Positions 1-53,039 of a stretch of 53,039 bases of DNA are shown one piece after another. The DNA lies in the NCBI RefSeq assembly GCF_000003605.2, contig NW_003121912.1, positions 312,765-365,803 on the forward strand, read 5' to 3'. Origin of the DNA: Saccoglossus kowalevskii. Taxonomy: Eukaryota; Hemichordata; Enteropneusta; Harrimaniidae. Under the pieces are notes generated by a model, which saw only the letters and a list, made by a program, of their open reading frames with translations, was not told the origin of the DNA and did not search any database. How positions within the stretch are numbered: position 1 is the first letter of the stretch; every line of letters starts with the position of its first letter. A program made the position numbers and the translations under genes.

Positions 1-70
1 AATTAGGTATTTTCCCTCTGTAAAAATTGCTCCAATTTTCAATATGATTGTCTTAATTATAATTCCACAG

Positions 71-3000
71 ATTATCAGAACGCAACTGTATTGAGATTGT
101 TAATAAACTCATAGAAGACAAGTCACTGGAAGTGATACACACAAATGATGGCAAAGAGTACCTGACACATGCCCAGTTAATGAGAGAAATTCGAGATGAA
201 CTTATTGTGCACTGTGGTAAGCACCTCCATCACACACTAGTACACAGTACCTGTACAGGCCAAAATTTCCAGGCCAAAGTTATATGAAAAAAGTCTTAGC
301 ACATAGAAATAACATTGAGAATATTGAGGCACTAAGGTAAACACATTGGGTATCAAGGTAATAACATTTGATATGGCTCTGTGAAGTCCAGTTAATGAGA
401 GAATTTAGAGATGAAGTTATTGTACACTGTGGTAACCACCTCCACCACACACTACTACAGACAATGTCTGCAGGCCACATTTTTGAGGCCAAAATTTATG
501 AAATAATTTTAGCACATACAAATAACATGGAGATTACCATGAAGGACATTGGGCATCAAGGCAATGATCTTCAATACCTCGGTTCAAGCTCTGTATGTAC
601 CTGGACACTGCACTGCTGGGAATTTCTGTGATTATATTATTTTATGGGATTTATGAAGACAAGTTACTGATACCGGTACTCCACAGATATTTTCATTGCT
701 ACAAGGTTTTACAATTTTCACTCACTAATGAACTTTAGAACGATTTGTCTCATGTGAAGTTAAATTAGTTTACAGTATACATCTTTATCATATTGTTATG
801 TGTTGTGTTATTCTGGTCATCTCATGCTGAGCTACTGTTACCTTATATTTCATATTAAGATTGGACAAGTTCCTGAACTTAATTTTAATGGCTTTAAGTT
901 ATAATCACTTTCTAAACATGCTATCTAGTCATTCTAATGTGTGTCTATTTTTTGATATTATTCTCAGTAATTCACATATATATGTTGTAATCATTAACTG
1001 AATAAAATTATACCCAACGACTTTGTATTTTGACACATATTTCTATCAACCCACAGGTAGAATTAATCTTGTTGAATTGCAACAGGTAAGATGTGTTGCT
1101 AATAAATCCAAAATCAGTTTTATCTATGTTTAATTTTACTTGTGCATACATCTTTACTTCTAACAGGCAGAATGTAATAACTGTATTACACAAGTACTCA
1201 TTAAGCACTCAGAATTACCTCTTCTTGTCAAGCCTAAAGTTAAGAATATTACACAACTTTTCAAACCTCTCCAATCATATTTAGATTTGAAACTACATCA
1301 ACAGTTTCACTATCAACTGCAACAGCGTAGTGTAAGTCAACTGACACATGTAAATGTGTGCTAGTTTTTGGATTAGTTATTTACAGATGCTTTTATTCTG
1401 TTTTAGATAATCAATGTAGACTTCAGCCATATTGAAGCTAAAACTAATGACATTGTGAAAAGTGACAAGAATTTGAATCTTATTCTAGGAAAGTTAATAG
1501 ACAGGTAAGAGAATTCTGAATTTTATATGAACACCATTTTTTCATAAGTTGAACTTGTTCTCCTATTCACTGTATTGTATTTGCTCTATTAGAAATCTCT
1601 AATAGATTGATTTGCTTCATGTGAAGTGCTTTGTTTGATATTTTATAACAAACTATTTTGTTTTGTGATTTTTCGTTACCAAATTTAACATCAGAACATT
1701 CAGCATAATCAGGGTCGCAGGAGAGCTGTAGAATAATATATTGTCTGATATAATGTATAGCAATAATGTAACGCCTTGTCTACATATGGACATTGATATG
1801 TTATAATTATTGATAATCATAATTTTGGGTCTATTTCAAAATTCAATTACAAAAATATGAACTTATTGTATATTACAAAATTGTACTTCAAAATTATCAT
1901 TAATACCTTTTTAAAATATCTAAATATAAATATTAAAATTTGCAATATTATCAAATATTTCAGGTTTTTCAAACTGCTCTGAGATAAAGAAATTTTGGCA
2001 GGATTCATTTAGATATGTTTATTGTGCAGATGAAGTAAAATAATGGAACTTCATTTCTTTTTGACTAGCGCCGTCTATAGACAATACTGAGAAAATTAGT
2101 TTCTTCTCATTTTAGGTATGGCACCATACTAAAACTATACTAAATCTAATTTAGTGCTTTATCTAAATACTGTAAATAAAATAGAGTAATTTTTCTCTGC
2201 GTTTTTATTTTGTTGAATCCTGCTAAATTAAAGTGAAATTTATTGTGGCGATGGTATTTGTGAATCTGGAACAAATGAATATGCTCTAAATAAAGCAAAG
2301 TACTGAGACTATCGCCCAGTGAAAATTACCACTTTTACAGTCTTGATGTTAATTTTGTTTATACACTGTTACTAAATTTCATTGTAGTGTTAAGCAATTT
2401 GATCGTTATCATTTGAAAACACTTATTATTGTATAATCAAAGTTTTTTTAAATACTGTTTTGAGTACTTTATATATTTGATACATGTACAATTTTTTGCT
2501 TTGAACCACGTCTATAAATAGACATGTTGGTGACACAAGTGCGAACGTGATAGAAAACACTACTTTATTACGCATTTCTATAATGTTAACTTTCGACCAA
2601 TGAGGGACATTCCCTCCTAGAGTTTAGTATCCTACCGAGCCCATAAATAGGATGTGCAAGTGTTTTAGCGCCAGTCTTTACCGTGTTGTTGTGTTTAACG
2701 TTTGCTTACTTATTACTCTGTGGTAAATTCTCTGGTATATCAGTGGATATACTGTATTGACGTAATAAACTACTCTTGCGCGTTTATTACTTACGTATTC
2801 GTTTCCTGTGATTGATTTGTTTGCATAGCCTGGTATTTCTTACTTATTTTGGATATAACCCAGTCACAAATCATAACCCCACATTCTTGCACGCTTCAAA
2901 GGCAATGCCATGATACCCCAAAGAAAACTACTGATATTCTCCATATTTTATCATATATGGCTTTGAAATTGGGAGTTCTCTCAGCTCAGAATTTCAAGCT

Positions 3001-6000
3001 CTCTTCTGCATTAAGAAATCACTGAGGTGTACTCATCTGCCTATCATGTTATTTCTAGTAATAAATTTAATTACATAACCTTTACATTACAGTGAGTATT
3101 TAGATTTGATAGCTGATGAAATCAATGACAAGTTACAGGAATCAGGTCAGGTGTCAATCGCAGAGTTAACAAAACATTATGATTTACCTGGTGATTTCAT
3201 TATAGAGGTAAGATTTCTACATTTACTTCCTGAGACTGATAAGACAGAAATTAGCATGTACATTTCCTCTAGGTGGCTCTCTCTAATTTATATTGTGCCA
3301 ATCTATATGTACATCAATTATTGAACATAGGTCACAAGATCTAGTACTGTAAATGCATTAATTATTCGCTGAGTTTTAATTTTTCTATTTTCACTGATAA
3401 ATAAATACGTTAAATCTATGTGAAAATGTGAAATAACAATGAAATTTACTTGACAAATTGTGAAATTAAAACTGAATATGCTAAAAACATTAAAAATAGT
3501 TAAATGTCAGTGAAAATATATGGTTTACAGTACTTTATAGCTGAAAACAATAAAAGTGAATTCTATTATATGATTTACTAGTCTGTGCTCTCTTTGGGTT
3601 GTGCAATATTATGCTGTTTACACTAAGGTAAAATGTGTAACATTGGGTCTCTAGGAAAAGATTTTTGTTTAGGGAGTGTCTCAAAGTACTTTATGGAAAA
3701 TAGATTTCCATGTATGATGTGTCTTCATGGTCAATTGTTAATGACAGTCATCTCATTGTGTATCACAACAAATTTGTTTCAGGTGATAGAACAAAGATTA
3801 GGGACAATAATTAAAGGACAGATGGATCAGTATGATAGAGATATCATATTCACAGAATCCTACGTAGCCAGACAGACTGCCATTATAAGAGGTGTGTTCA
3901 GTGCTATCACAAGGTATTGTACTTCTATTATTATATGGTACTACCGTAAAAATCATAATTGAGGCTGCAGCTGTAATAGACGCTGCACCCTTAACTTGAG
4001 ACATTGTTTCTTGTTGAAATTGACAAGTTTTGGTCCCAGAGAAACCCTGCAATATAAGCTGCTCCGGAACATTCACATATGTGATGGTCTAATGTGTTTC
4101 ATTTCATACATTCACCCAGACTGCAATTGAGTGAGAATGATCTTGGCAGTAACACAAATGAAAACAATAACTTTTAGGAGACAACGGTAAATACAAGACA
4201 GTCTAATCCTTTACTAAAATGCAACAAATAAATGTTTCATTTCCTAGCTGTTACTCAGATTCCGTACAAGTGAGAGCATTCTTAGCACTAGCTTGACAGA
4301 AAACAATAACTTTATTCAAAAAGTTTCCATAAATACTGGAGTAAAAGCAAGAATCTTTCATTCTGAGTTCAGTACATCTGTTCGCACTATATATCGCTAT
4401 CACTTGCGTACAAATATTATCACCTACCACGCATTCTTCAAGATGTCCATTAGACAAGCATCATACAATGCCGATTTTAAACTGAAAGTTGTCAGTAAGG
4501 CGCTTGAGTGGAAGAATAACCGCAAAACTACTGATCATTTCGGTATAAATGAAAAAGAAGTCCGTAACTGGTTTCATTCTAAAAAAGAAATATTTAACAG
4601 CAAACGTACCAAGAAGAGGTTATCGAAGAGGTAAGTAAAAACCTTGACAACAAACTGATGCAATATGGTTCAACGAACATCGTAAGAATGGTAATGCAGT
4701 TTCTGGTCGTCAACTCCAGATGCAAGCTTATCATATCAGTGAATATCCAGACTTCAAAGCATCAAATGGTCGGCTTTGTGCCTTCAAGCAATGCCATACG
4801 TTATCAACTTGCACCAGGACATTGATAGTTCAGAAACTGCCACCCGATTACAAAGAAAAAATATCCAAAGTATAAATATCCACTGTCAGACATTTATAGC
4901 ATGGACGAAACGCCACTACGTTTTGACATGCTGGCAACGGAACCCTCAAGTACAGTGGTGACAAAACTGTCCACATAAGAACCACGAACTCTGAAAAGAA
5001 AGGCTTCACAGCTGTGTTGACTGTATGTGTTGACGGTACAAAATTACACCCGTTGATAATTGTCATTCCTGGTGGTCTGACATCTATTCTCCAGCCCTTA
5101 GATGTTGGTGTTAATAAGCTATTAAAATAATATATGCACGACGAGTGGGACAACTGGATGAAGACTGGTGATGTTATATTGACTGCAGCAGGAAAACGAA
5201 AGGCACTGGAAAAGAAAATCATGCTGGAATGGGTAGTGGCGTCTTGGAATGCTGTCCCGGCATCAACTCTTTCAAGAAACCTGGTATTTCAAATGCACTG
5301 GATTGGTCGGAGGATCATCTCATTTATGAAGATTGCGAAACTGACAAGGAAGACAATGAGGTGCTTGGGGAGCAGATAGCTGACATATTTGCCAGTGACG
5401 ATGAAGACGATGGAGATTTTCTGGGATTTTAATCGCGTGCTATCTTGCACACACAAACCAAACAGTCCTTTTCAGGGCCACCACATATTTTAGAAAGAGA
5501 TATACCATTTTATTATGCAGTATTTTGTACAGTGTGTATCTATTGTGTGTACAAGTTTGTCTGTGTGCGAAACTTCAAAAGAGCTCTTAGGATTGCAACA
5601 AAGTTTCTTTTATGTCTCATCTCATTAGCATATCATTATCCCTGCAGGCTTTTGTTTTCTGAAACATTTTCCCGCTGTTATCGAAATGAATGCCCTAATT
5701 AAAGCCGCACCCAGACTTTGCGCATCTGAAGTCACACATTAAAAAATTGAGTTTTAGTCAAAGCCGCGGCCTCAATTAGGATTTTTAACGGTAGGTATTT
5801 ATGAAAATGTATCTTAATTTGAATGTTACAAGTGTATATATTTAAATGCAAAATGCTTTTGTAGTCAATAGTGATGCCACATATGTTTCCTGTTTTTATG
5901 TTTTGTTTGTTGAATTGTTGACTATCAGTACATCATAAATATAGCATTATACTGTCTCCCGCCAGTGAAGATGAGCTCTACACATGACTATATGTTTTGT

Positions 6001-9000
6001 ATCACATAAATTGGCCTGATTTAATCCAGTTACTGATGTTTTATATCGAAGTCTGAAAACAAGATAATTTATAATCTAAATTATTCAATACTTATAGTGC
6101 AGTAACGTCACTGGGATAAAGATTGTTCTAAGTTTGTGTCCTTTATTTAGCATTGTTTGATTAATAACACTACTAAACAATTATGCTATATTTCAGACCA
6201 ACACCAGTTATAAGTCTTCTCAACCAGTACAAATTTCATGAAAAATTATTCTACAGTAAGTATAGAATCTAAATTTTGAAATGAAGTTTTTAAGAGGTGA
6301 ACACTTAGTCAAGCACCCCTCAAAAAATTATTCAAATGACAATTTTCTCTCGCCATTTAAGTTAGTGTGGGTTATATTACGTGTTTGTGGAAATGAAAAC
6401 ATTTTTTCATAAAATCAGTTGTGTTGTAATTGATTTCCACAACTCTCTTGTACATGTACAATGAACACACATGTTAACAAAAAATATGTACATTTTATTA
6501 TTACAATATTATTTTTGTACCCTATAATGTATGATGTGAAATTTATTAGTGTCTGTGAAAAAACAGTTGAATATTTTCAAGTTATACGCATTCTTCATTG
6601 AACTTTCTTTGACCAAAAAATGTTTTTAATGCAATGTGAAGTAAATTACCCATGCTGAATTATAATCTTTTGGAATTGATATTGAAGAAAAAAACGATAC
6701 GATTTTTTTTAAACTGGTGCAAAATCTATTGGTATGCCTAATAGCTTGATGGTGTCATTAAATATATCTATTCTGTACACACTGAATCTACCACCGTAAT
6801 TGGGATTACTAAGAATTTTAGGAATAATTTTGCTCCATGTTTAAATTACAGATGTAATAGAGAAGCTGGTCGAGCAAGGCAGACTGAAAGGCAGTGTGGT
6901 TGGTGGAAAGCAAGATAAGTCTTCATATGTACCAGATATATATGCCAAAACACAGAATAATTGGGTTGATTCATTTTATCAACAAAATGGTTACTTAGGT
7001 ATACTATAAATATATTAATTATTCACATAGTTTTAATTATATTTTGTAATTAAAGCCAACATAAAAATGTTTTGAAACATAGTATCTAATTACTATCATA
7101 TTGCTGATTTAAAGACCATCATTATGTAATGTTCAGACATTATTTGCTTTGGGGCCATGTCTATGCATAATAATTAGGTAATTTGCATATTGTCTCATTT
7201 CGATTTGTTTAAGCAAAATCACAACATATTTTATCAAATTTTCATTTTCTAAATATGTTTTTATAAATCAATAATGATTGCATATTTAGTAATCACACGG
7301 GAGCTTTGCAGATTTTTAACTTTGATTAATGATTTTGCTAGGACCAGTTCTTAGTGTTTACAGCACCACAGTTATTGTACCACTCGTGTCTGACTGGCGG
7401 CCATATGCAAAAGACAGTCATTTTACATCAGTAATATGTGTTCTATGGCTTTTTAAATGGTTAAATTAGTACTCCGGCATTACCAACATCAGTCAAATTT
7501 CAGTCTTTGTTGTCATTGCTAAGCAGCAGAATTCATATTTATTTAAACAAAAATCTTTTTCATTCTTGGCAAAAAAAAACTATTTTAATTCCTTTACATC
7601 ATGAGAAACAGTCAAAATTACATTCTTTATATCTTATGATCTAACGTATGACCTTTGACCCTTAATTCAGAATATGACACGTTAGCCAGACTTGGCATAC
7701 AGGATGGTAAATCCTATTTGAAGAGAAGATACAAGTCACAAGATGTGCTGTATTTACACACTGTATGTGTTGGTAGATCTATCCAAGATCAGATGGATGC
7801 AAGTATAGATGAAGCCTTAAATACTAATACATGGGTTGATATATCGGTGAGTATGTGACTTCTCTGAAACAAGTTGACAGACAAGTTTGATATTTGGTTT
7901 CTAGATGCTGTTTGTATCAAGGATAGTATGTAACATGGCAGTCATATACACTTACACTTGACTTGCATTATGCATCAGAACATCATTGTTTTTTATGAAT
8001 ATAATTAATAAACATTTCACAGTGTTTATTACTGATTGCCTTTGTTTCCAAGTCAGTTGGTTATTTATGGAGGTTTTCAGCAGATGATATGCTAACAAAG
8101 GAATTATAAAAAAAAAACATAAAAATGGTAAACCAAAATAGGGCATTAGATAAGTAGTCAATATTCAATGACAACTTCACATTCATAACATTAGTTCATT
8201 ATTTCTATCTAATTATTTGATTGTAAATTCAAGAATTTTCTCTGTGGAATGAGTCTGGGAGATTATCTGTCTGATTAAATCTGATGTAGCTTTATTACAG
8301 TACTTTCAGTGTACACACTTCTAACTACATCTGACCAACTACATGTGGTATGCAAATGTGGATCAACCAATCAGAATTAGTGTTACAGGCCACTTTTTAG
8401 AATGACATGGCATGGTTTAGTAAGATCTGCTCCAATTGGTTAACCTCAGATTTTAATCAGATTAATGGATTAGAACTGAATCTTGACCATATTTTTTTTC
8501 AGCCTCTGCTTCCATCACCATTTACAGACACCGATGCCAATCAGTTATTAAATAAGATTATGAAAGATAAACCAAATGCCAGGGTATTCTGTGACAGTAT
8601 TGTAGCAAGTCAGTCATTTCTAACGAAGTGTAAATCCCCGTTTGAAAATCTAATGAAGAAAAAAGCTGAGAAGGTAAGGATATTTAATGTCTTTGATGTG
8701 CTTGCATTTCACACAGCGAAGTAATGACTTAATTACTAAAGGGTCATATGCTGCAAGTTTCTTTCATTCCCTGGTACATAACTTGGTTCAATATTATTGT
8801 CACGCCACAAGTTTTTTGATCATTTACCTATTCCCAATTCTGAATTACACTATGTGAACCGATTTAACCCATTTTTCACACCTCGTTCCCATCAACACAA
8901 ACTGCTTGAATCAATCGTAATAAACATTGACCAGGGATCTGCCAGGTAGCAGGTTGGCCATCCTGTGAATCTGAGTGAACTCTTCTGAATTTTTAACTTT

Positions 9001-12000
9001 TAAAAACAATATCCAACTATTATGTTAGTCAACACAACATATAGTAAACAGAGTACAGCTTATGTCTGGATAAACTGTAAACTGATTAATTTTCGCTGCT
9101 GATTATGGCAAAATTTGTGAAAATGTTTTGAAAGTCAGTGACATAGGTCTTCTGGAGTTATTTTCACTGCTACTAAATTATGCTTCTTTAACTTGACTGA
9201 CAAAAGTTTTATATTTCCAAAAATAAATAAACTCTCTGCCCAAAGCTGTTGGTCCAACCGTGTTTCAAAAGCTACAGTTTTCTACTATGCTTCCTAAATT
9301 AAACTGATGTACGGGAGTCTTGTTGCGATTTTGACAAACCCCTATTTTGTAGTCTGTGTAGTTGGTGTACAGTGTTTAATATTCATTCATGTCTGTTTCT
9401 AGTCCATATATGTGTAATTTCTTCTGGCCCCCAACAATTTAAACAACTTCAGTTCTGGTTATTGATAGGCCCTAAGAAAGCATTTACAGTCACCTTTGCA
9501 GTATTTGTTGCACTGGCAACATTAAGGTAGAAGCCTACTCATAAATTATAAAACCCGGAATTTATTCATTTTGCAATAAATTGTACTCCAAGGCAATATA
9601 AGATTGTTGACCTAAAAAAAGTTGGGGGTCACCAGCGATTTTTTCGAGAAATTGATGGTTGTATTTTAGTGGAAAGTCGACATTTTGACACTGTTATAAC
9701 ACTTTTACCACAGATGTCTATGGCAGAGATATTGTGCAATATCCTAAAATCTAGCCTTGTGACATGGGCTGAAAAAAATCATATATAGTTAATGATGGTG
9801 TACTTTTTGTTCTGAATTATTTAAATAATCTGGGTTTTAAATAGTGTCAAAAAATACAATTTTTCTTAACATTGTGTTCTATGGAATTGTTCTAAAAATA
9901 GCAATTTTCAAGAAATATTAAGATATGTTTTTCAAAAAGCATAACTGTAACACACAAAATGCTATTTCATTGTACCATGAGACATTAGCTTCATGATTGT
10001 ACATAATAAACTAATGAACATTGTCATGCGATTTATGACCAATTTTGTCAAATATTATGACTAGGCTTCTACCTTAAGCACCAGTACGTCTATGAACATT
10101 GGTTGACTATATTAATTTGCAAATGTATAAATAATTGTTCATAACATCAAATAGATGTATACATGTAGCAGTACTTGTACTTCAGCATGGGTGTGCACAC
10201 TAACAAGTACAAGTTATTTTCCTAGGATGCTAAAAATGCACCTGCAATGCTTAAAGAAGAGAAAGCTGTCGCTTCTGGATCCGGTAAAAAAGACAAAAGA
10301 GATGAGAGACGGAAACGTGCCACTGGTGGCGCTGGAAGCACTCATTCCGGAGTAGGGGGGAATGCTAGAGAAGTCAAGATTAAGAAAGCTAAAAAAGGAA
10401 GAGGAGGGAGATTTGTAGATGCTGAGGATGAAGAGGATATGGATGATTTCACACAAGGTAGGTATTTCCAATTTAATCATTCATCATATATTCTATTTTA
10501 GTCCGAAAAGGGGACTATTAATTTGGGTTCGTTCCATACGTCCATCCATCAGTACGTACGTCCGAAATGGCCGACTGTGTGTCCGCAGCAGTGTCTCGGA
10601 GATGACTGGGCCGATTTGGATCAAAGTTAGTATGACGATCATACATATTGGGTTGTAGGTGTACGTCATTTTTTTTCCATGATTCGAACAAATATGGCCG
10701 ACTGGTGGCCATTTTGTTTTTCATGGTACCCATGCTACTTTCTCTTGAATGCAATGAACGTTTCTCTTTAAATTTTGTACAAAAACAGTATACCAATAGA
10801 TACATCAACATGAACATTATTTTTTGTAATTTGATTCAATTTGACTGCCCAATGTCCAATTCTCGTGTAAAAGCACTAAATCATAATTTTTTACAAATCC
10901 ATCTCCTATTAATGGTTTCAATCTATTCTCAATGACTTCAAATTGATATGTCAGATCACAAAATTTTGGACAGGACTGTGTCATTAACAATGACTTGTTG
11001 AATTTTGTGTTGACAATGTGTTTTACACTTGTTGCTTACCGATCTCAAACTTGGCATGGCATTGAACCCAATGAATTTGTTATTATAAAGCTACAAAGAT
11101 GAAATACTCGCATCTTCCTGCATTTAGAGATTAATTTTTACAAAAATCTTGTCAGCACTACTCAGTTTCTTTAAAATTATCCCACATTGATATAAAGACG
11201 TTATACCGGTAATCTCATTTGCATCCTTCTTTTTTTTCACATGCAAACATTTTAATATGATTGCTAATATTTAATCATCACTCATAGCTTCACAACCAGT
11301 GAATGCAACATGAAAAATATTGTTTTAAAAAAAGATTTCTAAATACTGCAAAATGACTAATTTTCACTGGGTTTAAATTTCACTAATGTACCATTTCAGG
11401 CATATTCACTGGGTTTTAAATTCATGGTTTTATCAGATAATGTGTTCTATGCTAAATTTTACATATTCACTGGGTTTTAATTGAGCACATTTTCCAATCA
11501 GCGAAATAAGCAAAATTAAAACCCAGTGAATAATTAATCCTTTCACAGTATACTGAAAAGTATGCTCCTACAACATGAAGTTTTGTGAATAGAATGTCAA
11601 TATTATTTTTGTTAAAGTAGCATCTTGCTGTCCTGTCTCCTTTCATAAAAATGTGCAAAGTACAATCTCAGTGATTGACGCCTTGCTTTTTAAGAAACCG
11701 CTCTAGATTGAAAATAAACTTTGAGCTAATCTGGTCAAATTAATTTAGCCACCTGTCAATACATTTACCATTTGGCAAATGGATAACAGAATCCCTGCTC
11801 TTTGCTTTGTGTTTTTTTGTTTTGGGGATTACATCTCTCACCATGTCATTAGACACAAGTATATCACTTAGTTTCTTCTCATGTTCTGTATTCCAGGATC
11901 CCGGGATCGACCACAAGAACTGAAATTTATGTCACAAGAAGAAATAGAAGACGTACTGAGTGAAAACCTTACTGACTGTTCTGACAATTTCATCTCAGAA

Positions 12001-15000
12001 ATCGCTTCTGAACTGGTTAGGTAATGTTTACTGTACATAGTAAAACTTTCGTAATATCCAGAAATTTAAACCACTATTGTGGGGGGAAAATGTACATACT
12101 AATGTGCATTTTATTTGCATAATTATTGAAAATAGAAATTGTGATGATGATCTTGCTAATTAAAATGCACAAAAAAATTACTATACTGCCCTCTGGTGGC
12201 CTACTTTTGTATTTGATGATAATTTTGTTTTCTTCGCAGGCCTCTCACCAAGTCTTACCAAGAAGTGGCTAGATCTATATTTATGCAGACTACTGGTACA
12301 TCAGATAGTGTTGACAGACGGAAAACACACTCGGAATTGCAAGATAGAATCAATGGACTCTGGACTAATATTAAATTATTTGAGAAAGGAATTAAAATTG
12401 TCAGCGGTAAGGGTGAGAAGTTTTCTTTTGATTATATAATTAATTTTGATTTATTTATTTATAGTTCAACATATTGCAGTAATGTTTCATGCTATATTTG
12501 TTTATTTTTGACTATATCACATTAAAACATACTATCATGATGGATCTGAACATCAGATATGCATTTTACAATTTACTGTATTTAAAAAATAGTAATATTC
12601 TAAATTAATGATTGAGTATACTACAAATGAGACTTGGGGTTTACATGTGCTTCTGTTGGAGAAAAACATGGTATTATTATCAGAATTTTAAAGCGACATT
12701 TGGATTCATCAGAAACATAATGAACATACAGTGTACAAACAAATTAAAATTGTTTGTAAAAATTAAAGATAGTAAACCATCATTTGCCATGGATAACAAT
12801 TTGAAAGAAATGCGTAATGTAGGAGCACATTTCTGTCAATTGACTGTTTTGTGATCATTGTAATAAGTAACATCCACATGCATGATCCTGAGCTGAATTA
12901 GGGACGACGTCAAAAGATCGATGTCGGATAAAAAACTTATTTGCTTTAGTTTGGGGGTGGGGGGTTTTGACCTCAGTTTCCATCCTACAAAAACGATTTT
13001 ATTTTTTAATGAAGTAAAAAAAATCTTGGAATATATGTAGTTCGTTTTTTTCCTATCCAATCATGGACAAAAATAACAGAAAATAAAAAAACACATCCAA
13101 GACAAGAAAATGTTTTAGTCAGAGTGTAAATGAAGTCAATTTCAGAACATAGAGCATGCGCAGAACCCAAAAAAGTATTTTGCGCATGCGTATATTCCCC
13201 TTCATTATTTCCTCTTGAACGGCCGAAGGTTTGGTGGCTGGGTTTTTTGGCAGACAACCAACTGCTATGCCATACTACTGTCCGATTATCAATTTGTATT
13301 TAATGGTGAATGTAGTCTGATCAATATGTATCAATTAAGTTTCAGTGGGGGTGGGGGGATTGGGAAAAAACTAAAGGAATTAAGTTTTTTATCCTACATT
13401 GAACTTTTGATGTTGTCCCTTACATGCCACTGGTTATCGATTTCATTATCTATTTTCCTTTGCAGAGGATCTCCAAGGTCAGTTATACAGGTATATCTTG
13501 AAGACTCTCTGTTCTGATATTTCTAATCTGCTCTTTGAAGCTTTAGCTAATGATAACATGTTGAGAGTAGAAGACTCTAGCACTCTTACACCAGAGGTGA
13601 GAATAATCTTACTACTGTAGTTTATTTTTAATATTTCCAATTTAGTTGTGCTATAAATAAACATAAATTGGGTTGAGAAATGTCATTTAAATTCATAGAT
13701 AACTAAAAAAAAACACTTCCTGGGATTATATATTCACTGATTTACCAATTAAGTCAAAATAAAGTGTTCTACAGCACTATTAGCTTTCATTCTGTCCACA
13801 TGTACCAATTGAACACTTTCTACTTCCTCAATTTTTTACAGCTGAGAGCCAAGCTACTTAATAAGTTTCCAGCTAATATTCAGAGCAAGATGACAAAATT
13901 ACACAATTCATTGACAGAAAAGGTGAGTAGTTTGTCTCATTGCCTCTCTAACCACTGAAATTCATATAGTTATATAAAATATGAAGAATCAGGTTTTATT
14001 AGGAGAAATATTTACCANNNNNNNNNNNNNNNNNNNNNNNNNNNNNNNNNNNNNNNNNNNNNNNNNNATGTTCTATCTGAACTCTTAGTTTGTGATATGA
14101 ATCTGGATATTATACCTCTTTAACTTGATCAGAATGACAGATGGTTTGTTCTGATGATCAGAGTATTGAAAATCAAAATTCTCTAATTGAAACTCTGTAA
14201 TTCCTGACTTGTGTACAACAATGTAGTATACATAGACGACTTTCCCGGAAGTTGAAGAACCGGCTTTTCGCATGCGTAATTGGGATGTAACGTAAACTTG
14301 CACGCGTGATATTGTGCTCCTGTGTGTACCAATCGACGTAACAAAAATAAAATTCTTTTCTATTGACTATCAGTAAACTGACATGGTTGTATTTTCCCCC
14401 ATGACAAAGCAGGAGTATCTTACACCCCAGTTTTGCTACTTCGGGAAAGTGGTCTATTAATGGCATAGATTTATCAAAGTAAATCTGTTGACTATTTGAA
14501 TACTATCTGGTTGCTCATCAAGTATCCAGTGGTTTTTGCCAAGTTCTGAAGTTCATTTTCACTGAAAAGAATTTTTGGGTGTTTTGTATGCAGTTTATTT
14601 TCACTGATTTTTTTTTTTTTTTATGAGTTCAATGTAAGAAAAAAGATATTTTCACTGAATCATCCCTTAAGTAAAAATAGAGAAAATAAACCCCTTGAGA
14701 AAAACTACAAATAATTGTCAGTTTTAATACTGTTCTGCCATTTGGAAGTATTGATCTTTGACTCCGACATGTGCTTTCTTGGTGTGTGATACAAGTAAAT
14801 AGGAATGGGTATCTCTAATGATTTATAGAAGTAAATCTGTTTTGTGGTTTTGCCAAGTTCTGAAGTTCATTTTCACTGAAAAGAATTTGTGTGTTTTGTA
14901 TGCAGTTTATTTTCACTGATTTCTTTTTATGAGTTCAATGTAGAAAATAATTTTCAGTTTTAACACTTTTGCTTGCAGCACAAGAACTGTTCTGCCATTT

Positions 15001-16581
15001 GGAAGTATTGAGCTTCGACTCTGACATGTGCTTTCATGGTGTGTGATACAAGTAAATAAGAATATGCAACATCTGTTCTTTTTTCAGAATTTGGATGATT
15101 TTAATAGTCATTTTGATGATGCATGTTCTCTCTGTGATGTGATGTTAAAAAAGTCTGATAAAAAGAAAGACAGGTAATAAGCTAACACAGAGTCATTAGT
15201 AAATAGTTTTAATTTTACAGGAAACACTCTTTCATCAGTAAGAGAAAATAGTGACATATTGTAGTTTTCTTGGTAATTTTGTTCCTCACTGTAGATGCGA
15301 ACATGCTTGCTGTGAGATTGTAAAAATGTGTATTTTAGATTTCACTTTTTTGCAGATTTAAATTTAATAGGAAATATCAGGGTTTGTTATATGTCATTGC
15401 ATGCCACTGTGATTATATTATGAGATTATTACCAGAATACCTCAAAGTCTGCACGAAGAAAGTACAACTGGAGTATCGACCGACGCGCAGCAGAGGTCGA
15501 TGCGACGGTGTACTTTCTGAGTGCATACTTTGAGGTATTCTCATAATAACCTTATTATTATACATCTTTTCCTTCCATGGATACACCATAGGAATGCCGA
15601 AATCCAAAATGTTTAGAACAGAATCAGCGAACTTCTTTGTGTTAAATCCGGTCAAACTCACATTTCACATTTCCTAATATGGTAGGATGAAAATACCGCA
15701 AAATTACGGCACGCTGTAATTTTTGACATTTCGGTGATAGATGTATAATAATATAAATTTACCACAATTTTCTATACATATTAGTAAGTTATTTATTTAA
15801 AAGTTATCTTTTAATAATGCATGCGTTAGATAGATGAGATGTATCCATGGTCAAAATATTCCTATAATCCAAAAAATAGAGCAAATGCAAGAACTAATAC
15901 AGCTTAAATATTGAATTGTGTGCCCATACACAAGAAAAACATTGATTTAAAGTTGAGCAAATAATCCCTGGTGTTCAGACAGAAATAGTGGAGGAATATT
16001 ATATTATTCTACATTCCTACACCTGTAAGGTAACATGGCATTAACCCCAAGTAAAGCAACGTGGTGAAGATTCATGTACTTGGCTGAGAAGTTTGCCAAC
16101 TATTGTCTCATTCAAAATATCCTTGTATTAATGTAAATTATGTCATTGTTCAATGTGGTTATTGTAATTCTGCTTCCTGTGTGTTCTTTGCAGGCAACTT
16201 ATATTCAACCACAGACAGGCCTTAGCAGAGCAGATTCGTAACGAGGAAGAGCCTGCCATGCTGCTGCATTTATGTAGTGTTATGTTATTCCAAACATATA
16301 CCAACTGTATGATCCACGTGCCGGGACGATGCGTGCCTCAACTCATCGCTTTCTTAGCAGATGAGATCCCGTCGGAGCATCACGAACAACTACTCAAGTT
16401 TCAAGGACTGGTGCAAAAACGACTTGGCACAGATCGGGCAGAAAAACTAGATGACTGTAGCGAAAAAAGTGATGTTGAAATTAACAGTGATACTGAAGTA
16501 GTCGCCGAAATGAGTAGCTTTGTAACTGTGATAAGAGAGATAGCATTGTCGAAGAAACATGTCCCAAATAAAGAAGACTGA
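71..16581 (+). CDS. UFL1: E3 UFM1-protein ligase 1 (UFL1), 5' partial, 16 exons
   Basis: UFL1 is the E3-like scaffold that, with UFC1, DDRGK1 and CDK5RAP3, transfers UFM1 to targets such as ribosomal protein RPL26 at the ER membrane. Exons: 71-216, 1057-1085, 1407-1504, 3093-3207, 3783-3913, 6197-6255, 6852-6998, 7671-7846, 8503-8673, 10226-10457, 11897-12020, 12240-12406, 13466-13596, 13842-13922, 15088-15173, 16194-16581. All have AG/GT borders and the phases join without a frameshift, giving 759 residues. They follow human UFL1 (794 aa) from about residue 27 to the end: [53 protein letters not shown], the basic [13 protein letters not shown] with [40 protein letters not shown], and [12 protein letters not shown] near the C-terminus. 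An acidic stretch ([10 protein letters not shown]) follows the basic segment. The start codon and about 26 N-terminal residues lie left of the window. The 1.6-2.2 kb introns are loaded with repeats. Identity is nearly certain; each exon edge was judged by eye. Confidence 0.96.
173..570 (+). repeat. Tandem duplication copying the end of a UFL1 exon and its intron start
   Basis: Bases from about 173 (last 44 bases of the first visible exon plus about 150 bases of intron) recur from about 388 with an offset of 215, shrinking to about 203 through small gaps. The copy still reads [14 protein letters not shown] where the exon reads [14 protein letters not shown], and the donor GGTAAG has become GGTAAC. 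The copy lacks the exon's beginning and any acceptor in the right phase, so it is probably a dead exon fragment. Confidence 0.8.
3941..5794 (+). mobile_element. pogo/Tigger-like DNA transposon, defective, in UFL1 intron 5
   Basis: The left end (3941-3971, starting CTACCGTAAAAATCATAATT) and the right end (5764-5794) are inverted repeats of about 31 bases with one indel and a few mismatches. Between them lies a broken transposase of the pogo/Tigger branch of Tc1/mariner. A TA dinucleotide directly precedes the left end; on the right a TA follows one base further out, so the TA target duplication is close but not exact. The length of about 1.85 kb is short for a Tigger element, in line with an internal deletion. 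The left end sits only 27 bases after the donor of the 3783-3913 exon. Confidence 0.85.
4443..5432 (+). pseudogene. Broken pogo/Tigger-type transposase
   Basis: The fragments are collinear with pogo/Tigger transposases but fall in several frames. From 4443 an N-terminal helix-turn-helix segment reads [14 protein letters not shown] and later EKEVRNWF. Around 4901 the first catalytic motif [11 protein letters not shown] is intact. Near 5060-5125, [20 protein letters not shown] matches the C-terminal part of the DDE domain. From 5229 the tail reads [13 protein letters not shown] and ends in an acidic [11 protein letters not shown]. The segment between KLHPLIIV and the IPGGLTS motif, which normally carries the second catalytic aspartate (LVLDSFRAH-type), is missing, so the element lost roughly 80 codons as well as gaining frameshifts and stops. 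It cannot encode an active enzyme. Confidence 0.85.
9522..10076. mobile_element. MITE-like element with TTAA-flanked inverted ends
   Basis: Left end TTAA-GGTAGAAGCCTACTCATA (from 9522) and right end TATGACTAGGCTTCTACC-TTAA (to 10076) form inverted repeats of about 18-20 bases with one mismatch. Because TTAA is itself a palindrome, the target duplication may be TTAA (piggyBac style) or only TA (mariner style). The inside is AT-rich and has no coding potential. It lies in the UFL1 intron between exons 8503-8673 and 10226-10457. Confidence 0.75.
10501..10725. repeat. Candidate interspersed repeat (GGGGACTATTAATTTGGGTT... type)
   Basis: Directly after the 10226-10457 exon lies a segment unlike the AT-rich intron: a GGGGACTATT start, repeated CGTCCATCCATC/ACGTACGTCCG motifs, and two nearly equal phrases, AAATGGCCGACTG at about 10564 and AATATGGCCGACTGG at about 10691. 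It resembles dispersed repeats I know from marine invertebrate genomes, but only one copy is in this window and I see no clear ends. Confidence 0.4.
11362..11532. repeat. Cluster of TTCACTGGGTTTTAA motifs
   Basis: Three direct copies of TTCACTGGGTTT(T)AA (about 11363, 11405, 11466) and one inverted copy (about 11513-11531) lie within 170 bases in a UFL1 intron. They may be nested remnants of a short inverted-repeat element. Confidence 0.55.
12186..12199 (-). promoter_or_regulatory. Candidate CTCF-type site in a UFL1 intron
   Basis: On the minus strand the sequence is CCACCAGAGGGCAG, which fits all 14 positions of the bilaterian CTCF core CCASYAGRKGGCRS. Binding is inferred from the motif only. 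Confidence 0.4.
12898..13422. mobile_element. PIF/Harbinger-like MITE with TTA target duplication
   Basis: Element 12901-13419 starts GGGACGACGTCAAAAG and ends CTTTTGATGTTGTCCC. The inverted ends continue for about 50 bases with mismatches and include GGATAAAAAACTTA on both arms. TTA flanks both sides (12898-12900 and 13420-13422). A 3-base TTA duplication with GGG-starting ends is typical of PIF/Harbinger. No transposase is present. Two GCATGCGC-containing, NRF1-like motifs lie inside (about 13154 and 13183). Confidence 0.8.
14018..14067. other. Assembly gap (50 N)
   Basis: A run of 50 N in the UFL1 intron between exons 13842-13922 and 15088-15173. Both neighbouring exons join in phase, so no exon need be lost here. 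Confidence 0.99.
14233..14456. mobile_element. Small MITE with TA-flanked inverted ends
   Basis: Left end TA-GACGACTTTCCCGGAAGT (from 14233) and right end ACTTCGGGAAAGTGGTC-TA (to 14456) are inverted, with one mismatch and one indel. The TA on both sides suggests a Tc1/mariner-type MITE of about 220 bases. It is visibly richer in CpG than the surrounding intron, which suggests recent insertion. Confidence 0.7.
14531..15063 (+). repeat. Tandem duplication inside the UFL1 intron
   Basis: Copy 1 (about 14531-14806) and copy 2 (about 14846-15063) share GCCAAGTTCTGAAGTTCATT, TTTTGTATGCAGTTTATTTT, CTGTTCTGCCATTTGGAAGT and GTGTGTGATACAAGTAAATA in the same order. Copy 1 carries an extra 60-70 bases in the middle and a long T run. 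Copy 2 ends about 24 bases before the 15088 exon, so the duplication abuts a splice acceptor. Confidence 0.85.
15418..15553. mobile_element. Foldback (long hairpin) element
   Basis: The left arm includes AGAATACCTCAAAGT and GAAAGTAC, and the right arm includes GTACTTTC and ACTTTGAGGTATTCT. The arms are about 55-60 bases each, imperfect toward the inside (TATCGACC against GGTCGATG) with almost no loop. This looks like a foldback or palindromic MITE. I could not fix a target duplication. Confidence 0.7.
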
Positions 16582-16584
16582 ATA

Positions 16585-16598
16585 GGGCCACCTAGTGG
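16585..16598 (-). promoter_or_regulatory. Candidate CTCF-type site just after the UFL1 stop
   Basis: On the minus strand the sequence is CCACTAGGTGGCCC, 13 of 14 positions of CCASYAGRKGGCRS. It lies 4 bases after the stop codon, at the border between the CpG-poor UFL1 body and the long gene-free tract before Brachyury. Confidence 0.35.
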
Positions 16599-16679
16599 TG
16601 GGATGTGAAAAGGCAATATTTTAAAATGACAAGTTTGAAGTCACTCAAGAATATATCATATCATAAATATATTATGTCA

Positions 16680-16685
16680 AATAAA
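16680..16685 (+). promoter_or_regulatory. Poly(A) signal for UFL1
   Basis: AATAAA 99 bases after the UFL1 stop is the first canonical signal in the 3' region, giving a short 3' UTR. Confidence 0.55.
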
Positions 16686-16767
16686 GGTCAATATTATATG
16701 CAATCAGTATTTTTTTACGGTCTGCCATATTGTAATATATTGACAGAATGCTACTGGGTATTCTCAT

Positions 16768-17096
16768 GGCGGACATCCGGGCATTTTCACCGCCTGGCAA
16801 CCATCCTGGTGAAAACAAAGGCCGAAAACTCTCAGAAAACGGTACTTTGAAATGGTTGTTGAAATGGTTGTTGAGACTTCCCTGAACAGTGTAACAAGAT
16901 TACCCTTGCGTGTGTAACATATATAAATTTGATTGTTCAGGATTACCTCAAAGTTGAGTTTATGTTGTTTTCTCGAATTTAGCTATTTTCACCGGCGTTC
17001 CACAGCAGCGCCCACAGAGCCCATAGAAATGCATGGTACAGTGGTTCGCATCAGTACAGTGGGGATGTCTTGTGGCGTAGCTCCGCCCGAGGATTA
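16768..17096 (+). repeat. 330-bp dispersed repeat, copy 1
   Basis: It shares long blocks with 19375-19694: GGGCATTTTCACCGCCTGGC, GTGTAACATATATAAATTTG, GAGCCCATAGAAATGCATG and CGTAGCTCCGCCC. Both copies are in the same orientation, so this is a dispersed family member. There is no coding sequence and no clear terminal repeat. Downstream, 17100-19370 holds nothing I recognise beyond a G run at about 17983. Confidence 0.85.
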
Positions 17097-19374
17097 TTTT
17101 TATATCACGTGTGATTGCTACAAAATGCAGAATTTAGTGAATATGAGAAATCATGGATAATGATCAGACCAATGACAGTATGCTGTCTGAACATGCAAAC
17201 CATTGTACCATCACTCGGGGAATGACAGTGTGTTAAAAGTTTTAAAATCGCATGATTGGAATTAATTGGGTCAAACCAACATTAATGAGAGATTTCAAAC
17301 GAGGTGTAATCTTGGCGGATCCATTTTTCTCCCAATGCATACAAATTCAGAATATTAATTTTTTCACAATAGTCAAAAAACAAGGCTCTGTGAATGCTCA
17401 TAGTGAAATTTATCGGCTATTGCTGATCAGGTAAGAAGTCTGCAACTACAACGCGTATGAACACCACCTCCTGAACTTGATTTTAGATAGACCGTGTGTG
17501 TGGGGAGTATCGCATCTTTCTTTTCTGAGGTCATCCACATCTGCATGAAATCATCCACTTTTTACATCTTTTTTCATGATCGCATTCCCCAAGTCACACT
17601 CGTAGGGTAGTGGTAGGATAGTGCATTACTACAAAGTGTTGTAAACTGAAGATACTTTAATTTACTGTCTGCCATAAGTATAGATAGATAACCTTGCTTA
17701 AACTAATTATTATTATATAGTTGAGCATTGTTCAAGCCATACAGAATGTTGAAATGGCCAATGTAATTCAGAACCCATATTGTAAAATATATTTTCTACA
17801 ATATTGTCTGAAAATGAGTCTCCTTTTTAGCATTGTCTTTACAATTGGGGTCTGGAATTGCTAACCGCAGATCCAGGAAAGTACACCCACCCACTGAACA
17901 TAATTAGTGTACAAAGACGTTATGATGAAAGCAATAATTGCAAAGATATCTCAACTTCATTCTCATTAGAAAAAAATTGCGGGTGGGGGGGGGGGCATGT
18001 TCATTGCATCAATGGGCGAGACTGTAACAGGTGGCTGACATAACGTCCTCTATCGGCAGATTGTCGAAACTAGTCTGTAACAAATTAAAGAACTACGGCC
18101 TTTCTGTTTGCCTGATTAGTAGAACAACGTCATGGTTTTTATTCGCAGGTTTTTTTTGTTTTTAATTTCTAATGATCGTTATAAACCATTATAGCAACGC
18201 AATCTTAGTGGAATTCTGATCCCATCGGTTTGAACACCTAGTATATGTCAGGCAAATGAGATATAAGCCTCGATACATACCCAATCAGTGACGAGTTGGG
18301 TTCTTTGTTACGATGAAACTTGGTGTTTATGTTCTCAATGACTACATAGCAAAGGAATGTGTATATCGAAATAAAACTCTCAATCTCTTCCAATGTTATG
18401 ACCCATGTTTTTTTTGTATTACGTTCAACCAAATGGTTTATCTCGTTTACTACTTTTTAAAGGTTAAATAAAAAAGGAAACGTTTAAATTACTTACGCGA
18501 GATGGGAATACATATGGCTGCTTTGCAAACTAATTCCACTGCGAACTTCATCCCGAATTGTGAGATTAAATTCAGAAAATTGTTCCGCCTCCGGGAAAAT
18601 AAATGAATGTTGTCACCGTGTTATGTTTCTTGTTTTCGGTGTGGAGTGTTGCTTCACAGAACAGCGTTCTATTCATTTTCAAGTCCTATAAATTTTCATT
18701 TCTATCCGTAAACCTTCCTCTAATGCAAAGATATTTCATTTTACTTCATGCCTTTGACGCCCCGACTGTAAACAAACTTTTAAGGTCAGGGCGACACTCT
18801 TTCGAGTGCATAACACTTCGAAATGAGTGGCAATGAACGAGTTACGTCACGAAGTCGTGTCGAATCACTTTGTTTTAACGAATATGTGTTCATTTCTCTA
18901 ATATTAATTTCGAATCACCCTGTCCTATTTTTAAGTTATCCAGCCCGCAAGACGCATGAATGTGTTATTCCTTGATAGAAGTATCATCTTCCCTCCTCTC
19001 TAGTCGCCACTAAGGCAGTCTTCGACACCAAATGAGCCATTTGATTACCGTCACGAGGGGAGGGTAATCATGAACTAGTAGTAGAATACTTCATTTGCCG
19101 AAAAAAAAAGCGTCAGATGTTACTAAGTACCGAGAAACGTCGACAGTTTAACAACTACCAAACAAGCAATAATAATGTGCTCGCATATTGCTACGATTCA
19201 TATTCCGGGCGTTCAAAAACTAAAAAATGTATTGTTGTGCGACTTTGTGTATGCTATTCGTGACTTGAAGTATTAATCCATTTCCCATTCAAATGAAAAA
19301 ATTATTTCTAAGCACTTTTTTCTGAAAGTTTTTTTCTCGCACAAATAACGTCCGCGTTTAACAGTAATCCACGG

Positions 19375-19694
19375 GGCGGACATCTGGGCATTTTCACCGC
19401 CTGGCAACCTGCGGCGGTGAAAACAAAGGCCCAAAACGCACAGAAAACGGTACTTTGGGGTGATTGTTGAGACTCCTCTGAACAGTGTAACAAGATTAGC
19501 CCTACGTGTGTAACATATATAAATTTGGTTGTTCGGGATTACTTCAAAGTTGAGTTTGTGTTGTTTTCTCGAATTTTCACCGGCTCGACCGGCGTTCCTC
19601 AGTAGCGCGCAGAGAGCCCATAGAAATGCATGTACAGTGGTGCGCGTCGTAGCAACGTGGAACGTCTTGTGACGTAGCTCCGCCCCCGAGGATA
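19375..19694 (+). repeat. 330-bp dispersed repeat, copy 2
   Basis: Second copy of the repeat at 16768-17096, same orientation, with small gaps (for example it lacks the duplicated GAAATGGTTGTT of copy 1). The 164-codon open frame on the other strand here is a by-product of the repeat. Confidence 0.85.
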
Positions 19695-21436
19695 CTGTGA
19701 GAACTGACTTCAAAAAACAACTGTTTTGATCATCATTTCCACATCGTTTTGCTTTATACTGGTCCATCCCTTTCCTGTTTTGTTTTCTTAAACCGTATAC
19801 ATGTGTCGGTTCTTTTCATTTTAATTTCTCCATCTATCCTTGTATGAAAGCATTATAACAATTCGGCAAACATCGTAACCCAACCGTTTAAAAATCACCG
19901 CCTCTCTCGGTACCGTTTGATGATTACCGGTGTAGAGTCATTACCGATGAATTCCGAAGGTATAAGTCGTCATTAAATTTACTAAATGAGTAAAATTAGT
20001 ATATTTGCTCGAACATGATAATTATATTGCTTGTTTACTCCATAAAAAGAGGGTCATAAACTGATGCTAAAAAAATGTGGGAAATGCTTTTCTGCGTGTG
20101 CGGTGCTCAAATTTTGTTTTCCCAAGTCACGTGTGACTTTGATGAGCCCAGGCAAGGCTTGGAAGCTTTTCTCCAAGTTGACGATCTACCCCACTGACGC
20201 TATGTAAACGGAGACGAAAACGTCTGGAATTGGGTTGTGGCGCACTGGCACCTGTTGACTTTCAAATGCTCGTTTTCTATTGCTAACGCCAAGTCCGTTA
20301 ACATCAAGTCCAAGTTTTTAATGACGAAGTATTGGATAGTTTGCAAAAATTTTGCTGAATGTTGGAGTAAAAGAAATGTAACTTTTTTTTCTTTAGTGGA
20401 CAGCTTTCTTATTCTGATCATGATTCCATCATTAGCGTTTTTTCAAGTTGAACTTTTGCCCTTCCTACGCTACACTCCTATCACCATAGCAGTTTTGCGT
20501 TGGTTCATCGATGTACTAAGTATTTTCCCGCGAGCAAGGAGGTCAATCTTGTGTGTTTTGATGTCAATTAAAGTTTAACGATATTCCGTTCTGGTTGGTT
20601 TATTCCGTACCAATCAAAAGTTTTATTGTCAAGTTTGTTGGTCACCCCGCACCTCCATTCAGATTGTGTTGGCCAAGTTCATTCGCCAGGAGATATATTT
20701 TAACTAAATTCTTTCAATTCATATTTGTAATATTCTAACTACTAGTGTTTTGTATGCGTTGGCATAATGTACCAAATTGCGCCGCAAGGGGCGCTATTAC
20801 TGTCGCCGTTACTTGGCGGAAATTTATTATCACGATTCACTATGCTCATACGCCACCAGAAAAAAAAAATCGAAGTGTGTCAATTATATCTGTTTTCTAT
20901 CATCAAAAATGGATTAAAAATTCATTAAGGGGTGGAAGAGTGTTTTTGGACCACCCCCATGATTTCAAATGATCGATCCCTTATATAAAAGGGCTACTTT
21001 GTGATTTAGTTGGCCACGTTTTTCCTGGTGGAAATAAACAATATAAGTTGGCTTTGTCTCGTAGTGGTAAGGCTTTGATTCAATGTTCGTGTTTGAATCG
21101 GCCAGTCACGTGTATGTTCGTGTTGTCCTTGTTTTAATATGATCATCTATCTCGTCCAGTTTTACGCACGGTATTGTGCCTTCTATGGCTGTTGACAGTT
21201 AACATCATGTGTTCGATAATTACGTGTTCAGTGTCAGTTCGGTGTTGGTGGTCTACTGAGTGACGTACCGACGTAACGTCGAACCATATTTTTGTTTGTA
21301 GTTTAAACATAAGCAAAAAAGACTATTTCTGTTTGGTAAAAAAAAATAGATGACTGCTTACAAAAAGTAGCAAAATAAAGAAGTTGGAAAGTTAACATGA
21401 ACACGCTGCGACTATGAATTCGTAAAACACGTTTTG

Positions 21437-21464
21437 TATGTATATATATGTGTATATATATATT
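21437..21464. repeat. TA/TG-rich microsatellite
   Basis: A run of GTATATATATGTGTATATAT type in the gene-free tract. Confidence 0.7.
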
Positions 21465-21583
21465 TATTCGCAGTTATAGTTGCAGGTTCTGTTTTATTTA
21501 TTCTATTGTATTAATATCATAAATGTTGTAGATAGAGAAACTTGAATCTGTGAGTTGTTTGATTTTTTGAAACGTTTTATATG

Positions 21584-21786
21584 ATATGCAGTGGCGGCAG
21601 CACCGGGACAGAGGGGGGCGGTCGACCACCCGAAAAAATGTCGAGGGCGTCGCCCCAATAAAAATCAAGCTGAAACTCGTTGTGTCAGGAAAATTTAACC
21701 CTCAAAATGCAGGGAATAGCGTTTCAGTAGGTCTCGATTTCATATATCGCCCCTAATTCAAAATTCGTGCCGCCGCCTCTGATATG
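21584..21786. mobile_element. MITE with CAGTGGCGG ends and ATATG duplication
   Basis: Element 21589-21781 (193 bases) starts CAGTGGCGGCAGCAC and ends GTGCCGCCGCCTCTG, inverted with two mismatches in 15. ATATG flanks both sides (21584-21588, 21782-21786). CAG(T/A)GGCGG ends are common in animal cut-and-paste elements. The 5-base duplication does not let me name the superfamily. Confidence 0.75.
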
Positions 21787-24700
21787 TATTCAGAAATAGC
21801 CGTGTGTCATTCTGGCGTTCGTCGATGCACTTTATATCGGATAACCCAATCTTGCCATCCATGATAGTGTGCGAATTGGTCCAATCAATGGAGGTTATTA
21901 TTTCGATAGAAGACTTACGTGGGTTGGGCTACCTAATGAACTCAATGGCCTATTGTCTGCAGTGACTAACCACCTGTTTGATTATCTCTTGAGTGTGTAT
22001 GCTTTCAATTATCTCAATATACCCGTGTTGTGTCTGTATGTACATGCTATCGAACACATAACGGTACATTAGTTGACACATTGGCTTCTGTGCCGTCACG
22101 ATGAAGAAAACCACTTTCAGACTCGACGTTGATTGAGATGAACATGGCTCTGTTTGTAAGGCGTGCCCACCACCTGTATAATCACTCTTAAACGATCCAC
22201 AATACACAACATGTACCGGTGTAATTGATATTTGTCTTGAGTGTTTTCATTTTGTTGATAGATTGTTTTATTTTGCTGTGTGCTTCTTAATTGCAGACTT
22301 ATACGCCCACCTGAAAACCGGGCAGATCTAATCACATAATTTACAAAAATCAAGGTGTTTGTGTATGACGCAGCGACGCCCCGAGGGAATACGGTTCGTT
22401 GTTTTGTTCTCGATGTACACCTTCAATTACAATGACGAGATCTGCACGCCGTGATTGAAACGAGACTAATTGAGGGACTTGTTCAAGACAAATCAGGTGA
22501 CGTGAGTCCCTGGGGCGTTTGTACATCTCTTTGTAATAAGGTGTGAATTGCTATTTGATATGTTTACTGATTTCAGCATGCGCCAGAAACGCTAGGAAAA
22601 CAAACCATGTAGTCGACACACCCATCTTTAAGCGCTTGTTATTTCGCTCACGAAATTGTGAATTCTATCTGTCAAGTTAGAACTCAGCATATTTCTCTAC
22701 TGAGAAGGTCGTGCGTCGGGAAATTGGTGTACGGCGGGAAGGTGCTATCAAACGTTAAAGGGACAGTCAATTGATGCTGCAACCATCAACTTCAGTACCC
22801 TACAATGAACATGTATTCACCGAAAGTCTAGTAATGCTATCGAACGTGCTTATTATAACCGACATTACCCCGGGTTTACGATTGATGCGTCATTCGTCAG
22901 CGAGACACCGAAATTAATTTTGCCGAGCGCTATTTCATTGTACATTTCGTTTCATTTGTTTCGCATTAAATTGTCTTGTTTCTTTTCACATTGTCGAATA
23001 CCCCTGTATTTTTAACGCTATATATGGTGTTACACAAACGCCATCGTTAAATTGATCCCACTTGATACTCGAAAACAACACTCATCTTTTGACACGCAGC
23101 GCTTTCAATTGTGTGCTTGAACGGTGTCAATTTTCAAGATGTCGCCGATCAATGCCGGTTTTAATCGTTAAGTCGTCTTCTCTTTCTTCTGGTATTAAAC
23201 CTCTCTTATCGGAATGTACAGTAAAACGTCATGTAATTACAGTATAATATTTACCGCCACACTTTTTAAATGCTCATGACCATAAAAGTATAATTAAACT
23301 GGTCGATCGCCAGGTGTGCGGATATCAATCTCGTTGCGCCAAGATTTGTTCCATTCCGGCTATTTTATTAAAAGTGAAAATGCCACTTTTCTACGGTCTG
23401 TGGGAGTAACGCGTTTCCTGAACAGAAGTTGTGGTTCTATTCCTAGCTATTTACACAAGTGTGGAAGTATACTACTCTCAGTTACATACAATCTACACCG
23501 ATCATACATGAACGCCGAAATTGTAGCAACGTGCATAATCTATTAAAAGCATTTTCGCAATGTAAGGTCCTTATTTATTTTATTTATATCTTATTTTAGC
23601 AAGGCACTCAAGTCAATTGTTTAATATGTTAATATTTTACATAGTTTAAAATGTAACGAGTTATACAGTTACTTGATAATCAAGCAAAGTTAGAAAATTC
23701 TTGTATATACATGTATACATATCCTCGTGTATAGCATTATGAAAAGTTATTTTGATAATCGCTTGTTTGTCTTATTTGAATGAACTTGAAAAAAAAAGAT
23801 TGTATTTATGTATAGTTATCCTATTAAATATAGTTTAGTTCTAAGCCGTGTACACCTAAATGTACAACAGTGGCAATGTAGCGTGTGCAATGTTCTGTTA
23901 CAGTATATGATGACCAACTGACAGTGGGCATCAATCGTTAGTCACGATAGTCAACACTCGAGATTACTTGCACCACCCCGTTTTAAAACGTGTAATGCGA
24001 ATGCGTTACAGTACCACCACAGTTACACGCAACGCGTGCCGAGCCACGGTCTAATCTCGCACAATGTAAACAGCGGATGTATCAGAGGTGATTGAATGAT
24101 GGGCTAAAACATTTCCTATCCTAATCTCTGAGCTATGTGAGTGTTGACGTGTGTATTATGGAGAAGTTAATCGCACGTTTCGAGACAATGGTGTTGCATA
24201 TATACATGTATCGACTCATATACCAGCATGCAGTAGAAATTTAAGTTCTTGGTGTTGATTTTGAAGCCCAGGCACATCTAATACGATTAATATGAATGTT
24301 TTTTCTCCAAATCACTGATGATGGTCATGAGTTCAGGATTGTTTGGTTTTATCTGTTGCAAAAACGGGAGTGTGAATGATTACCAATTAAAATTCGTGTT
24401 TGTTTCGGAATCAGTGTGATTCATATCATCAAACACGAAACTCGTCCGACCTTAGACCCCAATAAACGTTAATGAATAATCTGAGATCAATTATTAGGAT
24501 TAAATAGATTTCAATAATAATTAATATTTCAGGGTATGTTTTGTTTTGATGGTTATGCAATAGTTTTTTTTTCTGTTTGTCCGGTGAAGTTATGAATGTT
24601 AATTTAGTGATTACAGGAATGAAAACTGCTTACGTGACCTAAATAATGTGGTTTTCACCGGGCTAAGATACCAATCGTAGAATCATGGATGGATGTGACC

Positions 24701-27700
24701 ATGAACACCCGATTGTTCAGATTATACGTAGTATTACATTTAGTTTTTTCGTTTTTTGTTTTTAACAAATTAAATATTTTTTTTTTTCATTTCTGTCGAC
24801 GTCACTAAATCGAACATGACGCTCGTATGTTACTTGGATTGGGTTCTCCAAGTGCCATCAAATGTTGAGATACTCATAAAACTCTCGGCCCGTACTTGGC
24901 GATGACCTACCCTGTCACGCGTGTTAATACTGACCACTGCGAGACGCTGAGTCTAGAAAATCCACCTTCAGAGTTCATTTTGCGAGTACATAATATTCCG
25001 CTTATCAATAACCTCAAAAGAACACCGACTTTTTAGTGTCGGACGGGTTGCTGTGTTGTGGGGTATCGCATCAACTAACACTGCGTTCTTAATAGTTTCC
25101 GGTGGTCTTTCATTTTTATTTTATTTCGCTTCGATGTCGCGAAAGAGTATGTTGTTTTCAATACCTGTCCTCACCATTGTTCGGTTTCTATACATTTTGT
25201 TGGTTTCATCAATTGATGATAATGTTCGAAGTATATCCTGCCATGAAATTGACGTTTTCTGGCTGACTTCCCATCCCGTATATGTCAGTTACGACTCCGC
25301 TGTTGTTGTGTGTTTTTTACAAGTTTCTCTTAAGAGGGTCAAAATTGTTAATGTTTGCGTCAAATCTCAGTAGCCCATGAATACTTTTGATTCGAAGTTA
25401 TTCGAACTCACTCATAACTTTGATTAGAAATTACTCGAATAAAACAAACGAATTTCGACGAATCGCGGAAATCACAATTTTATGACTGGGTTCGTTTTAT
25501 GGAGTTATAGAAGGTTATTTGATTGCTCATCGCCTATGTGTTTACCTGTGCTAAGGCGTAGTGTCGCCGCCATGAACTTCCTTTCACGTACAACTTTAAG
25601 TACATCCGGGGACTTTAGTGCATCCGGGACTGTCGCCATTAAAAAAAGTACGTTATTCATGTTACCGTGATATTCACTGTATTTATTAACAATTCAGGAA
25701 CAGTTCAAACACCAATGACGTTACATCATTAAGTCATATAGCTATTGAGTCTTTGGGGATACTCCGCTGTCAATTAAAATTGAAAATTAAAAAAAAAGTT
25801 GTACATGTAAGTAGAACAAAAAAATGAAAAATTCTCACAAAATGGAAATGAACTTGGCTTTATTTTAGACATGTTCAGCGGTCATTCATATTTGAGTCAC
25901 CAGACTCACAACTCCAAAATTCTACCAATATTGAAAGGGTTGTCATAGTAACACTCTGCGATGTGTAGATACTATTTAGACAACATCACTGCACATAATT
26001 CCTTTACAGTGATATTACATATCTGATATTTACAGGTGCCCGAAGTTTCGCCTAACTATCTCTATCTCTCCCATTATACTTTTCTTAATTCTGCTTTCAT
26101 ATTGCGCCAAGCCTTGTACAACGCAATATAGTATTGAAATGAATATTAAAATTAATAAATGTGAACATTTATTTGTAAATTAAGTTACGATCGCAGTGTA
26201 ATAAATTCTATATACAAGTTTTATGAAATGCATATTTTGTGCAGTCATATCCTATGTCATGAGTGTGGGCAAGTATTTCTTGTCATGAAACTAAGAAACG
26301 TCACATGACATACATGGACACAACTATTAATAACAGAAGAACACTTATATACATCGTCCAAGTTATGAATTGTGTAGTATATGTTAAACACTTTGAAATA
26401 TGCGAACTCGTTGCACCTAATATGTTAGGTCTCGGAGACGTATTCCGCTTAATAAGGTCACTCGGGATCGAGGGTGTATTTAGTTTCGTACCGACTCGGC
26501 CACTGTTACATGCAGAATATTTACGACTATGCAATCTCTAACAACACGTTATTTATTTCAGTGATTTACTTTGAAATAAATAGCCGTCCGTATAGCATCA
26601 CAATACTGTATATACGCGATTAACAGGACATTGACACTCATTTCTGCAGACCATGTCAGAGTGAGCAATAGTACGCGGCTCGTTTCATGTGGCTTGGCGT
26701 AATCGTGACTTCTAACAGGAACCAGTTTTAACCACTAACTCTGCGTGGTGTTTATATTCCGCAACCGATTTGTGATTATTTACGACTTTTTAATCGTCTT
26801 CTGACGCAAGCTCAGTTAATACAAGCAACAAGAGGTCATTGACTTGGCGGGCATTGACCTCTGTTGTTATGACTCAGGTACACAAACACCAGCGTGCTTG
26901 GTATCCAGGCGCGTCTGTCACTCTGCTCGATTTATATGACGTTTGCATTGAGAACGCGGCCTTTGCACTCATAGCTGTTATCAACCAAATTCACTTTATT
27001 TTGAGGGTTACATAACTGTGAATGTTATTACGCATGTATATTCTTGTTTTCATTCGCTGTTGTTTCTCGAAATAAATTCGAAATTGCACTTAAATCAATG
27101 AAAGAACGCACAGTCATATATCGTATTGTTGATTATTTTTTCAGTAAACTGGTATCATTTGAATTACAAATAAATAATAAAAATATTTACAAATTGGTAT
27201 GTATGTTTTGTCTATGCTAGTTGAGTTGTCAGTGTGGTTAAATCAACAGGTGGTTCCTATCGCACGTATACTCATCGTATATATACTAACTTCTGTTTGT
27301 TAATAGATTTTAAATAAGTTTAAACTGAAACGGGTTGAAAATATTTCTTCTTTGAATGCCATATTTTTTATCACATTTCTGTGTCGCAGTACTATATGTA
27401 CGATGTTTTGTCGCGTATTATGTTCGAATCTATTATTCAATAATTTTGGGATACTCATTCTGTCGTTTGTCGTACTGTGGGTCATTGTCAGTCGTAAGTT
27501 ATTTTAAAGTTGTTTGTTATCACGAGATTGCTACTCAAGTACATGCACGTTGCATTATGGGAACCAAGTTTCGATGCCCCCCATGTTTAAATATCCAAGT
27601 ATGTTTAGTGGGCCTAGCCTTAGAGAGTATAAGTTGTAATTGCTCTCACTTTTACGATTCATTGTACCCTTTTACGTTACTGTTTTATCACCTGAGTATC

Positions 27701-30700
27701 CAGCTTTTTTTGTATAATGAACCCCGAAACTCAAAGTCGTAAACTGAGATCAAAGAAGCCACTATAAATGTCCAGTCTCGAGACCCATGACTTTTTTGGG
27801 GGTGATCAACGGTGCGGTAAGTTCAAACGCTTTGCCCTGCAGCTATATGCGTGGTGTGTTTCTCGAGACGACCGGCGTGTCGCATACCACACCATGTAGA
27901 AATGGAAGAGAAAGTAGCTATGATAATTTCCAATTATTTCTTCAACCCAAGAACAAACTATTTCATTGCATTTGTTCAGCTATAAAAAAAAACTTATTTA
28001 TCAGTCAGTATGCCATAAAGATTACAGTGATAAAAACCGTGACGTCATCAGACTCCGATTCATATTTCCATACTAGTACGTAACCATATATAGTCATGAT
28101 TTATTAATTGCTGTAAGCTAAATTTAGACTAGTATGCAGTATCATGTTATTAACCAGAAATGAACACTGACAATCAAAGATACCAATGATAGTTCCAACT
28201 TCAATCATGATGGTCAACAAAATAAAGTGAAAAAAAAACATCGTCCAGGTGTTCCAATAAAAACAAATGTTTGATTTGCGAGATAACTACACGCTCCCAA
28301 AAAGACAATAAATTGTCTAAAATGCGCCAAAAGACCGAAAAACTGGATTTACGAGAGGGTAGGAGTACATTTCCGTTACCGAGCGACGAAGTAAGAAACG
28401 GGAATTCTGGCTTTTTAACTTGGCGTCTTGGTCGGTGTACACAGGTCCCTCGGGAGCCATATCGACAGCACGCTTGGCTTCTTGGCATAGCTGGTTTATT
28501 GGGCGAGGAAAACTTAAGTTAATGTCTTTACTAACTAGCGTTTTAATTCATTTGATCGTTTTTCACTTGGGGCAAAAAGTAATGAAAGTTGTACAGAAAA
28601 GTTTCGACACATGAGTGAAAGTTGGCAGACTGTAGTTTAGTCGCCGTTTTGCGGTTAATTGCGAACTTGAACGGGTCGGATATGATGCGAGGCACAGCTG
28701 GCTGATCAGCGCAGTTCCGCTCATTTTTACACAGTATTTGTTAGAAAAACTACGAATAGAAATGAGACTTTTGATTTTTACGTAAATGAGCTGATTGGCG
28801 TATGCATGGACGTCAAACAAATGCGTATTGTGCAAATTACATGTGATTGTCAGAGTTAACCATGAACCACGCGGGTGTCGAGGTAACTCATAAATCGTCC
28901 CTTCCCAATAACCAATATATGTTTTCGACCTAAACTGTTTGTTCTAGAAATGTAAAATATTATCCGCCAGTGTGGACGTATTTGGTATTATGGATGCGAC
29001 ACGCAGTCGTACCCCTCGACGAAACAGATTGTCCGCGACGCTCTGGGCAATCGCGAGAGACGGTTACCCATCATGCTACTTATGGAGTGTTTGGCCACGT
29101 GACGTAATCTGTTGACATAAACTAAAGTGAGCTAACAGTACGGTGTCGAGAAATAAAGTTCACACCTTGAAGACGGTCAATTAGATTATAAGCTGTGTGT
29201 GATAAAAGCGCTCGAATTCGCCTCAAATTACGTATTATCAACGCTTTAACAAGTAAAAAAATATAATAATTCTTATTAAAACATGAAAACGTAAGCATGT
29301 ACTCCATGGAATTATCTCAAACTATGAATTCCTTGTGTTAATAAAGTACTGTGACACACTGCAGAATTGTGTATTTGTTGGTTTCTCCAAACGTCGCGTC
29401 AGCATCGCAACGTCATCTGAACGATATAAAACGTACATATACATGTCTATTTGGCAGTTGAAGTTGGGAATACACTGTTTTACTTGTTCATGGTCACCAG
29501 GTGTCGATCTGTAGCGGCGAGGTGTGAATACCGTCCTAGGTGAATATGTATACGATATTCAAAAACATTGCAATCGGTTTAAATCTATCTCTGATTTTAT
29601 GGATGCGCTTCTCATGGAATAGCAGCGCATGAGGTGTTAAGAGTGTCAATTAACGAAGGCAATTAGGGCGAACGTATTGTGTGCTCCCTAATGAACGCCG
29701 TAACACTACGTAATTGATTGGGGATCTGCACAGTCCGTTGTACGGTGTCGCTTGAATTACTTGCCTGATTGTTATGTCAACTATGTAAGAATGGTACAAA
29801 GTCATAAACTCCGTTCGTATAGACATTGGATTGGCGATTCTACTAGAATCTCTATTCTCATAAACTGCATCGATGTTCTCTCTTCGTACCACAATTGCCC
29901 ATAAAAGGCCACACGTATTGTCTAGCTGTTCCCCATTCGTACATGTTCAACGGGACGAGAATTAATTGACCATGATTGTTGTTTTTAAACTTTTTTCGAC
30001 ATCCACAATCACTTTTTTGACACTTTTTTTAAATTCTGGAAAAATTCTTGGAGCAAATACGTAATGGGTAAACGTCGCGATGAGATTCACTTTTTCAAAG
30101 TTCTAGAGATGTGTGTATAGTTTGTATTTTTTTCTAAATATAAGTTGAATATCATCATCTACATCACATGTGATACAAGTTATTTTGTATTTCAACCAAT
30201 TTTCCGCGAATTTTCATGAATAGTTTTTCGTTTTGTGACGGATAACCGCGTCGATGTATGAGGCTATTACCACAAACAGTAAAGTGCTGGTTTGCGGAAA
30301 GTTTCAAATACCCGAGAAAAAGTGTGTGTAATACAGATTTGTGTCAGTCGGCACTCTCAAACACCTCGGTCCCAGCCTATTAAGCAGTTATACTAGTACT
30401 TGACCGTTTCATAGACGTCAATAAACTCAGAATAAAAGACACAATAAGCTAGCATAGCTCGACGTGGTTAATAACCGCCATGTGTGACGCTGACAACGAT
30501 GGGCGGTAGAATTTATAGACTCCACCGAGCGATAATTGAAGACGAAAACCCACTTGCATTCTTCTGTATAATTTGACACCTATACGTGGAAGTGTGCTTT
30601 GCACTGAAAGTTTACATACAGTTTTCATTAGCGTGGCAAGTGAGTATTCTACATGTAGCTCAGGTATCCTTGTAGGTGCTTGTTCCTATGCTATTTGATA

Positions 30701-32653
30701 GCCTGTGAACGTTCTGTTTATCATATGGCACCTGCCCATTGCCACGAGGTTGGTACCCGGATCACACCTGGTGTATTGGTGCAAAGAGCTTAATCTGCCA
30801 CTAAGGTTTAAATCGCGAAATACAAACACGATATTTACTGAATCATTTAGTACGTTACCATATGACACCATATAAAATGTTGTATAAACTTACAGTTTTT
30901 ACTTACTTTTATGTCATTTTATGTCGAAATTGTGTTCGAGTTTATATTAAGGTATAATTTATGCCTGTAATTTATTAATCCATATTTTCAAAACATCATC
31001 TAATAATTATCTTGCTTCCAACTTTTGTTTCGTTTTGTAAACACCAGAAGATATTTGGATAATAAGAACTTGCATTTACGACATGGCGAACAACTGTGCT
31101 ACTTGTATCTTGCGTTGTTACTATTTGTATGGATCATATCTGTATTGTCCCAACCCCCTAGAAACAACTTTGAATTCACCACTTCGCGGTGGGTTCCATG
31201 GTCACGTGATATTATGTCCGACTAAGTCATCACTTTGCCATATTGTACAAACCTAGTTCGCAATATAGTCACTAAAAAGTCTTTCAAATACTAGCGTCTA
31301 CCCCGAAATCCTAAAACATTAGTAGTCACAGAGTGCAAATTTTGGTATGCGGGGTCAGCTTCGAACGAGAATACTAGTTAAATGACGTCACGAAATAGAA
31401 TATATCACATGCACCAGAAACCGACAAATAACCTACTACGTGTCGGGTGTCATGTTCAATTGGATAGTAATACAAATACACATCCGGGAAAGTTCGTTTT
31501 TTTCAATATATGTCACGTGGAAGTTATCACTGAAATACTGTATAAGGTCGAGCAGAGCTATATCATCATGACGTCATTGGGCGTATCTTGATTAATTTAA
31601 TCATCAGAATGGCAATTTTCTGGGTCATTTGTCAGTCGTGACTGTGAAAATATGCAGAATCGAAACTATTAGATCTTTTGTTATGGTAAACACGACTCAA
31701 TAGTCGGATATTTTCGATTGTTATACGATTTGTGTTTTGCCTGGCCTCTTGTATTAAACGTCCGTACATGAACATGCAAACAAAAATAGCAGAGGTTTAG
31801 TTTCACGCGAATGAAGATGAATATATCATGTATGCTCAGTTATCATACGGCAAATAGTGGAACGTTTTTATTTGCCCTTAGAAGGAGTACTAGTACTCCG
31901 CGGCGTGAATCTACGTCAGTTATGTAACAGAGCAAATATAATTCATTACCTCATCATTGCGGCCATTGGTTAATACAGTCAAAAAACTTGAAGATGAGAT
32001 TAGGAGCGATTAAAACACAGACAGAGTAAAAGGTGTCATGTAGAAAAAATTCTATTTAATTCTTTCAGAAAAAATACGGCAGATAAACATTTACAATATA
32101 TAAATATGAAGGAATATTTGGCAAGGTTATTATTTGAAACAAAAAAACGTAAACATTAAGGAACTGAGGAGACATCAACTCTGAAACCTGCATTTTATGA
32201 AATCGAATTCCGTTGAAATTAAAATCACTGTGTTGGAGTTGACCTTCTACATACCAAATGTAGCTGCGTAATTACATTATTTGAAATAAATCAAGAAAAC
32301 TGAATTTGAATTAAAATAATAAAACAAAACAAATAAAAATTGCACTTACGTTCTGTGTGAAATACGAAAACAAACTATTCTTTAAATATCCCGAAAAAAT
32401 GGATAGAAACTTTTAATAGAAGGTTTTAAGTACAAGAGAAAATGACTCAATTTTACCCTGAAACTTGTTACCGATTGTCGGTGCGATTGAAGAGGTAGGT
32501 ATGGTCTTAGTCGTGGATGTCAATTTCGGACTTGAATGATTTGCCATCCATCCACATGAGGCGGTCACGGTCAACGTCATATAAAAAATAAACATTTTTG
32601 TTCAAAAAACTTATCAAAACTTTAAGAAATTGTCTTTTCAGTGCAAATAAGTC

Positions 32654-35600
32654 TTATACCAGAGGTGGCGTGAGGGGGTTCCATCCCTGTTTAGGCGCCG
32701 ACAAAGTTTGGTGGGTTGTGTACGTGTCCGGAACGTCGGTGTGCGACGACTCGTAGATAGGCGAATGACCGGAATGTAAGCTGTTCGTTCCACTCATGGT
32801 GGCGGGGATCGAGCCGTATGGCGATCGAATAATTCCCGTTGGTATGGCTGTGTTAGCACTAGTCACCGGTGTTCCCATCTGCCACATTGATGGATATTGG
32901 CTGCTGGGGTGCGATGTGTGCGACGAGACGGGTAGAGCCGGCCAGTTTTCATGAGCTGACAGCATTGACTCGGCTGCGTAACTATTGGCTATAGAAACAA
33001 TAAAATAAAACATGATTAGTTAACATGGCGGAAAAATGTACAAATGTAAGTAAAAATCATTAAAATTAATCCAAAAAGTTCAACATATTGACGGAGTTTT
33101 GGAAGTTTCTTGTAGTCACATTGTCATTGTCAATTCTAAATATTAATGACCACGGTTGCTGGAACGACCGGGTTAGATGTCATAAAAGTCGGACACCGTG
33201 AAGAACCACCTTGGTTCTTGGCGCCTATCAATGTTACCACCTTTTATTCGATTGCCAAATTACAGGTTTGAACACCGCGTTTAGTTGATTAGCGATAAGG
33301 GGGTTCTAATAAAACGAAATGACGGAAAATGAGAGTGAACTTGAACAAAAAGTAGACATACATGACTGGGCAAAAAAAAGAACTTAAAAAAAAATACAAG
33401 TTGGTAAAAGTTTGTCAAAATTTCGAACGGTTGGTTCAAATATGCGGCAATGTCACTAGAATTGGTTTCATTTTTGGTGAGAAAGTGGAAACGGACGAGA
33501 ATAAAAACAAGAACGTGGATGACCCAAGGTGAGTCAGTATTTTTAATGTTTTTTTGACGAACGGCAATAAAACATAACAACAAATCGTAACGTGAAATTG
33601 AATTACAGGAGTACGTTGAGTGTCTGGTTAAAAAATAAACCTGATTGTCAAGGAAGAGTACCAGTTAAAACATTGCCAAAGCTATAAACTATTCATGGTC
33701 GTGTTTGGATGGGCCAAGATGGCCAATGAGATATAAAACCCAACAGCGCCATCAGCTGTTCGTCAAAACTTGGACAGTAACTAAGGAAACAAACAGGAAA
33801 CGGGTGTGTGGAAATAGTAGTAGTTGCATTTGTAGTATGCAACTTGTATTTTTTAATCATAACGAAGTCGAATTATAATAATCTGAAAACTGAAATAGTA
33901 CCACTCGTTCGGGCGAAGTCGTAAAACCGAACCCGTGTGCATGTGATATGTCGTAAAACAGTATTCCGTTTATTTAGATGCCTAATTACACAGGGTCGTA
34001 AAAAGATTGACAATGGAGTTTGAAAACGAAAATAAGCCATGTACTTGAGTCCCCAAAACGTTTACATACTGGGTATATGTAGTTGATAGAGGGGGAAAGG
34101 TAATCTTGTGACGCCGGCTATTTTTTGTGACAAAGAAGTAGCGTGGGACGAGGTGATAATAAAGTCAATTGTGGGGGAGATGGTACAAATATCAATTTGA
34201 GAGTCACGTCTGTTTGTCAAGTTATGAATCATACAAGGGCGTCAATTCGATTGAAAAAGTGTGTCTGTATACATCGATGGTCCGTTACTACTTTGGGTGG
34301 TACGGGTCAATATGAGTTGGTATATCCACGGCGTAATCGGTATGTTGTATCATAGAGGGTCCATAATTGCATGTCAGAATAATATATGGTAGTTCAATTT
34401 ACAGTTATCAAAAAAGGGTATAAACGGATAATTAGTTTCACAACAGCTAATAATATAGTTATTATATGAGCGTACTTACCAGTTTGTGAGTGTTTTTGGT
34501 ACGGTGATGGGTACGGAGCGCTTCTGTGAGATCTGAGACTGTTGTAGCGTTCACAGCCAGGTGCGCTTCCATGTAAACCTATACTGCTGAACTGTCTGGG
34601 GTCTGGAGCGGGACATAACGCACTCGTACCAGGGAGAAACCATCCACCAACTGTAACAAAAAAAATAATTTGATTTGATTACATATAGATAATAATAACG
34701 ACATGACATGAAATTAAATACTGAATTACATATACATACAACGGAAAACGAACTAGTATTACGTAGGAATATCGCATATATGCGATGTCCTCGCTAACGG
34801 AGACAAAATCGATATATTATTGGTTTGGTAATCGGTCTAGCTATTTCACAGTATGTATTACAGCACAATACGAAGGTGATAACACTAAACTGTAAACAGT
34901 CTGGCGGTCGACGATCCTGTGACACTCTATTCATATTATTGGTACACCCATTTCTCATACTTACGCTGTGAGCACTGTTGCTGCATGTCATGCACATGGG
35001 CCTCGGCAAATAGGTCTCTGCTATCACACCTGGAAATAGAAACACGTTTAGTTTTAGTTCGCGGCTGGGAGATCTCAAATTGTAACAGTTTATGTGAGCA
35101 TGTGCGGCAGTAATGCGGGTGTGGGAAAGGTTGTATCGGGTGTTTGTGGGACCATAGGAGGGAAGTAAGGATGACGACAATACAGGGGTGGGACGATTAG
35201 CTACACAGCCCTGTCAATGCGTGTTTGGATAAGTAATTTACCAATCAATTTACTGGACAAGAAGTACACAAAACCACCCTCTTTTGGGTGAAAGTGTTGC
35301 AAAGACGTCAGACAAACACAGCTGTGAACATGACTTTTGTAAAAAATACAATGGGCTCGACGGACTAGTAAAAAGAAAGTTCAAAACAATGCCTGAACTA
35401 AGACAACACATTACAAAACGTAAATTAACACGTTGATCAAGAGACAGAGGGGTCAGTTATCGGTGAGTCCACGGCGGGTTGGAGCTTGAACAATTTAAAA
35501 GACGTGTTTTGTAGCTATGCGGGGCTTAGCGAAAGACGGGATGTGAAGTCCGTGATGTCTTACCTTTCTTTGGCGTCTAGGAAGGCTTTAGCAAACGGAT

Positions 35601-37048
35601 TGTGTTTTATCTTGAGTGCAGTAATCTGGAAGAGAAAAATAGCAAAATTTGACTACTTGTACATGTACGTAGAACCATTTTAGCGCATAATGCCATGGGC
35701 ATAACGCCGTGGCAAGGTGTCACAGAAGCCGTCGGCGAAATCAAAGACATACGTGAATCGGATTACAAGAAATCATCTCTAATATTGATAAGAAGGTGAC
35801 GATGGCAAATAACAAATTAGCTGATATCATGTAAAAATATATCGTAGTCCTGGCAACGCGATAAAATCTTAGGAAATACGATAATACAAATGTTTTGTTT
35901 TAGTGAAAGTAAAACCCTTACCTCTTCGTTCTGATAGGCGGTAACGGCAATGAAACGGGTGTCTTTGAAAGTATGGGTGCTGACCATGCGCTGTTTTTCG
36001 TTACCTCCAACTTTGATGATATGAACTCTAGGTTCGTATTTATGAAGAGAATGCAGCATGATCTAAGTCAAATGGAAAAAAAACACGAATTAATTAAATT
36101 AAAATTCAATGATAAGTAAATACACAGCGTAATTATCAGATAGCACACACTCGAAGAACTAAATAAAACTTTTGTGCAACTTACATGCCCGCCGCCGTTG
36201 AGTTTATTTGTTAGTTTCACTTTACTGAAATTAACAGACTGCTTCATCCAGTGGGCTCCGAAGTTAGGCGAATCAGGGTGTATATAGACAGAACTCGGTG
36301 CAGCGGCTTCGGGTTTACCGCCGGGCACCCATTCACCGTTCACATACTTCCAGCGGTGATTGTCGGCGGCCACGAAGTCTAGAAGTACCGAATACATGGC
36401 GTTTGGATCCAGCCCTGAGATTGAGATACGGAGGACTGGAAACATTCGTCTATGAAAAACAAAAAAATTCAAATTGTATTGTCCAGGCACTCACGTTGCT
36501 ATACTAGTATACAGATTTCAAAATATAACTAAGTTAGAACACTATATCGGCGAAACTGTTTATTCACGAAACTGTCCATTTAAGTGTTATTTTTCTGTTT
36601 TTGGTTAGACTGATGAACGAGACATACGAGATGCGTTTTTGTCTAAAGTTTTTATTTTTTATGAATACCGGCTTTCGATTGGCAGGTAAATCTGTAAACA
36701 TTTGCAAACACAACGGCACACATCGGTAACTCAGTATTAATACAGTGAATTATTGCTCTTATAGCATGATTGCTAAACGCCAGTTCATAATTCACCAACC
36801 ACCTAACAATTACATTTAAATCTTAATTTTAAAAACGACTTTTTGATTATTTACCTTCCGTTCTTGGTGACAATCATTTCATTTGTCAAATTCCCAAAGC
36901 GTTTCCATAATTCCACGTCTTCTAGCGATATTTTAACGTGTCGTTCCGTTGGGTCTCCCTTTTTGGTACAGTCGTTCATCTCGCTCTGCACGGCGCTCAA
37001 GAGGTGGTTCACGTTGTACGACGGTGGCTTCATGTCAACTGTTGTCAT
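32654..37048 (-). CDS. TBXT (Brachyury): Brachyury T-box transcription factor, complete, 7 exons
   Basis: Exons in gene order: 37048-36855, 36449-36185, 36062-35922, 35625-35564, 35029-34965, 34650-34480, 32988-32654, all with AG/GT borders and joining phases, for 410 residues. The N-terminus has the Brachyury signature [12 protein letters not shown] and KGDPTER (residues 13-35). The T-box spans about 42-221: [82 protein letters not shown] and [13 protein letters not shown]. The C-terminal half carries GGWFLPGT, a serine/tyrosine-rich [13 protein letters not shown] and ends LTPPLV. The protein binds TCACACCT-type half-sites and controls gastrulation, blastopore and, in chordates, notochord genes. 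Position 153 is His in NGGGH, where vertebrate Brachyury has Gln. The start is the only upstream ATG in phase with the conserved N-terminus. Confidence 0.97.
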
Positions 37049-37156
37049 ATCGTGTCTGTAGACGTAGAATTATCAGTATATATGTGTAAAAACTCAAAGG
37101 TCAAGTATACTTCACGGAGGTTATACGAATGACTACTTCTGACTGAGTGTTTGGAC

Positions 37157-37164
37157 CCTATATA
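37157..37164 (-). promoter_or_regulatory. Possible TATA box of Brachyury
   Basis: On the minus strand TATATAGG lies about 109 bases before the Brachyury ATG, placing a start of transcription near 37130 and a leader of about 80 bases. No transcript data are available to confirm it. Confidence 0.35.
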
Positions 37165-37218
37165 AGTGTAGCCCACTTAGACGTGCGTGTTTACGTTGAT
37201 AGGATCACAGACCGCCGA

Positions 37219-37282
37219 TCATGAATATTCAAATTAGTCTTCTGATTTCTGCCGCCTTTAGGAGAGTGTTAAATATTCATGA
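37219..37282. promoter_or_regulatory. Inverted pair of AATATTCATGA in the Brachyury upstream region
   Basis: TCATGAATATT (37219-37229) and AATATTCATGA (37272-37282) form a perfect 11-base inverted repeat with 42 bases between them, 170-235 bases upstream of the ATG. The ATGAATATTCA core resembles POU-domain sites. A minus-strand CCAAT follows at 37300-37304. Confidence 0.35.
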
Positions 37283-37326
37283 CGCATTCACGAGATTTCA
37301 TTGGCTAACGTTAAAATTTACGCCAA

Positions 37327-37376
37327 CTTTGATTGTCCCCCAAATCCCCCATCTAATCCAGGCAGTTTTCACACCT
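37327..37376. promoter_or_regulatory. Candidate TCF site next to a T-box half-site
   Basis: CTTTGATTG (37327-37335) fits the TCF/LEF core and TCACACCT (37369-37376) is a classic Brachyury half-site; both lie about 280-330 bases upstream of the ATG. Another TCF-like CTTTGAA is at 37907-37913. Wnt input and autoregulation are known for Brachyury in many animals; here they are inferred. Confidence 0.4.
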
Positions 37377-37656
37377 TGTTCCGTCTGTGGGGGATGCCGC
37401 CACACGTCGGCCAGATTTACACTTGGTCATCTCCCGTCAGTCGTCTGGCTGTCAACTCTTTCGAAACTTGTCAAAATGACCTGGCGAGTCAGCCAGACAA
37501 CTGTCGCAAGTAGATCAACGGTTGCTGTACAATAATCGAAAATCAATACCACAGAAGCATAATCGATAATCATTTTGTTTAAAACTGAACGTAGAATTGG
37601 CCTTGGAATTGCGTAGTCATACCCTCTTCCTTGTTCCAATTCGTCGGTCATTCCCG

Positions 37657-37694
37657 CCGGAAGTTGCTAACAAGTATATTTCAACAACTTCCGG
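37657..37694. promoter_or_regulatory. Inverted pair of ETS sites upstream of Brachyury
   Basis: CCGGAAGTTG (37657-37666) and CAACTTCCGG (37685-37694) are perfect inverted copies separated by 18 bases, each containing the ETS core CCGGAA, 610-650 bases upstream of the ATG. Confidence 0.45.
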
Positions 37695-37986
37695 GAGACA
37701 GGAACTTCGCTGTACGCTCGGTTATTCAATATTTACAGAATCACTCATTATAAACAAGGCCGATCACTTCATTCATATATCAATTAAATTTGCGGTCTGG
37801 CGTGTCGAGAGTCCGTACTTCTTGTTGGGTGGTACAATCCCCTTCGAAGCAGACAAGTCGCGCGCCTGGGAATCTCGCCATATTCTCCCCTCCTTCCCGC
37901 ATCGCGCTTTGAAAAATACCGAAATTACCCCCCGATTTTCAAATGTGGGCGTGTTTCCATTCTTTTGTCTGTTTTACGACGATTTG

Positions 37987-38209
37987 NNNNNNNNNNNNNN
38001 NNNNNNNNNNNNNNNNNNNNNNNNNNNNNNNNNNNNNNNNNNNNNNNNNNNNNNNNNNNNNNNNNNNNNNNNNNNNNNNNNNNNNNNNNNNNNNNNNNNN
38101 NNNNNNNNNNNNNNNNNNNNNNNNNNNNNNNNNNNNNNNNNNNNNNNNNNNNNNNNNNNNNNNNNNNNNNNNNNNNNNNNNNNNNNNNNNNNNNNNNNNN
38201 NNNNNNNNN
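37987..38209. other. Assembly gap (223 N)
   Basis: A run of N about 0.9-1.2 kb upstream of Brachyury. Open frames that cross it are meaningless. Confidence 0.99.
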
Positions 38210-38388
38210 TGTATATTACATACTTCTTGTGTTTGTCCATTTCAAATAATACATGCACCTGATTACACCCGAAAGGACATCTTTTATCTTTTTTATCAAA
38301 CCACCACCAATTAAGTAGAACCGCACAAATCCTAAATTTATTATTTGCAAATAAACTATAAACTTGAAGATTGTGTGTTATGCGCGAG

Positions 38389-38396
38389 TGACGTCA
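38389..38396. promoter_or_regulatory. CRE palindrome TGACGTCA
   Basis: A perfect TGACGTCA about 1.34 kb upstream of the Brachyury ATG, followed by ATTGTTTAC, a forkhead-like site. Further perfect copies are at 28040-28047, 31383-31390 and 31569-31576. Confidence 0.4.
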
Positions 38397-41300
38397 TTGT
38401 TTACTATTAATGTAAATATGAATGTGTCGAGTTGCCGAAGCAAGTTCATGATGGGCAAGATGGTCTTTTTTCTAGACAAAAGATTTTCCGTGGAAATCAC
38501 CTTCATCGATGTTGTGGAGTATGAATAAAATCCAGATATTTTTGTTTTTATACCTTATAGGGGCTGTGGTGGTCGCGCATCGTGTGCACGAATTTCATGT
38601 AAATAAACAATGTATTTTACACGCGTTGTATACGTCGCTATGAGTCTCACATCGAACAGGACGCGGCACGACGACTGTCGCACTTTAACCAATACGGGTA
38701 TTGGAATGATTCGCTTATGTATTTGGCATCATTTTTTTTAAATAGGTATCATACTTCTTTTACACAGAATCGACACATGGTGAAGTATAACAATGAAAAC
38801 AAACCGAGATTTGTTGATTTACACGAAAACACATCAAATCCGTTTATAAATATAATCAACCACAGACCCTGGGTTATAGAGGGAATGTGAATCAACCATA
38901 GAAGGTGTTTCAAATCAATTCGATCAGCGGTTATGCAGACTGGAGAATAGCGACAACACAAAAATTGATTTTATTATTTATTATTATGAAGACTTTCGTT
39001 AAGTGTTTCTCGTCAACGACGAAGTGTGATTTTACGGATATGGTCCCTGCACCGAGTGCGGGTAACAGTTGATCTCATTGCGTCGGTGTATGTCGACCTT
39101 TGAAGACCGGCCGCCAAATTGTCACGTTTCTGTAAACCGTTTATCAGTGCTTTCAAGACAAATTCGCAGAAGCTGACGTTATCGACATAGTGAACATATT
39201 CTCGTGGTCCCGAGAAAATGTTAAGATCGATGCTTTGTAGGTTTCGATCCTAACAAAAACGTCGTGAAATGATTACATGAATGCCATCACAGGATACCGT
39301 CACATTCCGTGATTTGAAGTGTCGATCACCTAATCAGAGAAAAAAAGAAAAACACATTCCGAAAGACAGTGGATTGTATTTCGACTCACTAAATACATAG
39401 TTGTTAATTTGTTACTTTTGTCTCAGTGCAGTTTGTTTTTTATTGTCTTAGGAGGGTGTGGTTGTATTTCGTATATTTGTATAATGAATGTGCATCTTTG
39501 GTCCTTCATTTCTAAAAAAAACAAAAAAACTGATAATTCTAAATTGAACAAATAAATGCTTTGATTGACGATGTTACCGTGATCTCCATCAACGCGACCA
39601 CTACGAATGAGCATGAAATTAAATAATCCATAATTCAACCACGCATCGCATACTAGTAGTTTTGAAATAGGTGGGTTGGGATTTATTTCCCACTATCGGA
39701 AATGGCCGATATAGCACAATCACAAGGAAAAAGGATCAGTGAATTATCATTCATGTTACGTTTATACCTTGTTGTGATATACGGTTATATTAAATCTCAC
39801 ATGGTCCGATCTTACCGACGTTTTATGTCGGTTAGTTTTTCCATTAGTAAGTAAGAATTGTCCCTATTGTCGCCACGGCGACGCGTGTCATGGAACACAG
39901 CGATATTAACATTTTGAGCTCAACATAGGGTAAATTTGTCCGCATTTTCTGTAATTTTCACTGAATTCGATCGTAATATTGGATTAAACAGATAAAATAT
40001 TACATTGCTTTTAGTTTTTGTCACAAATACTCCTCAAAATTTTCTGTAGACAAAGCAGACTACAACTTGGAACTATTTGTGGACGGTGTCTTAAGTAACT
40101 TGATTTTGGTCACGGTGTTTAAAGGGTTATGAGCAAAACGCGATACACTAAGTTAGAAACGGCGTTAAGTGCGCAAATGTCGTGTAACATGCGTGTAAAT
40201 TAAGTTACTGTACTTTTTTATCGGGTTACGAAAATCATTCAATTCTTGATCCAGACACCTTCGTGCAATAGGATTTCGTACATGTGTCAAAAGCATTCCG
40301 AGACTATTATTCGTGTATGGCGTGTGCTTTGATCCATCACAATAGACACAACTATTTTTTAATTAATTGATATTCCCAAAAATGATAATTCTATGATAAT
40401 CTTGATAATTTGTAACTATACGCCACTGTCGATAATTGTATTTACATCTCTCTACTATACTGTAAATCGACAAATTTTTTTACGTGTAAGTTTCAACTTT
40501 TGAAAAAAGGGATGACACGAATTTCAAAATTCAAACAATGTAATTATGACCACGCATTGAACTTACGGGATGAAATTGACACAGAGATACATGCCTTCGA
40601 CGTTAAGTTTTATTCAACATTGTCAGAGAATGTGACATTGATTAGAAAAATGAAATAGACTACTAGAAAATAACAAATAAATTCAGAAACCTTCAGAAGT
40701 TGTCATTAATGTGCATTTAGATGATTTTGAATTATAGAAACGTGACGTGTAGTTGCACTTTTAGCTGATATTCGTGTGAAAATCAACATCATTTCATTAA
40801 TCCGAGCAAACTATGAAGCAACGTCCAATTAAAGTTATTGTTTGCGTTCTAGTATCGAGAAATACACATATCGCAAAAGTCGCGTGTACATGACAAAAAA
40901 CGACTAGCTTCGATTAATTGTCCAATAAATTGGACGATTCTGCAAATTTATATCACAGATGACCTTTGGAACTCACTGTCACAAAAGTTTACCTAGTTTA
41001 TACGTATATTGTAACATAAGGGATTGGGAATTATAATTATAATTTTTCGCGGAGGTTAGAAACGGCCGAATCCATATGTACTTGTGATATATTTATCGAA
41101 TATATACATAAGAGTTTCACATACTAGTATTTTGGCATGATCAACTAAGATTTTTATTTTCTGTTTGTGAATTATATTTTGTGTTGACTTTGTAAGGACT
41201 CAAATTCAGACGAACACACAACAATCTCTTTACGTATTCAACGTTGTGTTCAGTGTGGGCTGTGCTGGGCAGGCGGACAGGTTTGCTGAGAGACGCGAGG

Positions 41301-43291
41301 CGCAGTATCTTCCTCCAAATACAAGAGCTGTTTTTTTCAAACGAAACCAGCGTAAGTTAGAAATGCGCACCGTAAATGCGACAACACTGCTTATATTTGT
41401 CGCCTATTTTTTAATCGTCAAACTCGTCGATTACATTTGTTGGCGAGCGAGAAACTTATAAACAAACCGCATAGCCTACGCTGTGTCGTTTCAAATAAAC
41501 ACACTTGTATATTACATTCCCTGAATGAAAATGTCTAAAAGTATTCCGCATCATGAAAAAAAAAAAACGATTGGTTAACCACAGAATGGCAGCACATATA
41601 CAAAGGATTAATCAGTACATGTGCCAATGTATATATCTAGTACAGGCAGCTGCATGTGATAATGATATTTTTATTTTAATCTTTAATTAACTTGAAATGT
41701 TGTTATATGAAATCAGCTAACACCCAGTCAAAAGCTGACATTCAGAAGCATACATACTATACCGGCAGTTATTCTCTATGAAATATCTTAATTATAACAT
41801 GATAATATGCAAATTGATTCGCGAGATTTGAATGCACATTTTCATTGTGTAAATCGCGACTCTGAGCACCATGAAACAACAAGTTAGAAATTGGCTATAT
41901 ATCTAGAAAATATCCCCCGTATATCCCCAAATCTCGCACCATTTTTAGCTAAACATACAAAATCTGTAAGTTCGAGCCAAAGATCACAATGACACTTCAG
42001 TGATAGTTTTAAAACAGTCGTTCTAACACTATCTAACTCAGCATTCGTTTGTAACTTATCATAATAGACACAACAGATACACGGTCAACGAAATAGCGTA
42101 GGAGATCGTTACAATCATTACCCAATCAGTAGAGAAACAGAAAGTCGCCTTACTTTGATGCCATTGTTTCCCTGGTACGCTTTTTTTCTTTCGGGTTGTC
42201 GTATTCGCTGGCGGCCACTTTCAAAGTTCTTTCTTTGTCATGTAGCCAATTAACACTATTTTAAAGCCCAAATGTGCAAAGATATATATGCAATGTATGT
42301 GAGACAGGAGACGCGACCGTCTCGCGGGCGATAGACTTTCTAGAATAGACCGACTGAGGGCGCTTCAATGAAAAGAATTGGCACACGTTCGCGAACAATT
42401 GCTTCTCGCGGTATCACCAGATTACGTGTTTGAGGGCAGTGTTTGGAATCTAGAGAGACTACTCATTGTAAGTATGAAACGGAATAAGACGTTTTTGCTT
42501 ATACTATACATTAATTACGCAAAAACCTTGAATGATTGATTATAGTCCAATCTAGACCCGATTCCCGGCCTATGTTTCACGAGTACAATATCGGACACCA
42601 ACGGGCACCAGAGAGATAGAATAGTGTAGCAGCAAAAGACAGGCGCAAGTCTAAGCCACATTTTTGTAGATTTCTCATGGCGCTCTGTAGTGAATACCAA
42701 ATTCTCTCTGTGTTTTTGTTTTTGTTTGATGTATACTGCCACCGCATCCTGTAGCTAACTGAACAATGTACCGTTATTGTCCACTTGTCACTTGAAATGG
42801 TGATGGTGGTGTGATTTTAATTATGTCTTAGTTTCGAGAATTCCAGCGAGTGAAGTGTGGTATGTTTAATATGAATGACACGTTTATAGTTAGATAGAAC
42901 GAAGTAACACCATCATAGGTGGCGCTCTACAGTGTTCTACTACCTAAGCCTCATTTGCATGCAACATTCTCAACAACCACGTGCATTTATTCCCTATAAT
43001 ATAGTATATTATTGCGTTTTTGAAAGATTAGTTGTGTGAGCAGTGCCACATTTGCTAGAACATTTGCAACCTCTCTTTGCAAATTGTGATATTCTGGAAA
43101 TTGGATCCTCGTAGTTTTGTCAGTGTTTCAAACAAATATGTAAAGGGAGTGGTAAAGACCTAGTGAATATAGGCTCTACAGATGTTCACGTTCACGACTT
43201 AAAAAGGCTAAAGAGTGAGTGAATATACGTTACAAACAACTAAATTATTCAAGAACTCAAAATTAAAAAACAAAAGATTTTGACAATAATA

Positions 43292-43305
43292 TCTCTAGGT
43301 GGCGC
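43292..43305 (+). promoter_or_regulatory. Candidate CTCF-type site
   Basis: TCTCTAGGTGGCGC fits 12 of 14 positions of CCASYAGRKGGCRS, including the whole AGGTGGCGC core. A second AGGTGGCGC core is at about 42917-42925 with poorer flanks. Confidence 0.3.
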
Positions 43306-43567
43306 CCCGCTGCATGGATAATTTAGACGTGTTTTATCAATTACTGCACATAACATACACCAAACTTACAAACATTGTTTACATTTGTCGCGACTTTAAT
43401 TTGTAGAATGTATGTGAACATATACCATCATTCATATTTTTAGTCTATTCAATCCACTAGGATATTGTAACAGTTTGTGTTTGGGTTAGAAACAAACGAT
43501 TTTTGACGAGTGTCAGCCGAAACCGAGAAAAAAAAACATCTTTTCGGTTGTCGAGGGAAAGCCGTGG

Positions 43568-43587
43568 TGTGACGTGACGTGACGTGA
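43568..43587 (+). repeat. Short GTGAC tandem with CRE half-sites
   Basis: GTGACGTGACGTGACGTGA: three and a half tandem GTGAC units, each creating a TGACGTG half-CRE. Confidence 0.6.
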
Positions 43588-46500
43588 AGCTAGGCGTTAA
43601 TATGTTGCTCACGAGTGTCTGTTCGATTTACGCACTTTGATTTACCTTGTCGTTTATACGCTCCTATTCACTTTTTTCAAGAGGCTGATTTGCGTCATCC
43701 TGTGTTTAAACAGTTCAATTGCTCAAATTGTGCGTGATTTTTGGTCACCAACCGTTAGATTTACAAATTCAGCCGTTCTGGAAATCCATATAAAGATATT
43801 TCCTGTCTGCTAATTTAACCTATTGAATTATTAAATTGGTCGATAGACACGTCTGGTGCCATTGAATAGGAACAGTAATCCACGCAAAATCCAACTTTTG
43901 TAACAACGTGCTAGCCGGCCGTCCAATTAACACCACCAATTTGGGACGGTACGTGTGTCCAGGACGGTGGCTGCTAGACTATAAATATATGGACTCGGAG
44001 GTCATCCATTCGTGACTAAAATATAACTGCCATAAATGGTGTGAACATTGTAATCGCGACTACTAAAATTGGTCAAGACACAACCGTTTTTCAGTATATA
44101 CCAACGAGAATTAAAACACATATAGTTTTAAGTCTATGTGCAAACTGGAATGTACCCTTTTTCTATTTTTACAGGCTGATTATATCGTTATACATGTCAT
44201 TACGTCATCGTGTTTCAGCTGTATCCCACCATGGAACTATAGTTCCATGATCCCACGTATTTGTATTGAGTAATGTTATTCTACAGTCATTCAGTGTGGT
44301 GCAAATTGATATCGAAATACGTGACAAAAATAATTGATAAATATATAATTTATGATAAATGGCCATACCATACATGACATGTACGAAAAGACAATCAAAA
44401 TAAATCAAATTAAGAAAAATAACTGAATTTTATCAGATGGGTGACGCGATCAGTGGAAATTTTAGCAAAAATGTGGGGAGGCTTTCGAGTTCCTCGGTTT
44501 CGGTCGTGAAATTCAGTCTTCAGCCCGAGCGATGATTCAAATTAATGGTGGGTCCCATGTTTTAATCTGACCACGTGTGTATCAGTAGGTACATACAATT
44601 CTCTATTTATGAATAACTTTATATTTTAGTGTTCTAACTAAATATTGATATATGTTGTATACGTATTACCCAAATCGGTATATCGATGTATAAAGTTAGA
44701 AAAATGTATCGATAATGGAAATTTTATAATGATTACTTTTCTTACATTTTTATATTCTTATATACTTTTATATTTTCACAGCCCGTATTTACTGGATCGC
44801 TACAATGTACATATATTTTACGTGCCAAAACTGAGCCACCCACATATCCTTCATATATGTCTGGTGCATTTGACCTCTAATGTGCGAGGAAATCCGCGCG
44901 AGACCCAATAAACAAGGCAATTCATGAACAACCAGACGCATATCAAACGTGCCAGTCGACCACCCCTTTTTTTTAGTTGAACAATCAACACCTCCTATCT
45001 ACTGTTTGACACGATCCGTAAAACCTTGTCGGACTTAGAGTGTCGTGAAAAGATTGCGGGTGATGGAGTTAACCCCTCAGCCTCTTCCCCACTGTCTAGA
45101 TCAATTGTTGACTATTCATTCACACAGACGTGTTATCACATCGGTTGTCAGAGCTTATGAGTGCAATAATGAGTTGTTAGGTACAATTTCTATTGATATA
45201 TATTACATAGAATTTTAATAAATCTAGCTTGAACCACATCTCAGTGTTAACGTAAATATGTGAAGGCCTCCCCTTACATCTTCGTCAGCCAAGGTTCATT
45301 TATTCGGCTATCTGCTCCATGGATGTTCGGTTGCAACGAAACCGTGCGAATCGGACGTATTGCATTGAATTTCCCATTTTTTGAAATAATCACATCATGC
45401 ACTACTTATAACGTTTTCGTGGTGGTTATTCAACTGTTGATAGTATCTTCATTTTACAGTGCGTTATTCTATAACGTATTTATTTATTTATTAATTTATT
45501 TGTTTTTTTTGTTTGTTTGTTTGAATAGTATATACATATATCGGGCGTACCGAATCCCATGTACAGTACACATTGTACGATAAAAGTTCGGTTGGCGCAC
45601 TACAAGTGGTTTAGATGAAATAGCAGGTGTGTTATTATTGAACACATTTACCTTCTTCCATGAATTCCACACAGTGGATTCATACTCTTCTGTGAACTAA
45701 GGAAATATACGGCATTTTCAAAGGATGTGCATGACGAAAACCGTGACTGTTCTATTTTATGAAGCTGTATTTACGATAAACGAAATGGAATCAGATAACT
45801 GTCACAGTACAAATCATAACTACTCCCGATTTTTAAACTACGACACGCTTTTTAAAGCGGTGTTAGGAACGGTATAGTTCAAATTTATAGTTGACTTTTT
45901 GTTGGTAAACGAAATTACATGTCATTTACGGATGTTTAGATCTGGTTAACATGCATGACACCATGAAGACAATATAAAGCTTGAAAATTAAATAAATATT
46001 GTCTATCAATGCAATCTGTCGAAAAGTTTGCATCGTCAGCGTCAGGAGTCATTAACATAAATGATAAATATTAATGGCACTTCAGAGCACGCTGAACACT
46101 AGTCTGAACATTGATTGTCTACAGCTCTGAGAACGCATAATCAAATAAGATTTAATAGTGTCGGATGCTTCCACTAAAACCATCTAATGGTCCAAACATT
46201 AAGCCTGTAATTCAGGGATTTGAAGGCCTTACTAAAATTTGTGTACACACGGTGAACTTGAAGACTAGAGGTAAAACATTCTGTTAGACAATCAACATAG
46301 CTTACAAGATAGCATACTTTGTGTGGTTTAATACAAACTTATTGTAAGTTATAAATAAACTATTTATTGTGATTTAACAAATCGTTGTAAATAACTTTAA
46401 GTTTAACGTTAGGGCATTATTTCATAAGGTAGGTTTTATTTAGTGTCTCAAAATTACAATGTATATATCTTATGGCTTTTCCTGGTATGCATGGAAGATG

Positions 46501-46720
46501 AAGGTGAATCCCCTCCCTTTCCCGGATGATGAGCGACACGTTAACTTTTAAACCACACTCCGGATTATTGAATGCCTAATATTACTAAAGTGATATTAAT
46601 ATTTAGTCACGCTAATCTTATAGACCATAGTTACCCGGATCCATCCTTATCGCAATAGGTTGATCCAATCGTTTACACAGTGCGCCACCAGCGGTAAATT
46701 GGTCTAAGTGTACACAACGA

Positions 46721-46734
46721 CCACTAGATGGTGC
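46721..46734 (+). promoter_or_regulatory. Candidate CTCF-type site
   Basis: CCACTAGATGGTGC fits 13 of 14 positions of CCASYAGRKGGCRS. It lies between Brachyury and the Ig genes. Confidence 0.35.
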
Positions 46735-47000
46735 TGCTTATCCGTCAATCCACAGGTGATTGTAATGGTTACAATAACAGTATGTAGTCTACTGCTTTGC
46801 GTGGATTTAAAGCATGGAGTGTGAACGCGGCTAATTTTTGTAGTATATTAATATCGGCTAAAGAAAGTAATTGCACAGAGTGTTTGAAACATGGTGTAGC
46901 AATGTGTTGGAATGTAGTGGATGATAGAATGGCGAAAAAACTACACACTTAAAAAACTTCATGTTTATCTTTTATCTCTCTGCTTCCATAGAGCAAACAC

Positions 47001-47074
47001 ATTCTATTCTATTCTATTCTATTCTATTCTATTCTATTCTATTCTATTCTATTTTATTCTATTCTATTCTATTA
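47001..47074. repeat. (ATTCT)n microsatellite
   Basis: About 15 tandem ATTCT units with a single interruption (ATTTT). Confidence 0.98.
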
Positions 47075-47299
47075 TCCTGCAATCGTATATAAAATAGGAC
47101 CGTGGTATCGTTGGAAACGTGTTCCTGTCCTTGCCCGTGGGCGATTACGCCATAACTACCTCATATTACAATAGCTCGACTACGGGACACACATCAGTTC
47201 ATTTCATTAGTCAACATCCTCACTATCCCTTTTCTTTCAGAGAATTGTACATTTATAGTCTCTATATCACATTCGGTGCTGACGTGTAGGTGATTTGTG

Positions 47300-47469
47300 T
47301 AATCCTGCGGCTGATCTGCACTGGCTCGGAAGATGAATTCTGATTGGCTAAAAAAAACAAAAAAACTTGTGGCGTTGAATGCACGTTCATTGTCAGTATT
47401 GTTATGCAAATTCAAACTAGCTAATCATTTACAACCTTCCGAGCCAGTGCAGATTAGCCCTAATCCTGC
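47300..47469. mobile_element. MITE with 24-bp inverted ends and 9-bp target duplication
   Basis: The left arm 47309-47332 (GGCTGATCTGCACTGGCTCG then GAAG) and the right arm 47436-47459 are inverted with one mismatch. TAATCCTGC flanks both sides (47300-47308 and 47461-47469). The whole element is about 152 bases. A 9-base duplication points to a Mutator-like element; an 8-base hAT duplication is the alternative. Confidence 0.85.
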
Positions 47470-48292
47470 AAAGACAAACAAAAGAACGTGACGTAATCAG
47501 TGAAGCCCCAATCACACACACCTATACGCTCCAAGTTATGAATATTCATCTTGAATTTGTGATGATTTAAAACAGCATTTGTGATAAGTATTTGCAAAAA
47601 AAAGGTCGCATGGGTCACGCTATGTGGACACATATCACAGTTCTAGCTTAACATATACAATGTACACATCAAAGTTTTACAACAAAGCTTTTACTATGGT
47701 TCAGTGCGTGTTTCAACACGACTACTTTGTGTGTGAATGGTCCAATCGGTATGAGTCATTGGGTGGAGACGTCTCCGATAAAGTGAACTCTGACACCAAG
47801 CTCTTACTTCGTTTTACATTCTAAATACATGTACTAGTATACTGTTTCACTTCACATACGTATTGGCAATGGTGAACCAGAACCCGGACCGCTCTCTGAT
47901 GTGATCTGTAACCAGTTGGCACTTCACAATTTTGGTTTGATGAAGAGTGGTTATAAACAAATTTGTCACGTGGCTAATCTACAATTCTCTATAAAAATAA
48001 AATTGTGGTAACCGAAATTGTGACACCGTTCGGGGTCAAAACGGTATAGGGGAAACGTTTTCCCTTGAACAATTTGGCTAACCCTGGAACTAAAAGTTGG
48101 TATACACTGTAAACTGTCAACCAAGCTAGGTTCAGAATATATATTATATATTTAATTATGTTTCTGTGAATTTCTTTGTGAACAAATTACGGATAAGTAC
48201 TGTTCCGTTTTCATTTTCACTCCCCGCGCCAGTTGAATTAACTAACCCTTGACCTTTTCTTGGTTTTCCGGATGTCACAACAATACACTGAG

Positions 48293-48302
48293 TATTTAAA
48301 TA
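48293..48302 (+). promoter_or_regulatory. Possible TATA box of the first Ig gene
   Basis: TATTTAAATA about 50-60 bases before the candidate start codons at 48353 and 48362. If used, it gives a leader of only about 30 bases and makes the intronless reading straightforward. Confidence 0.3.
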
Positions 48303-48361
48303 ACTTTCACCTTACAGAATACCACAACTTCACAGAACACAGCTTCCCCGTGATGGTAGTC

Positions 48362-50239
48362 ATGTATCGAGCGGCGTTCTTACTGCTGGGCTACATGCGA
48401 CTGCATTATGTTACGGCAGTCTTTTTTATTCAAGAACCACAGAATGTGACTATGTCCGAAGGTGAAAACCGCGAACTGAGCTGTAAACTGGCCGGATTAC
48501 AGGCTGCGATGAAAGTGTCCTGGACTAAAAACGGTATCACAATAAGCGATAACTATTTGATTAGAGCAGAATCGACTACATCGACTCAACTCTTGCACTT
48601 AAGTATCGTTGGTAGTTTTTCCATTGGACAATATAATTTACTGATAAAAGACGCCAGTGTTACTGAAGAGGGGAGTTACCGGTGTGTTGTTGCCGCGGCT
48701 GAGAACGACTTTGTTTTGAAGACATCTCGCGCGGCATCGGTCTCGGTACTGATCGCACCGAAGATGTCCCCGATGTGCAGCATCACACCGCCCATCTTAC
48801 CTTCTCAGGATGTTGTACAGGACGATACGTTTGAAGTGCAATGTCAGATAATAACAGAACAACCACCTGTAGAAATTATATGGATAGACGCATATGACAA
48901 CATACACGCCGGTAGTGAAGAGCGTGTAGACCATGTGACGACAAGTAGTTTTAAATGGGTCCCTCAACGACGGGATATGCATATGTCATTCAGTTGTATC
49001 GTCATACATCCTTCCTTGCGCACACCATTGCTATGCTCTCTGGGACCGTTCAATGTCGTTTACAGACCGGTTATATACATGTTTGCAGAAGACGACGCAA
49101 CAGAAGTAGGCAGTTCGGCAACTTTTACCTGCGAGGTCGATTCTAACCCACCTGTCTACGAGTTCTTTTGGACGTACGGTGGAATTCCGATATTTTTAAA
49201 TTCGATGGGTAGTCGGTTCAGTGTACGTGGAGGTCCGAACGGGAAAAGTTGGTTGACGATAGCAGGTGTAGGAGAAGATGATGACGGCGCCTTGATAGCA
49301 TGCCGTGTCCACAATCTACAGGGCGTCACGGAGGCCAATGTAACGTTGAATGTTACCGCCATGATCAACGTAACAGTGGAGTACATCTTGGTGAAACAGG
49401 AGTACGCCACGTTAGTTCTCTTCACATGTCATGCAAGATCGATAGTCGAACCACTGCACTACACGTGGTTTTACAACGACGAAAATCTCAATAATTCGGG
49501 AAAATTTAATGTGTTGTATATGGGATCGGCATTGTTGGTTTCGAATCTGTCTAAAGTTGATATCGGCGCGAACGTCACATGTATCGCATCAAACACGCTT
49601 TCTGAGGCCGATGATACAACTGTCTTAGTCGTTGACGCCGACACCTTGACTAAGATATCACAAGAATGGAGACATATAGATAGAAATGATACACTGATTA
49701 AAATTGCTCTATTTATCAGCGGTTTTATAATGGGAGCCATAATTATCGGTATTCTAGAATTTCTAACATTGAAAAGGGTAAGACGTTTGAGTCAAACTCC
49801 GAAGAATCGTAACACGCGAGGCAACCAAAGTGGCACCATCTTCGTCCAACCAGAACCGGAAAATAATCTAAACAGACGGAACTTGTCCTCACTTAACCTC
49901 ACCTATGACGACACCGATTCGTTAGGATACATTCAGCCAATCGGAGACAGTTCATCAGGAGCTAACAGCACGTTGCCCGGAAGAGCAAAACCATATATGC
50001 CGCATCATCTTAACCTCACCTATGACGACACCGATTCGTTGGGGTACATTCAGCCAATCGGAGACAGTGCCTCGGGGGCTAACAGCACGTTGCCTGGAAG
50101 AGCAAAACCATATATGGACATTGACCAGTCGATGGTAGGGGTGAATAGCGACTACCAGAAACTAAATAACACGGAAAAACAGCTGGGAGCTGTGGCTAAG
50201 AAAGTGGCGATGCTTGAGTATGATAACAGAACTAAATGA
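48362..50239 (+). CDS. Intronless four-Ig-domain membrane receptor with tyrosine-motif tail
   Basis: One uninterrupted frame of 625 codons from 48362; an in-frame ATG at 48353 (3 residues longer) is also possible, and 48362 is preferred because the downstream paralogue also starts MYRA. Order: signal peptide (about 1-22); Ig1 with C41, W54 and C108 (GSYRC); Ig2 with C161, W174 and C212; Ig3 with C257, W270 and C314; Ig4 with C356, W369 and C407; a membrane segment (about 446-470) with the stop-transfer KRVRR; and a cytoplasmic tail of about 150 residues. The tail holds a tandem 39-residue cassette with TYDDTDSLGYIQP (Y515/Y523 and Y554/Y562), an ITIM-type SDYQKL (Y598) and a Grb2-type YDN (Y620). 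Ig2 resembles the CD80-like C2-set of Kirrel/nectin proteins. The role is inferred: adhesion or immune-type signalling at the cell surface. No ligand or orthologue can be named. Confidence 0.88.
   Translation: MYRAAFLLLGYMRLHYVTAVFFIQEPQNVTMSEGENRELSCKLAGLQAAMKVSWTKNGITISDNYLIRAESTTSTQLLHLSIVGSFSIGQYNLLIKDASVTEEGSYRCVVAAAENDFVLKTSRAASVSVLIAPKMSPMCSITPPILPSQDVVQDDTFEVQCQIITEQPPVEIIWIDAYDNIHAGSEERVDHVTTSSFKWVPQRRDMHMSFSCIVIHPSLRTPLLCSLGPFNVVYRPVIYMFAEDDATEVGSSATFTCEVDSNPPVYEFFWTYGGIPIFLNSMGSRFSVRGGPNGKSWLTIAGVGEDDDGALIACRVHNLQGVTEANVTLNVTAMINVTVEYILVKQEYATLVLFTCHARSIVEPLHYTWFYNDENLNNSGKFNVLYMGSALLVSNLSKVDIGANVTCIASNTLSEADDTTVLVVDADTLTKISQEWRHIDRNDTLIKIALFISGFIMGAIIIGILEFLTLKRVRRLSQTPKNRNTRGNQSGTIFVQPEPENNLNRRNLSSLNLTYDDTDSLGYIQPIGDSSSGANSTLPGRAKPYMPHHLNLTYDDTDSLGYIQPIGDSASGANSTLPGRAKPYMDIDQSMVGVNSDYQKLNNTEKQLGAVAKKVAMLEYDNRTK
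49892..50115 (+). repeat. 117-bp in-frame tandem repeat encoding the tail cassette
   Basis: Unit 1 is 49892-50008 and unit 2 starts at 50009 and runs to about 50115. They share CTTAACCTCACCTATGACGA and differ at about seven bases, mostly third codon positions. The period of 117 bases equals 39 codons. Confidence 0.95.
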
Positions 50240-50283
50240 GAGTCATGATCGTCTGCTATCATGATAATGGCGGGAAGCTTGTG

Positions 50284-50289
50284 AATAAA
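50284..50289 (+). promoter_or_regulatory. Poly(A) signal of the first Ig gene
   Basis: AATAAA 45 bases after the stop codon, immediately followed by a second overlapping AATAAATA. Confidence 0.55.
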
Positions 50290-50435
50290 TAAATATATAT
50301 ATGTCATAATATATCAAGAACTAACATATCATATTCGGAGATGATTAAACTTAACAATAAAAACAATTATCGTTGTTTATTTTATTCATTTTGTTCAGCA
50401 ACTGTTTCATACGGAATAACATGAGACCGAGCCAA

Positions 50436-50556
50436 TCACTACGTTCACGTGGCTGGTTGAATTACTACGCGTGACTGGTCGAATCACCACGCGTGTCTGG
50501 TCTAGTCACTTCATGTGACTGGTCGAACATACACGTGACTGGTTGAATCACTACAC
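50436..50556 (+). repeat. Degenerate 20-26 bp tandem repeat with E-box-like cores
   Basis: About five units of the type TCACTACRYGTGACTGGTYGAA, several containing CACGTG, ACGCGT or CATGTG. They lie about 200 bases after the stop of the first Ig gene and 1.1 kb before the second. Confidence 0.75.
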
Positions 50557-51638
50557 TATCTATTAAAATTGAGTAAAACTTAATATAAACCGGAAATTGC
50601 TACAATTAGGGTGTATTTATTCCATACCCATCGCTACATGTATGTATTTATTTTTATTAATTTTCGTAAATTTATCATTAATAATATTATCCTTATGAAA
50701 TACAAATATTTATTAATACTATAAAATATTGTAATGCGTGAATAATCTATGTATGGGTATTGTTGGAGATGTTTTGTGATGGGTGTATGTATATGTCCAG
50801 TATTTTCTCGGTTAATTGAAGTTTTTGTTGGTAATTTGTTTTCTTCATAGATTACTGATATATTGGTTACGTCATGTTTTAATACGCCCTGGGCGATGCT
50901 AACGAGGCCATTGTGTCCCCCTCAATAGCGCTACGTTAGGGAATATATGCCAGATCTTATTCAAAAGTATGTGTGTTTTGTGGGATGTCAATTTCACCAC
51001 GTTCTGCATTGAAATCGCTCCAAAATAAAATAGCTGCTACGTTGATCAATTTTGATTACTGCGATGGTTAATATTGTCATATTAGAAATAAAGAACCAAT
51101 ATTCTGATTACATATATCGTGGCATTACTAAAGTTTAGATAAAATAGCCGATTAAATCATACTATTAAACTATAAACAAAAAACTAAATTTATAGTAAAG
51201 AACTATATAACCATCGATCATTGTGCCAAACTCGTAAGGTATTTAAAACATTCCCGCGTTTGTTTAACCCCCTTCCCAACCATTTGTCATTCTACTACAC
51301 ACTATGCATAACGCTATTAATAGCCCAGCGTCCAGATTTTAAACCAATGTTTACGAGGTGTGTATATACAGTAACTGCGAATGTATGAACGAACGTGATT
51401 TGATGTAATTTTTGTTCCAACAGTGCGTTTGGCAATGAACTGTTGCGACCGCACTGGGTGACATCTTGGATCGACACTTGTTTAACCGGGTCAAGTGGTC
51501 ATGAAAGTGTAAATCAACTTAACCGCACCCTGCCGTGTCACATGACTGTTATAAGAACCATCAGTGCAGGCCATTCGTAGTTGGTGTGGATTGAATTTCG
51601 ACGATGGTGCGAATTACTCTGAGTATACAACGTATACA
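50557..51638. other. Spacer between the two Ig genes
   Basis: About 1.1 kb of AT-rich DNA with no coding signal. TTATAAGA at about 51549 may be a TATA-like element for the second Ig gene. Confidence 0.5.
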
Positions 51639-53039
51639 ATGTATCGCGCTCTTCAGGTAATTCTCCTGGGCATGTGCGTCTTGCAGATTTTGTTTTCAAC
51701 GCCAAAGAGGGTCACTGTCAAAGTTGTTGGGGGAAATACGATGGTCCCGGAAGGTGGCAATGTCACTTTGAAATGTACAGTAACCCAGCTGACCTTATCA
51801 GAAACGGTGTCATGGGTCAAAGGTAACACGATTATTAGTGAAAACGATAACATCCGCAACCCCGGAGAAATGATCAGCAGTCGTCGTTACAATGTTGTTG
51901 CGAAGGATGGTGAATACGACTTGTACATCGACAATTTTCGGGAGAGCGACGCCGATGAGTATCAATGCATAGTCACCGATTTCCAGGTGGCGCACCAGCA
52001 AGTGGTTAAAACGAGATCTGTACAACTGACTTTTCATCACAAACCACCTGTTCCCGTATGTGAAGTCACATCAGGAGTCATTAAACGGGAAGTAGTCGTA
52101 GGTCAAACTGTCACGTTTGTGTGTATGTTGAACAGATCACGGCACAATGTCCGCCTTCAGTGGTTTCGAACACCGGATGGAAATTACCTCAAATCACGGG
52201 ACGATGAAGATGTTCACTATATCTATAGTTACTATACTTGGCTGCCATCGAAACGCGATTCCGACTTAAATCTCGCGTGTGCGGCCCACTATCGAGACTT
52301 AACATTAGATACTTTACCTTCTTGCACTGTTAGGCCGTTTACCATACTGTACAAGCCGAATATAAGTATTTATCCGAATATTGCTCGACCCAAAATAAAC
52401 GAAAACGCTGTGTTCCGATGCATTGCAGACGCCAATCCAACAGCGACTTCGTGTACGTGGAACTACAACGGTGTTGCAGTCGTCAGAATCTTACTGGAGG
52501 ACAGAAGATTGAGACTGTCAAACGATGGCAGTACACTTATAATCTCGAATGTGCATCCTGGTGACGTGGTCGCCGTACTGACTTGTGACTGTTTCAACCA
52601 CGTCGGCAACAGTACTGCTAGGGCAATGCTGGAGATAGAAGAAGACGAAATTGACTTCACTGTCAGTTTAAAACATCGAGTGGCCGGACAAGTTCGTCCA
52701 GGGGGCGTGGCTGTATTTGTATGCGATGTTCATAGTATGCAACCACAGCTTGATAAATGCAAGTTTAATTGGAGTTTCAAAAGTGTGTTCGTTGACAATA
52801 ACTGCGACACCGACAGGTTTATTTTAGAACAACGCATACGCAATGCATTGCTGCTAATTACGAATGTATCTATCAGTGACAACAGCGGAGAATTGAAGTG
52901 CAGTGTGACATGCGGTCACGCAACAAAGACCGATTCCCTGAAATTGGACGTCTCGGTCGAGGAAGCGGAGGATGCCAGCAGCTTCTATCAACAGCGCAAA
53001 CTAAATCAGGACTCCGATATCGTCATCAGAATACCGAGA
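51639..53039 (+). CDS. Second intronless Ig receptor, 3' partial, paralogue of 48362-50239
   Basis: An open frame of 467 codons from ATG 51639 to the right edge with no stop. Order: signal peptide (MYRALQVILLGMCVLQILFS); Ig1 with C46, W59 and C110 (DEYQC); Ig2 with C162, W175 and C214; Ig3 with C261, W274 and C316; Ig4 with C362, W378 and C421. Residues after 440 look like the juxtamembrane region, so the membrane segment and tail should follow outside the window. It shares with the upstream gene the MYRA start, the domain order, and an Ig2-Ig3 linker pattern (WLPSKRD here, WVPQRRD there, then a Cys, then PF..LY.P against PF..VYRP). The sequence identity is low, so the duplication is old. An ATG at 51604 in another frame overlaps the start (19 codons with stop). 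Confidence 0.87.
   Translation, partial: MYRALQVILLGMCVLQILFSTPKRVTVKVVGGNTMVPEGGNVTLKCTVTQLTLSETVSWVKGNTIISENDNIRNPGEMISSRRYNVVAKDGEYDLYIDNFRESDADEYQCIVTDFQVAHQQVVKTRSVQLTFHHKPPVPVCEVTSGVIKREVVVGQTVTFVCMLNRSRHNVRLQWFRTPDGNYLKSRDDEDVHYIYSYYTWLPSKRDSDLNLACAAHYRDLTLDTLPSCTVRPFTILYKPNISIYPNIARPKINENAVFRCIADANPTATSCTWNYNGVAVVRILLEDRRLRLSNDGSTLIISNVHPGDVVAVLTCDCFNHVGNSTARAMLEIEEDEIDFTVSLKHRVAGQVRPGGVAVFVCDVHSMQPQLDKCKFNWSFKSVFVDNNCDTDRFILEQRIRNALLLITNVSISDNSGELKCSVTCGHATKTDSLKLDVSVEEAEDASSFYQQRKLNQDSDIVIRIPR

Follow-up and report, generated by a model that had tools for sequence, protein, structure and literature searches.

Two single-exon immunoglobulin receptor genes

The window, a 53,039-nucleotide stretch of Saccoglossus kowalevskii DNA (contig NW_003121912.1), carries at its right end two genes on the plus strand, each encoding immunoglobulin (Ig) domains in a single open frame. 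Neither an Rfam scan nor a tRNA scan of the window gave a hit. The features are as follows.

48362..50239, plus strand: gene 1, complete single-exon CDS of 625 aa (open frame; Pfam Ig domains; model)
48362..48424, plus strand: gene 1 signal peptide, approximate (N-terminal helix 2-20 in the model; reading by eye)
48425..48751, plus strand: gene 1 D1, V/I-like, approximate borders (Pfam Ig_3 24-110, V-set 24-117)
48752..49066, plus strand: gene 1 D2, C2-set_2 with an extra Cys pair, C139/C225 (Pfam C2-set_2 151-222)
49067..49360, plus strand: gene 1 D3, I-set, approximate borders (Pfam, family alignment, model)
49361..49651, plus strand: gene 1 D4, additional D3-like domain (domain comparison)
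49697..49753, plus strand: gene 1 membrane span, residues 446-464 (hydropathy 2.37; helix 444-470 in the model)
49892..50116, plus strand: gene 1 tail, 117-bp tandem repeat, 1.9 copies, 93% matches (repeat finding, translation)
50111..50164, plus strand: gene 1 tail, YMDI-x10-YQKL, ITAM-like (motif reading)
50284..50293, plus strand: two overlapping AATAAA, possible poly(A) signals (45 and 49 nt past the gene 1 stop codon)
51639..53039, plus strand: gene 2, single-exon CDS with four Ig units, open at the window end (open frame, Pfam, alignment)

Gene 1 runs from the ATG at 48362 to a stop at 50237-50239 with no internal stop, and an in-frame stop lies 123 nt upstream. Its product begins with a signal peptide, continues with four Ig domains and a membrane span, and ends in a tail of 161 aa. 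Pfam identifies Ig_3, I-set and C2-set_2 domains, and an AlphaFold2 model (mean pLDDT 54, a low to moderate level, with blocks in 151-330 at 70-89 and D1 lower) has strand sets compatible with four Ig domains, followed by a membrane helix. Foldseek finds generic Ig chains at low TM-scores. The two extra Cys residues of D2 (C139, codon 48776-48778; C225, codon 49034-49036), both invariant in 19/19 members of the family described below, probably form a disulfide. D4 is nearest to the D3 of other members (E = 1e-9 to the D3 of L013) and not to the D4 of gene 2 (E = 0.12).

The tail repeat codes for a 39-aa unit containing YDDT and YIQP, and the tail has in addition one YDN. Neither YxxL/I-x6-8-YxxL/I nor an ITIM pair is present in it; there is just the YMDI-x10-YQKL stretch and, inside this, one ITIM-like SDYQKL (50147-50164). 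A canonical ITAM was rejected for gene 1, the spacer of 10 being too long and the x9-12 spacing lying within chance (reached in 337/2000 shuffles). Hexamers of the type A[AT]TAAA, like those past the stop codon, occur upstream of many family members too.

Gene 2 starts with the ATG at 51639 and remains open for 467 aa up to the window end. The observation of single frames through the Ig domains holds for both genes. Four Ig units are counted by C..W..C reading; Pfam gives fewer clear stretches (two Ig_3, two V-set and one C2-set_2). Because the contig past the window end reads N (3,097 N at locus L009, all of the bases fetched), the membrane span and tail of gene 2 are out of sight. The sequence-only reading had advised extending to the right for further copies; the extension ran into these N, and it was searches of the genome that yielded family loci.

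The two genes had also been taken for a tandem duplicate pair, formed by one retrocopy followed by local duplication. They do share a strand, with 1.4 kb between them, each has a fourth Ig unit, and the AU test is compatible with their sisterhood (p 0.47); the two proteins show 24% identity over 486 aa (E = 2e-28). Against this origin, they come out as sisters in 16/1000 bootstrap trees, over D1-D3 each resembles at least eight other members more closely, and their fourth domains barely recognise each other. We regard it as improbable, and a recent tandem duplication of the two as unsupported. The shared MYRA start, offered as evidence for the pair, adds little since the MY start is also found in L017 and L018a. 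Genes 1 and 2 are best read as old members of a large single-exon receptor family.

A large family with a signature second domain

Searching the host genome twice yields 60 merged loci, some of which do not belong to this receptor family; outside C127, 39 loci have a reported frame of 400 aa or longer, 12 of them on the window's own contig, around UFL1 and Brachyury. The mitochondrial code and gene order of this genome indicate a hemichordate; an echinoderm origin was rejected, as mitochondrial AAA is found at conserved Lys positions (rule from PMC2697986). The proposal of a clustered, intronless and diverged Ig receptor family is thereby borne out and widened. The four-Ig architecture holds for genes 1 and 2 and is not the family norm: by reading, most members have three Ig domains, with a range of 2 to 5. 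Across 19 members Pfam finds V-set in 14, C2-set_2 in 13 and I-set in 19/19.

D2 bears a family signature, the extra Cys pair together with a CxxGP-type ending, C-x2-[GR][PA]. It is present in 21/21 member rows, genes 1 and 2 included (the pattern was drafted after inspecting 19 of these rows), and in 5/5 C1466 genes fetched later; one 5'-truncated fragment (L023:6705) lacks it. None of 10 retrieved Ig homologues has it, nephrin having one CxxGP string and not the full pattern. Outside this genome no homologue with the signature was among these 10 proteins, returned by a search that favours long multi-Ig proteins.

Some copies are broken. C3945:385447, C3945:406574 and C3769:350982 have one in-frame stop each, further stops occur in shorter pieces, L015 is frameshifted and L014a is without a membrane span. 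Such damage is what would be seen if the frames were open by chance among non-functional, dying retrocopies, an explanation that we consider very unlikely. Of the 25 first-set loci, 18 read from ATG to stop with a membrane span and tail; 12 columns are invariant across 19 sequences, the start Met being one of them; and the D3 dN/dS interval lies below 1 in 7/8 pairs tested, which are not independent of each other. Chance ORFs or pseudogenes were rejected on this conservation and on dN/dS. An in-frame stop is found 18-123 nt upstream of 20/20 members checked.

No domain of any of the eight pairs has a dN/dS interval above 1. Evidence for excess change in D1 is no more than suggestive: the three C3169 genes have w of 0.78-1.05 in D1 vs 0.27-0.35 in D3, with overlapping intervals, and 3 of the 5 remaining pairs lack the contrast.

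Two classes of tail

A canonical ITAM (x6-8 spacer) is present in 8/28 tail rows, vs 0.17 expected from shuffles, and a YADL-type (ITIM-type) pair in 8/28, vs 0.03 expected. Tails of relatives cannot be counted as independent: the 8 ITAMs fall into about three groups. No tail (0/28) has both, and 12/28 fall in neither class. As a control, the ectodomains contain no ITAM in 10,708 aa and no YADL pair in 27 rows. A lone ITIM pattern lacks specificity, with 30 matches across the 10,708 aa of ectodomain vs 29 in 4,278 aa of tails. Ectodomains and tails have been re-paired within the family; on the ectodomain tree the tail classes need 4 changes, close to the number for shuffled labels (mean 4.6). 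Since a canonical ITAM and an ITIM pair are both missing from gene 1 and the tail of gene 2 is beyond view, the argument for signalling rests on their relatives.

An opposing pair with converted N-terminal domains

L018a and L018b lie on opposite strands of C1345 in convergent orientation, their frames separated by 3,063 bp. Their nucleotide identity is 95-100% between roughly nt 100 and nt 700 of the CDS, as against about 40% in the far 5' flank and the tail; the similar tract is about 1 kb long. D1-D2 are near-identical, D3 has diverged and the tails are dissimilar, and dS rises from 0.03 in D1 to 2.6 beyond D3. The L018a tail is ITIM-type (LTYADL..ITYAQI) whereas that of L018b has an ITAM (YQAL-x8-YTSL); no other tail matches the L018b tail at E 0.01. 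Near-identical D1-D2, a diverged D3 and ITIM vs ITAM tails are characteristic of paired receptors whose similarity gene conversion maintains, D1-D2 presumably being the binding region. This is the one converted opposing pair found. It combines near-identical binding domains with opposing tail motifs, and its members share a cluster in opposite orientation with conversion confined to the presumed binding region, features that were applied as criteria to the paired CEACAM receptors of Xenopus (PMC5112662).

Relation to known Ig families

Database searches with the proteins return generic Ig proteins only (nephrin, hemicentin, CD101-type and others). Kirrel/nephrin (SYG) and nectin/PVR/CADM proteins resemble the family in having a V-type D1, a C2-set_2 D2 and an I-type D3, yet they are found among many matches and not at the top, and none of the 10 homologues, nephrin included, has the D2 pattern. 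Both groups are intron-rich, whereas the frames here are intronless. One-to-one orthology with nectins or Kirrel, which had been named as the outcome that would speak against a new family, did not appear: judged by match ranking, MuSK, titin, Robo and DSCAM match no worse.

The family could nevertheless be an amplified adhesion or cell-fusion family of the Kirrel/nephrin/nectin type, like echinoderm KirrelL, whose tail tyrosines recruit Nck, Crk or Grb2 for actin control and do not serve immune signalling. When solved structures are compared by sequence, by profile and by fold, Kirrel1 or SYG-2 takes rank 4, 4 and 2 respectively, nectins and CADM standing lower, and the repeated YIQP and YDDT and the single YDN of gene 1 would suit such adaptors. 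Intronless kirrelL is found in all echinoderms examined and is needed for cell fusion (PMC8903837). However, with MuSK, titin, Robo and DSCAM matching equally or better, no adhesion family stands out, and ITAMs in 8 tails, ITIM-type pairs in 8 others and conversion of only the N-terminal part of an opposing pair are unexpected for adhesion proteins. We hold the adhesion reading to be rather unlikely.

Gene 1 has an intronless CDS, Ig domains and a membrane span, and KirrelL likewise is an intronless Ig membrane protein of an ambulacrarian, for which an origin by retrotransposition has been proposed. PMC8903837 treats KirrelL as a skeletogenic cell-fusion gene and, in the passages compared, describes for it neither an array nor ITIM/ITAM tails. 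KirrelL was not among the proteins returned by the protein searches.

The best-known paired ITIM/ITAM receptors are vertebrate ones, their genes being split into exons by domain. CEACAM1/CEACAM3, SIRP and KIR have in common with the family an Ig ectodomain, ITIM-type vs ITAM tails and clustering, and vertebrate paired receptors, like L018a/L018b, include inverted opposing pairs with conversion limited to the N-terminal domains; Siglec-11/16 appears to be a further likeness. Unlike these, the family genes are single-exon and their D2 is of its own kind. The CEACAM N domain, for instance, has an exon of its own, the N exon (PMC5112662).

Among invertebrates, Botryllus FF/FcoR and Hydractinia Alr are Ig clusters with ITIM/ITAM-type tail motifs (PMC12065747). 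FcoR consists of a V-type Ig, a sushi domain and two C2 Ig domains, and the FF/FcoR genes, unlike the family, are multi-exon. A Pfam scan of 19 members gives no sushi match, and a Botryllus-type FcoR family was rejected on that ground.

A putative recognition system

Taken together, these sequence features make it probable that the genes form a single-exon hemichordate family of activating and inhibitory recognition receptors that works in the manner of vertebrate paired receptors. For the recognition or immune role suggested earlier, the relatives' ITIM/ITAM tails and the one gene-converted pair now provide sequence evidence, while the tail of gene 1 is non-canonical. Since the relatives' tails are of the types that act as on and off switches in vertebrate immunity, the family may be an independently evolved recognition system. 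The receptors would be type I membrane proteins with one or more N-terminal V/I-like domains, the signature D2, usually a D3 and stalk, a span and a tail that is often rich in tyrosine. The N-terminal domains most likely bind ligands on microbes or other cells; ITAM tails would activate via tandem-SH2 kinases and ITIM-pair tails would inhibit via SH2 phosphatases. Recombination would re-pair ectodomains with tails, and gene conversion could keep the binding domains of opposing partners alike. Gene 1 itself may signal by SH2 adaptors through its repeated YIQP/YDDT motifs and SDYQKL.

One version of this recognition-receptor reading, allorecognition, would have the receptors read polymorphic self markers and not microbes. 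Colony fusion is not known from acorn worms; pterobranch hemichordates are colonial. The basis here is one assembly, and we think this version unlikely, even though Hydractinia Alr and Botryllus FF/FcoR, which are thought to read self markers, likewise form clusters and bear tail motifs of the ITIM/ITAM type (PMC12065747).

A doubtful further step concerns origin. The family could be an NK-receptor-like system of hemichordates that arose from an ancestral ambulacrarian intronless Ig gene, with dozens of single-exon genes freely recombining ectodomains and tails without introns at the joints, and the kirrelL of echinoderms would have survived as a single-copy relative recruited to the fusion of skeletal cells; the retrocopy origin would then predate the echinoderm-hemichordate split.

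Botryllus and Hydractinia are invertebrate cases of ITIM/ITAM-type Ig receptors (PMC12065747). Hemichordates, as sister group of the echinoderms, would contribute a further, independent case through a large family that is intronless, has both classes of tail and includes a converted opposing pair, and the link between kirrelL-type retrogenes and immune-type receptors would become directly testable. The family shows reassortment of domains and tails without exon shuffling.

Receptor genes at the end of the window

Gene 1 and gene 2 are each an Ig-receptor frame within a single exon:

48362–50239, + strand: gene 1, complete open frame from ATG to stop, 625 codons
51639 onward, + strand: gene 2, frame still open where the window ends (the next 3,097 bases are N)

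Gene 1 has an in-frame stop 123 nt upstream of its ATG and AATAAA 45 nt past its stop codon. Residues 22–425 form a run of Ig domains (D1 to D4 from the N-terminus), of which D2 is of the Pfam C2-set_2 type. An AlphaFold2 model, built on a shallow four-sequence alignment, has strands compatible with four Ig domains and, at 444–470, a membrane helix; mean pLDDT is only 54, highest in D2–D3. The two proteins are 24% identical across 486 aa. D4 of gene 1 is D3-like, its nearest neighbours being D3 domains of other family members (E 1e-9), and in the domain comparison it is not close to D4 of gene 2 (E 0.12). Signal peptides and membrane spans were assigned by hydropathy and by eye. Two repeats lie beside gene 1: immediately 3' of it (window 50446–50556) a 22-bp unit (CACGTGACTGGTCGAATCACTA) recurs about five times with 75% matches, and some 1.3 kb upstream (window 47001–47073) ATTCT is repeated 14.6 times.

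A family of single-exon receptors

The host genome (572 Mb, 4,830 contigs; one assembly, genome sequence alone) was searched with gene 1 (59 matches) and with a second member, L012 (64 matches), giving 60 merged loci, which include non-members (contig C127 and short-frame matches on C3325) and some fragments. At least 39 loci outside C127, on 12 contigs, have an open frame of 400 aa or more; two of these frames run into N and three have one in-frame stop. The locus counts are lower bounds because only the best candidates were scored in the search.

Loci with an open frame of 400 aa or more, by contig
C1466 (host of the window, at 312765–365803): 12
C3169: 5
C3945: 5
C1345: 4
C2456: 3
C3769: 3
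C3983: 2
five further contigs: 1 each

The sequence-only reading had described a tandem pair of intronless Ig genes: the intronless genes stand, with gene 1 a complete frame, while the pair is part of a much larger set. Its proposal of a clustered receptor family is borne out by the 12 loci on C1466 and the further contigs with up to five.

Single exons are the rule for the coding frames of the family; introns in 5' untranslated regions are possible. In the first set, 18 of 25 loci run from ATG to stop with a membrane span and tail. The remaining seven are gene 2 (cut off), L015 (frameshift), L016 (stop), L014a (without membrane span) and L023b, L024b and L026a (partial). An in-frame stop lies 18–123 nt upstream of the chosen ATG in 20/20 genes checked. 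The four Ig domains first described hold for gene 1 and gene 2, which have a fourth unit; by our own reading three is the number in most members, often together with a stalk rich in Ser/Thr. There are two in L033 and L037, five in L036, and four in L034, which has D1 twice. In L033 (C1466:35000–38500) a long stalk, some 400 residues of Thr-rich repeats, separates D2 from the membrane, and the tail has an ITIM-type pair.

The sequences read comprise 21 member rows, four broken or partial copies and five further C1466 genes. An alignment of 19 members has 12 invariant columns, among them the start Met and, in D2, a Cys pair additional to the canonical one (in gene 1, C139/C225 next to the canonical C161/C212). 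A D2 pattern composed after viewing this alignment matches 21/21 member rows; in a fairer test it matches 5/5 C1466 genes fetched later. It is missing in one 5'-truncated fragment and in all 10 homologues, nephrin and hemicentin included, that came from protein searches favouring long multi-Ig proteins.

C127 carries an intronless stretch with five tandem D2–D3 units having the same D2 ending (C127:39500–44500, − strand), in a frame reported as 2,918 aa, N included. Its linkers are Ser/Thr-rich and its hydrophobic C-terminus is GPI-anchored in appearance. The C3325 matches to gene 1 lie in short frames (112–148 aa), which suggests that an Ig gene or array of its own, with introns, lies there, possibly an intron-bearing relative.

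Tail motifs and their re-pairing with ectodomains

Activating (ITAM) and inhibitory (ITIM) tyrosine motifs were sought in the tails of 27 loci, read as 28 rows since L015, with its frameshift, counts twice. The canonical ITAM (YxxL/I-x6-8-YxxL/I) occurs in 8/28 tails against 0.17 expected from 1,000 shuffles, and not once in 10,708 aa of ectodomain. A YADL-type pair (for example LTYADL..ITYAQI in L018a) is likewise found in 8/28 tails, against 0.03 in shuffles, and in 0/27 ectodomain rows; the generic ITIM pair pattern is found in eight tails (0.35 expected) and 1/27 ectodomains. The single ITIM pattern occurs 29 times in tails against 6.1 expected, yet 30 times in ectodomains, and the weight therefore rests on the pairs. 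No tail row has both an ITAM and an ITIM-type pair, and 12/28 have neither. We take the family tails to resemble those of SIRP and Siglec proteins.

Within each class, tails are alike across ectodomain clades (NVEGLTYADL..YAEVKL versus HYQSL..TYMTL / NYQPL..IYTQL), in a comparison made without composition correction and thus with optimistic E-values; the ITAM tail of L018b is an exception, no other tail matching it at E 0.01. On an ectodomain tree (13 labelled of 24 rows), well-supported branches impose four changes per tail class, about the same as with shuffled labels (mean 4.6); tails and ectodomains have thus been re-paired within the family.

The gene 1 tail has eight tyrosines, a 39-aa unit with YDDT and YIQP present twice, SDYQKL, and YMDI-x10-YQKL. 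This last motif resembles an ITAM except for an overlong spacer, of a spacing class that is not above chance. Our best guess is that gene 1 would signal via adaptors, the weakest step of this account.

A receptor pair with opposing tail motifs

On C1345, L018a and L018b face each other across 3,063 bp, with ITIM motifs in the tail of L018a and an ITAM in that of L018b. Their nucleotide identity is 95–100% over about nt 100–700 of the CDS. The signal-peptide part has 80%, and D3 first 78%, then 54%. In the 100 nt directly upstream of the ATG it is 61%, and both farther upstream and in the tail about 40%. dS is 0.03 in D1, 0.10 in D2, 0.77 in D3 and 2.6 beyond. Xenopus CEACAM genes were classed as paired receptors for their alike binding domains, opposing motifs, inverted orientation and a gene conversion that stays within the binding domain (PMC5112662). 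L018a and L018b share these features, with conversion limited to the N-terminal domains, the presumed binding region, and by sequence are a paired-receptor pair. Three C3169 genes share a near-identical patch at codons 101–150 (dS 0 to 0.03 versus 0.19–0.27 in flanking windows). L012 (ITIM pair) and L016 (ITAM) are also ectodomain sisters, without near-identity of the L018 type.

Comparison with known Ig families

No known ectodomain family stands out among solved-structure matches by sequence (MuSK and titin best, Kirrel1 fourth), profile (Robo2, titin and DSCAM best, SYG-2 fourth) or fold (titin best, SYG-2 second); nectins and CADM rank lower. Titles and abstract openings in the literature searched, which took in a minority of subscription papers and no bioRxiv preprints, describe no intronless ITIM/ITAM Ig family in hemichordates or echinoderms. 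Echinoderm kirrelL is likewise an intronless Ig-protein gene, in every species examined, with retrotransposition proposed and a requirement in skeletal cell fusion (PMC8903837). Among invertebrates, Hydractinia and Botryllus have clusters of Ig receptors that carry motifs of the ITIM/ITAM type (PMC12065747). A Saccoglossus study gives a lead only: a cluster of four genes, enriched for CADM1-type terms, was expressed more highly after poly(I:C) challenge (PMC10210618).

Genomic setting

The 12 receptor loci of C1466 span about 405 kb, with two ordinary genes, UFL1 and Brachyury, and a further frame inside (window positions):

3079–16578, + strand: UFL1, frames with PF25041 and PF09743
4248–4631, + strand: PF09607 frame (DNA-binding domain, Brinker type), between two UFL1 frames
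32657–36490, − strand: Brachyury, T-box frame

The T-box frame matches solved T/Brachyury chains at E about 1e-52, versus 1e-28 or weaker for other T-box proteins. The PF09607 frame is probably a pogo/Tigger-like transposon remnant.

A COX1 search of the genome found a mitochondrial contig of 17,037 bp (C4830). At conserved positions, AAA reads as Lys (nad1, nad5, cob), ATA as Ile (cox2), AGA as Ser and TGA as Trp; AGG is absent from the seven genes read. A published comparison gives ATA=Ile as common to echinoderms and hemichordates, AAA=Asn as echinoderm-specific, AAA=Lys in Saccoglossus, and nd5–cob adjacency in hemichordates and Xenoturbella (PMC2697986). On C4830 (genes named by eye) nad5 adjoins cob, while the opposite strand carries nad6. 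By this code and gene adjacency the host is most likely a hemichordate. The strand of cox1 is opposite to that of the neighbouring nad1 and cox2, and nad1 comes after nad2, an arrangement that differs from the usual hemichordate order.
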